Assembly (NCBI GenBank): GCA_012729725.1
Contig: JAAYCO010000108.1
Span: 1-46,414 of the forward strand
Direction of reading: 5' to 3'
DNA length: 46,414 nt
DNA from: Planctomycetota bacterium
GTDB taxonomy: Bacteria; Planctomycetota; Phycisphaerae; SM23-33
In this document: one piece after another, positions 1-46,414 of the stretch
Numbering within the stretch: position 1 is the first letter of the stretch
Layout: every line of letters begins with the position of its first letter
Made by a program: the position numbers and the translations under genes
The notes under the pieces: model-generated
Database searches by the model: none
Told to the model about the DNA's origin: nothing
What the model saw: the letters and a program-made list of their open reading frames with translations, nothing else

Positions 1-489
1 GTTATCGAATCCCGAAGAGGAATTCGGCAGAGACTTCAGCGGCACCGAAGCGAATGCGGCGAAGAGAACATTCAGATAATCAATCCGCCGACGATCCCCT
101 GTCTGCGAATGACTCGCAGGCTTGTCGGAAGCTTTTCGCTGGGATGGGGGCATGTTCATCAATGGTTTGGCGATGCCGTCGGCCTGACCGGCGACTGGCG
201 AGAGGCAGGCCCGGTCTTCGCCGTTCCATACCGCACGCTGACGGGCGTGGCGAACCGCAACCTGCTTTGCGCGGGCAGATGCATGTCGGCGGATAAGACA
301 GTGTGGGACTTGACCCGCGCGATTCCCACCTGTGTTTTGACCGGCTCTGCCGCCGGGACCGCGGCCGCAATGTCCGCAGGCGAAACCAACGGCGACGCCC
401 AGGCCCTATGCGTGGAAAGACTTCAGTCCCTCCTGCATGAACAGGGCTGCCTGCTCGATCCTGAACTTGTTAAGCCTCTCGATGCCTGA
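1..489 (+). CDS. FAD-dependent oxidoreductase, C-terminal part (5' end cut by window)
   Basis: Frame 1 is open from the first base to the stop at 487-489, so this is the end of a gene that begins outside the window. The visible 162 residues contain an LRMTRRLVG stretch and then RCMSADKTVWDLTRAIPTC followed by a small-residue helix (TGSAAGTAAAMSA). This is the usual end of the planctomycete/Bacteroidetes 'FAD-dependent oxidoreductase' family (PF12831 type), where the helix closes the FAD-binding domain. The substrate cannot be told from the fragment; relatives often sit in sugar-utilisation loci, which fits the LacI repressor just downstream. An internal ATG at 109 is not the start, because recognisable family sequence lies before it. 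Confidence 0.72.
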   Translation, partial: VIESRRGIRQRLQRHRSECGEENIQIINPPTIPCLRMTRRLVGSFSLGWGHVHQWFGDAVGLTGDWREAGPVFAVPYRTLTGVANRNLLCAGRCMSADKTVWDLTRAIPTCVLTGSAAGTAAAMSAGETNGDAQALCVERLQSLLHEQGCLLDPELVKPLDA

Positions 490-577
490 GCCGCGCCTTC
501 AGCGTGCCCGCCTGCTTCCGAAGACCTTGCCTCGCCCAAGTCACGCATGTTTCATAAGTTGCACGCGATTTGGCGCG

Positions 578-591
578 TGGAAACGCTTGCC
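578..591. promoter_or_regulatory. Possible upstream LacI-family half-operator
   Basis: The 14-mer TGGAAACGCTTGCC has a perfect right half (GCTTGCC) and a degraded left half of the palindrome found at 702-715. It also fits the general LacI/CcpA-type consensus TGNAANCGNTNNCA. Its centre is 124 bp from the downstream site, close to twelve helical turns, so looping between the two is possible. This is inference from sequence only. Confidence 0.4.
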
Positions 592-662
592 TTAAAAAGA
601 CCGGCATTTGTTGGCCTGGCTGAAATCCGCCAGTTCCGCCATTTACCCCCGTAATTTTCGGC

Positions 663-690
663 TTGACAGATTGGGATTCGAGGTTATGAT
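663..690 (+). promoter_or_regulatory. Sigma-70-type promoter of the lacI-family gene
   Basis: TTGACA (663-668), a 16-bp spacer and TATGAT (685-690) form a near-consensus housekeeping promoter. The expected transcription start, near 697, lies just before the operator at 702-715. Confidence 0.7.
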
Positions 691-701
691 AGCCGTTGTA
701 A

Positions 702-715
702 GGCAAGCGCTTGCC
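702..715. promoter_or_regulatory. LacI-family operator (perfect palindrome)
   Basis: GGCAAGCGCTTGCC is a perfect 14-bp palindrome with the central CG typical of LacI/GalR operators. It lies directly downstream of the -10 box at 685-690 and before the start codon at 748, a position where a bound repressor would block initiation. Autorepression by the protein encoded at 748 is the simplest reading. Confidence 0.65.
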
Positions 716-747
716 ATAAAACAACGAGAAGATAAGGGTTGTTCGAC

Positions 748-1773
748 ATGGCCGTCACGCTTCAGGATATTGCAAACAACACCGGATTAAGCGTCTCCAC
801 CGTTTCGCGAGCGCTCAGCACCGAAAAATCGCCTCACGCAGGTGAGCAGACACGGCGCAAGGTGTTCGCCGCAGCCGCCAAACTGGGCTATCGCCCGAAT
901 GTCTCAGCCAGGGCACTTGCCCGCGGACGATCGGACAACGTGGCGCTGCTTCTGCCCGAGTTGGACTGCATTCCGTATATCCATCAGATCGAGACGCATC
1001 TGGACGAGCTTGGCCTGCACGTAACGCCCTTTGCTTCTCATTGGCAGACTGAACGAGAAGCCGAGTTGTTGGAATCGTTGCCCGCCCGCATGCTCGACGC
1101 GGTGATCAACCTGCACTACCTGGCCGCGAATAAGGATGTTTACCAGGAGCACCGGCGAAGAGGGCAGCGGCTGATCTTCCGCGTTGTCGAGGAGGATATC
1201 GAGGATGTGCCCTTCGACTGCATTGGCGTGGATGTTGACAAGGGCGTCCGCGTTCTTATCGAGCATCTGCATGCTCAGGGTTATCGGCGGATCGGTCTTC
1301 TTGGCGGTTTTGGCGCAACCGACGTGGCTGCGGGAAGGTTTGACCGCGGCCACGCACGGGGATACATGCAGGGTCACCAGGCGGTGGGAATGCCAGTAGA
1401 GACCGGCAGGGCGGTTCCGTGCGGCGCCGGCATGGTGGAGGCGTACGAGGCTGCGCGAAAGGCGCTGGCGTCGGGTCGTGACGATTTCGACGCGTTCATC
1501 GTGCAGTCTCCCGACAAGTTGACGGGCGTGATCAAGGCTGTGCAGGATGCGGGGCTGACAATTGGGCGCGACATGGGCCTGGCGACGATCGGCGCCGAGG
1601 ATGAGCCGGTCTGCTCGTTGTACGACGTGACGACCTGGGCTCAGCCCGTCTATCGCGTCTGCAAGGGCCTGGTGAGCCTGCTCAAAAACCGCCTGGACGA
1701 CCCGGAGGGCCCAATTCACAAGATTTACTACGAATCAACTCTTGTTGCACGAAGCAGTTCAAGCAGAGGTTAA
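748..1773 (+). CDS. LacI/GalR-family transcriptional repressor
   Basis: A 341-residue regulator. Residues 3-50 (VTLQDIANNTGLSVSTVSRAL and following) are the LacI helix-turn-helix plus hinge, with the hinge-helix YRPN.SARALARGRS near residue 50. The rest is a periplasmic-binding-protein-like effector domain, including the usual GYRRIGLLGG segment after a conserved VDVDKG turn. The ATG at 748 is preferred over the TTG at 739, because AAGGG at 734-738 is correctly spaced for it and the family normally begins close to the helix-turn-helix. A strong promoter and palindromic operator lie upstream, suggesting autorepression. The effector is probably a sugar or sugar derivative; its identity is not visible. 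The neighbouring oxidoreductase and secreted glycosidase-like genes are candidate targets. Confidence 0.9.
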   Translation: MAVTLQDIANNTGLSVSTVSRALSTEKSPHAGEQTRRKVFAAAAKLGYRPNVSARALARGRSDNVALLLPELDCIPYIHQIETHLDELGLHVTPFASHWQTEREAELLESLPARMLDAVINLHYLAANKDVYQEHRRRGQRLIFRVVEEDIEDVPFDCIGVDVDKGVRVLIEHLHAQGYRRIGLLGGFGATDVAAGRFDRGHARGYMQGHQAVGMPVETGRAVPCGAGMVEAYEAARKALASGRDDFDAFIVQSPDKLTGVIKAVQDAGLTIGRDMGLATIGAEDEPVCSLYDVTTWAQPVYRVCKGLVSLLKNRLDDPEGPIHKIYYESTLVARSSSSRG

Positions 1774-1867
1774 TGCATGGATTGGCATTTCACAGAAGAA
1801 AGGGACGTGCATGAGGAACAAAGAAACATTTACTCAACCTCGCTGTTCTAAGACAAAGGAGATAGCT

Positions 1868-2440
1868 ATGTGCACTCGGTATTTCAAGGCTGCAGCGTAT
1901 GTTGTGTTTGTCGCAGCCGCGTTATGCGTTGCCAATGAGGCAAAAGCCGACTTCTACAACACGACATTCACCCCGGGCTATGGCAGCGGCGTCTTCCTTA
2001 ATGGAGTGGACGGATGGCAGGGCGGCTCGAACTGGAAGTCTGAAGGGTGGTACGGGACCGACGACTCGTGGGCAGCGTACCGGGACATGAATACTGCTTA
2101 CGCAACCAACTATCACTCGTTAACAAGCGATGGCTCAGCCGTCGCCACGCCGTTTCGAATTTCAGTTGATGTGGCGATTGCAATGGGTGATGCCGCTGCA
2201 TTCTCAAGCGCAGGCTTGTTCATGAGCCACGATACCCCGAGTTCAACGCGTTGGCAGACGGGGCCAGTGCAAATCCAGAGGTTCTCCGCCGACAACAGCA
2301 TCAGAATCACATACTATAACAATGACAATGAAAGCACCTGTATTCCTCAGCAAGGAGCGCATGAACCAGGCGAGGATCAAGCAAACGCTGACGGTCAAGC
2401 CTGGGCTGGTCTACGAGATGATGTACAGCTACAGGTCTGA
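1868..2440 (+). pseudogene. Secreted LamG/PEP-CTERM-like N-terminal fragment, frame broken
   Basis: The start at 1868 has an excellent ribosome site (AAAGGAG, 1855-1861). Residues 1-27 are a signal peptide ending in ANEAKA. The mature part begins DFYNTTFTPGYGSGVFLNGVDGWQGG, typical of planctomycete secreted beta-sandwich proteins. From about position 2325 the frame turns into low-complexity nonsense (CIPQQGAHEPGEDQ...) and stops at 2440. Over the same bases another frame (2322-4025) becomes clearly coding. The natural interpretation is a frameshift, or a deletion junction joining the front of one secreted gene to the back of another. An assembly or sequencing error cannot be excluded. Confidence 0.55.
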
Positions 2441-4025
2441 GGACAGAATCGATCTGCACGCGGATGTTGCAAGCGTTGGAACCGGTCCGCAGTATCGAAT
2501 CAACTACAATCCGCCCTCCAAGGATTGGGTGCGTCGTCGGTTGCTGTTTCTGATACCGCAAGATGTTCATGACAAGGGGCAGGTGGTGGTGCTCTTGCAG
2601 AATCGTTCGACAGCGCCTATCTGGTATCGAGACGTTTCCTTGCGCGAGACGAATCTTGCTGAAAGCGATATTCTTGCATATCAGCCGTCTCTCCAGGTCA
2701 AGTCGCTAACGGCCGATGATGCGATGATCATGCCGGACAGCGATGCGGAGTTTGCGAGCTTTGTTGGCATTGGCCTGCCGGATGGGTGGGAAGAACGCTT
2801 CACGATGGAAGCCCGGATCTACACGAGCGACGGCAGGCGGTATCCCTGCGACATGGAGAATGGCCGAATACGCATTCCTATAAAAATCTTGCCGCCTGGA
2901 GAATCAGAGCTAAATGTGATGCTTTATGACCGGGACCAGAAGGAAGGTCGGCTGCTGGTTGCATATTCCCGCCATGATATCGTGCGCATCTCGCAGGCGG
3001 AGATTCCTGATAACATTGACTTCAGCAGGCACGAGGTATTCCGTCACAAGGACGGCACAGCGTTCTTCCCGGTGGGCATGTATGCAGGGCTTGGGTGGAA
3101 CTTCTCCGTAGGTGAGTTGCACAAGGCCGGCTTCAACACTGTTCACACCTGCGGAACTGATTCATGGAAGGTCCGCGAGGAAAACTTCAAGTTGTTGTCG
3201 GATGCACGGAAGCATGGCATGTGGGTAATGATGGGCCTGCCGCCGCGTTTCCAGGCGGATCCGAAATTCCTGCCTGATCTGGCGAAGTGGATAGATTCAT
3301 ACAAAGATTCTCCGGCGATACTTTTCTACTACACCGATGAGACGCATTGCCAGAAACGAGTTCCGCCGGCTGTCATCAGAAGGATGTACGAGCAGGTGAA
3401 GAAGTCCGATCCCGACAGGCGAATTTACAGTTACGAGCGACCGGACGCGAAAATCAAGGATTGCATGGACGGCGTCATGTGGGGCGTCACCAGCCGGGGG
3501 ACCTCCAAGCTGATCAAGGTGCGCCTGGGACAGGATAAGCCCATGATCCACGTCTTCGGCCAGGGCGACCACCACGGCCGGACTAGCCCGTCGCTGGAGG
3601 CGTTCCAGTACGAGTACATCGTGCCCGTCATCTACGGCGCCAGGGGCGTCTTCTACTGGAACCTGCGGGCGATTCAGTATTCAAATCCCGAAGGGCATCT
3701 GATCAAGCAGCGCCTCTACCGGACCGTCAATCGCTTCTCTCAAGTGGCCCAGGATCTGCTGTCGGAAGATCCCAATCCGCAGTGGACGCATAGTATAACT
3801 ACCTCTGGGGACGCCGAAATGCTGGTCAAGACCAGCGGCCGGCGCGTCCTGATCTTGGGCGGAGTCAATCGCAGTGGCAAAGGCGGAGAGATTCGAATTC
3901 AGCCACCGGTTGGGGCAACCGTGCGAGATGTGCTGAACGCCGCCGACGTCAATGTTAAGGACGGCTGCATCATCCGCTTCTTCAGACCTGGACAGGCAGT
4001 GCTGCTTGAAGTTTCTTCTTCATGA
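2322..4025 (+). CDS. Glycoside-hydrolase-like TIM-barrel protein, N-terminus missing or in another frame
   Basis: 567 codons from the first ATG, but no ribosome site precedes it and the first ~15 residues enter in mid-domain. Residues about 15-115 look like the second half of a carbohydrate-binding beta-sandwich ending in WYRDVSLRE. About 120-225 is a linker beta domain. About 240-470 looks like a (beta/alpha)8 barrel: FFPVGMYAGLGWN, then FNTVHTCG, then a strand ending DSPAILFYYTDETH, in which the acidic residues sit where retaining clan-A glycosidases carry the acid/base. A small C-terminal beta domain follows. Substrate unknown. With 1868-2440 it probably represents one broken secreted protein, or a fusion of two. 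Confidence 0.6.
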   Translation: MTMKAPVFLSKERMNQARIKQTLTVKPGLVYEMMYSYRSEDRIDLHADVASVGTGPQYRINYNPPSKDWVRRRLLFLIPQDVHDKGQVVVLLQNRSTAPIWYRDVSLRETNLAESDILAYQPSLQVKSLTADDAMIMPDSDAEFASFVGIGLPDGWEERFTMEARIYTSDGRRYPCDMENGRIRIPIKILPPGESELNVMLYDRDQKEGRLLVAYSRHDIVRISQAEIPDNIDFSRHEVFRHKDGTAFFPVGMYAGLGWNFSVGELHKAGFNTVHTCGTDSWKVREENFKLLSDARKHGMWVMMGLPPRFQADPKFLPDLAKWIDSYKDSPAILFYYTDETHCQKRVPPAVIRRMYEQVKKSDPDRRIYSYERPDAKIKDCMDGVMWGVTSRGTSKLIKVRLGQDKPMIHVFGQGDHHGRTSPSLEAFQYEYIVPVIYGARGVFYWNLRAIQYSNPEGHLIKQRLYRTVNRFSQVAQDLLSEDPNPQWTHSITTSGDAEMLVKTSGRRVLILGGVNRSGKGGEIRIQPPVGATVRDVLNAADVNVKDGCIIRFFRPGQAVLLEVSSS

Positions 4026-4054
4026 ATCCGTCCTCGACCGCGGGCGAACTGCGA

Positions 4055-4083
4055 TTGACCTAAACGCTCTATCCGCGTAGGAT
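4055..4083 (+). promoter_or_regulatory. Promoter of tRNA-Arg
   Basis: TTGACC (4055-4060), a 17-bp spacer and TAGGAT (4078-4083) end ten bases before the first base of the tRNA, giving a very short 5' leader. Both hexamers and the spacing recur at 33044-33072 before the signalling gene. Confidence 0.6.
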
Positions 4084-4092
4084 GTTCGACGT

Positions 4093-4166
4093 GCTCCGGT
4101 AGCTCAATTGGATAGAGCAACAGCCTTCTAAGCTGTGGGTTGGAGGTTCGAGTCCTCCCCGGGGCG
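4093..4166 (+). tRNA. tRNA-Arg (anticodon TCT)
   Basis: A complete cloverleaf can be drawn. The acceptor is GCTCCGG pairing with CCGGGGC (one G-U). The D arm is GCTC/GAGC, the anticodon stem ACAGC/GCTGT around the loop CTTCTAA, and the T arm GGAGG/CCTCC with loop TTCGAGT. Anticodon TCT reads AGA (and probably AGG) arginine codons. The discriminator base is G at 4166; CCA is not encoded and must be added after transcription. Confidence 0.95.
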
Positions 4167-4172
4167 TGGCTA

Positions 4173-4196
4173 AGCCCTGTGCGGCCGCACAGGGCT
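4173..4196. repeat. Perfect 24-bp palindrome downstream of the tRNA
   Basis: Twelve bases (AGCCCTGTGCGG) are followed immediately by their exact reverse complement. As RNA this folds into a very stable hairpin with a GGCC loop, seven bases past the tRNA. There is no U tract, so it may stop transcription or protect the 3' end of the precursor rather than act as a classical terminator. Next to it, 4197-4235 carries imperfect AGCAGGAGA-type direct repeats. I see no gene in 4197-4374. Confidence 0.5.
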
Positions 4197-4374
4197 AGAG
4201 CAGGAGAGCAGGAGAACAGGTGAGCAGGAGAAACAACGGCTGACGGCTTGCGCCGCAGTTGTTGGCGCTTCGGCTTGCCCGCGGTCTGGCCGTAAGGATC
4301 GCAACGCCTGTTACTGTTCAAATGCACTTGGCTTGGATCGCGGATGATGGGCTTGCCCGGCCTGCGAGGTTCCG

Positions 4375-5358
4375 ATGAAACGCGCGTGCATGTTGGCGTC
4401 TATGTTCTTCTTCGTCGCCTTTGTCACCGGCTGCGAGCCGCAAAAGGTTGAACCGGCGGGCGAACCGCTTGTCATTCCTGCCCAAAGCGAACCGTGGCAG
4501 ACTCCATACGGCGGCGGCACAAGAATCAAGACCGCCCACTACAGCATCTTCACCACCTCTAGCGACGATCTGGCGCAGCAGGTGGTTCCGGCATTTCTCG
4601 AAGCGGCCCGCCGCAACTACCTTGAACTGACGGCACTGCCCGAAAAACAGCTCTCCAAGAGCATGCCCGTGTACCTGCTGGCAAGCAGAGATCAATGGCT
4701 CTCGCTGACGAAGTCTATCGTCGGAGAGCAGGCGGCAGCGCCGTTCATGGCAATCCAGAACGGCGGGTACTGCTACAACGACGTTTGCGTCTACTGGACC
4801 ATGCGAGGCATGAGCACGCTTCTTGTCGCGGCCCACGAGGGAATGCACCAGTTCCTGCATCATTATCTCAAGGACCAATTGCCAATCTGGATGGAAGAAG
4901 GGCTCTGCACGCTGGCTGAGGGATACCAGATCGGTGAGCACAGCGTCGTGTTCACGCCGGACATGAACGCGGCCAGGTTCGCCGATCTTCAATCGGCAAT
5001 CGCCCGGCGGCTGTGGCTGCCGATGAAAGATCTTCTGCCGATGGATTCCGGCGGGCCCGACGGCCCTTACACGGAACGCCGCACCGCGTACTATGGCCAA
5101 CTGTGGGCGCTGGCGCACTTCCTCAAGAACGATCCGCGATATCGAGCGGGTTTCGAGAGCCTGCTGGCCGACGCAGCCCAGGGCAATCTGCACAAAGCGC
5201 TCAAGGCAAACCCCGCGTCGATGGCGAACCTCAGAAAAATGGGCAGGATTTACAACAAGACCGTCAGCATCCCACTGTTTAAATACTACATCAGCGACGA
5301 CCTCGAAGCCTTCGAGAAAGACTTCAAACAGTACGCGATAAAGCTGGCGAAGATGTAG
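4375..5358 (+). CDS. Zinc-metallopeptidase-like lipoprotein (DUF1570-like)
   Basis: A 327-residue protein with a lipoprotein signal peptide: charged MKRAC start, hydrophobic run and lipobox VTGC around residue 19. It is therefore expected to be acylated and membrane-anchored outside the cytoplasm. The central segment AAHEGMHQFLHHY contains an HExxH zinc motif. About 20 residues later comes PIWMEEGLC, whose glutamates can supply the third ligand as in gluzincins. This arrangement is common in planctomycete DUF1570-type proteins; the substrate is unknown. GAGG at 4366-4369 gives a reasonable ribosome site. The gene stands alone between the tRNA and the dcw cluster. Confidence 0.7.
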   Translation: MKRACMLASMFFFVAFVTGCEPQKVEPAGEPLVIPAQSEPWQTPYGGGTRIKTAHYSIFTTSSDDLAQQVVPAFLEAARRNYLELTALPEKQLSKSMPVYLLASRDQWLSLTKSIVGEQAAAPFMAIQNGGYCYNDVCVYWTMRGMSTLLVAAHEGMHQFLHHYLKDQLPIWMEEGLCTLAEGYQIGEHSVVFTPDMNAARFADLQSAIARRLWLPMKDLLPMDSGGPDGPYTERRTAYYGQLWALAHFLKNDPRYRAGFESLLADAAQGNLHKALKANPASMANLRKMGRIYNKTVSIPLFKYYISDDLEAFEKDFKQYAIKLAKM

Positions 5359-5578
5359 CAATTCCGCGGCATCAAGATTCTTTAAAGTTCGCCCCGGCGC
5401 TTGCCGATAACCATTGATACGCCGCACTAGGCGGCCGGCGTTGCTTGTTTACAAAAGGTCAGGGAACTTCCGCAAAAGCCCCGAGGCGCTACATGTTGTG
5501 CTGATTGCCGCCGGAGGCGCTACAGGCTGATGTCGATGAATCAATGCGGAAAAGCTGTGCATTTAATGTTTTTTTACT
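5359..5578. other. Intergenic region before the dcw cluster with an 11-bp direct repeat
   Basis: No gene is seen. The 11-mer GAGGCGCTACA occurs at 5483-5493 and again at 5514-5524, each within a GC-rich context. The region becomes AT-rich after 5560, leading into the mraZ promoter. Confidence 0.35.
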
Positions 5579-5606
5579 TTGAGTTTCCCTGAAAGTACCA
5601 TAGAAT
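5579..5606 (+). promoter_or_regulatory. Candidate promoter of the dcw cluster
   Basis: TTGAGT (5579-5584), a 16-bp spacer and TAGAAT (5601-5606) lie about 40 bp upstream of mraZ, after an AT-rich tract. The proposed MraZ sites at 5586-5620 overlap its spacer, -10 box and start point. Confidence 0.5.
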
Positions 5607-5620
5607 CCCTAAAAGTTCCT
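5586..5620 (-). promoter_or_regulatory. Candidate MraZ operator: four 10-bp-phased GG motifs
   Basis: On the minus strand the pentamers AGGAA (5620-5616), AGGGA (5610-5606), TGGTA (5600-5596) and AGGGA (5590-5586) occur exactly every ten bases. On the plus strand this appears as the near-repeats TCCCTGAAAGT and TCCCTAAAAGT. E. coli MraZ binds TGGGN direct repeats separated by 5 bp, that is, a 10-bp period, just upstream of its own gene. The matching period and location make this the likely autoregulatory site. Confidence 0.55.
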
Positions 5621-5643
5621 GATAGTGGCAAGGCGAACCTTGA

Positions 5644-6114
5644 ATGGCCTACTTTGTCGGAGAATTCGAAACGACCGTTGACGGCAAGCATCGCTTGGCG
5701 ATCAGCTCGGAGTTTCGAGAGCAGATCAATCCTGACGAGGACGGCCAGAATTTCGTTCTGACCTTGGGAACCCGCCGGCACCTGTGGTTGTATCCCGACA
5801 GGTATCACCGGGTGCTTCTGAAGAATCTCAAGAGGTCGGTTCTGCCCAGCAAGCACGGCGCGGACCTGACGCTGTTCTTTGGCACAGCAAGGATCGTTCG
5901 CGCCGACGCTCAGGGAAGAATCGTGCTGCCGGAGAAGTCGATGAGTCGATCGAACATTTCCGAGCAGGTCACAGTGGTTGGCAACGACGACCACCTTGAG
6001 ATCTGGCCCCGCCAGGAATGGGACCAGCACGTTGCAAAGGGCATAGAGAATTACGACGAAATCCTCACTCAGGCATCTGACAGGATGTCGGGCCTGGACG
6101 AGGGCGACAGGTAG
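5644..6114 (+). CDS. mraZ: MraZ, transcriptional regulator of the dcw cluster
   Basis: A 156-residue MraZ. Two AbrB-like repeats are visible: FVGEFETTVDGKHRLAIS near the N-terminus and the second around IVRADAQGRIVLPEKS, each with the D-x-(K/Q)-GR-type turn that builds the swapped-hairpin DNA-binding face. MraZ forms a ring-like oligomer that binds direct repeats at its own promoter and usually represses the cluster. Length is near the family norm (about 140-150) with a short charged C-terminal extension. It is the first gene of the cluster and sits directly behind the candidate operator. Confidence 0.95.
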   Translation: MAYFVGEFETTVDGKHRLAISSEFREQINPDEDGQNFVLTLGTRRHLWLYPDRYHRVLLKNLKRSVLPSKHGADLTLFFGTARIVRADAQGRIVLPEKSMSRSNISEQVTVVGNDDHLEIWPRQEWDQHVAKGIENYDEILTQASDRMSGLDEGDR

Positions 6115-6201
6115 CACGGATGGTGGCGTCGGTTGGGCTTGTGGCCCGCGCCGGCGGTCATGGATGACGGATTAATCGAACCCGAGTAAAGGATTTGGCA
6201 A

Positions 6202-6444
6202 ATGCTCATCTCTCAGCAGACCCGGCACAAGCCCGCCAGAGGACAAGGATGTCCGCCGGGCGGACTTGCGGAACTGCGAAGCCAGTTGGCCAAGCCATCG
6301 GCCGTTTCGGATGGGTCACGGCAGCGCCTGCTGAACTTGTCTCGACGCCTGGCTGCGGTTCAGGCGCTGGGAGATGACTTTGCCCGGGTCGATTTTTCTC
6401 CGTTCGCCGCCGAAGCACTCGGCAGGCACGCGGAAATGGCATAA
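6202..6444 (+). CDS. Small unknown protein between mraZ and rsmH
   Basis: 80 residues, starting MLISQQTRHK and ending ALGRHAEMA. An AAAGGA ribosome site lies about 8 bp before the ATG, and the stop is 11 bp before the rsmH start, so the spacing fits an operon member. No family is recognised. The second half (SDGSRQRLLNLSRRLAAVQALGDDFARV) could form an amphipathic helix. No signal peptide or membrane segment is seen. It could be real or a chance open frame; codon usage gives no strong verdict. Confidence 0.45.
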   Translation: MLISQQTRHKPARGQGCPPGGLAELRSQLAKPSAVSDGSRQRLLNLSRRLAAVQALGDDFARVDFSPFAAEALGRHAEMA

Positions 6445-6455
6445 GGCCCGGCGCC

Positions 6456-7358
6456 ATGGAAGGCGCCTCGGCTCATGTGCCGGTGATGGTCGCTGAGGTG
6501 ATGGAACTCATCTCACCGGCCAGTCGCAAGGTGCTTTTGGATTGCACGGTCGGCCTGGGCGGACACGCGGAAGCCTTTCTTTCGATGTCACCCCCGGACG
6601 CAAGCGTGGTGGGTCTTGACGTAGACGAGGACAACCTGCGCCTCGCGAAGGCCCGCCTTCAGAAGTGCGCCCCAAGGGTTCGCCTGTTTCAGGCGAATTT
6701 CGACCAGGTGGACGACGTTTTGGCCGAAGCTGGCCTGAAGCAAGTCGACGCCGTGCTGGCAGATCTGGGTGTAGCGTCCACTCAACTGGACGATCCGCTC
6801 AGGGGCCTGACGTTTGGGGCCTCCGGGCCGCTGGACATGAGACTTGACCGTCGGCTTGAGCGAACGGCAGCCGACATTGTTAACGAATTGGAAGAGAACG
6901 AACTGGCGAATCTGATTTTCGCCTACGGCGAAGAGAAGTTTAGCCGGCGAATCGCGCGGCGAATCGTCGAGGCTCGCCGTGCAAAGCCCATCGAAGATAC
7001 GCGGGTACTGGCGGAACTGGTGGTCCTGGCCTATCCCCCGCTGTTGCGTCGCGCGGGACGGATCCATCCGGCGACTCGCACTTTTCAGGCTCTTCGCATT
7101 GCAGTTAACGACGAAATGGGCAGCCTCGAACGCATGTTGGCGAAATTGCCCTCGGTTCTGGCGGTTGGCGGGCGGGCTGCGATTATAAGTTTTCATTCGT
7201 TGGAAGATCGTCGCGTGAAACAAAGCTTCGCGGCATGGGCCTCGACGGGCGCCGCAAAGCTGCTCAACAAGAAGGTAATCGTTCCCGGCGAGGCCGAGAT
7301 CGCCGCTAACGCCCGCAGCCGATCCGCGAAGCTGCGAGGCATTGAACGGGTTGCTTAG
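6456..7358 (+). CDS. rsmH: 16S rRNA m4C1402 methyltransferase RsmH (MraW)
   Basis: A 300-residue RsmH. It uses S-adenosylmethionine to N4-methylate C1402 of 16S rRNA in the ribosomal P site. Visible family marks are HVPVM near the start, the SAM-binding loop LLDCTVGLGGHAEAFL (residues 27-42), DAVLADLGVAS with the catalytic region, GPLDMRLD, the HPATRTFQALRIAVNDE block and ISFHSLEDRRVK. Length is normal (about 300-315). It follows a small ORF and precedes a LysM protein, the standard dcw location after mraZ. Confidence 0.96.
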   Translation: MEGASAHVPVMVAEVMELISPASRKVLLDCTVGLGGHAEAFLSMSPPDASVVGLDVDEDNLRLAKARLQKCAPRVRLFQANFDQVDDVLAEAGLKQVDAVLADLGVASTQLDDPLRGLTFGASGPLDMRLDRRLERTAADIVNELEENELANLIFAYGEEKFSRRIARRIVEARRAKPIEDTRVLAELVVLAYPPLLRRAGRIHPATRTFQALRIAVNDEMGSLERMLAKLPSVLAVGGRAAIISFHSLEDRRVKQSFAAWASTGAAKLLNKKVIVPGEAEIAANARSRSAKLRGIERVA

Positions 7359-7390
7359 TCCTGGTTGCTGATGAGACTGGAGAATATGAG

Positions 7391-8218
7391 ATGACGAGAG
7401 AAACGCGGGTGGCCATGCTTATCGGGCTTCTGTTCATAGTCATGTTCGGGCTTGTTCTGGCGGAACTGACAGGGCAGGATTCCGCGCCTTCGCCGATCAA
7501 GGCGGGCGAAAAGCTTACAGCAAGGCCCTACGCCCCGATTCTCGAACGCGCGTCCATTGAAGACAATCCCTATGTGACGCAGCATGAGCAGCGTCTTGAG
7601 GCGGCGACGCGTCTGGCGGCCGCCGATGAGAACTCGGTTGTTGAAGTCGTTCCGCTTGCGCCCGGCGAGCGGTCGATACCAATGCTTAACGAGCAGCTTA
7701 TCGTCGCCATTGCCGACGAGCCCGCGCCGGCGCCGCAGGCATCGCGGCCATCTGTTCCGGCGGTTGTTCACACGGTCACGACCGGAGATACGCTTATCAA
7801 GATTGCCCGGCTGCATTACGGCAGCGGCAACGAGATGGAATACAAGCGCATCCTCGACGCCAACAGGAACGTCATTCGTGACGAGAAATCGCTTCGAGTC
7901 GGTCAGGAGCTGGTGATACCCCCCGCCCCGGCGGCTGCCGTCGCCGCGGGTTCCGCGCCCGAGGCGCGTAACGTTGCCGTGCTGGACATGGAAGCATTGC
8001 GTCAGCGGTTCAGTTCAGGCCCGGCAGCGGCGTCTGATGCGCTGCGACAGCACAAAACGCATGTGGTTCGCCGTGGCGACAACCTTGCAAAGATCGCCAG
8101 GGAGTTCTACCGGAGCAACAGCCACGCGAACATCATGAAGATATACAACGCCAACAGATCAAAGCTTTCCAGCCCCGACAGGCTCACGGTCGGGATGGAG
8201 CTCGAAATTCCCAGCTAG
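7391..8218 (+). CDS. Membrane-anchored protein with two LysM domains, inserted in the dcw cluster
   Basis: 275 residues. Residues 8-26 (VAMLIGLLFIVMFGLVLAE) form one membrane segment. A ~100-residue proline/alanine-rich linker follows. Two LysM domains are clear: about 126-177 (HTVTTGDTLIKIARLHYG ... GQELVIPP) and about 223-274 (HVVRRGDNLAKIAREFY ... GMELEIPS). LysM binds the GlcNAc-containing glycan backbone of peptidoglycan. The protein should therefore sit in the inner membrane with its C-terminus on the wall. It occupies the slot between rsmH and the ftsL-like gene, where most bacteria have nothing. A role in coupling the wall to the division complex is inference from position. Confidence 0.85.
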   Translation: MTRETRVAMLIGLLFIVMFGLVLAELTGQDSAPSPIKAGEKLTARPYAPILERASIEDNPYVTQHEQRLEAATRLAAADENSVVEVVPLAPGERSIPMLNEQLIVAIADEPAPAPQASRPSVPAVVHTVTTGDTLIKIARLHYGSGNEMEYKRILDANRNVIRDEKSLRVGQELVIPPAPAAAVAAGSAPEARNVAVLDMEALRQRFSSGPAAASDALRQHKTHVVRRGDNLAKIAREFYRSNSHANIMKIYNANRSKLSSPDRLTVGMELEIPS

Positions 8219-8319
8219 GCGGATTCCCCCCGCGGGCAAAGCCCGGAAGTTTAAGCTTGACCATAGTGTATAATGCCCGTGCCGTGAATGGATGAAGTTG
8301 TGCGTCGAAGGAGCGATTC

Positions 8320-8595
8320 ATGCGACTGGCATTGGTGATAGTCTGCCTGACTTCCATTGCCGTCGGCCTGGTGCAGATACGCCGCTCGCGCGGTCACGTC
8401 AGAAATGAAGTTCTTCGAATGCAGACACGGCAGATACACATGCGCCGCGAGCTTATCGACCAGCAGACCGAGTTGGGCAAGCGAATGACCCCCGCTGAGA
8501 TTCGCATGCGCAGGGAACAGATGCTCTTGCCGCTGGTGGACATGGCGCCTTCGGGGCGCGATGCGGGTTCTTCCAACCGGCACGTGGGCAGGTAG
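8320..8595 (+). CDS. ftsL: FtsL-like small bitopic division protein
   Basis: 91 residues: a membrane segment at 2-20 (RLALVIVCLTSIAVGLVQI), then a basic stretch and a charged heptad-like helix to about residue 70, predicted as a coiled coil. Sequence identity to known FtsL is not obvious, which is normal for this fast-changing family. Size, single membrane segment, coiled coil and location immediately before ftsI (5 bp gap) match FtsL, which with FtsB and FtsQ activates FtsW/FtsI. No separate ftsB is seen nearby. GGAG about 10 bp before the ATG supports the start. Confidence 0.65.
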   Translation: MRLALVIVCLTSIAVGLVQIRRSRGHVRNEVLRMQTRQIHMRRELIDQQTELGKRMTPAEIRMRREQMLLPLVDMAPSGRDAGSSNRHVGR

Positions 8596-8600
8596 CAGTC

Positions 8601-10343
8601 ATGCACAAGCAAGGTATCAAAGCCTGGAAGCACAGCCTGGTGTTCATCCTGCTTATTCTCTGCATTGGAGGCCTGGCGGTTCGTCATTACCTGCTCGTTC
8701 GCAAAGACGGACAGATGCTTGGCGAATTGGCTCGGCGTCAGCAGCAAATGACCATCATCGATCCCGGCAGGCCCGGTGGCATATTTATCGCCAGCGGCAG
8801 AAGCTGCACGCCCATCGCCATCAGTCGGCAGGCGCCGCTATGCTTCGTTGATCCATCTCTTGCGCCGGCCGATCAACTGGATGAGATCTGCCGAAAGCTT
8901 GGCGGCATATTGGGCAAAGAGGCTCACGAACTGCGAGGGGCGATAACGAGGCGGCCCAACAGCAGATTCGTCGTCCTGGCCAAACAGATATCCGGCGAGC
9001 AGGCCAAGGCGGTCAAAGCGCTGAATCTGCAATGCGTGGGCGTGGTTCATGAGTGGCGACGAGAGTATCCAGCAAATGAGCTTTGCGCGACCGTGGTGGG
9101 TTTTCCACCGGCGCCGGGTGTGGCCAACACCGGCGCGGGAATCGAGCTGACGTACAAGGATCTGCTGGCGGCCAAAGACGGCATGATGCTAAGCCTGACC
9201 GACGCCATTCGCCGGCCTGTCGAACCGCTTGACGACAGGCGAGTGCTGCCCGAGGATGGCTCGAACATCGTGCTGTACATTGACGCTCCGGTTCAGGAGG
9301 CGCTTGAGAAGGCTCTGGCGGCGGCTGTTGAAAAACACCAGGCCCAGTGGGCGAATGGGATAGTCGTTGATCCAAAAACCGGCGCAATAGTCGCCATGGC
9401 TTCGGCGCCGAGTTTCAACCCCGCGGATTACAGCTCCGCCACCCCTGCCAACCGAACAAACCGCGCGATCACCGTGCCGTACGAGCCCGGAAGCGTCGCC
9501 AAGCCGATATTCGCAGCCGCCGCCGTAGAAGCCGGCATCGTAACCTACGAAACCAAGATCTTCTGTGAGAACGGAACATACGTCATGCCTCGCGCGGGGC
9601 GAGTCAGCGATCACGGCGAAGCCCACGGATGGCTGACGGTGAGAGACGGCATCGTCTTCTCAAGCAACATATGCATGGCCAAGATCGGGCAGATGACGGG
9701 CAATGAACGCCTGTATGAAATTGCAACAAGTTTCGGCCTGGGCAGAAAATCCGGCATCGATCTGCCCGGCGAGGACGCCGGCATTGTGCGGGATCTGCAC
9801 AAGTGGAACACCTACAGCACGCCGCGAGTTCCTTTCGGCCAGGAAGTTTCAACCACATCACTTCAGCTCGTAATGGCGTTCTCCGCGCTGGTGAATGGCG
9901 GGGAATTGCTGCAACCTCGCGTGGTGAACCGCGTGTTGGATTCGCAGCAGCGCGTTGTCTGGCAGAGCGAGCGGACGGTTGTGCGGCGGGTCATCAGCGA
10001 GGGCGTTTCCGCCCAGACTCGCAGCGTGCTGGCGGATGTGGTTGAAAGAGGCACGGGCAAGATGGCCAGGATGAATCGCTGGACGAGCTTCGGCAAGACC
10101 GGCACCGCGCAGGTTCCCGGCCCAAGGGGTTACGAACCCGGCGCGTACACGGGCAGCTTCATCGGCGGCTCGCCGGTAGGGGAACCTCGCGTCGTGTGCC
10201 TCATTTCGGTGTTTAAGCCCAAGCGCGCAGGTTACTATGGCAGCACTGTCGCAGCGCCGTATGTAAAGGACGTGCTGGAGCAGGCGATGGTTTATTACAA
10301 CGTTCCGCCGGACCGGCCCGAGGGCCAGGAGCGGCGACGGTGA
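8601..10343 (+). CDS. ftsI: Septal class B penicillin-binding protein FtsI (PBP3-like transpeptidase)
   Basis: 580 residues: a short cytoplasmic tail, one membrane segment (about 11-33), a pedestal/dimerisation domain (about 50-220) and a transpeptidase domain. The active-site motifs are all present: SVAK with nucleophile Ser298, the S-x-N motif SSN at 354-356, and KTG at 499-501 in FGKTGTAQVPG. It cross-links nascent peptidoglycan at the septum in partnership with the SEDS glycosyltransferase FtsW, also encoded in this cluster. The pedestal is short and divergent. The start follows the ftsL-like stop by 5 bp. Confidence 0.93.
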   Translation: MHKQGIKAWKHSLVFILLILCIGGLAVRHYLLVRKDGQMLGELARRQQQMTIIDPGRPGGIFIASGRSCTPIAISRQAPLCFVDPSLAPADQLDEICRKLGGILGKEAHELRGAITRRPNSRFVVLAKQISGEQAKAVKALNLQCVGVVHEWRREYPANELCATVVGFPPAPGVANTGAGIELTYKDLLAAKDGMMLSLTDAIRRPVEPLDDRRVLPEDGSNIVLYIDAPVQEALEKALAAAVEKHQAQWANGIVVDPKTGAIVAMASAPSFNPADYSSATPANRTNRAITVPYEPGSVAKPIFAAAAVEAGIVTYETKIFCENGTYVMPRAGRVSDHGEAHGWLTVRDGIVFSSNICMAKIGQMTGNERLYEIATSFGLGRKSGIDLPGEDAGIVRDLHKWNTYSTPRVPFGQEVSTTSLQLVMAFSALVNGGELLQPRVVNRVLDSQQRVVWQSERTVVRRVISEGVSAQTRSVLADVVERGTGKMARMNRWTSFGKTGTAQVPGPRGYEPGAYTGSFIGGSPVGEPRVVCLISVFKPKRAGYYGSTVAAPYVKDVLEQAMVYYNVPPDRPEGQERRR

Positions 10344-10355
10344 AGCAGGAACAGC

Positions 10356-11825
10356 ATGTTATTCTCTGAACTTCTGGAGGCTTCCGGGGCGCCGGTCAAA
10401 TCGCGTCGTGGCGAAGCAGCCGTCGAAGGCGTCGCGCTCGACAGCAGGCAGTGCCGCAAAGGCTCGTGCATGATCGCCGCGAAGGGTGAAACAACCGACG
10501 GCCACGCCTTCATTCGCCAGGCGGTGGCGGCCGGGGCTTCGGCGATTATCTGTCAGGACGATTCGCTTACAGACCCCGATGTTGCGTGCGCGGTGCTTGA
10601 CGACACTCGCGCATGGGCGGGGCCCATCGCGCAGGCGTTCCACGGTTGGCCTTCAAGACGGCTGACCACAATCGGCATAACCGGAACCAAGGGCAAAAGC
10701 ACAACCGCGTACATTCTGCGATCTATTCTCACGCACGTGGGGCGCAAGGCGGCGGTTCTTGGCACGATCGAGTACAACACTGGCGGCAGATCGATCCCCG
10801 CGCCGAACACCACGCCCGACGGCGTTCAACTGGCGTCGTTGTGCGCAGAATCGCTCAACGCCGGGTGCACTCATCTGGTGATGGAAGTCTCGTCGCACGC
10901 GCTGGACCAGCATCGAGTCGCGGGCATGGAGTTCAACGTCGGCGTGTTCACCAACCTCAGCGGCGACCACATGGACTACCACAAGAACGCCGACGCCTAT
11001 TTCGCAGCCAAGCGCAAGCTCTTCGAGGGGCTTTCGCCGTCGTCTGTGGGAGTTATCAACGTTGATGACGACCGGGCCGCTTCGCTTGTGCGTGCAGTCT
11101 GCGGCAGAGTCATCACGTACGGCATTCGCGGCCAGTGCGACTTGCGAGCCCAGATAGAACGCATCGATTCATCCGGTATGCGTATGGCGTTGTGCATGCA
11201 GGGGGAGCGGCGCGTGATTCGCACTTCGCTGCTGGGCACGCACAATGCGTACAACTGCCTCGCGGCCGCAGGGGCCGCCGTTGCACTGGGGCTTGGGTTC
11301 GAGGCTGTCGCCGAAGCCCTCGAGCAGGACATCAAGGTTCCAGGCAGGCTTGAATCGGTCGAGACCCATGCGGGATTCAGGGTTCTTGTCGATTACGCCC
11401 ACACGGACGATTCGCTTCGCAACGTGCTGTCGCTGACGCGTGAGTTGTGCGCCAAGGGCAGGATTATCGTGGTCTTCGGCTGCGGCGGCGACAGAGACAG
11501 GACCAAGCGGCCAAGGATGGCTCGCGTTGCCGAAGAGCTGGCCGACGTGCTCGTGGTCACATCCGACAATCCCCGCACCGAATCGCCGCAGTCGATAATC
11601 GACGAGGTCGTCGGCGGTTTCACGCCCCAGGGACGGAGAAAAGCGATAGTGGAGATCGACCGTCGCAGCGCCATCGCCCTTGCCGTTAACGAGGCTCGCG
11701 AAGGCGACATTGTTTTGATCGCGGGCAAAGGCCACGAGACATACCAGATCATCGGCGCCGCCAGAGAGCATTTCGATGATCGCGAGGTTGCCGCCCAGGC
11801 CGTTGCCGCCAGGGAGGGCGTATGA
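10356..11825 (+). CDS. murE: UDP-MurNAc-tripeptide synthetase MurE, probably meso-diaminopimelate adding
   Basis: 489 residues. This Mur ligase adds the third amino acid of the stem peptide to UDP-MurNAc-L-Ala-D-Glu using ATP. The ATP loop GITGTKGKSTT lies near residue 107, NTTPDG and the DHMDYH segment follow, and the C-terminal domain contains SDNPRTE with DNPR at 404-407. DNPR is the pocket motif of enzymes that choose meso-diaminopimelate rather than lysine, so the wall is expected to be of the A1-gamma type. The stop overlaps the murF start by 4 bp (ATGA), implying translational coupling. Confidence 0.95.
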   Translation: MLFSELLEASGAPVKSRRGEAAVEGVALDSRQCRKGSCMIAAKGETTDGHAFIRQAVAAGASAIICQDDSLTDPDVACAVLDDTRAWAGPIAQAFHGWPSRRLTTIGITGTKGKSTTAYILRSILTHVGRKAAVLGTIEYNTGGRSIPAPNTTPDGVQLASLCAESLNAGCTHLVMEVSSHALDQHRVAGMEFNVGVFTNLSGDHMDYHKNADAYFAAKRKLFEGLSPSSVGVINVDDDRAASLVRAVCGRVITYGIRGQCDLRAQIERIDSSGMRMALCMQGERRVIRTSLLGTHNAYNCLAAAGAAVALGLGFEAVAEALEQDIKVPGRLESVETHAGFRVLVDYAHTDDSLRNVLSLTRELCAKGRIIVVFGCGGDRDRTKRPRMARVAEELADVLVVTSDNPRTESPQSIIDEVVGGFTPQGRRKAIVEIDRRSAIALAVNEAREGDIVLIAGKGHETYQIIGAAREHFDDREVAAQAVAAREGV

Positions 11826-13219
11826 AGCATCTTTCCATGGATGAAATCGCCAAGGCGATAGGCGGGCGTTGGCTGGGATGCCGCCAGGCCGGGTCCATCG
11901 CCGGCGTGACGACGGACACTCGCAAGGCCAAGGCCGGCCAGTTGTTCATCGCGCTTCGCGGGCAGCGATACGACGGGCACGATTACTTGCAGCAGGCAGC
12001 CCGCGCGGGGTGCTGCGCTGCGATCGTCGATCATGCGGCCGCGATTGATCCCCAAATTCTCGCCGGATTTTCGCTGGGCGTGCTGGCAGTGGCGGACACC
12101 ACCGAGGGACTCGGGGCGCTGGCGTCGTTCTACCGCAACCAGATTGCCGCGACGGTCATTGCGGTAACCGGCTCCAACGGCAAGACGACCGTCAAGCGGA
12201 TGATCCACCACATATTGAGCCGCCGGCTCAAAGGCTCGTGCAGCCCCAAGAGTTTCAATAACAACATCGGCCTGCCCTTGACGCTGCTGGAAGTTGGGGG
12301 GCAGGACGATTACGTTGTGTGCGAGGCCGGCACTAACGCTCCTAACGAAATCGCGGCGCTTGGCAAGATATGCCGCCCCGAACTGGCGGTCATAACCACC
12401 ATAGGCCCGTCGCATCTGGAGAAGCTGATCGACCTTCAGGGCGTCGCCGCAGAGAAGGCGTCGCTGCTGGACTATCTTCAGGACGGCGGGGCCGCCGTTG
12501 TGCCCTCCGGCTGCGTCGAACTGGAAAAGGTTCTGCGATGCCGTTCGTGCAACATCATCAGATTCGGCTTAAACGCGGACAGCAACCTGCGCCTTGGCAA
12601 TTATCAGCCCGATGGCGTTGGCTGCCGCTTTGTGGTCAACGGCAAGGTTAACGTCACACTGCCCCTGCCCGGCAAGCACAACGCGACGAACGCTCTTGCC
12701 GCAATGGCGGCGGCGATGCGGCTGGGAATGCAGATGGAAGAGGCAGGCGCTGCCCTTGCCGATTTCACCGGCGCCGAGATGCGGCTGGCGCTCACGCCGA
12801 TCGGAAGCATCACCGTCATAGACGACACGTACAACGCCAACCCCGCCAGCATGGCGGCGGCAGCGGCGGTTCTGGCAGAGAAAGACGCCGCACGGCGAGT
12901 GATGATCATCGGCGATATGCTGGAACTTGGCCCCCAGAAGGAGTTGCTCCACCGCCAGACTGCTCATCGCATAGTCGAGGCAGGCATTGATCTGCTGCTG
13001 GGCGTTGGGGCGATGTCGCGCCTTGCCGTTGAAGAGGCGAAGCAACTGGGTGCGGATGCGCACGCGTTCGAATCGGTGGAAAAGGCCGGCGAGGCAATCA
13101 CAGATCTGCTGCGCGACGGCGATCTGGTTCTGATCAAGGGTTCAAGATCTATGGGCATGGAAAGGCTTATCGAGGCGATCCGCCGAAAATTCGAGCCGTG
13201 CGGAGGCCCTCGGAAATGA
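11822..13219 (+). CDS. murF: UDP-MurNAc-tripeptide:D-Ala-D-Ala ligase MurF
   Basis: 465 residues. Adds D-Ala-D-Ala to complete the UDP-MurNAc-pentapeptide. The ATP loop is VTGSNGKTTVKRM (about residues 114-126); SFNNNIGLPLTLLE and the later VIDDTYNANPASM are MurF signatures. The N-terminal domain (GVTTDTRKAKAGQLFIALRG) is the nucleotide-binding domain of the family. It overlaps murE and mraY by 4 bp each through ATGA junctions, so the three are probably translated in series. Confidence 0.95.
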   Translation: MKHLSMDEIAKAIGGRWLGCRQAGSIAGVTTDTRKAKAGQLFIALRGQRYDGHDYLQQAARAGCCAAIVDHAAAIDPQILAGFSLGVLAVADTTEGLGALASFYRNQIAATVIAVTGSNGKTTVKRMIHHILSRRLKGSCSPKSFNNNIGLPLTLLEVGGQDDYVVCEAGTNAPNEIAALGKICRPELAVITTIGPSHLEKLIDLQGVAAEKASLLDYLQDGGAAVVPSGCVELEKVLRCRSCNIIRFGLNADSNLRLGNYQPDGVGCRFVVNGKVNVTLPLPGKHNATNALAAMAAAMRLGMQMEEAGAALADFTGAEMRLALTPIGSITVIDDTYNANPASMAAAAAVLAEKDAARRVMIIGDMLELGPQKELLHRQTAHRIVEAGIDLLLGVGAMSRLAVEEAKQLGADAHAFESVEKAGEAITDLLRDGDLVLIKGSRSMGMERLIEAIRRKFEPCGGPRK

Positions 13220-14361
13220 TACTCTTTCTGCTGGATCTGTTTGATGTTGAAGGCAAGCACCTGCTTCTGCGGATGGCGGGTGCAGCCTTGCTCAGTTTTC
13301 TGCTGGTCATAGCGCTCGGTCCAAGGATGATCAGGTATCTTCTTCGCCGCAAGATCGGCGATCGGCCGGAATTCGACCACGCAGACCTCAACGATCTCAC
13401 CAGGCACAAGTCGAACACGCCCACGATGGGCGGCGCGCTTATAGTTATCGCCATCATGGCGAGCATACTGGTTTTTGGCGACGTGTTCGGCCCCAACGGA
13501 AACATGTACGTCCGTATGTCACTGCTGGCGCTGGTGTGGCTTGGCGCTTTGGGCGGCATTGACGACTGGCTCAAGCTCAACAAGGCTGCCGGCAAGTCCT
13601 CGCGCGACGGGCTCAAAAGCTGGGAGAAGATGCTCTTCCAGCTTGGCCTTGCGGTTCTGCTTGGTCTTTACACTTACCGCTACGGCAGCCAAAGCGACAT
13701 AGACGGCACGAATCCCGCTCATAATCTTTACATTCCGTTTTGGGCGGGATACATCGTGCTCTCGCAACTGGCGTACACGGTAATCACGGTGTTGACCATG
13801 GTGGGCTTCTCGAACGCGGTCAATCTTACCGACGGGATGGACGGCCTCGCCGGCGGATGCGTGATCATTGTGACCTTCGTTCTGCTGGTGCTGGCCGAGC
13901 TTGTGGGGGTCGTCAGTTACAGCCAGTTATTCAACCTGCCACTGGTGTACGGCAGCGTTGAAATGACGATTGTGTGCACGTCGATGATAGGGGCCTGCCT
14001 TGGCTTTCTGTGGTACAACGCGCACCCCGCGCAGGTGTTCATGGGCGATACCGGCTCGCTTCCGCTGGGCGGTTTGATAGGTTACACGGCGGTGGTGACA
14101 AGGCAGGAGCTTCTGCTTCTGATCGCGGGCGGCGTTTTCATAATGGAAGCCGGCAGTGTGATGCTTCAGGTCGGGTACTTCAAGATGACTCGTCCCGCCA
14201 AGGGCATGAAGGGCAGAAAGATATTTCGCTGCGCGCCGCTGCACCACCATTTTCACCTGGGCGGCTGGGCCGAGACGAAGGTGGTGACGCGCTTCTGGCT
14301 GCTGGGAATCGTGTTTGCGGCGTTGGCTCTTGCCAGTTTGAAACTTCGCCTCGGCGGCTGA
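13216..14361 (+). CDS. mraY: Phospho-MurNAc-pentapeptide transferase MraY
   Basis: 381 residues from the ATG at 13216, which overlaps the murF stop (ATGA) and follows GGAGG at a suitable distance. A GTG 18 bp upstream is a less likely start. MraY is a polytopic inner-membrane enzyme that transfers phospho-MurNAc-pentapeptide to undecaprenyl phosphate, making lipid I. Its hallmark motifs are present: the paired aspartates in GGIDDWLKL, NAVNLTDGMDGLAGG, NAHPAQVFMGDTGSLPLGG and the histidine-rich PLHHHFHLGGW near the C-terminus. About ten membrane segments are expected. In most dcw clusters murD comes next; here it is absent and ftsW follows. Confidence 0.96.
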   Translation: MILFLLDLFDVEGKHLLLRMAGAALLSFLLVIALGPRMIRYLLRRKIGDRPEFDHADLNDLTRHKSNTPTMGGALIVIAIMASILVFGDVFGPNGNMYVRMSLLALVWLGALGGIDDWLKLNKAAGKSSRDGLKSWEKMLFQLGLAVLLGLYTYRYGSQSDIDGTNPAHNLYIPFWAGYIVLSQLAYTVITVLTMVGFSNAVNLTDGMDGLAGGCVIIVTFVLLVLAELVGVVSYSQLFNLPLVYGSVEMTIVCTSMIGACLGFLWYNAHPAQVFMGDTGSLPLGGLIGYTAVVTRQELLLLIAGGVFIMEAGSVMLQVGYFKMTRPAKGMKGRKIFRCAPLHHHFHLGGWAETKVVTRFWLLGIVFAALALASLKLRLGG

Positions 14362-14385
14362 CGCCTGTGCGGCAAAGGTGGACCT

Positions 14386-15564
14386 ATGAATCCAGTTAAC
14401 GATGACGGCCTTGACAGCGGCGCTTCGCAACGCGCCGGTCAGGGACTGCTGATTGCCACGCTGGGACTTCTGGGCCTGGGCGTCGTGATGGTCCACAGCG
14501 CCGCTGCGTCCGTCGCGCAGGGCGGCGAGTGGTACGCGCGCGTGGACGTTCGGCACACGTTCTTCGCCATTGCCGCCGCTGCCGTGCTGATGACGGTCTG
14601 GCGTCTTGATTTTCACTGGTTTTTCTGTTCGGGCAAACGGCCCGTCAAGGCGGCGGTGTTGCTGGCGCTTGCGCTGGGTCTGGGGCTTCTGGTTTTTGTG
14701 CCCGGAGTCGGGCATTCCGTCGGCGGATTCTACAGGTGGATACGCCTGGGACCGGCGAAGTACCAGGTTAGCTTTCAGCCCTCGGAGCTCATAAAGCTGG
14801 CGCTGGTGATCTTCCTGGCGGCCTGGCTGACAAGGCCGCAGGTCAACACCAGGTCTTTTCTGAAGACGTTCATGCCGGCGATGTTGCTTATCGCGGCGTG
14901 CATGGCGTTGATTATCTCGCAGGACTTCGGCACGTCGATGCTTATCGCCGCTGCCGCGGGCATGACGCTCTTCCTGGCGGGAGTGCCCTGGCCTTATCTT
15001 GGCGGGCTTGTGGCGACCGCCGGGTTGGGCTTCTACTGCTTTGTGTTCCTCAACCCCTACCGCTGGAGCAGAATCGAGGCGATGTTCGACCCGTGGAGCC
15101 AGAACAACCAGGCTGCGTATCAGGCCCGCATGTCGCTGACCGCTATCGGCAGGGGGGGATGGTATGGGCAGGGGCTGGGCAAAGGCATAGTCAAGCAGGG
15201 CTTTTTGCCCGAAGACACGACGGACTTTCTGGTGTCCGCCTTCTGCGAGGAATGGGGCTTTCGCGGCCACCTGTTGCTGATGGGCATGGTGGTAGTGTGG
15301 ACGATTCTCGCATGGCGACTGGCGCTCAAAGCGCCGACGGCGTTCGGCAAGGTGGTGTCGGGGTCGCTGGCGTTCATGATCGTGCTTCAGATGCTTCTGC
15401 ACATCGGCGTGAACCTGGTGGTTTTGCCGACGAAGGGAATTGGTTTCCCGTTCATGTCGGCGGGCGGCACATCGCTGATAATCATGGCGGCGGCGACGGC
15501 GATAATCGTATCCGTCAGCAGGTCGCCTTCGGATGGGCGTCGATCCTTAATTGAGATGAACTAG
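14386..15564 (+). CDS. ftsW: SEDS peptidoglycan glycosyltransferase FtsW
   Basis: 392 residues with about ten membrane segments. It belongs to the SEDS (shape, elongation, division, sporulation) family that polymerises lipid II and works with a class B PBP. Family marks include FQPSELIKLALVIFLA, the ISQDFGTSMLIAAA loop with its conserved aspartate, and FMSAGGTSLI near the C-terminus. The placement beside murG and in the same cluster as ftsI supports FtsW rather than the elongation paralogue RodA. Ribosome site AAAGGTGG precedes the ATG; the stop is one base before murG. Confidence 0.93.
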   Translation: MNPVNDDGLDSGASQRAGQGLLIATLGLLGLGVVMVHSAAASVAQGGEWYARVDVRHTFFAIAAAAVLMTVWRLDFHWFFCSGKRPVKAAVLLALALGLGLLVFVPGVGHSVGGFYRWIRLGPAKYQVSFQPSELIKLALVIFLAAWLTRPQVNTRSFLKTFMPAMLLIAACMALIISQDFGTSMLIAAAAGMTLFLAGVPWPYLGGLVATAGLGFYCFVFLNPYRWSRIEAMFDPWSQNNQAAYQARMSLTAIGRGGWYGQGLGKGIVKQGFLPEDTTDFLVSAFCEEWGFRGHLLLMGMVVVWTILAWRLALKAPTAFGKVVSGSLAFMIVLQMLLHIGVNLVVLPTKGIGFPFMSAGGTSLIIMAAATAIIVSVSRSPSDGRRSLIEMN

Positions 15565-15565
15565 C

Positions 15566-16657
15566 ATGGCCGATACATACATCTTTGCCGGCGGCGGGAC
15601 AGGTGGCCACCTGTATCCGGGCCTGGCCGTCGCCGAAGAATTGCTGAAGCTGCGCCCGGATGCGAACATGGTCTTCGCCTGTTCAGCAAGATCGATAGAC
15701 CAGCGAATTCTTGGGGGGCTTCCATACGCGGTTGTGCCCCAGCCGATTCTGCCCCTGCCTCGCTCGTTGCGGGGCTGGCGGGGCTTTCTGGCGGCGTATG
15801 TGCACTCGCAACGGCTAGCGCGGCGGTTGATTCTTGATCTCAAGCCAAAGTCGGTGCTTGGGCTGGGCGGGTTTGCGGCCGCTGCCGTCGTCAAGCAGGC
15901 TGCACGCAGAGGCATTCCAACAGGTCTGCTTAATCCCGATGCCGTGCCGGGAAAGGCCAACAGATTTCTGTCCCGGCGGACGGACGTCATATTCACGCAG
16001 TTCGAAAGCACTGCTGAATGCTTCGCCCCCCGCATTCGGGGAAGGGTCAAGGCGGTTGGTTGCCCTATTCGATCATCTCTGCTGGCGGGCGACCGCGACT
16101 GTGCCCTGAGGGATCTTGGCCTTCGGAATGATCGTCGAACGCTGCTGGTGAACGGCGGCAGTCTTGGCGCCGAATCGATTAACACGGCGCTGGCTGATTT
16201 GGTCGAACTGCTTGGCGCCCGAGGCGGCGACTGGCAGGTGCTTCATATTTCGGGTCCGCAGAAGGCCCTTCATGACGATGTGTGGCGCGGCAGGGCGATT
16301 CACGTGGTGCAGATGGAATACTGCGCCCGCATGGATCAGGCTTACGCCTGCGCGGATCTCGCCGTCGGCAGGGGCGGCGCGTCGAGCATTGCCGAGCTTT
16401 CGGCAATGGGAGTTCCGAGCATAATCCTGCCATATCCGCATCACGCCGACCGCCAGCAGTACCTCAACGCACAGGCGCTGGAGCGCAGCGGCGGGGCGAT
16501 CGTCGTTGAAGACGCCGCGTGTGGCGCGGCAAAGGAGCTTGCAAAGGTTCTGCCCGGCCTGCTTGACAACCCGGACCGGCTTGCACAAATGAGAAAGTCC
16601 GCCATTGCCTGCGCCAAGCCTTTCGCCGCCCGAGCGGTCGCCGAATGGATGGCGTAG
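15566..16657 (+). CDS. murG: Lipid I GlcNAc transferase MurG
   Basis: 363 residues, a GT28/GT-B enzyme at the cytoplasmic membrane face that adds GlcNAc from UDP-GlcNAc to lipid I, giving lipid II. The N-terminal glycine loop FAGGGTGGHLYPGLAVAEEL, GLGGFAAAAVV, the second loop VNGGSLGAESIN and the donor-site block GRGGASSIAELSAMGVPSIILPYPHHADRQQ are all characteristic. Length is normal. It starts just after the ftsW stop. Confidence 0.96.
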   Translation: MADTYIFAGGGTGGHLYPGLAVAEELLKLRPDANMVFACSARSIDQRILGGLPYAVVPQPILPLPRSLRGWRGFLAAYVHSQRLARRLILDLKPKSVLGLGGFAAAAVVKQAARRGIPTGLLNPDAVPGKANRFLSRRTDVIFTQFESTAECFAPRIRGRVKAVGCPIRSSLLAGDRDCALRDLGLRNDRRTLLVNGGSLGAESINTALADLVELLGARGGDWQVLHISGPQKALHDDVWRGRAIHVVQMEYCARMDQAYACADLAVGRGGASSIAELSAMGVPSIILPYPHHADRQQYLNAQALERSGGAIVVEDAACGAAKELAKVLPGLLDNPDRLAQMRKSAIACAKPFAARAVAEWMA

Positions 16658-16693
16658 TCGGGGCGTTTGACACGAAGGAAACAGCGATATAAC

Positions 16694-18133
16694 ATGCAAT
16701 ACGTTATGGAGTCTGGCGGCATCATGGACGTTCCTCTCAAGGGCCTATCCGAATTCGCCGGTAAGCGCGTGCATCTTATCGGCATCGGCGGTTCGGGCAT
16801 GTGCGCCCTTGCGGGAGTGCTTCTCGACTGCGGGGCGATTATCAGCGGCTCTGACATGGCGGCCTCGCCGCAGTCCATGCGGCTGGAAAGCCTTGGCGCA
16901 AAGATTGGCTATCCGCAATCCGCAGCCAACCTGCCGCCGGCCGGGGCGCTGGTTGTTCACTCTTCAGCAATTAAGAGCAACAATCCCGAACTCCTCGGCG
17001 CGATGCAGGGGCAGTACGAAGTCCTGAAATACGCCCAGATGCTTGGCAGGCTGATGAAAAGCGCCTACGGCGTCGCCATAAGCGGCACGCACGGCAAGAG
17101 CACCACGACGGGCATGGTCAGTTGGACCCTCAAGCAGGCGAGCAAGGATCCGAGCTACATAGTCGGCGCGGGCATTCCTCAGTTGGGCACGCCCAGCGCA
17201 GCCGGCAAAGGCAACCTGTTCGTCGTGGAGGCATGCGAGTTCGACCGCAGTTTCCTGAACTACCAACCGCACCTGGCGACGATACTCAACATCGATGAAG
17301 ATCATCTCGACTGCTATCGCGATCTGGACGACATCGTCAATGCGTTCGCTTGTTTCGCTTCGAACGTTTCGCCCGACGGAGTGCTCGTGATAAACGGCGA
17401 AGATCCGGATGCGATAAAGGCTTCGCTTTCGTGCAAGGCGCGAGTCGAGACCTTCGGCCTGGCGGCTCACTGCCACTGGCGCGGAACCAACCTGTCCGTC
17501 AGCAGGGGCAGGCGTTCGATGGACGTGCTGAGGGACGGCAAGTTTTTCGCCCGGTTGAGCATTCAGTTGGCCGGCCTGCACAACGCGTACAATGCCCTCG
17601 CGGCGGCCGCCTTGTTGCATCACGCGGGAGTTGACGCCGACGCCATCGCCCAAGGCGTCAAAACGTTCAACGGCGTCGAAAGGCGGATGATGCACAAAGC
17701 CACCACGGACGGGATTACGGTGGTTGACGATTACGCCCATCACCCCGCCGAAATAGAGGCGTCCCTCAAGGCGCTGCGGGAATTCTATCAGCCAAAGCGG
17801 TTGATCTGCGTTTTTCAGCCGCACCAGCACAGCAGAACGCGGTTTCTGCTCAAGGACTTTGCCACATCTTTATCCAGATGCGACGAGGCCATCCTGCCCG
17901 ATATATATTTCGTACGCGACAGCGAGATGGAAAAGGACTATATCAGTTCGGAGGATCTCGCAGCCCAGGTTCGCATGCAAGGCGGCGACGCTGTATATCT
18001 GGGCTCGTTCGACAACATCAAGGCGCACCTTCAGAGCCGGCTGAAAACCGGTGACTTGCTGGTGACGATGGGCGCCGGAAACGTTTGGGAAATAGCCGAT
18101 GAAATTATTCGCTGGCTTGGGAAAGATTGTTGA
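16694..18133 (+). CDS. murC: UDP-MurNAc:L-alanine ligase MurC
   Basis: 479 residues from the ATG at 16694. It joins the first L-alanine to UDP-MurNAc. The N-terminal Rossmann loop HLIGIGGSGMCALAGVL, the ATP loop ISGTHGKSTTTGMV and the C-terminal VDDYAHHPAEIEASL are MurC signatures. The start is uncertain: a TTG at 16667 and ATGs at 16694 and 16724 are all in frame, and family alignment would accept the last one. TTGACA at 16667-16672 and TATAAC at 16688-16693 (15-bp gap) could be an internal promoter, in which case translation would begin at 16724. The end overlaps murB by 35 bp. Confidence 0.94.
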   Translation: MQYVMESGGIMDVPLKGLSEFAGKRVHLIGIGGSGMCALAGVLLDCGAIISGSDMAASPQSMRLESLGAKIGYPQSAANLPPAGALVVHSSAIKSNNPELLGAMQGQYEVLKYAQMLGRLMKSAYGVAISGTHGKSTTTGMVSWTLKQASKDPSYIVGAGIPQLGTPSAAGKGNLFVVEACEFDRSFLNYQPHLATILNIDEDHLDCYRDLDDIVNAFACFASNVSPDGVLVINGEDPDAIKASLSCKARVETFGLAAHCHWRGTNLSVSRGRRSMDVLRDGKFFARLSIQLAGLHNAYNALAAAALLHHAGVDADAIAQGVKTFNGVERRMMHKATTDGITVVDDYAHHPAEIEASLKALREFYQPKRLICVFQPHQHSRTRFLLKDFATSLSRCDEAILPDIYFVRDSEMEKDYISSEDLAAQVRMQGGDAVYLGSFDNIKAHLQSRLKTGDLLVTMGAGNVWEIADEIIRWLGKDC

Positions 18134-18977
18134 AAACGACGTTCCGCTGGATCGCTACACCTGGATGGGTCTTGGCGGCAAGGCGCCGTATTTCGTTCAG
18201 CCGACCACTATTGAGGAGCTTGCCGAGGTGGCCCGGCGGTGCAGGGAAAACGAAGTGCCCGTGCATGTCATGGGCGGCGGCGCAAACCTGCTGATAGACG
18301 ACGCCGGTGTTCGCGGGGCGGTCGTTCGCCTGTGCCAGGGCGATTTTCAGAGCGTCACGCGCAGCGACATTGGCCTGAAGGCCGGCGCCGGCGCGGATAT
18401 GGGCAAGCTGGTGTTGCGATGCGTTCGCGACGGGCTTGCGGGTCTTGAATCGCTCACCGGCATACCCGGAAGCGTGGGCGGGTGCGTGCGCATGAACGCC
18501 GGCGGGGTGTTCGGCGATATCGGAAACGCCGTCGAAACAGTCGACGTCATGGACGATGACGGCAGGGTTTTCACCCGCCACCGCGACGATCTGGCCTTCG
18601 CGTACCGTTCGACAAACATCACCGCCAAGTACATCGTGGGCGCCGTGTTCCGCCTGGCGGAGGACGACCCGCACAGGATACTCAAGCAGGTCAAGCAGAT
18701 CTGGATATACAAGAAGAATACCCAGCCGCTGGGCACAAGAAGCGCAGGGTGCATATTCAAGAATCCGCGAGGGCTCTCTGCGGGCGCACTGATCGACAAG
18801 GCGGGGCTCAAGGGCCGGCGGATCGGAGGCGCGGTGGTTTCGTCCAAGCACGCTAACTTCATGATCGCCGACACCGGCTGCAAGTCCAGCGACGTGCTTA
18901 AGCTCATCAATGTTGTCCGTGAGACGGTTTACAAGCGATTCGAGGTCTATCTCGAACTTGAAATTGAAATATGGTGA
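18099..18977 (+). CDS. murB: UDP-N-acetylenolpyruvoylglucosamine reductase MurB
   Basis: 292 residues, an FAD- and NADPH-dependent reductase that makes UDP-MurNAc. The FAD-binding core shows MGGGANLLIDDAGVRG and LTGIPGSVGGCVRMNAGG. AYRSTN lacks the extra loop of type I enzymes, placing it with type II. The proton donor usually written as Ser in the G-S-x-F-K-N-P motif is Cys218 here (RSAGCIFKNP). The C-terminal LELEIEIW carries the catalytic glutamate. The first 35 bp lie inside the end of murC, suggesting coupled translation. Confidence 0.94.
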   Translation: MKLFAGLGKIVENDVPLDRYTWMGLGGKAPYFVQPTTIEELAEVARRCRENEVPVHVMGGGANLLIDDAGVRGAVVRLCQGDFQSVTRSDIGLKAGAGADMGKLVLRCVRDGLAGLESLTGIPGSVGGCVRMNAGGVFGDIGNAVETVDVMDDDGRVFTRHRDDLAFAYRSTNITAKYIVGAVFRLAEDDPHRILKQVKQIWIYKKNTQPLGTRSAGCIFKNPRGLSAGALIDKAGLKGRRIGGAVVSSKHANFMIADTGCKSSDVLKLINVVRETVYKRFEVYLELEIEIW

Positions 18978-18981
18978 TTTA

Positions 18982-19986
18982 ATGAATGCTCCAGCCACGG
19001 AAGGCATAACCAAGCGGGCGATCTCATTGCCAGGCCCATGCGCACGGGACGAGTCGCTCGACATCACCGTGCTTATGGGCGGACCTTCGCGCGAGCGGGA
19101 AGTCTCGCTCACCAGCGGCTCGGCCGTCGCCGGGGCACTTGAGCAACTTGGCCACCGCGTCACCAGAAGCGATATCGGCCCTGACGATGTTTCAGCGCTG
19201 GATCGTCCGGGGATCGACCTGGTTTTCATAGCTCTGCATGGCTGGTTCGGCGAATCCGGCGAAGTCCAGGACCTTTGCGAAGCTCGCGGCCTGTGCTACG
19301 TGGGATCGTCCCCGAAGGCCAGCAGAATCGCAATGAACAAGTCGCACACGAAGGATGCATTCCGCCTTGCGGGCCTGGCGACGCCCGACTGGGTGATCGC
19401 GGACACGGCGTCCGCCTGGCGAGAAAAAGTGCAAGCCCTGCCCCTGCCGGTTGTGGTCAAGCCGGTGGACGGCGGATCGAGCGTCGATGTCACCATAGCC
19501 AAAGACGCCGGCCGCCGCGACGCCGCCGTCGAGTCGATGCTCGCAGAGTACGGCTCGGCGATGATCGAACGGTTCGTCCAGGGACGAGAGCTGACTGTCG
19601 GTATTCTCGGCAACAAGGCGCTGCCGATTATCGAAGTCATTCCCGGCAGAGACTTCTACGACTACACCGCCAAGTATGCCGACGGCGCCGGCACGAGATA
19701 CTCCTTTGATCACGGGTTGGGCAGCCGCGTTCGACAGGAAGTGCTCGATCTGTCCATAGCCGCCCACGAGTGCATCGGATGCCGTGACATGTCGCGGGTG
19801 GATTTCATTCTCGATGAACACGAAAGACCATGGTTGCTTGAGATAAACACCATACCAGGCTTCACGAGCCATTCTTTGCTGCCCATGGCCGCCAAACAGG
19901 AAGGTTTGGATTTCGCCGCGATGGTCAGCAGGATAGTGAAACTTGCGATGCAGCGTCAGGGCGTCCGCCAGGCAATTCAAAGATGA
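18982..19986 (+). CDS. ddl: D-alanine--D-alanine ligase
   Basis: 334 residues from the ATG at 18982, 4 bp after the murB stop. An ATP-grasp enzyme that makes the D-Ala-D-Ala dipeptide used by MurF. VLMGGPSREREVSLTSG is the N-terminal signature. FIALHGWFGESGEVQ, VVVKPVDGGSSVDV, the MSRVDFILDE stretch and EINTIPGFTSHSLLP supply the substrate, ATP and magnesium sites. An upstream in-frame ATG at 18910 would give an extension inside murB and is not favoured. The stop overlaps the next gene by 4 bp (ATGA). Confidence 0.95.
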   Translation: MNAPATEGITKRAISLPGPCARDESLDITVLMGGPSREREVSLTSGSAVAGALEQLGHRVTRSDIGPDDVSALDRPGIDLVFIALHGWFGESGEVQDLCEARGLCYVGSSPKASRIAMNKSHTKDAFRLAGLATPDWVIADTASAWREKVQALPLPVVVKPVDGGSSVDVTIAKDAGRRDAAVESMLAEYGSAMIERFVQGRELTVGILGNKALPIIEVIPGRDFYDYTAKYADGAGTRYSFDHGLGSRVRQEVLDLSIAAHECIGCRDMSRVDFILDEHERPWLLEINTIPGFTSHSLLPMAAKQEGLDFAAMVSRIVKLAMQRQGVRQAIQR

Positions 19987-20996
19987 GCAAGAGCCGCAGG
20001 AAAAAGCCCGTCAAGTCTAAGCCCGCCATGTCGCCGGAGGAAAAGGCAGCCCGCAGGCGCAGGCTGAAGTTTGCGCTGGGGTGCGTGCTTGCCGTCGGCT
20101 GCGTCGGTGCGCTGGTGTTCGGCATGAAGGCGCTGGAATCCAAGGTGCTTAACACGCCAAGGCCCTACGGAACCGGCGTGCGCGTTCGCCTTGTGGACGT
20201 TCCGATGTGGATGCCCGAAAGCCTGGCCACTGCCATAGGAAGAACAATCGCCCAGGAAAGCGACGACTTCTACGATCCGTCGCTCATTGCGCGGGCGTAC
20301 GATCAGGCCGCGGCCAATCCATGGGTTCGCAGCGTTATGCGGGTGTCAAAGCATCCGACCGCCAGTCCCATTCAGGGGATAGTCGAGCTTCATGCGGAAT
20401 ATCGAATGCCCGTCGCCGCGGTGCTGCTGTCCGATGGGCGAACACGAGCCTACGTGGACGCCCAGGGGGTTCTTGTTCCCGATGATCCAGCCCTTGGATC
20501 GCCGCCGAAGTACCTGGCGACGTTTCCGGCGGTCCGAGGCCAGCCGCCACGAGCAGTATTCTATTCCGACATGTCGGAAGCGCCTTCAGATGCGCCTATC
20601 CAGCGCAGGCATTACATAGAGATACAAGGCGTTCAGGCCCCCCCGCCCATACCCGGCGAGCGATGGAGAGGGCAGGATCTGGAAGATGCTCTTCGGCTGG
20701 TGGAGTTGCTCCGGTTGCGAAGCTACTGCACGCAGATAGAAGTCATCGATGTTCACAATCATGGCGGGCGGCTTTACCCCGCCCAGCCCCGAGAGCCTCA
20801 TATCCGCATGTTCACAGCCGGCGACGAGTCTTCGCGGACGCAGATCAACTTTGGCAGATTTCCGCTGCCCGGCGGCGATTATGACGTGCCCGTCGAGCGC
20901 CGGATCGCCAATCTGGACCTTTACGCCGTTACTCACGGCAGGCTCAACTACCACAGTCTGATCGATATCCGTTTCGATCAGCTCCAGTTCAAGTGA
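19983..20996 (+). CDS. ftsQ: FtsQ/DivIB-like divisome protein
   Basis: 337 residues with a strongly basic cytoplasmic tail (residues 1-28), one membrane segment (about 29-48) and a large extracytoplasmic domain. About 60-130 (VRLVDVPMWMPESLATAIGRTI ... NPWVRSVMRVSKHP) has the spacing of a POTRA-like domain, where NPWV..V.V resembles the FtsQ 'lP.V..a.V' strand. AYVDAQGVLVPDD matches the 'vD..G.vf' element after POTRA. Overall similarity is low, but topology and the position immediately after ddl support FtsQ. It ends the cluster: no ftsA or ftsZ follows, and the next gene is on the other strand 22 bp away. Confidence 0.72.
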   Translation: MSKSRRKKPVKSKPAMSPEEKAARRRRLKFALGCVLAVGCVGALVFGMKALESKVLNTPRPYGTGVRVRLVDVPMWMPESLATAIGRTIAQESDDFYDPSLIARAYDQAAANPWVRSVMRVSKHPTASPIQGIVELHAEYRMPVAAVLLSDGRTRAYVDAQGVLVPDDPALGSPPKYLATFPAVRGQPPRAVFYSDMSEAPSDAPIQRRHYIEIQGVQAPPPIPGERWRGQDLEDALRLVELLRLRSYCTQIEVIDVHNHGGRLYPAQPREPHIRMFTAGDESSRTQINFGRFPLPGGDYDVPVERRIANLDLYAVTHGRLNYHSLIDIRFDQLQFK

Positions 20997-21018
20997 TCGG
21001 GCCGGGTCGGCATCTCAA

Positions 21019-22257
21019 TCAGGCCGTTTCCTCGATTATTTCCCGCGTTATTCGCGTCCATTCGGCGAGCCGGCGGGGATCGTTCTGCACGGTCTCGACG
21101 TCTTTAAGCGTGATGTCGATGTGCAGGCCGCGGGCGAGTTGCAGCGTTTCTCGCGTCAGTCGCCTCACGCGCTGGGGATCGAACCCGACGCACACCATCT
21201 CGGCGGGGCTGGGCCGCCAGGAAATGACGTAGTCCTTGCCGATCTGCTCGATGCACTTGCGGGCATTCGCCATGGGAGAAACCGCGATTCGCCGCAGGTT
21301 CCTGATCTGTCTGAGCATGGTGATCTTCTGCGTAAGATCCTCGCAGCAGCCGTATGCAACCAGGCCGAACTTATTCAGGATTGGAAGCTGATACTGAAGC
21401 AGGAATTCCTCGTGCATCGCGGGCGACACCAGCGTGAATTCCTGCGAGGCCTGGTAGCCCCAGAGCCTTCCGCGAGAGATTGGTCCGGCGTCGCTCGATG
21501 GATCGTCAAGTTCCTGGGCGTAGGGCATGGCCTGGTTTTCGTGGGCCAGCGTGCTCCAGTGGCCGCGGTCCTGCGCCTGATCGTGCACCGCCAGCACCGC
21601 CTGACTGAGCCGGCCCATCAGACGGTGCAGGCCCGAGGGATTGTCCGTTACGTCGATCATGAAGTTCTCTATGCCGCGCAGGTTCCCCAACAACGTCGAT
21701 AGATCGCCGTTCCACATGCGAAAATGAGGACCTCGATCCACCACGACAGGCAGCACGTCGGCGATGGCGTCGGATATCCGTTCGAATTTCTCACTCGTTG
21801 CCGCTTCGTCTATGGCGTGCGTCGGGATGCGGAGCTTGTCCAGATCCGCATCGAGGTCTTTCAAGGGATAGTCAATCTTGTAAGAACCGGGGGCTTGAGT
21901 GGAATAGTGGCGCTCTCCCACGACACCCCAACCAACGCACGAGAAGACCGGCCGCACGGCCAACCACGGCTCAAAGATGGAGTCATCATTAAGGCTTGCC
22001 CAATAAAGCCGATACCGCAGATCGCGTTCAACCGACCGAAAGAGCGGATCGGCGCAGCGTTGCTCGACAACATCCGGGATCTCTCGCCAGGCGGCCCCGC
22101 CGCGCATGTAGATGAGCGGGCGGGTTAGCTCAAGACTGTTATGCCGCCTCCACAACTCGCGCCGTTCCTGCTGGACTTCCTGGGCGCTGACTTGGGCATA
22201 TCGCGAGGCCAGGTCGTGCAGGATGGTTGTGTCTGATGGACTATTTGAATAATTCAT
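21019..22257 (-). CDS. Uroporphyrinogen-decarboxylase-like (methyltransferase-like) protein
   Basis: 412 residues. The barrel-type pattern and the C-terminal VCVGFDPQRVRRLTRETLQLARG region resemble the UroD-like proteins of planctomycetes and anaerobes, a family that includes the cobalamin-dependent methyltransferases MtaA/MtbA. The stretch AYGCCEDLTQKI (Cys304-Cys305) falls where the methyltransferases carry zinc-binding Cys; zinc binding is not proven. It lacks the neighbours of a haem pathway, so true uroporphyrinogen decarboxylation is unlikely. The gene is divergent from an AraC regulator 85 bp away, a pairing repeated at 35015-37159. GGGG upstream of the ATG serves as ribosome site. Confidence 0.65.
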   Translation of the reverse strand: MNYSNSPSDTTILHDLASRYAQVSAQEVQQERRELWRRHNSLELTRPLIYMRGGAAWREIPDVVEQRCADPLFRSVERDLRYRLYWASLNDDSIFEPWLAVRPVFSCVGWGVVGERHYSTQAPGSYKIDYPLKDLDADLDKLRIPTHAIDEAATSEKFERISDAIADVLPVVVDRGPHFRMWNGDLSTLLGNLRGIENFMIDVTDNPSGLHRLMGRLSQAVLAVHDQAQDRGHWSTLAHENQAMPYAQELDDPSSDAGPISRGRLWGYQASQEFTLVSPAMHEEFLLQYQLPILNKFGLVAYGCCEDLTQKITMLRQIRNLRRIAVSPMANARKCIEQIGKDYVISWRPSPAEMVCVGFDPQRVRRLTRETLQLARGLHIDITLKDVETVQNDPRRLAEWTRITREIIEETA

Positions 22258-22342
22258 CCCCTGAGCATATCACCAAATCCGTTGCAGCCAATGGATGCGA
22301 ATCGAGATAAGATGTACTATATCGCAGGTTCAGGAGATAACC

Positions 22343-23179
22343 ATGCCTCATCGCAGGGTGAACGAGATCAGGTTGGTGGAGATGCTTTCCAATCCCCGCA
22401 CTCGCTTCGAGGTCACTGCGTGCGGATGTGCTGCGGCGCCAGGCCCGCACACCTTCATCAAGCCCCGCCGCATTGATGAACACCTTATTCACTATAATGT
22501 GCAGGGTTGCACGGAGGCGCGCGTGGCGGGTCGCCAGTTGACTGTTTCGCCAGGCTCGTTGCTTTGGGTTCAGCCTGGCGCTGAACACGAGGTGCATCTT
22601 CCGGAAGGCAGGGCGACGGTCGAGTTCGTGCGGTTCCGTTTTGGCGCCGACCGCTGCCCGCGCATTCGAAAGGGCTGTGTCCTCTGCAAAAGCGCGCCTT
22701 GGGCAAGGCCATTGCTGGAGGAGCTTCATCCCGCCCGGGGGCGCGTCGGTCCGCTGGAGTCGTTCCGCCGCAGGAGCATTCTTGTAAGACTGATGTGTGA
22801 AATCCTGCAATACTCCTCAGCCGTTTTGGCCGTGTCCGACGGCCTCCAGCCGCACCAGCATCGCCGGTGCCTCGAATTCATTCACGAAAACCTTTCACGT
22901 CGATACCCTGTGTTTGAACTGGCCAGACACTGCCAACTGAACGCAGCGTACCTTGCGATGCAATTTCGCAAGAGCTTCGCCATTACGCCGCAACTGTACA
23001 TCAAGCAGGCCCGCATCAGGGCGGCGGCCGGAATGCTCCAGGAAACAGGCAAGACGATATCGCAGGTTGCTTACGAACTTGGCTATAGCGATGTCTACTT
23101 CTTCAGTCGGCAGTTTGCGCAGGTGATGGGCCTGAGTCCGCGTAACTGGAGATCGAAACGACTGGAGACGCGAGGTTGA
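22343..23179 (+). CDS. AraC-family transcriptional regulator
   Basis: 278 residues from the ATG at 22343, chosen because AGGAGA (22332-22337) is ideally placed. An upstream in-frame ATG at 22295 would include the ribosome site. The N-terminal cupin (AraC_binding type) shows GRQLTVSPGSLLWVQPGAEHEV. The C-terminal ~95 residues carry two helix-turn-helix motifs, the second in ISQVAYELGYSDVYFFSRQFAQVMGLSPRNWR. Its likely target is the divergent UroD-like gene at 21019-22257. The effector is unknown. Confidence 0.9.
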   Translation: MPHRRVNEIRLVEMLSNPRTRFEVTACGCAAAPGPHTFIKPRRIDEHLIHYNVQGCTEARVAGRQLTVSPGSLLWVQPGAEHEVHLPEGRATVEFVRFRFGADRCPRIRKGCVLCKSAPWARPLLEELHPARGRVGPLESFRRRSILVRLMCEILQYSSAVLAVSDGLQPHQHRRCLEFIHENLSRRYPVFELARHCQLNAAYLAMQFRKSFAITPQLYIKQARIRAAAGMLQETGKTISQVAYELGYSDVYFFSRQFAQVMGLSPRNWRSKRLETRG

Positions 23180-23198
23180 GACCGCCCATGTTTTTGGC

Positions 23199-23233
23199 TT
23201 TGGCGTGCCAAATCGGCATGCAATCGCTATAAT
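23199..23233 (+). promoter_or_regulatory. Promoter with overlapping palindrome before the glycosyltransferase
   Basis: A perfect -10 box TATAAT lies at 23228-23233. Where the -35 box should be there is no good hexamer; instead the palindrome TTTGGCGTGCCAAA spans 23199-23212. This is the layout of an activator- or repressor-controlled promoter. The binding protein is not known. Confidence 0.45.
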
Positions 23234-23298
23234 AGAACAGCTGCCGGGGTTCACGTCGGGCCGATGGCGGCAGGTCAAACCTAAGATCTAAAGGAACA

Positions 23299-25602
23299 AT
23301 GAGCCAAGCACCCACCATAGCCTTTATCGGCAGCTACGTCCCCAGGCGGTGCGGCATTGCAACCTTCACCAGCGATCTTCGCCAGTCAGTTGCGCAGGCC
23401 ATTGGCGATCAGGAAAAGGCAATCGTCGTTGCCGTCAACGACGTTGCGGAAGGCTACTCTTACGGCAAAGAGGTAAGATTCGAGATACGCGAAGGCGTGC
23501 AGAGGGACTACCGGCTTGCAGCGGAATACCTCAACATTCGCCAGGTTTCGGCAGTGTGCCTTCAGCATGAATACGGCCTTTTCGGAGGCCCGGCCGGTTC
23601 GCAGATACTCGCGTTGCTGCACCGTCTTCGCCGGCCTCTCGTCACCACGCTGCACACCGTGATTGCCGAGCCCTCCAACGAGCAAAAAGCGGTGCTTCAG
23701 GACATTGCCGACGCATCCAGCAGGCTGGTTGTTCTTAGCCAGTGCGCGGGCGAATTGCTGCAAAAGGTGTATGGCTTTGATGCGTCCAAGGTGGTCGCAA
23801 TACCGCACGGCATTCCGAGCATTCCGTTTGTCGATTCCAACTATTACAAGGATTTGCTCGGCGCTCAGGGCAGAACGGTGTTGCTCACGTTCGGGCTGCT
23901 CTCGCCCGGCAAGGGCATCGAGCATGTCATCAAGGCCATGCCAGCTATTGTCGCCAGGCGCCCGGATGTTGTTTACGCCATAGTCGGCGCTACTCATCCC
24001 AAGGTGCGGCGTCAGTTCGGTGAGCAGTATCGCAACATGCTGCTGGGCATGGTTGACGACCTTGGGTTGGGCGATCACGTGATATTCCGCGACAGGTTCA
24101 TCGAGTTGGATGAACTGGTGGAGTATCTGTGCGCTGCCGACATGTACATTACACCATATCTCGGCGCTGGACAGGTGGTTTCGGGCGCGCTTGCATATGC
24201 GATGGGGGCGGGCAAGGCGGTGGTTTCCACGCCGTACAGCTATGCCAGCGAGATGCTTGCCAAGGGCAGGGGGACCCTCGTGGGTTTCGGCGATTCAGAG
24301 GCGCTGTCGTCGGCGGTGATCGAGCTGCTTGATGATGAAAATAAGCGAAACGCCATGCGCAAGGCAGCTTACGTGTACACTCGCAGAATGCTCTGGCCCG
24401 AGGTGGCCAGGTCGTACCTGGAGGTCTTTGACGAGGTGCGCGAGGAATGGACAACCGATGCGGCGCCGCGCCGGCGGGCGGCTGCACAGGTTACCCACAG
24501 ATCAACCGAACTGCCCGAGGTCGATCTTCGCCACATGTTCACGATGACCGATGATACGGGCATATTCCAGCACTGCCTTTATGACGTGCCAAATCGCGAG
24601 CATGGATACTGCACGGATGATAACGCCAGGGCGCTGATAGCTGCCTTGGGCCACTGGAGCCAAACAGGCGAACAAGAGTGCCTCGGCAAAGCCAAGATAT
24701 ACATTTCCTTCCTGGCGCACGCGCTTGACGGGCATCGGCGGCGGTTCCGTAATTTCTTTAACTACGACCGCACGTGGGTGCATTCCATGGGCAGCGAAGA
24801 CTCGCATGGAAGGGCTCTGTGGGCGCTTGGTTCGGCGGTGGCCGCCCGCCAGGGAGAATCGACGCTGGGCCTGACGACGCACCTGTTCACGACCGCGCTT
24901 CCGACGGTTGAGGATTTCGCCTCCCCGCGCGCATGGGCGTTCACGCTGCTGGGGATAGACTCGTACCTGTCGCGATTTGGCGGCGACAGCGAAGTCAGAC
25001 GCATGCGATGCCTGCTTGGCGAGCGGCTGCTGAAGAGTTTCGCCGCCAATTCCCACCACGATTGGCCATGGTGCGAGGATTCGCTGACATACTGCAACGC
25101 CCGTCTGCCGCACGCCCTGATAGCAACCGGTCGAGCCGCTGATAACAGCCAGATGCTTAAGGTCGGCCTGCATTCATTACGATGGCTGGTGGAGCTTCAG
25201 ACGACGGACCTGGACACGTTTTCGTTTGTCGGCACCAAGGGGTGGGGAAGGCGCCAGGGAAGGGTCGCGCAATTCGATCAGCAGCCCGTGGAGGCAGGGG
25301 CCACCGCCGAGGCGTGCATCGCCGCCTACCGCGCCTGCGGCGATAACTGGTGGATCGCCCAGGCTCTCAAAGCCTACGGTTGGTTCCTGGGCAGAAACGA
25401 TCTGCGCCTGCCGCTGGTCGATTTCGGCACCGGAGGGTGCCGCGACGGCCTGCACGAGGATCGAGTCAACGAGAACCAGGGTGCGGAGAGCACGCTTGTC
25501 TGGTTGATAACCCTCCTGCTTATGCACCAGCTTCAGGCGGAACAGAACCTGCAGCAGGCTCCTCGCAAGAACGTCCAGGCCGTGGCGCAACTCGAGGATT
25601 AG
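23299..25602 (+). CDS. Two-domain family-4 glycosyltransferase with six-hairpin-like C-terminus
   Basis: 767 residues. Residues 1 to about 370 form a GT-B glycosyltransferase: IAFIGSYVPRRCGIATFTSDL at the N-terminus, LLTFGLLSPGKGIEHVIKAMP at the start of the second Rossmann domain, and GAGKAVVSTPYSYASEML at the donor site. Residues about 405-767 are a helical domain with HGYCTDDNARALIAALGHW, DRTWVHSMGSEDSHGRALWALG and NENQGAESTLVWL, typical of the (alpha/alpha)6 barrel found fused to GT4 enzymes in cyanobacteria and planctomycetes. The sugar donor and acceptor are not readable from sequence. No membrane segment is seen. The helical domain might bind or process the oligosaccharide made by the first domain. 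Confidence 0.82.
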   Translation: MSQAPTIAFIGSYVPRRCGIATFTSDLRQSVAQAIGDQEKAIVVAVNDVAEGYSYGKEVRFEIREGVQRDYRLAAEYLNIRQVSAVCLQHEYGLFGGPAGSQILALLHRLRRPLVTTLHTVIAEPSNEQKAVLQDIADASSRLVVLSQCAGELLQKVYGFDASKVVAIPHGIPSIPFVDSNYYKDLLGAQGRTVLLTFGLLSPGKGIEHVIKAMPAIVARRPDVVYAIVGATHPKVRRQFGEQYRNMLLGMVDDLGLGDHVIFRDRFIELDELVEYLCAADMYITPYLGAGQVVSGALAYAMGAGKAVVSTPYSYASEMLAKGRGTLVGFGDSEALSSAVIELLDDENKRNAMRKAAYVYTRRMLWPEVARSYLEVFDEVREEWTTDAAPRRRAAAQVTHRSTELPEVDLRHMFTMTDDTGIFQHCLYDVPNREHGYCTDDNARALIAALGHWSQTGEQECLGKAKIYISFLAHALDGHRRRFRNFFNYDRTWVHSMGSEDSHGRALWALGSAVAARQGESTLGLTTHLFTTALPTVEDFASPRAWAFTLLGIDSYLSRFGGDSEVRRMRCLLGERLLKSFAANSHHDWPWCEDSLTYCNARLPHALIATGRAADNSQMLKVGLHSLRWLVELQTTDLDTFSFVGTKGWGRRQGRVAQFDQQPVEAGATAEACIAAYRACGDNWWIAQALKAYGWFLGRNDLRLPLVDFGTGGCRDGLHEDRVNENQGAESTLVWLITLLLMHQLQAEQNLQQAPRKNVQAVAQLED

Positions 25603-25768
25603 TGCGGCACATTCAACACGACTGGCGTGTTGTTCATCATCGCGACCGGATTGTGCGGGCGGAGTCGAACAGGCAAGGTCTTCGCAGAATTTCGCCTTCG
25701 CGCGCGTCAAAACCCATTCCTTAAGATGCTCTGGCGCTATATAAAACGATTCAAGGAGTATGTGATCA

Positions 25769-26680
25769 ATGGCGACCATCGAGCAGCTACAGCAGAAGTT
25801 TGGTATTCCGGGGGCTGTTGAGTTCGGTCTTCATCCCAGCGGCCTGACGCAGGCGACGGTCTCCAAGGATGGGCACAGCGCGGTTGTCATGCTTCATGGG
25901 GCGCACGTTGTAAGCTACAGAGGCCCAGACGGCGACGACATCCTGTGGATGAGCCGGCAAAGCTGGTTCGAGAACGGCAAGCCCATCCGCGGCGGAGTGC
26001 CGATCTGTTTTCCATGGTTCGGGCCCAAGGCCGATGATGCAAGGGCGCCGGGGCATGGGTTCGCCAGGCTGCTTGAATGGCAGGTTGCGCTGGCGACTAC
26101 TCTTGATGACGGCAGGGTGCGCCTGGTGCTGGTTCTGATGGACAACCAGCATACCCGCAGACTCTGGAACCATCAGTTCCGCCTTGCGTTCGGAGCGACC
26201 ATCGGCGGCGGCGCGCTTGAGTTGCGCCTGTCGGTCGCAAACACCGGCAAAGAACCGCTGGAATTCACCGAGGCGCTGCACACTTACCTTTCAGTCGGCG
26301 ATGTGCGAAAAGTCTCCATCGGCGGCCTGGAGCGAACGGAATACGTGGACAAGGTGTCGCAACCGCCATGGAACATGTCCGGCGACAAGCCGATCATGTT
26401 CACCGGCGAAACCGACCGCGTCTACCTTAACACGCAGAATGAATGCATCCTCGACGACCCGGTGCTCAACCGCCGCATAACAGTGGCCAAGACAGGATCA
26501 AAGTCCACCGTGATCTGGACCCCCTGGATTGACAAGGCCAAGCGGATGGAGGATTTCGGCGATGACGAATGGACGTCGATGGTGTGCATAGAGACGGCCA
26601 ACGCCCTGGAAAACACTGTAAAGGTCTCGCCGGGCGCGTTTCACGAAATGGCTGCGGTGATATCAAGCCAGCCCAGATAA
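25769..26680 (+). CDS. D-hexose-6-phosphate mutarotase-like epimerase (YeaD family)
   Basis: 303 residues with the aldose-1-epimerase/galactose mutarotase beta fold. LHGAHVVSYRGPDGDDILWMS, PIRGGVPICFPWFGP, GHGFARLLEW, EALHTYLSVGDVRKVSI and VCIETAN are motifs of the glucose-6-phosphate 1-epimerase group, including the catalytic His (GHGFAR) and Glu (VCIETAN) regions. It would interconvert alpha and beta anomers of hexose phosphates in the cytosol. AAGGAG lies 10 bp before the start, and TATATA/TATAAA at 25738-25745 could be a -10 box. It lies downstream of the glycosyltransferase with a 166-bp gap, so its transcription may be separate. Confidence 0.88.
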   Translation: MATIEQLQQKFGIPGAVEFGLHPSGLTQATVSKDGHSAVVMLHGAHVVSYRGPDGDDILWMSRQSWFENGKPIRGGVPICFPWFGPKADDARAPGHGFARLLEWQVALATTLDDGRVRLVLVLMDNQHTRRLWNHQFRLAFGATIGGGALELRLSVANTGKEPLEFTEALHTYLSVGDVRKVSIGGLERTEYVDKVSQPPWNMSGDKPIMFTGETDRVYLNTQNECILDDPVLNRRITVAKTGSKSTVIWTPWIDKAKRMEDFGDDEWTSMVCIETANALENTVKVSPGAFHEMAAVISSQPR

Positions 26681-26725
26681 TCCAGTCAGAGGTTCGCGCT
26701 CGACCTGTAGCGATCACGCGCGGGC

Positions 26726-27964
26726 CTATTCCCGCGGGGCTGCTTCCTGCGGCTCTTCTTCGGGCTTGGCGGACTTATTCTGCTTCTCGGGGCGAAGCAT
26801 GCCGGTGAGATAGAAAAGCAGGAACGCGGCAAGGAAGATCGCGACGTACAGCGGCATTGCGACGCGGAATCTCATGGTTATCGCGAACATAACGCCGGCA
26901 ACGGCAGCGGCAGCCGCCAGCAAGTAAAACAGGTAAACAACCTGTTTGACGCTCATTCCCCGGTCAACCAGTTGATCGTACAGGTGGCTTCTGTCTCCGA
27001 CAAAGATTCCCTTGCCGCTGATGAGCCTTCGAACCACGGCCAGGCCGGTGTCCAGAATCGGAAGGGCGAAAATCATGCACGCTCCCGCCAGCCAGCGCAA
27101 ATTGCCCTGCTGGCAGAACAGCGCCATCATCGTCGCCACGAAAAAGCCAATAAGCATGCTGCCCGCGTCGCCCATGAAAATACTTGCGGGCGGCACGTTG
27201 TACGGCAGAAAGCCCACTATGGCGCCCGCCATCGCAAGCGAAAGCACAACTCTCAACTGGTCCGCGCCGGGATGCTGATCCCACGTGGCCAGATAAGACG
27301 CCAGAAGAAGGAATCCCAGCGCGATAATCCACGTAACGCCGCCGCACAGGCCGTCAAGCCCGTCAATCAGGTTGGTGGCGTTGCAGGCTGCGATCACCAT
27401 CAACACGCACATGATCATGCTCAGCGGCACGACGACGTAATCGCTCATAGGCCCCAGAAGCGGCGACGTCACCACGATTGCCATGCGATGCGCAATGCCG
27501 CCCAGCAGCAATACGGCGGCGGCAAGAACCTGGCCAAGCAGTTTCTTATTGGGCGTGATGTTGCGCAGGTCGTCTATCAGCCCGACCAGCATGATCAGCA
27601 CCGATGCAACCGCGATGGCCGAGAGATTCCAGATGGGGTTGTGCAGCACGGAACGAAAATCGCCCTTCGACAGCGACGTGACCAGCGATTGCCACTTGTC
27701 CCCAAGATCGGGCAGAACCGCAACACTGATTGCCAGCCCCGCCAGCAGACCGGTGCAGATGCCCACCCCGCCGAGGTACGCTATCGGCCGGCCATGAGGT
27801 TTCAGCAGAGCGTCCGGCCGGTCCACTATCTTGAACCGGTAGGCGACCCAACGGCAAATGGGTGTGGCGATAAGCGACGCCCCCAGTGCAACCGCCGCTA
27901 TCCACCAATGCTCCAGAACCTGCTGGAGGGTGTATACCTGGTGATAAGTTCCCTGACTAAGCAT
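26726..27964 (-). CDS. WecA/TagO-like undecaprenyl-phosphate sugar-1-phosphate transferase
   Basis: 412 residues from the ATG at 27964; an open frame continues 29 codons upstream, but the ATG follows GGAG and a membrane-type start. About eleven membrane segments. The MraY/WecA family motifs are GLIDDLRNITPN, NATNLIDGLDGLCGG and NVPPASIFMGDAGSMLIGF. In place of the MraY histidine box it has DRSHLYDQLVDRGMS, as in WecA/TagO. It should load a UDP-N-acetyl-hexosamine phosphate onto undecaprenyl phosphate to start polysaccharide synthesis. Polar basic and acidic C-terminal tail (EKQNKSAKPEEEPQE). It shares a strand with the NifA-like gene upstream. Confidence 0.85.
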   Translation of the reverse strand: MLSQGTYHQVYTLQQVLEHWWIAAVALGASLIATPICRWVAYRFKIVDRPDALLKPHGRPIAYLGGVGICTGLLAGLAISVAVLPDLGDKWQSLVTSLSKGDFRSVLHNPIWNLSAIAVASVLIMLVGLIDDLRNITPNKKLLGQVLAAAVLLLGGIAHRMAIVVTSPLLGPMSDYVVVPLSMIMCVLMVIAACNATNLIDGLDGLCGGVTWIIALGFLLLASYLATWDQHPGADQLRVVLSLAMAGAIVGFLPYNVPPASIFMGDAGSMLIGFFVATMMALFCQQGNLRWLAGACMIFALPILDTGLAVVRRLISGKGIFVGDRSHLYDQLVDRGMSVKQVVYLFYLLAAAAAVAGVMFAITMRFRVAMPLYVAIFLAAFLLFYLTGMLRPEKQNKSAKPEEEPQEAAPRE

Positions 27965-28104
27965 AGAACATGAGTCTCCGCCCCGAGCACGCCACACGGC
28001 CCGGGTGCTGGAAATACGATACCATTGTCGGTCTGCTATTACCAGCGGCATTCACATGCAAAACCGCGCCTGAGGCGCCCTGCCGGGAGGTGCGATAGTG
28101 GGCG

Positions 28105-29670
28105 TCATCGCTTTGGAATCTCCACGCCCAGGGCGGCGGCCTTGTAGCGAAAGATCCTTGCGGTGGTTCCCAGGTCTCTTGCTGCCGCCGCCATGTTGCC
28201 GCCGCTACGTTTCAGCGCGTCGATGATGATGTCGCGTTCAAATGCCGAAACGCGCTGATCCAGCGTGCCCCAGCCGACGGTCTCGGAGGCGTCCGAGGTT
28301 TGCAGTGTTGGCGGCAGATGGTGTCCGTGAATGACAGCGTCATCGGTAAGAAGCACGGCCCGTTCTATGCAATTCTCCAGCTCGCGCACGTTCCCGGGCC
28401 AATGGTAGGCGAACATCATGTTGATCGCGGGGGTGCTGATGCGGCGGACTTCCTTGTTCATCCGCTTGGAGTACTTCTCGACGAAAAAGTCGGCCAGCAG
28501 CAGGATGTCGTCCTTGCGGTCTCTGAGCGGCGGCAGGAATATCGGAAACACATTGATGCGGTAATAAAGATCCTGCCGAAATTTGCCCGCCTCGACGCAC
28601 TTCTCAAGGTTGCTGTTCGTCGCACAGACGATGCGAACGTTCACGCTGCGAGTCTGATTGCTTCCAACCCGCTCGAACTGCCGCTCCTGAAGCACACGCA
28701 GCAGCTTCACCTGTGTGGCGGGAGTGAAGTCGCCCACCTCGTCCAGGAACAGCGTGCCGCCGTTCGCCTCTTCGATTCGGCCTTTACGAGCGGCGATTGC
28801 GCCGGTGAACGCTCCCTTTTCGTGCCCGAAAAGTTCGCTCTCGAGCAGGCCTTCGCTCAAGGCGGCGCAGTTCACTTTCACGAACGGACCTCGAGCACGC
28901 GGACCCGAATAATGGGCGGCGTGCGCCACCAGTTCCTTGCCCGTGCCGGATTCGCCACGAATCAGCACTGTTACATCTGTCGCAGCCACCTGATGGATGG
29001 CCCGATAAACCTCTCTCATTGCGTTGGAGTTGCCGATGATGTTCTCGGGCCTGAACTTGTCCTCCAATTGACTTCGCAGCCGGAGGTTTTCCTGTTCAAG
29101 AGTGTGCCGCTGAGCATCGATCATGCGCCTTGCCTGCACGTCCTTGGCGACCATCCCGGCGACTATGCTCAGCAGGCGCACATCTTCCGCCAGCGCCGCC
29201 GACTCGTCGAACACCCTGTCGGCGGAGAGAGTTCCAACCACTTCGTTGCCGATGGTGATAGGCACGCAGATAAAGCTGATTTCGTCCTTGGTGAACGTGC
29301 GCCGTTGATACGCGCGGTCGAGGAACGCGGGCTCCTGCGAGACCTTCGGCACGACCGCGGGTTTTCCGGTTTGCACAACTTTGCCGGTGACGCCCTCGCC
29401 GGTTCGATAAAGGGCCGCCTTGCGCTGGGCTTCAGAAAGATTGTGCGCAACTTCCACCATCAGTTCCTTGCCGTCGCGCGAAAGAAGCATGATTGTGCCG
29501 CGGGTCATCCCCAGCCGCACATGAAGCACATCCAACACGCTCTGAAGCATCTGCCGCTGACGTGGAGCCGTGGCGACTACCTGGCTGATCTCAAACAGAG
29601 CGTCCAATTCAGCTTCGTGGACTGCAAGATGCACGGCATGACTTTTCGGCGGCGCCGACTGACTGGGCAT
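28105..29670 (-). CDS. NifA-like sigma-54-dependent transcriptional activator
   Basis: 521 residues from the ATG at 29670 (AAAGGAA upstream). An N-terminal GAF sensor domain occupies about 20-185. An AAA+ domain occupies about 210-430 with Walker A GESGTGKE (239-246), the sigma-54-contacting GAFTGA loop (286-291), the [12 protein letters not shown] Walker B region, and the arginine-rich sensor regions. A Fis-type helix-turn-helix ([27 protein letters not shown]) is at the C-terminus. It activates RpoN promoters by ATP hydrolysis. Architecture and the GAF domain match NifA, but no nitrogen-fixation genes are in the window and the sensed signal is unknown. Confidence 0.9.
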
Positions 29671-29700
29671 TTCTTGTTCCTTTGACGTCAAAACGACAAT

Positions 29701-29729
29701 ATTGTAATTAGTGAAGCCCAAAACCACAA
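29701..29729 (-). promoter_or_regulatory. Promoter of the NifA-like gene
   Basis: Read on the minus strand: TTGTGG (29729-29724), 17-bp spacer, TACAAT (29706-29701). The palindrome ACAATATTGT (29696-29705) overlaps the -10 box and start point and could be an operator. Confidence 0.45.
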
Positions 29730-29864
29730 GTTTGTCGCCAGCGACACACGTTTTTGGGATGCCCAGGCTGTCATGATGCCCCAGAAGCCATAGAATATGC
29801 CGCTAAGAGCTCGCCCAAGCAGCAGCTTGCGGAAATCTTCATATGGGCTCTAAAGGAGATGCAC

Positions 29865-30350
29865 ATGCGCGAGTTTCTGATTGTCTATTATTCCCGATCG
29901 GGCAAGACGGCGATGGCTGCCCGGATGCTTGCCGAGATGCTTGGGGCGGATATTGAGGAGATTCGCGAGCAGCGGTCCTTCACGGGTTGCGTCGGCTGGG
30001 CAAAGGCGCTCATCTGCGCCCTGAAAAAGGAAGGCGCCCGCCTGGTCAGCACGCATTCACAAGCCGGAGACAGGACGCTGATTCTGGGCATGCCGGTGTG
30101 GGCGGCTTCTGTGCCGCCGGCGGTTCTGGAATACCTGCGCACTGTGCAGGTTTCGAAGCCCATGTACGCCTTCTGCACGCTGGATGGAAGCGGCTCTAAA
30201 GGCCTGTTCAAGAAGCTTCGCGCGTTGGCCCCGAATCTGTCTTCAAACACCCTGGCGATAATCAAGCCTGCCAAGGATGTCGAGCGTCTGCGGAAGACGC
30301 TCCTTGCCTGGGCCGACGCGATCAGATCGTCCGCGGGTCGGGGCGCATAA
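29865..30350 (+). CDS. Flavodoxin-like protein
   Basis: 161 residues from the ATG at 29865; AAAGGAG at 29852-29858 is ideally placed for it and too close to the ATG at 29859. The N-terminal FLIVYYSRSGKTAMAARMLAE is the FMN phosphate-binding loop of flavodoxins. LILGMPVWAASVPPAVLEYL and YAFCTLDGSGSKGLFKKL are the loops around the flavin ring. It should be an FMN-binding electron carrier or a flavodoxin-type reductase. The gene is single, with a hairpin directly after it. Confidence 0.8.
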   Translation: MREFLIVYYSRSGKTAMAARMLAEMLGADIEEIREQRSFTGCVGWAKALICALKKEGARLVSTHSQAGDRTLILGMPVWAASVPPAVLEYLRTVQVSKPMYAFCTLDGSGSKGLFKKLRALAPNLSSNTLAIIKPAKDVERLRKTLLAWADAIRSSAGRGA

Positions 30351-30353
30351 AAA

Positions 30354-30385
30354 TGGAACACCTTGCATCTGTAGCAGGTGTTCCA
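30354..30385. terminator. Hairpin after the flavodoxin gene
   Basis: A perfect 10-bp stem, TGGAACACCT (30354-30363) with AGGTGTTCCA (30376-30385), and a 12-base loop start 3 bases past the flavodoxin stop and end 27 bp before the convergent DUF1328 gene. There is no long U tract on either side. It could serve as a shared terminator for both strands. Confidence 0.5.
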
Positions 30386-30412
30386 CATTGGGTTCCGGCG
30401 GTTGTTCTTGTG

Positions 30413-30586
30413 CTATGCGTGGCGTCCTCGTCGAGTTAAGCCAAGCAGCAGCGCCACAATGAAAACCACCAGGAATATGAAGAACAGCACTTGTGCGATC
30501 CAGGCCGCGCCGGCGGCTATTCCGCCAAAGCCGAATATGGCTGCAATGATCGCAACGATCAGGAAGATCAACGCCCAGTACAACAT
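30413..30586 (-). CDS. DUF1328/YtjA-type small membrane protein
   Basis: 57 residues, [20 protein letters not shown] then [19 protein letters not shown] and a basic end TRRGRHA. Two membrane segments separated by a GGIA turn match the DUF1328 (YtjA) family almost along its full length of 50-60 residues. AAGGAG sits 7 bases before the ATG. Function is unknown; family members are widespread, often stress-induced, inner-membrane proteins. Confidence 0.85.
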
Positions 30587-30617
30587 ACCTCTGCTCCTTC
30601 CTTCAGGCGCACCGTGG

Positions 30618-30860
30618 TTACCGTGCGCCGGACTCTAAGGCTCCAAAAAGCTTTTCTTCCTTTTCGAGGTCTGACAACTCGTCCCATTCCTCGGGGCACT
30701 CGAGGCTGCAGAAGCCTACCGTTCGCCCCTTGAACTGGCGAATTCGATTAAGGGGCAGGTCATCCTTGCTGATCTTGTCCCCGGTAATGGGGCAGCGGCT
30801 GTTCACAACTTCTCGCCGGAGATGTTCAATATCCGTTTGCATCCTCAGACCCCCATTCAT
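30618..30860 (-). CDS. Small Cys-rich metal-binding protein (YHS/TRASH-like)
   Basis: 80 residues. [10 protein letters not shown] and, 28 residues later, [25 protein letters not shown] resemble the planctomycete YHS/TRASH-like small proteins, where paired cysteines bind a metal ion such as copper or zinc. The start at 30860 has AAGGGG 5 bases upstream; an in-frame ATG at 30842 is an alternative. No signal peptide is seen. It lies 31 bp upstream of the DUF1328 gene on the same strand, probably co-transcribed. Confidence 0.7.
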
Positions 30861-31013
30861 TCAGTCCCCTTCGGTCACTCAATTCTAGGCGCTGGACGGA
30901 CTTGTTTTCCACAGGGGCCCCGGCGAGGCGTCTTTCCTGATTTTCGCGAGGAATCGCCGCAAGCGGATGATTGGCCTCCTATAGTTGAAAAGACCTGTAT
31001 AAGGAGTCAGAAC

Positions 31014-31490
31014 ATGAAACGCGCCATACTGTTGCTGTCGGCTGTGCCCGCGATGCTGGCCTTGTTCGGATGCCCATCCGAAAGCCAGAAAGTGGAGGTG
31101 TCGTCGGGCGATCCTCGATCTCGTGAAATCGCAAGGCACCTTGTTGATCTCAAGGCCAACGACCCGCAGGTTCAGGCAGAGGCGGCCAGGCAGCTTGGAA
31201 ACATGCGAGCCGAAAGCGGCGGCGCCATTTCGGCGCTGAAGGATGGCCTGACAGACGATAGCCCGATTGTTCGTCAGGCGTCGGCCCAGGCGCTTGCGGA
31301 TATCGGAACCTACGATGCCCTGTCGGCGCTGCGAGACACCAGTCACCGCGGCTGGCCCGAGGCGCGCGACACCTACAACTCAGTGACGAAGGATCTTCGC
31401 AGCCAATCGCAGGCGGGCGACATGGGCGCCAGAAACCTGCTCGACAGGCTTGGCGAAAAGGGTCTGCGCCATACCGGCGCCCAGCAATAG
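31014..31490 (+). CDS. HEAT-repeat lipoprotein, first of a tandem pair
   Basis: 158 residues from the ATG at 31014 (AAGGAG at 31001-31006). The signal peptide ends in the lipobox ALFGC, so the product is probably a membrane-anchored lipoprotein. Residues about 38-110 form two HEAT/PBS-lyase-type repeats (DPQVQAEAARQLGNM and DSPIVRQASAQALADIGTYDALSALRD). The C-terminal half ends with GARNLLDRLGEKG. The next gene has the same plan. A protein-protein scaffold role is likely; the partner is unknown. Confidence 0.8.
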   Translation: MKRAILLLSAVPAMLALFGCPSESQKVEVSSGDPRSREIARHLVDLKANDPQVQAEAARQLGNMRAESGGAISALKDGLTDDSPIVRQASAQALADIGTYDALSALRDTSHRGWPEARDTYNSVTKDLRSQSQAGDMGARNLLDRLGEKGLRHTGAQQ

Positions 31491-31499
31491 GAGAGTGTC

Positions 31500-31955
31500 A
31501 TGAAGCATCTGCTGCTTTCAGCACTGGTGGCTGCACTGGTCGTTGTGCCGTTGGGTTGCAATGATGACGAACAGGAGATTCAGGTTTCTGGCTCGCAGGA
31601 GAGGTCGCGCGAGCTATCACGCCATATAGAAGATCTGGACGCCAGCAATCCTTCGGTTCGCAGGCGCGCCGCCGAGCAGTTAGGACAGATGCAGGCCCGC
31701 GAACCCGAGGCCGTCGAAGCCCTGGGCGACGCCTTGCGCGATCCCGATCGCGGCGTGCGCGTATCCGCTGCCGAGTCGCTGGGCAAAATCGGCAATCTCG
31801 CCGCGTTGGAAGAGCTGCGCGACGCCTCGCATCAGGGCTATCAGGAAGCCAGGCAGGTGTACACAAACCAGACAACCGTGCTTCATCAGCGGGCGCGGCA
31901 GGGCGATGCGGCTGCCGCGAACACGCTTGACCGTCTTGGCGAACAGAATCCCTAG
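31500..31955 (+). CDS. HEAT-repeat lipoprotein, second of a tandem pair
   Basis: 151 residues, 9 bp after its paralogue. Lipobox PLGC at about residues 17-20. HEAT repeats lie at about 45-115 (NPSVRRRAAEQLGQM, DRGVRVSAAESLGKIGNLAALEELRD), followed by the same C-terminal element (AAANTLDRLGEQ). The shared layout, including the charged segment RSRELSRHIEDLDA against RSREIARHLVDLKA, shows a tandem duplication with substantial divergence. Function unknown. Confidence 0.8.
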   Translation: MKHLLLSALVAALVVVPLGCNDDEQEIQVSGSQERSRELSRHIEDLDASNPSVRRRAAEQLGQMQAREPEAVEALGDALRDPDRGVRVSAAESLGKIGNLAALEELRDASHQGYQEARQVYTNQTTVLHQRARQGDAAAANTLDRLGEQNP

Positions 31956-31998
31956 ACGATTTCCCGTAATGTTTCTCTGCTCGGCCTGGGGCGGCGTT

Positions 31999-32895
31999 TC
32001 AACAAGCCGCCCAGGCCGACAGCACCTTTTCCCGCGAGATCAGCAGACCTTTGATTTCCTCGGGGTTGTCGATGTCGGCGGGGCCTCTGTGGGCCAGGAA
32101 ATCGAAGCAAACCTCAAGCGTAAGCTTGCCGTCAAAGCCGCGACTCTTGACAGCCTTCAGAGCGGCAGGCACATCAAGGTTGCCGTAACCAAGGAACTTG
32201 TGCTCGTCCTTTAAGCCAAAGTTGTCGCTGAAATGCACCTCGTGGATTTCCAGCGGCAGCTCCGAGATGAAGTGCTCCACCTTGCCGTCGTGTTCTTTGC
32301 CGTTGTTGTCGCTGCGCACGTGGATGTTAACGTGCCCAACGTCCAGCAGCATTCCCATCTTGATGTCGGCGCAGTATTCCTTGAATCGCCGGATATCGTC
32401 GATCGTGCAAAACATGCCGTCGCCACCGCAACTGTTCTCGATGCCGATGCGAATGCCGTATTTCGTCAGCCTGCCGGACATGTGTTCTATGTACCGCCTG
32501 TTGGTCGCCTGGTCGAAGACTCGTCTGCCGTCGCCGGAGGTCAGGTGTATCGGATCGCAGCAGCTTGACCATACGCCGCCGGCGTTTTCGTGCCACCAGA
32601 TCACGTTATCCATCAGGCGAGTGACGAAGCTCATGTCCAGTTGTTGGCTGGCGGTCAGCTTGTGGTGTACGTTTGCGTGGTACGTCACCCACATGCCATG
32701 CTCGACAATCGCCGCTGCCGCCTCGCGCCTTTCCGCGAGTTCAACCTCGTCCATCACGCTTTGAAGCAGAGAAACTCCGCCAAAGCCGTTCTTGAAGAGC
32801 CACCCGACACGATCTACAAGCCGGCGCCCCTTCAACTGCCAGATGGCCATGCCGATAGACTGATCGTTCTTCGCCGCGGGTTTTGTCGCCTTCAT
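31999..32895 (-). CDS. Sugar phosphate isomerase/epimerase-like TIM-barrel protein
   Basis: 298 residues from the ATG at 32895; an open frame continues 40 codons further but lacks family character. It shows the xylose-isomerase-like (AP endonuclease 2) barrel pattern: GFGGVSLL at the first strand, MWVTYHANVHH, IRIGIENSCGG with the metal-binding Glu, MGMLLDVGHVNIH with Asp and His, EIHEVHFSDNFG and KLTLEVCF. These are the divalent-metal ligands of the fold. Substrate unknown; probably a sugar or inositol derivative. It is convergent with the HEAT lipoprotein genes. Confidence 0.75.
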   Translation of the reverse strand: MKATKPAAKNDQSIGMAIWQLKGRRLVDRVGWLFKNGFGGVSLLQSVMDEVELAERREAAAAIVEHGMWVTYHANVHHKLTASQQLDMSFVTRLMDNVIWWHENAGGVWSSCCDPIHLTSGDGRRVFDQATNRRYIEHMSGRLTKYGIRIGIENSCGGDGMFCTIDDIRRFKEYCADIKMGMLLDVGHVNIHVRSDNNGKEHDGKVEHFISELPLEIHEVHFSDNFGLKDEHKFLGYGNLDVPAALKAVKSRGFDGKLTLEVCFDFLAHRGPADIDNPEEIKGLLISREKVLSAWAAC

Positions 32896-33043
32896 CGAAT
32901 TCGCCTTCTTGTATCCTCGGCGGCCGACGCCGGGCCTGCCGAACTGCCATATCTTAATTCGTGGGTGGCGAATCGCCATGATCTTTACCTGGTTTCTGAG
33001 GCCATGGTGCATCATTTGGCCGTAATGCCGACCCCTGACGGTA

Positions 33044-33072
33044 TTGACCGTAAGGCGGTTTCAGGGTAGGAT
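33044..33072 (+). promoter_or_regulatory. Promoter of the PAS/GAF/receiver gene
   Basis: TTGACC (33044-33049), 17-bp spacer, TAGGAT (33067-33072), identical in both hexamers and spacing to the tRNA-Arg promoter at 4055-4083. Confidence 0.55.
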
Positions 33073-33103
33073 AATAGGGATATTCTGTAACCGGCGGTGA
33101 AAT

Positions 33104-34774
33104 ATGAGTGAGCAAACTGCGTTGCGTAAGCTCCTTGTTCTGCACGGTCCTGTGCTGGCGGCCCAGGGCGTTGTGGAATTCCTCCAGCAGCACTTCGAGG
33201 TCAGCGTTGCAGCCGAGCTTGCGGATGCCCTGGATGCGATGAGGCAAACCCAGTTCGACGCGGTGCTTGCGGAAACCGCCGACTTCCTTCCCCTTGAACG
33301 AGGCGCCGTCACGCATCAGGCCGCGGTGGTGCTTGACACCATCGGCGACGGCGTTTGCATCATAGGTCCGGGCGGCGAGCTTGTATGGGCCAACCGGCGC
33401 GCCCGGGAGCTTCCGTCAGAGACTCGCCAGTCGCTCAAGACGCTGTGCATGTCGGTGTTTGAAGAATTCTCGGAGATGAAGAACTGCGCCGCGCTTCGCG
33501 GCAAACGGTTCAGCATGATGCCGCAGGACGGGGCCTATTTTGAGGTTCTGTGTTCCCCGGTCTGCGACCGCCAGGGCGTTCTTCGACAAGTGGCGGCCGT
33601 GGTTGTGAACGCCACGGTGCAGCGCCGCCAGGAACTCAAGCTCAACGCCATCGACCGGGCCGGCAGAGAGCTGGTCAGGCTGGATTACGAAGCCCTCTCA
33701 AATCGCGACGCCGTGCAGCGCCTTGCCCTGCTTGAAGAACGAATCATCCGCTGCAGCAAGGATGTGCTTAGCTATCAGCATTTCGCGGTGCTTCTGTTGG
33801 ACAAGCGAACCAACCGTCTTGAACTGGTAATCTCTGAAGGCCTGGATGAAGATCCCCGCAAGTACGAACTCTTCGCCCGCACAGACGGAAACGGCATTTG
33901 CGGATACGTCGCTGCCACCGGCAGAAGCTACATATGTCACGATGTCCGCACCGATCAGCGATACATTCCCGGCCTGCGGAACGCCCGTAGCAGCCTGACC
34001 GTGCCGCTGCGACTGCACGACAAGGTGGTCGGCGTGCTGAACGTTGAATCGGACGGCCTGCGGAGTTTTGGCGAGGAGGATCGCCAGTTCGCCGAGATTT
34101 TTGGCAACTACGTGGCTTTGGCGCTGCACATTCTCAACCTGCTTACCTTCGAGCGGCACAGCACTCACACTCAGGTGAGCGGCTCGATCTCGGCGGAGCT
34201 TAACGGACCTATCAACGACATTATCTCGGACGCCAGCGAGCTGATGGAGGACTACATCGGCCACGATCGTCTGCGAAGCCGGCTTGGCTCGATTATTGAG
34301 CAGGCGACCCAGGTGCGTCAGGCGATTCAGAAGCTTGCCCAGTCTCCAACAATAATCGGCGCGCTGCCCGCCGAGCCCAAGCGCCACGACCCGGTGCTTG
34401 TGGGCAAGCGCATCCTCGTTGCCGACGACGAAGAGCTGATCCGCCAGACGGTGCACGACGTCCTTACGCCGTACGGCTGCCAGGTGGATATGGCCGCCGA
34501 CGGGTTGCAGGCGATCGAAAACATCAGCAAGTTCAACTATGATCTGGTGATTACCGACATCAAGATGCCCGGCGCAACCGGGTATCAGGTGTTCCAGTCG
34601 GCGAAGGCCAAGAACTCCGCAGCGCCGATCATCATGATCACCGCATTCGGATATGATCCGAATCACTCGATAGTTCGAGCCAATCAGCAGGGCCTTAACT
34701 CGGTGTTGTTCAAGCCCTTCAACGTCCGCCGGTTGCTTGAGGAATGCCGAACCGCCCTGACGGCGAAGGCTTGA
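33104..34774 (+). CDS. PAS-GAF-receiver signalling protein with a degenerate histidine-kinase helix
   Basis: 556 residues. Residues 8-60 resemble a degraded receiver domain. About 70-175 is a PAS domain (VVLDTIGDGVCIIGPGGELVWANRRA). About 205-350 is GAF (SYQHFAVLLLDKRTNRLELVISEG ... VPLRLHDKVVGVLNVES). About 355-420 looks like a kinase dimerisation helix, but the motif reads SISAELNGPINDI: the place of the phospho-accepting His is Ala364. No ATP-binding kinase domain follows. Instead residues about 434-555 are an intact CheY-like receiver with acidic pair DDEE, phospho-acceptor Asp485 (ITDIKMPG), Thr in MITAFG and Lys in LFKPF. It would sense small ligands and receive phosphate from another kinase. 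Confidence 0.85.
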   Translation: MSEQTALRKLLVLHGPVLAAQGVVEFLQQHFEVSVAAELADALDAMRQTQFDAVLAETADFLPLERGAVTHQAAVVLDTIGDGVCIIGPGGELVWANRRARELPSETRQSLKTLCMSVFEEFSEMKNCAALRGKRFSMMPQDGAYFEVLCSPVCDRQGVLRQVAAVVVNATVQRRQELKLNAIDRAGRELVRLDYEALSNRDAVQRLALLEERIIRCSKDVLSYQHFAVLLLDKRTNRLELVISEGLDEDPRKYELFARTDGNGICGYVAATGRSYICHDVRTDQRYIPGLRNARSSLTVPLRLHDKVVGVLNVESDGLRSFGEEDRQFAEIFGNYVALALHILNLLTFERHSTHTQVSGSISAELNGPINDIISDASELMEDYIGHDRLRSRLGSIIEQATQVRQAIQKLAQSPTIIGALPAEPKRHDPVLVGKRILVADDEELIRQTVHDVLTPYGCQVDMAADGLQAIENISKFNYDLVITDIKMPGATGYQVFQSAKAKNSAAPIIMITAFGYDPNHSIVRANQQGLNSVLFKPFNVRRLLEECRTALTAKA

Positions 34775-34810
34775 TTCACCCGTCAACCGAAATCAGCACG
34801 ACGCGTAAAG

Positions 34811-34955
34811 CCCCGCATGGAAATGCGGGGACCTGACTCTATGTCGCGTAGCGACACCTCGACGTTTGTTTTTTGGTCCGCGTCGTGATCATCCCACAGA
34901 AGAAACAAATACAACGGTGAGGATTCGCTGCGCGATAACAGTCAGGTCCCCGCAT
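34811..34955. repeat. REP/MITE-like inverted-repeat element
   Basis: A 16-bp arm (34823-34838, ATGCGGGGACCTGACT) has an exact inverted copy at 34940-34955, 101 bases away. The left arm also forms a tight hairpin with CCCCGCAT at 34811-34818. A second hairpin, TGTCGC-gta-GCGACA, spans 34842-34856. There is no open frame inside. The nested hairpins and the GGGGACCTGAC tip look like a REP or MITE unit mobilised in trans. It fills the gap between the signalling gene and the AraC gene. Confidence 0.5.
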
Positions 34956-35014
34956 TGTTATGCGAAGCTCCGGGCGTCGCGCTGGTTGCGCCGCCTGATG
35001 TAATTTCTGATTGG

Positions 35015-35884
35015 TTATGGTTGGCGAGGCAGAGCGTACCGCTCCTGGCGTCTTTGGACGGCATAGCGCGAGGGCGAAATCCCCAGTCTTCTCTTGAACA
35101 ACCTGCTGAAGTAATGCAAAGAAGCGAATCCCGCGGCCTCGGCAGCCCGGGATGCAGATGCGCCACGAGCAAGGAGCAACTGGGCGCTGCGAAGCTGGCA
35201 CGTGATCCGGTAGTCCACCGGAGAGCATCCGAAGAAGCGTTTGAACAAGGCGACAAGATAACTGGCGCTCAGTTCAGAGTTCTCCGAAATGTCGTCCAGC
35301 GTTGGCCTCTGTGCATGGCATCGTTCGATATAGTCCCTGGCCCGCTGGAGCTTGTCGTGCGGCGGCATGTCAGAAGGGATCGGGGCGAAGCGATTGACAA
35401 GCACTTCCCTGAGTATCCGCAGCGACGCAGCCTTCTCAATAAGTCCATAACCTTCGGGCTTGGTTGTGAAAGCCTCGAAGAGCTCGTTGAACAGCAAGGT
35501 CATTCCGTCCTTGTTCGCCATCGGCATTACAATCGGCCAGGCATCTGCAAGTGCGCGAAGCTCTCTGCGTCGGGACGATGCGAAAGGCATCATGTGAACG
35601 TAGTAGACCTGGAAGGGGTCATGCTGATCCGCCCGTTCCCGCTGATAGTTCCTGCCGGGAACCAAAGTCACCAGATCCCCGGCCTGGAATGCGTGCCACC
35701 GGCCGTCAACCTTAACCGCGCCTTTACCGCTCGCTATGTGCCACAAATCGAAATCGTGCAATATCTGATTCTGCTCCGGGCTGAGCCACCCCGAAGGCGC
35801 TCGATGAAAACCGGCAGCCAGAACTACCGGATCAATCATCCGATAAAACGCGGGAGAGCCGAATTTATGCATGAAGGCAATCAT
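35015..35884 (-). CDS. AraC-family transcriptional regulator
   Basis: 289 residues. The N-terminal cupin is recognisable by DLWHIASGKGAVKVDGRWHAFQAGDLVTLVPG. The C-terminal ~100 residues hold two helix-turn-helix motifs (LDDISENSELSASYLVALFKRFFGCSP and ASRAAEAAGFASLHYFSRLFKRRLGISPSRY). The start is uncertain: GGAGG lies very close to the ATG at 35884, and a second ATG is four codons on. It is divergent from the UroD-like gene at 36002, repeating the arrangement at 21019-23179. Confidence 0.9.
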   Translation of the reverse strand: MIAFMHKFGSPAFYRMIDPVVLAAGFHRAPSGWLSPEQNQILHDFDLWHIASGKGAVKVDGRWHAFQAGDLVTLVPGRNYQRERADQHDPFQVYYVHMMPFASSRRRELRALADAWPIVMPMANKDGMTLLFNELFEAFTTKPEGYGLIEKAASLRILREVLVNRFAPIPSDMPPHDKLQRARDYIERCHAQRPTLDDISENSELSASYLVALFKRFFGCSPVDYRITCQLRSAQLLLARGASASRAAEAAGFASLHYFSRLFKRRLGISPSRYAVQRRQERYALPRQP

Positions 35885-35903
35885 ACCTCCAAAGTCAGAT
35901 AGT

Positions 35904-35921
35904 GCAAATCATAATCATTGC
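35904..35921. promoter_or_regulatory. Candidate AraC operator in the divergent intergenic region
   Basis: GCAA (35904-35907) and its complement TTGC (35918-35921) flank a 10-bp AT-rich core between the two divergent start codons. A related ATTGTGCAAT palindrome lies further toward the UroD-like gene. Short match, weak evidence. Confidence 0.3.
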
Positions 35922-36001
35922 GTCCAAAGACAGCCCTGATAAGCAGTGGTAGCATAGGAACCACGTGCATCGAATTGTGCAATAACAGCAAAGGAACAGA
36001 C

Positions 36002-37159
36002 ATGGCCGACATGACACCCAGACAGCGTATGCTCGCCGCCATCGAAGGCAACGAGGTGGACACCATTCCCGTGGCCCCAAGGATATGGCGATACTGCGTA
36101 TGGAAGAAGCTGAGCGACCTGGAATTCGCCCGCCGATTTGGATGTGAACTTATTGTATATCCCCGCGCAGTGATAAACGCCGTGAGCGACTGTCCCGCAG
36201 AGCGCCTGGGCGAAATCCTGCCAGACGTCAAGGTTGATCTTGTGCAGCGGCGGGAGGGTGCGGCGACTCGGGTGGAACGCACGTTTCACACTCCAGCGGG
36301 AATACTGCATGACGTGTACGTCCAGCCGGACCCGGGCGGCGAATACGGCGTCGCGCCCAACTGCCACTGGATCGAACACCTGGTCAAAACGCGCCAGGAC
36401 GTCGAGCGGATTCCGTATCTGCTGCCGCCAACCGAGCTTGTCGAAAAGAATCTTGCCTCAACGCGAGAGTTTGAGCGTCAGATGGGCGAAGCCGGCATAG
36501 TTGCCTACAGGCCGACGGTTGCGCCTGACGCCATTCTCGTCGATGCGATGGGTTTGGAGAACGCCTTGGTTGCTTCCATAGAAGACCCCGAGCTGTTCGC
36601 CCGCCTGTTGGGCATAGCGGTCAAATGGCATCAAGAGGTGATGCGCCGAATACTCGAAGGCGGGTTCAAGATTATCTATGACGTATGGTACAACTTCTCG
36701 CTTAGTGCAGGCTGGTCGCCTTCGTTTTACAGGCAGTGGGTGATGCCGATTCTCAAGGCCAATGCCGACATCATACATTCGTACGGCGCCAAGATGTTCC
36801 ACTACGATGACGGCAAGTTGAGGAACAGCATCGATTGCATAGTTGGCGCCGGGGCGGACATGCTTGAAACTCTGACGCCGCCCCCATCCGGGGATCTTGA
36901 CTATCAGGACGTCGCCGCAAAATACGGCGGAAAGATCTGCCTGATTGGCGGCGTCGACACGGTCCGGCTGAGGTTCGACTCGCCCGCCCAGATCGAGCAG
37001 GCCGTCAGGGACGCTATCGATATCTTCGGACCGACACGAAAATTCATCCTTGGCCTGTCCGATTCCATACCCGATCTTACGCCTGAGGAAAACGTGCGAG
37101 CCTTCATCGCCAGCGCAAGGACGTACGGCAAGGCCATGGCCGACAAGCTATATCGTTAG
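36002..37159 (+). CDS. Uroporphyrinogen-decarboxylase-like (methyltransferase-like) protein
   Basis: 385 residues from the ATG at 36002 (AAAGGAA upstream). It starts MTPRQRMLAAIEGNEVDTIPVAPR, the classical opening of MtaA/UroD-like proteins. It ends with GGVDTVRLRFDSPAQIEQAVRDAIDIFGPTRKFILGLSDSIPDLTPEENVRAF, the C-terminal part of the family barrel. The position usually written H-x-C-G in zinc methyltransferases reads FHYDDGKL, without cysteine, so metal binding may be altered. No haem genes are near. Possible role: methyl transfer or a related reaction on an imported compound; not provable here. Confidence 0.72.
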   Translation: MADMTPRQRMLAAIEGNEVDTIPVAPRIWRYCVWKKLSDLEFARRFGCELIVYPRAVINAVSDCPAERLGEILPDVKVDLVQRREGAATRVERTFHTPAGILHDVYVQPDPGGEYGVAPNCHWIEHLVKTRQDVERIPYLLPPTELVEKNLASTREFERQMGEAGIVAYRPTVAPDAILVDAMGLENALVASIEDPELFARLLGIAVKWHQEVMRRILEGGFKIIYDVWYNFSLSAGWSPSFYRQWVMPILKANADIIHSYGAKMFHYDDGKLRNSIDCIVGAGADMLETLTPPPSGDLDYQDVAAKYGGKICLIGGVDTVRLRFDSPAQIEQAVRDAIDIFGPTRKFILGLSDSIPDLTPEENVRAFIASARTYGKAMADKLYR

Positions 37160-37168
37160 CGCGAGACG

Positions 37169-39349
37169 CTAGTTATTTTCAACAAATACCATTTCGTTGG
37201 GGGCGAGGGATAGATTCCTTAGCCATTGGCCGGCATGGTCGTAAATGTCGGTCGTCTGCTGCTCGTTTGTGTTGTTCACTATGCAATAGACGCCCGCGGA
37301 TGGATACCACGCCAGATCGGTGGCGGGATTGGAGCTGTGGCACTTCGTGAATTCCTGTTCCTTCCTGGCGGACCAGAATATCGCCCTCTGCAACAGCCGG
37401 GCGTTGGTCCAGTCGAACGGCAGCGACGAGATGTACACGCCCCTTCCGCCGGAGGTGATTTTGGCGGCGATGTGCACGTGCTTGCCGGAATTATCCAGAA
37501 TGGCTGCGTCCTCATATCGGCTGAACACGTAGCTGTGATCGCTGATCCTTGAACGCCCTTGTTGTGCGTCGGCAAGGATGAAATGCCGCGGTTCGCACTG
37601 CGAGACTGCTTCGGAGATCTGGATCTCTTTGCCTGTCTCAAGGTCTACGCCCAGCACATCGGCAAGCTGGAAAACCCTGCCCTCGTGCTCAGCGGCCGAG
37701 GGGTGGCCTATTCCGATGAATCCGCCACCGTTGTGAACCCACCTGCGAATAGCGGCAACGAGCGCGGGCGTTTTCCAAATGTCGCCGCCCGACCACGCGC
37801 TGCCCATGAATCCTTCGTTTATGATCACGTCGAAATCGTTCAGGCGGGAAGCATCCTTGAGAATCTCGTCGAAGCTGATAAAACCCACCTTCACAGGAAG
37901 CCCCGCGAGGCATTCGGCGATGTTCGTGCCGATGAATTCCATTACATCTTCGCGCCCGGAGTAGAACTTCTCAATCGGGCCGGTCTGCACCATCCACGAA
38001 CGCAGCGAGCCCCATACGTTCAGGACGCCCACTCGTATCGGGGCAGTCCACGCCTCTTTGCCGCCTGTCCGGTCCATGAACGCGCGAAACTCGTCGGTAA
38101 TGCCTGCCAGATGGTTGATGAAGTCCGGAAATTTGGCTGCGAGAGAAAGGTAGCCGCCCCAGCCTATGCGGTCCACCGGCATGCGAAGCAGGGCCCGGCG
38201 GATCTTCATCCAGTTCTTCCGGGATTCCTCAATCGGGTTTGCGCCGGGCTTAAAGACATCAGGAAAGAAGTACGGATAGAACCGCAGTTCACGAACGACG
38301 TTCAGCGGGACATCGCTCACCCGCCTCAGGGCTACGCCGTCCTCGGCAGCCCCGATGATGATGTCCATGCCCATCGAGGCGAACTTGGGATCGAACGGTT
38401 CGGCGCCGATCCAGTGGTCGCCCCAGAACATGGCTGCCTTCTTGCCCGCGGCGTGAATCTTGTCCACGAGATCCTTGCCGAACCTCAGCGCGAACTGCTG
38501 AATGAAGTCCATCCAGTCCAGCATTCTGGATGTCGGCGGAATGTTGGTGTGCGCGTACCGCCCAGCCTGTATGAAGTCCTCGCCGCGAAGCTTGTAGCCC
38601 TTCACTTTCTCGAATTCCCGAAGGGCGGCGGGGGTGACGGCCTCACAGTATCCGCACCAGTCGCGGATGCAGCAACGCTGCCTCTTGTCGCGTATCAGCA
38701 TGAACATGAACGCCAGCGTCGTAAGGCGAACGACGCTTGTGTTCGGATGGCGCTCCAGCCATCCGTCAAAGTAGTGCATCAGATGCTCATACACTTCGGG
38801 TTTGAACGGATCGACGCTCATGACCTTTTCGCCCGTCCACTTGTTGGTGAGGGCGTTGTACATCGACGTGGAATCCCAAATCTGCATCACGAGGAAGTTA
38901 ACCGTGTACTCGTGATAGTCTTGCCCTCTTGTGAGGGTCACGCACCCGTCGGCATAAGTCCAGTCATCGCCGGGGACGACTTCCCCCGTCGTGCGGTCGA
39001 TAACCTCCCACCATAGCTTGGGGTCGTCGTTCTCGTTCAGGCGATACTTGTCGGTGGACCAGTCATTCATCAGCTCGAACTTCAGCGGGCGGCCCGTGAA
39101 GGTCTGCCGCGGCGTCATCAGAAACGCCTGAGGCAGATCCTCGCCGTGCTCCCTTGGCCAGGACTGCTCGGCCCGCACCAGGCAGATGGTCGAATAGACC
39201 GGGAAGCCCATGTCCAGGAGATCCTGCGAAAGCCTGGTGCCGTCGCTGTCACGAATGGCGTCAACGCCCCAGTGCTTAATAAGGTGCTTAATGATCTGCT
39301 CCTGCCCCGACTCCGCCGGCAGTGTTACTCGACCTGATGTCTTGCGCAT
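37169..39349 (-). CDS. GH112 galactosyl-(1,3)-N-acetylhexosamine / galactosyl-rhamnose phosphorylase
   Basis: 726 residues from the ATG at 39349 (AAGGAA upstream). The family opening GRVTLPAESGQE is exact for GH112. A (beta/alpha)8 barrel follows, with FWGDHWIGAEPFDPKF whose Asp311 aligns with the catalytic acid of the bifidobacterial lacto-N-biose phosphorylase. Then comes a Rossmann-like middle domain (VDVIINEGFMGSAWSGG, GGGFIGIGHPSA) and a C-terminal beta domain. GH112 enzymes split beta-galactosides by phosphate to give galactose 1-phosphate. Specificity (N-acetylhexosamine or L-rhamnose acceptor) cannot be decided by eye. No signal peptide: it acts in the cytosol, so a transporter elsewhere is needed. 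It converges with the UroD-like gene. Confidence 0.9.
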   Translation of the reverse strand: MRKTSGRVTLPAESGQEQIIKHLIKHWGVDAIRDSDGTRLSQDLLDMGFPVYSTICLVRAEQSWPREHGEDLPQAFLMTPRQTFTGRPLKFELMNDWSTDKYRLNENDDPKLWWEVIDRTTGEVVPGDDWTYADGCVTLTRGQDYHEYTVNFLVMQIWDSTSMYNALTNKWTGEKVMSVDPFKPEVYEHLMHYFDGWLERHPNTSVVRLTTLAFMFMLIRDKRQRCCIRDWCGYCEAVTPAALREFEKVKGYKLRGEDFIQAGRYAHTNIPPTSRMLDWMDFIQQFALRFGKDLVDKIHAAGKKAAMFWGDHWIGAEPFDPKFASMGMDIIIGAAEDGVALRRVSDVPLNVVRELRFYPYFFPDVFKPGANPIEESRKNWMKIRRALLRMPVDRIGWGGYLSLAAKFPDFINHLAGITDEFRAFMDRTGGKEAWTAPIRVGVLNVWGSLRSWMVQTGPIEKFYSGREDVMEFIGTNIAECLAGLPVKVGFISFDEILKDASRLNDFDVIINEGFMGSAWSGGDIWKTPALVAAIRRWVHNGGGFIGIGHPSAAEHEGRVFQLADVLGVDLETGKEIQISEAVSQCEPRHFILADAQQGRSRISDHSYVFSRYEDAAILDNSGKHVHIAAKITSGGRGVYISSLPFDWTNARLLQRAIFWSARKEQEFTKCHSSNPATDLAWYPSAGVYCIVNNTNEQQTTDIYDHAGQWLRNLSLAPNEMVFVENN

Positions 39350-39739
39350 GTTCTGGTTCCTTATGACGAACAAGGCATCTTAACGCAGAGTGCGGGTTTT
39401 CATCAACACGCCGCCGCATAATGAGAAGAACGACATTTGAGGAAAAACTTCGGCGGGCATTTGCCTTTGGCGGGTCTGAAATCTACCTTTCATCCAGTAC
39501 CCAGCCTGTCACAGGTGAGGATGGGCGAGGTGCGTTTTCCATGGCGGGCGAACCGGCATGGGCGACATAAATCTTTGCGGTGCAAGTCTTTGCGGGCTCT
39601 TGAGGCCCGCCTCAGCGGGATTCGACGGACAACCTGTTCCGTCGGGCCGGCGTTTTGCCATTTTCATGGCTCATTTTTAGTCCATGAAGGTTTCGTCTTA
39701 ATCAAGTGCGCCCGATCCCGCGTCGATATCTCAATTGTG
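39350..39739. other. Gene-free stretch with two strong hairpins
   Basis: No convincing gene is seen. GCGGGC (39592-39597) pairs with GCCCGC (39605-39610). CGACGGA (39623-39629) pairs with TCCGTCG (39638-39644). A T-rich tract (TTTTGCCATTTTCATGG) comes soon after. Together this resembles a tandem terminator or the 3' end of a small RNA on the plus strand, although no plus-strand gene precedes it. Confidence 0.4.
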
Positions 39740-39748
39740 ACACTAGTT

Positions 39749-39994
39749 CAGGAGGCGAACGCTCTACAGCGGTTGTGCTCGGCGTAGCCCGTGTTCCAGG
39801 CTTTCCGTGAGGAGGTGAATCGGAGGATAGCCAAAGCCTGGCTTGCGGCCAGTCGGGGCGACATAGGTGGCGGGTCGATGGCTTCACGTGAAGCAGGCCT
39901 GGAATGTCGAAGCTGATGCGCCATCGCGAGAGGGCAATCCTCCCTAAAGCAGGGATGAACATATATGACACGGAAGCAATTAGTTCCACAAAGG
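39749..39994 (+). promoter_or_regulatory. Structured 5' leader of the pilin operon (candidate riboswitch-like RNA)
   Basis: CCAGGCTTT (39796-39804) pairs perfectly with AAAGCCTGG (39833-39841). The same 39838-39841 bases instead can form CTGGC/GCCAG with 39848-39852. The first arm can also pair with GCCTGG at 39897-39902, giving mutually exclusive folds. Further hairpins are CGCT/AGCG (39750-39761), CGAC/GTCG (39859-39877), the 14-bp palindrome GCTTCACGTGAAGC (39881-39894) and GATG/CATC (39915-39925). It lies immediately before the first pilin gene. The piece CCAAAGCC recalls the c-di-GMP-I (GEMM) core, but the rest of that consensus is not found, so no class is assigned. Confidence 0.45.
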
Positions 39995-40015
39995 CAATTA
40001 CTCAGGAGCATGATA

Positions 40016-40423
40016 ATGAAGAGAACGGCATTCACGCTTGTTGAAATTCTGATAGTGGTCATCATACTGGGCATCTTGGCGGCGATCGTGATACCGCAGT
40101 TCACCCAGGCGTCGAACGACGCACGTGCGGCGGCGTTGGTCAGCGATCTGCAGACTGTTCGCAGTCAGATTGAGTTGTACAAGGTTCAGCACCTTGACAA
40201 TTATCCAGACGCTGACAACATCGTTAACCAGTTGACCATGCGCACCAACGCCGCCGGCGAGACCGGCACAGATGCCGAAACCTATCCTTATGGCCCATAC
40301 CTCCAGGAGTTCCCGACCAATCCGTTCGTCGCCACTGGCGGCAACGAAGTTGGAACCGGCAAGGGCTGGACCTGGGACGGCACGACGTTCGCCCCCGCGG
40401 ATGAGGCTCACAGCGGTCTGTAA
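40016..40423 (+). CDS. Type IV pilin / GspG-like major pseudopilin
   Basis: 135 residues from the ATG at 40016; AGGAG is 7 bases upstream, whereas the ATG at 40010 is too close. Prepilin leader MKRTA is cut before FTLVEILIVV, with Phe at +1 and the conserved Glu at +5. The ~25-residue hydrophobic helix that follows anchors the subunit and then packs in the fibre core. The mature end YPYGPYLQEFPTNPF resembles the calcium-binding/GspG C-terminal signature (WG.PYL...P.DPW). It probably forms the main fibre together with the next gene. Confidence 0.88.
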   Translation: MKRTAFTLVEILIVVIILGILAAIVIPQFTQASNDARAAALVSDLQTVRSQIELYKVQHLDNYPDADNIVNQLTMRTNAAGETGTDAETYPYGPYLQEFPTNPFVATGGNEVGTGKGWTWDGTTFAPADEAHSGL

Positions 40424-40524
40424 GCCTGCATAGAACGGTTTGTTGACGCAGCGCACCCCGGTCGGGACCGTCCAAAATCGGTCCCGGCCGGTCGCGCTAA
40501 ACAGGAAGCATCCTCGGAGAATCC

Positions 40525-41028
40525 ATGAAAGGCTCGGCATTTACCCTTGTTGAGGTGCTGGTCGTCGTGATCCTTTTGGGGATTCTGGCTGCGGTTGTCG
40601 TGCCGCAATTCTCCACCGCCACCGCCAATGCTAGGGCAAGCATGTTGCGCGACGATCTTCGCATCATGAGAATGCAGATCGCAGTCTTCACAGAGCAGCA
40701 TCTTGGAATACCGCCCGGCTTCCCACTGGGCAAGATCGAAGACGGCGCAAGCGAACAAGTTTTCATAGATCATATGACGCTTGCCTCAAACATGTACTGC
40801 CAGCTCGCCGATCTGGGCACGGAGGGCTATCCCTATGGGCCTTACATGCGGGAAATGATGACAAATCCGATCAACGACATGGCGACTATTCGCATAATCG
40901 CCGCGAATGAACCTTTGCCAACCGTTGCAGCCGGGACGCATGGATGGATCTATTGTCCTTCCAGGCCGGCGTTTCTTTCCGACGCCGTCGGTTGCGACGA
41001 CACAGGCGTATCCTACATCGAGTATTAA
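40525..41028 (+). CDS. Type IV pilin / GspG-like pseudopilin, second copy
   Basis: 167 residues. Leader MKGSA and mature FTLVEVLVVVILLGILAAVVVPQFS are nearly those of the previous protein, and the GspG-like element recurs as YPYGPYMREMMTNPIND. It is longer by about 30 residues at the C-terminus, where WIYCPSRPAFLSDAVGCDDTG contains two cysteines able to form a disulphide. It is a paralogue of the pilin at 40016 with low identity outside the helix. It follows by 101 bp, in which a hairpin (GGGACCG/CGGTCCC) can form. Confidence 0.87.
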   Translation: MKGSAFTLVEVLVVVILLGILAAVVVPQFSTATANARASMLRDDLRIMRMQIAVFTEQHLGIPPGFPLGKIEDGASEQVFIDHMTLASNMYCQLADLGTEGYPYGPYMREMMTNPINDMATIRIIAANEPLPTVAAGTHGWIYCPSRPAFLSDAVGCDDTGVSYIEY

Positions 41029-41029
41029 C

Positions 41030-41533
41030 ATGAAGCCGCCGCCGACATATACGATCAACAGGAGGGGTTTCACTCTTCTTGAAGCTCTGTTGGCGTCGGT
41101 GCTGCTTGCTTCGGTAATCGTGTCCATAACAACTCCCTTCACGGCGGGCGCCGGGCAGACGCTTCAGGATCGCAAGTCAACCATGGCTGTGGCGCTGGCG
41201 CAGGAAATGATGGAAGAAATACTGTCTATCTGTAATCAGCCCCAGATGACTGTTGATCAGGGTGTCGTGCCCAGGCCGACGTTCACTACGCCCTTGCATT
41301 ACGACAACTACATCGAAAACGACGGCGGCATTCGCAACAGCAGGGGCTCGATCATCACCGACCCGTTGGCAAGCGGACTCAGCCGGCACGTGAATGTTGA
41401 ATACGTCACGGTCGCCAACCAGCGAGCGGAAGATCATCACGCATTCATCAGCATCAGTGTGGTCGTCAAGCAGTACGGTCAGCCCGCGGTTTCTCTAACC
41501 CGGCTGGTCTATACCGGACTGGGGGCCGATTGA
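41030..41533 (+). CDS. Minor pseudopilin, GspI/PilV-like
   Basis: 167 residues from the ATG at 41030, one base past the previous stop. Leader MKPPPTYTINRRG is cut before FTLLEALLASVLLASVIVS, with Glu at +5. VALAQEMMEEIL resembles the 'a..LA...le.l' segment of GspI/PilV. It is presumably part of the tip complex that primes fibre assembly. The stop overlaps the next start by one base. Confidence 0.8.
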   Translation: MKPPPTYTINRRGFTLLEALLASVLLASVIVSITTPFTAGAGQTLQDRKSTMAVALAQEMMEEILSICNQPQMTVDQGVVPRPTFTTPLHYDNYIENDGGIRNSRGSIITDPLASGLSRHVNVEYVTVANQRAEDHHAFISISVVVKQYGQPAVSLTRLVYTGLGAD

Positions 41534-42183
41534 TGAACAAGACTTCGTTCACGCTTACTGAGCTTGTGCTTGGCATGGCGATCACCGCCATGATAGGGCT
41601 TGCCGTGGCCGGGGCTTCGTCGGTTCTTTCAGGCAGCTACTCAAGCGACGTGCAGGCGCACCAGTCGCTGCAAACCGCCAGAATCGCAATGCTAAAGGCC
41701 AATGACGAGCTGCGACGGGCCAAACTTGTCCTTTTCGCCGGCGACAACTACTTCATGATCTGGCGAGAAGGAGACGACGCCGACGATGAAATCAACATCA
41801 GCGAGATCATCACTTTTCGCCATGATGCAAGCCAGAAGAAACTGCTGAGGCACCAGGTAGTTTACCCCCCGAGTCTTCATTCATTCTGGGTCATGCTGCT
41901 GAACTACGAGGTTCCTCTGAACACCCTGATCACGTCGCCGGCGTACTGTCTGTCGTCTTTGCTCAATATGCTGTACTGCCAGACGGCAGTGGTGGCGGAG
42001 GATGTGCAATCCTTCTCGGTGTGGACTAACAATTCGCCGCCTCGGACAGATCATGTTGTGATTGACATCGTCGTCGGCAAAGACAGCGGCTCGTTTCATC
42101 TGCGAAACAGCGCTACGCTTCGCCGGCCCGCAACCGACCAGGTTGGAAGGGCAAACGGAGAATGGGTCCTCTTTGGGGACTAG
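41533..42183 (+). CDS. Minor pseudopilin, GspJ/PilW-like
   Basis: 216 residues from the ATG at 41533, which shares its first base with the previous stop. Leader MNKTS is cut before FTLTELVLGMAITAMIGLAV, again with Glu at +5. The body (LQTARIAMLKANDELRRAKLV, EIITFRHDASQKKLLRHQV, VAEDVQSFSVWTNN) matches the layout of GspJ/PilW: a helix followed by beta strands describing linear data-like repeats. It is probably a tip component. Confidence 0.8.
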   Translation: MNKTSFTLTELVLGMAITAMIGLAVAGASSVLSGSYSSDVQAHQSLQTARIAMLKANDELRRAKLVLFAGDNYFMIWREGDDADDEINISEIITFRHDASQKKLLRHQVVYPPSLHSFWVMLLNYEVPLNTLITSPAYCLSSLLNMLYCQTAVVAEDVQSFSVWTNNSPPRTDHVVIDIVVGKDSGSFHLRNSATLRRPATDQVGRANGEWVLFGD

Positions 42184-42186
42184 CCA

Positions 42187-43290
42187 ATGAAAACACAAGT
42201 CGCACATAACGACGTCGGCAGAAGCGCTTTCGCGCTGATCATGGTGCTTATGCTCGTCGCGGCGGCTTCGGTTCTTGGCATGTGCTGCCTGTGGTCTTCG
42301 TCGATCCGCCTGGCAGGGTCTCAGAATTTCGTGACCGCCGCAAGGGCAAGAATGCTCGCTGAAAGCGGCGTGCAGCACGCGATGTACATTCTTCGCACAG
42401 ATGCGGACGCTCTGCTTGCGGCGGGGGCCAGTAATCCGCTTGGCCCATACCATCTTGATTCGATGGACGACTCTTACTGGTTCTACTGCCTGGGCCAGGG
42501 AGGGGGCTCGACGTTCAGCATAGCCTCGCATTCCGCTTGCGGCGGATTGAACGCGGATGTCAAAGTAACCGCCAGATTGCGAAGCAACTACCGTTCGCTG
42601 CTTGAATCGGCGGGCCCGACGCACTACTGGCGGTTGGGGGAAAGCTCCGGAACCACGTGCAGAGACAGCGCCGGCAGCGCGAACGGATCGTTCATAAACG
42701 GCGTTACGCTTCGCACGGCCGGGGCCATTGTCGGCGACAACGACACGGCGACGACTTACAACGGCAATAATCAGTATGTATCGATTCCCAGCATTAACCC
42801 CTCCGGATCGGCCATGACGATGATGGCCTGGGTGCGGGGCAACAACGTGGATCTGTATGATCGCTGGGTGCTGTCCAAGATATCCGGAGGCAGCGTCAAT
42901 AGGGTCTATTGGGCGCTGGGGGTGCTTGGCACATCAGGCAGCAATCGGCTGGCGTGCAGGGTGAAGACCAGCAATAAGACCACCACGCTTCAGGCGTCGG
43001 TTGCACTTCCGAAACAGGAATGGGTTTTCCTGGCGGCGGTGTACACCGGGCAGCACATCATCCTGTATCAGAACGGCGTCGAGGTGGCCCGAATCGCCGA
43101 GACCGGGTCAATACAAACCTCTTCGGCAAGCACTACCATTGGAAGCACAACGCATCAGCCCACGGGCAATCCATGGAGCGGCGGAATTGACGAAGTGGCC
43201 ATGTTCTTCAAGGCCCTCAGCGCGTCACAGATTGCCGCTCTGTACAACGCCAGAGCTCCCGATGTGGAGATAGTGCGATGGGACGATTGA
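42187..43290 (+). CDS. Minor pilin (PilX/GspK-like) fused to a LamG domain
   Basis: 367 residues. Residues 13-35 (SAFALIMVLMLVAAASVLG) are the hydrophobic N-terminal helix, followed by ARARMLAESGVQHAMYIL, a pattern of PilX/GspK-type minor pilins. About 140-355 is a LamG/concanavalin-like jellyroll: THYWRLGESSGTTCRDSAGSANGSF, YVSIPS, MTMMAWVRG, WVFLAAVYTGQHIILYQNGV and IDEVAMFFKALSASQIAALYNA. LamG domains bind carbohydrates or proteins. The fusion suggests an adhesive or substrate-binding pilus tip. The leader is not a canonical G-F site, so processing needs proof. Confidence 0.82.
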   Translation: MKTQVAHNDVGRSAFALIMVLMLVAAASVLGMCCLWSSSIRLAGSQNFVTAARARMLAESGVQHAMYILRTDADALLAAGASNPLGPYHLDSMDDSYWFYCLGQGGGSTFSIASHSACGGLNADVKVTARLRSNYRSLLESAGPTHYWRLGESSGTTCRDSAGSANGSFINGVTLRTAGAIVGDNDTATTYNGNNQYVSIPSINPSGSAMTMMAWVRGNNVDLYDRWVLSKISGGSVNRVYWALGVLGTSGSNRLACRVKTSNKTTTLQASVALPKQEWVFLAAVYTGQHIILYQNGVEVARIAETGSIQTSSASTTIGSTTHQPTGNPWSGGIDEVAMFFKALSASQIAALYNARAPDVEIVRWDD

Positions 43291-43309
43291 CCAAACAAAG
43301 GAACCAGAG

Positions 43310-43630
43310 ATGAAAACCGAACTCAACACAACCGGGCATACAGGCATTCGCGTCTTGCTGGCCATGAATCTCGCGGTCCTTGCGTTGCTTGCTCTGGTGC
43401 TGGCTGGCCAGCTGTTCAGCGATCCGCTGATGGCCCAGCAGGGCGGCGGGAGCGGCGGCGCGATTGACGGTTTTGGTGGAACGGCAACAAGAGTCGCCCA
43501 ACTGCTTGAACAGCAACAGCAGATGAACCAGAAGCTCGATCAACTGATCAACCTATTCGCAACCGGACAGGCCAAGGTTCAAATCGTGGTGGATTCCGGT
43601 TCTGGAGCATCCAATGTCAAGAAGCCCTGA
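43310..43630 (+). CDS. Unknown membrane protein with C-terminal coiled coil
   Basis: 106 residues. Residues 13-33 (IRVLLAMNLAVLALLALVLAG) are a membrane segment, followed by a glycine-rich stretch (QGGGSGGAIDGFGG) and a glutamine-rich heptad region (RVAQLLEQQQQMNQKLDQLINLF), predicted as a coiled coil. No pilin leader. It overlaps the next gene by 17 bp and is surrounded by pilin-type genes, so an accessory assembly or regulatory role is plausible. No known family recognised. Confidence 0.65.
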   Translation: MKTELNTTGHTGIRVLLAMNLAVLALLALVLAGQLFSDPLMAQQGGGSGGAIDGFGGTATRVAQLLEQQQQMNQKLDQLINLFATGQAKVQIVVDSGSGASNVKKP

Positions 43631-44102
43631 GGCGCGCATCAGTCGGGCGTTCACGCTGGTTGAAATTCTGATGGTGGTGATCATCATGGCCATCGCGGCG
43701 GCCATTGTGATTCCATACTCATCCGCCAGCGGCACCGCGGCCCTGGCGGCGGCAAGGATGATCACAAGCGATCTTCAATACGCCCAGAATGTGGCGATAA
43801 CGACGCAAAAACCAGTAACCGCAACGTTCAGCACAACCACCAATGAATATTCGCTTACCAGCCAAAGTGAGCCGCTAATTCATCCGATTACAAAGGTAGC
43901 GTACACGGTGCGGCTGTCGAACGAGCGTGGAATGTCAGGCGTGCGCATCGAATCGACCACGCTTGGCGCCGCAGGAGCGGTAACCTTCGACGAGTTTGGT
44001 TCTCCAAGCGAGGCATGCATGATTCTCGTCAAGGCGGGCGCTGTCATGTATCGCGTTGAGGTCGCCGCGGCGACAGGCAACATCAAGGTGACGGCTTTGT
44101 AG
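43614..44102 (+). CDS. GspH/FimT-like minor pseudopilin
   Basis: 162 residues. Leader MSRSPEARISRA is cut before FTLVEILMVVIIMAIAAAIVIP. ARMITSDLQYAQNVAITTQKPV is the signature of the GspH/FimT family, where the helix lines the core. The beta-rich rest ends TFDEFGSPSEACMILVKAG, again typical. It presumably joins the fibre or its tip. The start codon lies inside the previous gene, consistent with coupled translation. Confidence 0.85.
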   Translation: MSRSPEARISRAFTLVEILMVVIIMAIAAAIVIPYSSASGTAALAAARMITSDLQYAQNVAITTQKPVTATFSTTTNEYSLTSQSEPLIHPITKVAYTVRLSNERGMSGVRIESTTLGAAGAVTFDEFGSPSEACMILVKAGAVMYRVEVAAATGNIKVTAL

Positions 44103-44115
44103 AAAGGACCAAGGG

Positions 44116-45261
44116 ATGTTCAAATCCCTTTTTCAGAATCGAACCTGGCCCATTGCTCTGGACATCGGAGGCGACAGCATCAAGCTGCTTCAGATGCGCC
44201 AGGCGGGCTCTGTGCTGAAGGTTCATGCTTGCGCCAGATGGCGGTTCTCGGAATCGGACGGCGTTGATCCCCTTCGCAGACGTCAGCAGGCGGTGTCGGT
44301 CATTCCCGAGTTGCTCAGGAGCAACGGGTTTGTCGGCAGGAAGGTGATCACTTCGCTTTCGTGCGAGGATCTGTGCATAAAGAGCATTCGCATGGCTGCA
44401 ATGCCCGACGCCCAGATGCACGCTGAAATAATGCGCGAAGCCGCAAGCCGTTTCGGTTTCGAAATCGCGCGCGACCAGATAGCCTGGCTCAACGCCGGGC
44501 AGGTGCGCCAGGGCGCCGAGGTGCGCAACGAGATTATCCTTCTGGCGGTGAAGCCCCAGGTTATCGCCGACCATCTTTCTCTTCTTTCAAGCGTGGGGCT
44601 CAAGCCTCAGCACATAGACGCCGAGCCAATCGCGCTGTTCAGGGCGTTCGAGCGAATGCTGCGTCGAAAGGCGGACGAACAGGCGGTGACGGTGGTTGTG
44701 GATATTGGCAGCAGGTCCACCAGGGTGATAGTCGCCAGGGGCAGGGAAGTCGTGTTCATCAAGAACATCGACGCCGGCGGCAGAAGGTTCACGCAGACTC
44801 TGGCCCGCCACCTTAACATACCGCACGCCGAGGCTGAGGAGTTGCGGTTGAGGCTCAGGCGTCCAAGTGAGAAGGGCGACGAATCGTCCGGCCGGGGCAG
44901 CGTGGACTGGACGCTCTATGACGCCCTTCGCGCGGAGGTCGAGGGCCTGGGAAGAGAAATCGCCCTGTGCCTGAGATACTGCGCCGTAACCTTCCGCGGC
45001 CTGCGACCCACGAACGTGCTGCTGACCGGAGGCGAGTCATATGATCGCGCTGTGGTGGAACTGCTCGGCGAGCATCTTGGCGTGCCTTGCGTGGTCGCCC
45101 AGCCCTTCAAAGGAATAGACGTCGCCAGCGTCGACTTCGGCGCCGACCGACGAGCCACGCTCTCGGAATGGACTCTGTGCCTCGGGCTGGCTGGCAGATT
45201 CAAAAATCTTAGCGATCCTGTTCAGGAGAATGGCGATGCAACACATAGACTTTCTGCCTGA
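44116..45261 (+). CDS. pilM: PilM-like actin-fold assembly ATPase
   Basis: 381 residues. The actin-like fold is shown by IALDIGGDSIKLLQM at the N-terminus (phosphate 1), VVVDIGSRSTRVIVARG (phosphate 2) and VLLTGGESYDRA (adenosine). PilM is a cytoplasmic protein of the type IV pilus inner-membrane platform that binds the N-terminal tail of PilN. It is followed immediately by pilN- and pilO-like genes, the standard order. Its end overlaps pilN by 26 bp. Ribosome site AAAGGA precedes the ATG. Confidence 0.9.
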   Translation: MFKSLFQNRTWPIALDIGGDSIKLLQMRQAGSVLKVHACARWRFSESDGVDPLRRRQQAVSVIPELLRSNGFVGRKVITSLSCEDLCIKSIRMAAMPDAQMHAEIMREAASRFGFEIARDQIAWLNAGQVRQGAEVRNEIILLAVKPQVIADHLSLLSSVGLKPQHIDAEPIALFRAFERMLRRKADEQAVTVVVDIGSRSTRVIVARGREVVFIKNIDAGGRRFTQTLARHLNIPHAEAEELRLRLRRPSEKGDESSGRGSVDWTLYDALRAEVEGLGREIALCLRYCAVTFRGLRPTNVLLTGGESYDRAVVELLGEHLGVPCVVAQPFKGIDVASVDFGADRRATLSEWTLCLGLAGRFKNLSDPVQENGDATHRLSA

Positions 45262-45856
45262 GCAAATAAAGGCTCATCGGCTTCGCCGGCGAAGGCTTGT
45301 TCAATACTGCTATGTGCTTGTTGTCATCGCCGCCGGGATAGGCTTGTGGGGCTACTCGTGGCGAGGAAGAATCAGCAGGGCCAACGATGAGTTAAAGCGG
45401 CTGGAGCACCAGTGCAATCAGGTTCACATTCAGCTTGCCGGATTGGAGCAGCTTCAACGCCAGCAGGCCCAGTTGCTCATCAAGGAACGAATATCGAACA
45501 CGCTTGGCAGCAGGGTCAACGCGCTTGATCTGCTTGCCGAACTTGAACGGGTTCTGCCCCAGGGCGTTTCTCTGATGAATCTCACCATGGAGGCTGTTCA
45601 GGTTCAGGTGCCAATCGAGACCGCCGCGAACACCAGCTCCAGAACCAGGACCGAAACACAACATTACAGCACGGTCAACCGCGTCAAGTTCACCGTAACG
45701 GCGATCGCGCCGACGGATGTGGACGTCGCGAATTCGATTGCGCAGTTGTCTTCCAGTCCACTTCTGGAGGACATCAACATGGCTTACGCGCGGACGATCA
45801 ACATGGAAGGCAGGCAGGCGAAGGAGTTCCAGGCCGTCTGTCACGTGGCCAGGTAA
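45236..45856 (+). CDS. pilN: PilN-like inner-membrane assembly protein
   Basis: 206 residues from the ATG at 45236, which has AGGAGA 6 bases upstream; the ATG at 45230 is too close to it. The N-terminal HIDFLPEQIK is the PilM-binding tail, corresponding to the 'NLLP' motif. One membrane segment follows at about 24-42, then a coiled coil (about 45-85) and a ferredoxin-like periplasmic domain (AELERVLPQGVSLMNLTMEA). It forms a dimer with PilO that aligns the platform. Confidence 0.87.
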   Translation: MQHIDFLPEQIKAHRLRRRRLVQYCYVLVVIAAGIGLWGYSWRGRISRANDELKRLEHQCNQVHIQLAGLEQLQRQQAQLLIKERISNTLGSRVNALDLLAELERVLPQGVSLMNLTMEAVQVQVPIETAANTSSRTRTETQHYSTVNRVKFTVTAIAPTDVDVANSIAQLSSSPLLEDINMAYARTINMEGRQAKEFQAVCHVAR

Positions 45857-45865
45857 GGAGAGACC

Positions 45866-46396
45866 TTGAACCCCAAAACCAAAGACTTGCTGATCATGAG
45901 CGCTGCCGCCGCGGCAATGATCATCGCGGGCGTGCTGCTTGTTCATATGCCCAACAGCCGAAAACTGGAGGACACCCAGTCGAAGATACTCTCCGCGCGC
46001 GCCTCGCTTGAGGCCCAGACGCTGCAGGCGTCGGTTATCCCCGACATGATGCGGCAAATCGAGCAGATGAAGGTGAAGTACAAAGACTTTGACCGCCGCC
46101 TTCCCAAGCGAAAAGAGCTGGGCGGATTTCTGCGAGACATCAGTGAGAACCTCGGCAGGGAAAACCTGGTGAACCAGTCTTACCAGCCTGGCGCTCCTGT
46201 TCCGCAGGACTTGTTCCACATGCTTCCCATCGAGATGAAGCTGAGGGGGCCGTATCTTTCCCTCGCAAGCTTCCTGCAAAGCATAGATCAGATGGAGCGA
46301 TTGACGCGGGTGCAGAAGCTCAAGATTGTCTCCGACCCGCGGACCAACGAGTTGGACATCACCCTGAACATGAATATCTACTTCACAGAGAGTTGA
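45866..46396 (+). CDS. pilO: PilO-like inner-membrane assembly protein
   Basis: 176 residues, starting with TTG at 45866. AAGGAG 6 bases upstream and the absence of a better ATG support this rare start. A membrane segment lies at about 9-26, a coiled coil at about 30-70, and a ferredoxin-like domain at about 75-170 (KELGGFLRDISENLGRENL, PIEMKLRGPYLSLASFLQSIDQMERLTRVQKLKIVSD). This is the PilO layout, the heterodimer partner of PilN. Confidence 0.87.
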   Translation: MNPKTKDLLIMSAAAAAMIIAGVLLVHMPNSRKLEDTQSKILSARASLEAQTLQASVIPDMMRQIEQMKVKYKDFDRRLPKRKELGGFLRDISENLGRENLVNQSYQPGAPVPQDLFHMLPIEMKLRGPYLSLASFLQSIDQMERLTRVQKLKIVSDPRTNELDITLNMNIYFTES

Positions 46397-46398
46397 AT

Positions 46399-46414
46399 AT
46401 GCCGGCAAACAACA
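46399..46414 (+). CDS. Start of the next gene, cut by the window end
   Basis: ATGCCGGCAAACAACA begins 2 bp after the PilO-like stop and encodes only M-P-A-N-N. GAGAG in the end of the PilO-like gene could be its ribosome site. By gene order it may be PilP- or PilQ-like, but nothing in the five residues shows it. Confidence 0.35.

Follow-up and report, generated by a model that had tools for sequence, protein, structure and literature searches.

What is a LamG jellyroll doing on a pilin-like protein encoded in a filament operon of Phycisphaerae? The question is raised by the gene at 42187-43290 of the window, the whole 46,414-nucleotide stretch of DNA analysed here. An earlier interpretation drawn from the letters of the DNA (the sequence-only reading) had described a GspK-type N-terminus that continues into a full LamG domain. 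The gene is indeed a single uninterrupted reading frame of 367 codons. The Pfam profile Laminin_G_3 (PF13385) matches residues 192-350 with an E-value of 8.1e-25 and 88 bits (cut-off 27.6) and is covered in full (1-151 of 151), and the NCBIfam model of GspK aligns with residues 16-74 (E 1.5e-5). Taken at full length, the GspK model scores 24.7 bits against a curated cut-off of 130 because the match is confined to the N-terminus; the protein has LamG instead of an alpha-domain. As in other modular type IV pilins, the extra domain is not pilus-specific. The parts of the protein are:

42187..43290, plus strand: K-type minor pilin with LamG head, 367 aa (ORF, Pfam, NCBIfam, AlphaFold2)
42187..42228, plus strand: putative class III leader, residues 1-14, Ala-terminated (sequence; predicted cleavage A14|F15)
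42214..42399, plus strand: predicted alpha1 helix, residues 10-71, including the conserved AESG region (AlphaFold2, alignments)
42439..42582, plus strand: predicted pilin beta-sheet strands, residues 85-132 (AlphaFold2)
42589..43257, plus strand: LamG (Laminin_G_3 / ConA-like) module, residues 135-357 (Pfam core 42760-43236, AlphaFold2, Foldseek)
43261..43284, plus strand: predicted last strand, residues 359-366 (AlphaFold2; similar end behind unrelated modules)

Other LamG-pilin fusions, which the sequence-only reading had thought worth looking for in Phycisphaerae, do exist. Both parts occur in one frame and at full length in nine further genomes of the same family and order, at 26-37% identity to the window protein; one of these genomes has two copies, and two additional genomes carry the fusion in frameshifted form. 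Its recurrence in nine further genomes argues that it is neither chance nor an assembly accident.

The gene lies in an operon with the order G-G-I-J-K-H-PilM-N-O, in which a 106-aa gene separates K from H. The letters flanking the bar give the residues around the predicted cleavage site:

39965..40423, plus strand: GspG, major-pilin-like, A|FTLVE (T2SSG and N_methyl in Pfam; GspG E 6e-16 in NCBIfam)
40525..41028, plus strand: second GspG-type pilin, A|FTLVE (Pfam, NCBIfam)
41030..41533, plus strand: I-type minor pilin, PilV/GspI-like, G|FTLLE (Pfam, NCBIfam, position)
41530..42183, plus strand: J-type minor pilin, S|FTLTE (weak N_methyl; precedes K in the surveyed loci)
43310..43630, plus strand: 106-aa membrane-anchored protein, no family (present in many of the operons; overlaps the start of H)
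43614..44102, plus strand: H-type minor pilin, A|FTLVE (GspH in Pfam; ComGD/GspH in NCBIfam)
44116..45261, plus strand: PilM (PilM_2 E 3.7e-25)
45230..45856, plus strand: PilN (E 7e-9)
45866..46396, plus strand: PilO (E 9e-21), the last gene before the contig end

Over its final 127 bases (46288-46414), the window matches without a single difference the beginning of another contig of the genome, C132 (L111), taken in reverse complement. This overlap indicates that the operon runs on into C132, where the secretin and the other machine components are encoded. The genes there follow the order 229-aa protein, secretin, TPR protein, PAS histidine kinase, response regulator, GAF-HD protein, ATPase (C132:11456-12598), PilC-like protein and DnaJ-like protein, and a similar order is found in two relatives. 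A signalling block is thus built into the filament operon: the PAS histidine kinase, the response regulator and the GAF-HD (HD_5) protein are encoded between the secretin gene and the ATPase gene (L111:7520-11044), in relatives as well. A search for PilY1 gave no match, which is uninformative because the controls were likewise empty. The sequence-only picture of a GspK/PilX-type prepilin with a LamG head is borne out by the class III leader, the missing Glu5, the third place in I-J-K and the completeness of the filament operon.

We consider it probable that the window protein is a tip pilin of the ComZ/GspK type with LamG as its receptor head. After export, the K protein would be cut by prepilin peptidase behind Ala14. 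It would then join the I and J minor pilins and start the filament, so that it would end up at the tip; this position is the natural inference. The pilin domain would serve as a carrier that holds an exchangeable head between its penultimate and last strands, as the models suggest. This head would be a ComZ-like beta-solenoid in most Phycisphaerae and LamG in place of the solenoid in the lineage of the window. LamG would act as a tip receptor or adhesin, with glycans as the most likely ligand and proteins as a possible one.

The same operon can be read differently, with K capping a short type II secretion pseudopilus. LamG would then dock or sort secreted proteins, or the substrate bound to them, and would do so at the secretin and not at the cell surface. 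The pilins resemble GspG/H/I/K and not the PilA type, the C132 secretin has a GspD-like N0 domain, and the cluster has a single ATPase gene but lacks a clear PilT. However, separate PilM, PilN and PilO genes are of the type IV pilus kind, and retraction could be provided by other T2SSE genes that the genome carries outside the cluster. The signalling block within the operon also suits a regulated surface filament. We therefore regard the pseudopilus as a rather unlikely alternative, though it is the main one.

How the LamG domain would be held by a tip pilin was examined with AlphaFold2. The model of the window protein has a mean pLDDT of 88.6 and a pTM of 0.78, from a shallow alignment of 17 rows. 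In it, the LamG sandwich spans residues ~135-357 and is followed by one further strand (359-366), so LamG probably interrupts the pilin fold instead of being appended to it. That this strand belongs to the pilin fold is probable because a similar end persists behind unrelated modules. Judged on the predicted secondary structure, the module thus sits between the penultimate and the last pilin strand. This is the insertion point of ComZ and not that of GspK, so that the parallel with GspK drawn by the sequence-only reading is not supported in this respect. The Laminin_G_3 jellyroll fold is evident from the fully covered profile and from Foldseek, whose nearest solved folds to the LamG part include domain 4 of AbnA and PAPP-A. 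The lectin-like domains of clostridial neurotoxins and trans-sialidases resemble it at the fold level only and are uninformative on function. TafC gave a weak NCBIfam match across the LamG part, and a literature search on TafC yielded nothing.

Several known pilins resemble the window protein in part. In the tip pilin ComZ of Thermus thermophilus, a beta-solenoid stands between the penultimate and the last strand, an arrangement that differs from GspK, and ComZ is a DNA receptor with a proposed role in DNA uptake (PMC6561018). The window protein appears to share with ComZ a GspK-like pilin domain, a bulky module at the penultimate/last strand and a proposed tip location. However, it has LamG as its head and is encoded in a Phycisphaerae operon with PilMNO and secretin genes, and nothing indicates DNA binding. 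With GspK and PilX it has in common the N-terminus, the lack of Glu5, the I-J-K order and the presumed function as a cap, but the alpha-domain of GspK lies between strands 3 and 4. A third comparison is PilC of Streptococcus sanguinis, a glycan-binding minor pilin with a lectin module, which has been modelled at the tip (PMC9934059). PilC and the window protein are both minor pilins with a ConA-like lectin module. In PilC, in contrast, the modules are C-terminal and include an Ig-like domain, Glu5 is present, the host is monoderm, and glycan binding has been shown.

To see what other K proteins carry, we compiled a census of 90 distinct K proteins of Phycisphaerae; the residues at -1 and +5 were scored in 88 K proteins. 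A beta-solenoid is the head in 55 of the 90, a solenoid followed by LamG in 14 and LamG alone in 12, while 9 have none. Since two of the latter are frameshifted LamG copies (L072 and L094), there are seven bare pilins, and the LamG-alone type rises to 14 with these two. The bare proteins are 152-195 aa long, lie in the same operon and mostly belong to family f17 (L126, L130, L131, L139, L140, L144 and L153). Where a relative matches in the N-terminus only, its C-terminal part looks like a beta-solenoid and in most cases closes with a similar strand, V-x-V-x-x-W-N/D-D. Wherever the flanks are readable the operon order is kept, with one exception (L039, G029 C373), a second LamG-headed K gene around which no pilin operon was found within 12 kb. 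Across the class, 94 of 198 genomes match the K N-terminal profile at E <= 1e-10, a count that includes some longer unchecked proteins. As relatives swap their heads at one and the same place, the tip of the fibre resembles a socket for interchangeable binding modules.

The solenoid-LamG type has a peculiarity of its own. The motif GLVGHWKLDE, which usually forms the first LamG strand, stands last in nine of these proteins (L076, L078, L079, L083, L084, L086, L087, L093 and L122), as if the LamG that follows the solenoid had undergone circular permutation. A model of one solenoid-LamG protein reached a pLDDT of 78.7. In L094, LamG follows the pilin directly when read through the frameshift and is apparently succeeded by an Ig-like stretch; its source is a Planctomycetota MAG, which the PilM tree places with Sedimentisphaerales.

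Another conceivable filament is a pilus for DNA uptake of the kind suggested for ComZ, in which the head would bind DNA or be a structural cap and LamG would have kept that role. The profile of the solenoid type matches ComZ (6qvi, PMC6561018) weakly, with an E-value of 0.0033 over two collinear segments, and a titin chain scored better. The titin match is spurious, since it scored through repeats; because it outscores ComZ, we use the ComZ match as supporting evidence only. The LamG-type profile reaches ComZ at E 0.24, and the solenoid-LamG profile A5 gave no match at all. A ComEC-type gene is present in the genome, but as 10 of 14 control genomes also have ComEC, this says little. Moreover, seven K proteins have no head, which suggests that capping does not depend on one in those cases, and LamG is not known as a fold that binds DNA. 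Taken together, DNA uptake appears improbable, and a LamG-headed tip receptor remains our preferred interpretation.

This interpretation presupposes that the protein is processed as a prepilin. A leader and a hydrophobic alpha1 are present (A14|FALIMVLMLVAAASVLG; G|F/V in the orthologues), as is typical of modular type IV pilins. The predicted mature protein starts with FALIM and has Met instead of Glu at +5. The K subunit of known systems lacks Glu5. Glu is likewise found at +5 in none of the 88 scored K proteins, while the remaining pilins of the window do have it. At -1, the residue is Gly in 80 of these 88 proteins and Ala in 5. Ala at this position is non-canonical, yet common within its own genome: we counted 24 [A/G]FTLxE motifs with Ala and 17 with Gly (reversed controls: 0 and 1). 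As Ala is commoner than Gly in the pilin-like motifs of the genome, it is likely accepted at -1. A prepilin peptidase gene is encoded elsewhere in the genome. The sequence-only reading had named missing processing and an ordinary membrane anchor as outcomes that would speak against it, and the leader, the peptidase gene and the prevalence of Ala point away from both. A periplasmic LamG protein on an ordinary anchor, unrelated to the fibre, would fit Ala at -1 and the lack of Glu5, but is very improbable given the conserved charged leader and cleavage motif with its prevailing Gly, the GspK model match, the constant place in pilin operons and the predicted pilin fold.

We next consider the origin of the LamG heads. 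On the PilM tree, the distribution of LamG-only heads requires 5 changes, at least 3 of which are forced by well-supported branches. This tree gives the cluster of the window no resolved placement, so that LamG ancestry there rests on the distribution of the cargo. A single origin of LamG-only and solenoid-LamG heads together is rejected on the LamG tree (AU test, p 0.002). For LamG-only heads, a single origin has p 0.0175, or 0.068 with a duplicate row included, on a tree with long branches. Judging from these trees, LamG has entered the K slot at least twice. The solenoid head is probably ancestral because it is spread over most families, and in the lineage of the window it was most likely replaced by LamG. 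Viral contigs were scanned with a single LamG as query, since the LamG alignment was too variable to serve, and returned two weak matches, which do not suggest a link to phages.

Extending the proposal, one may tentatively see the K gene as encoding a socket that is dedicated to cargo and sits at the end of the fibre. In this socket, solenoid, solenoid plus LamG, LamG or nothing would have been swapped across the class within an otherwise constant operon, and LamG would have been captured independently more than once and in two topologies; we hold this with less confidence than the assignment as a tip pilin. If it is true, the socket would change what the fibre binds while the machine stays unchanged.

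As to the ligand, LamG folds are known to bind proteins too. Glycans are favoured here by analogy with PilC of S. sanguinis (PMC9934059) and by the fold match to the domain of the arabinanase AbnA. The conserved LamG positions W148, R149, W215, W279 and E336 look structural, and no ligand site was identifiable among them. The polysaccharide-degrading setting assumed by the sequence-only reading is based on a lacto-N-biose phosphorylase gene, a glycan-use gene that adjoins the operon on the opposite strand (window 37169-39373, minus strand), which is weak evidence.

A LamG pilin by itself is of a known kind: PF13385 pilins, which share the class III signal peptide and Laminin_G_3 with the window protein, are among the 15 most frequent modular architectures (Raynaud 2021, PMC8179133). 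The survey counts proteins, and one syntenic slot with alternative heads is not described in the text consulted (PMC8179133). Our literature search, with most subscription journals outside its range, likewise yielded no account of a conserved tip gene that carries alternative heads. What appears to be new is the conserved slot with interchangeable heads. Modular pilins have so far been known singly; here, one syntenic tip gene can be traced across a whole class and offers a natural series of head replacements. This series makes it possible to test whether the binding partners of a type IV filament are determined by the head of its tip pilin. It also hints at what the filaments do in a large, little-cultivated group.

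Two further observations concern other genes of this genome. The window also contains a peptidoglycan/division cluster (6456-15564) with MraW, a transpeptidase, two Mur ligases and FtsW/RodA. Elsewhere in the genome, LamG proteins with PEP-CTERM-like ends stand beside single pseudopilin-type genes (L155, L156, L157 and L158).
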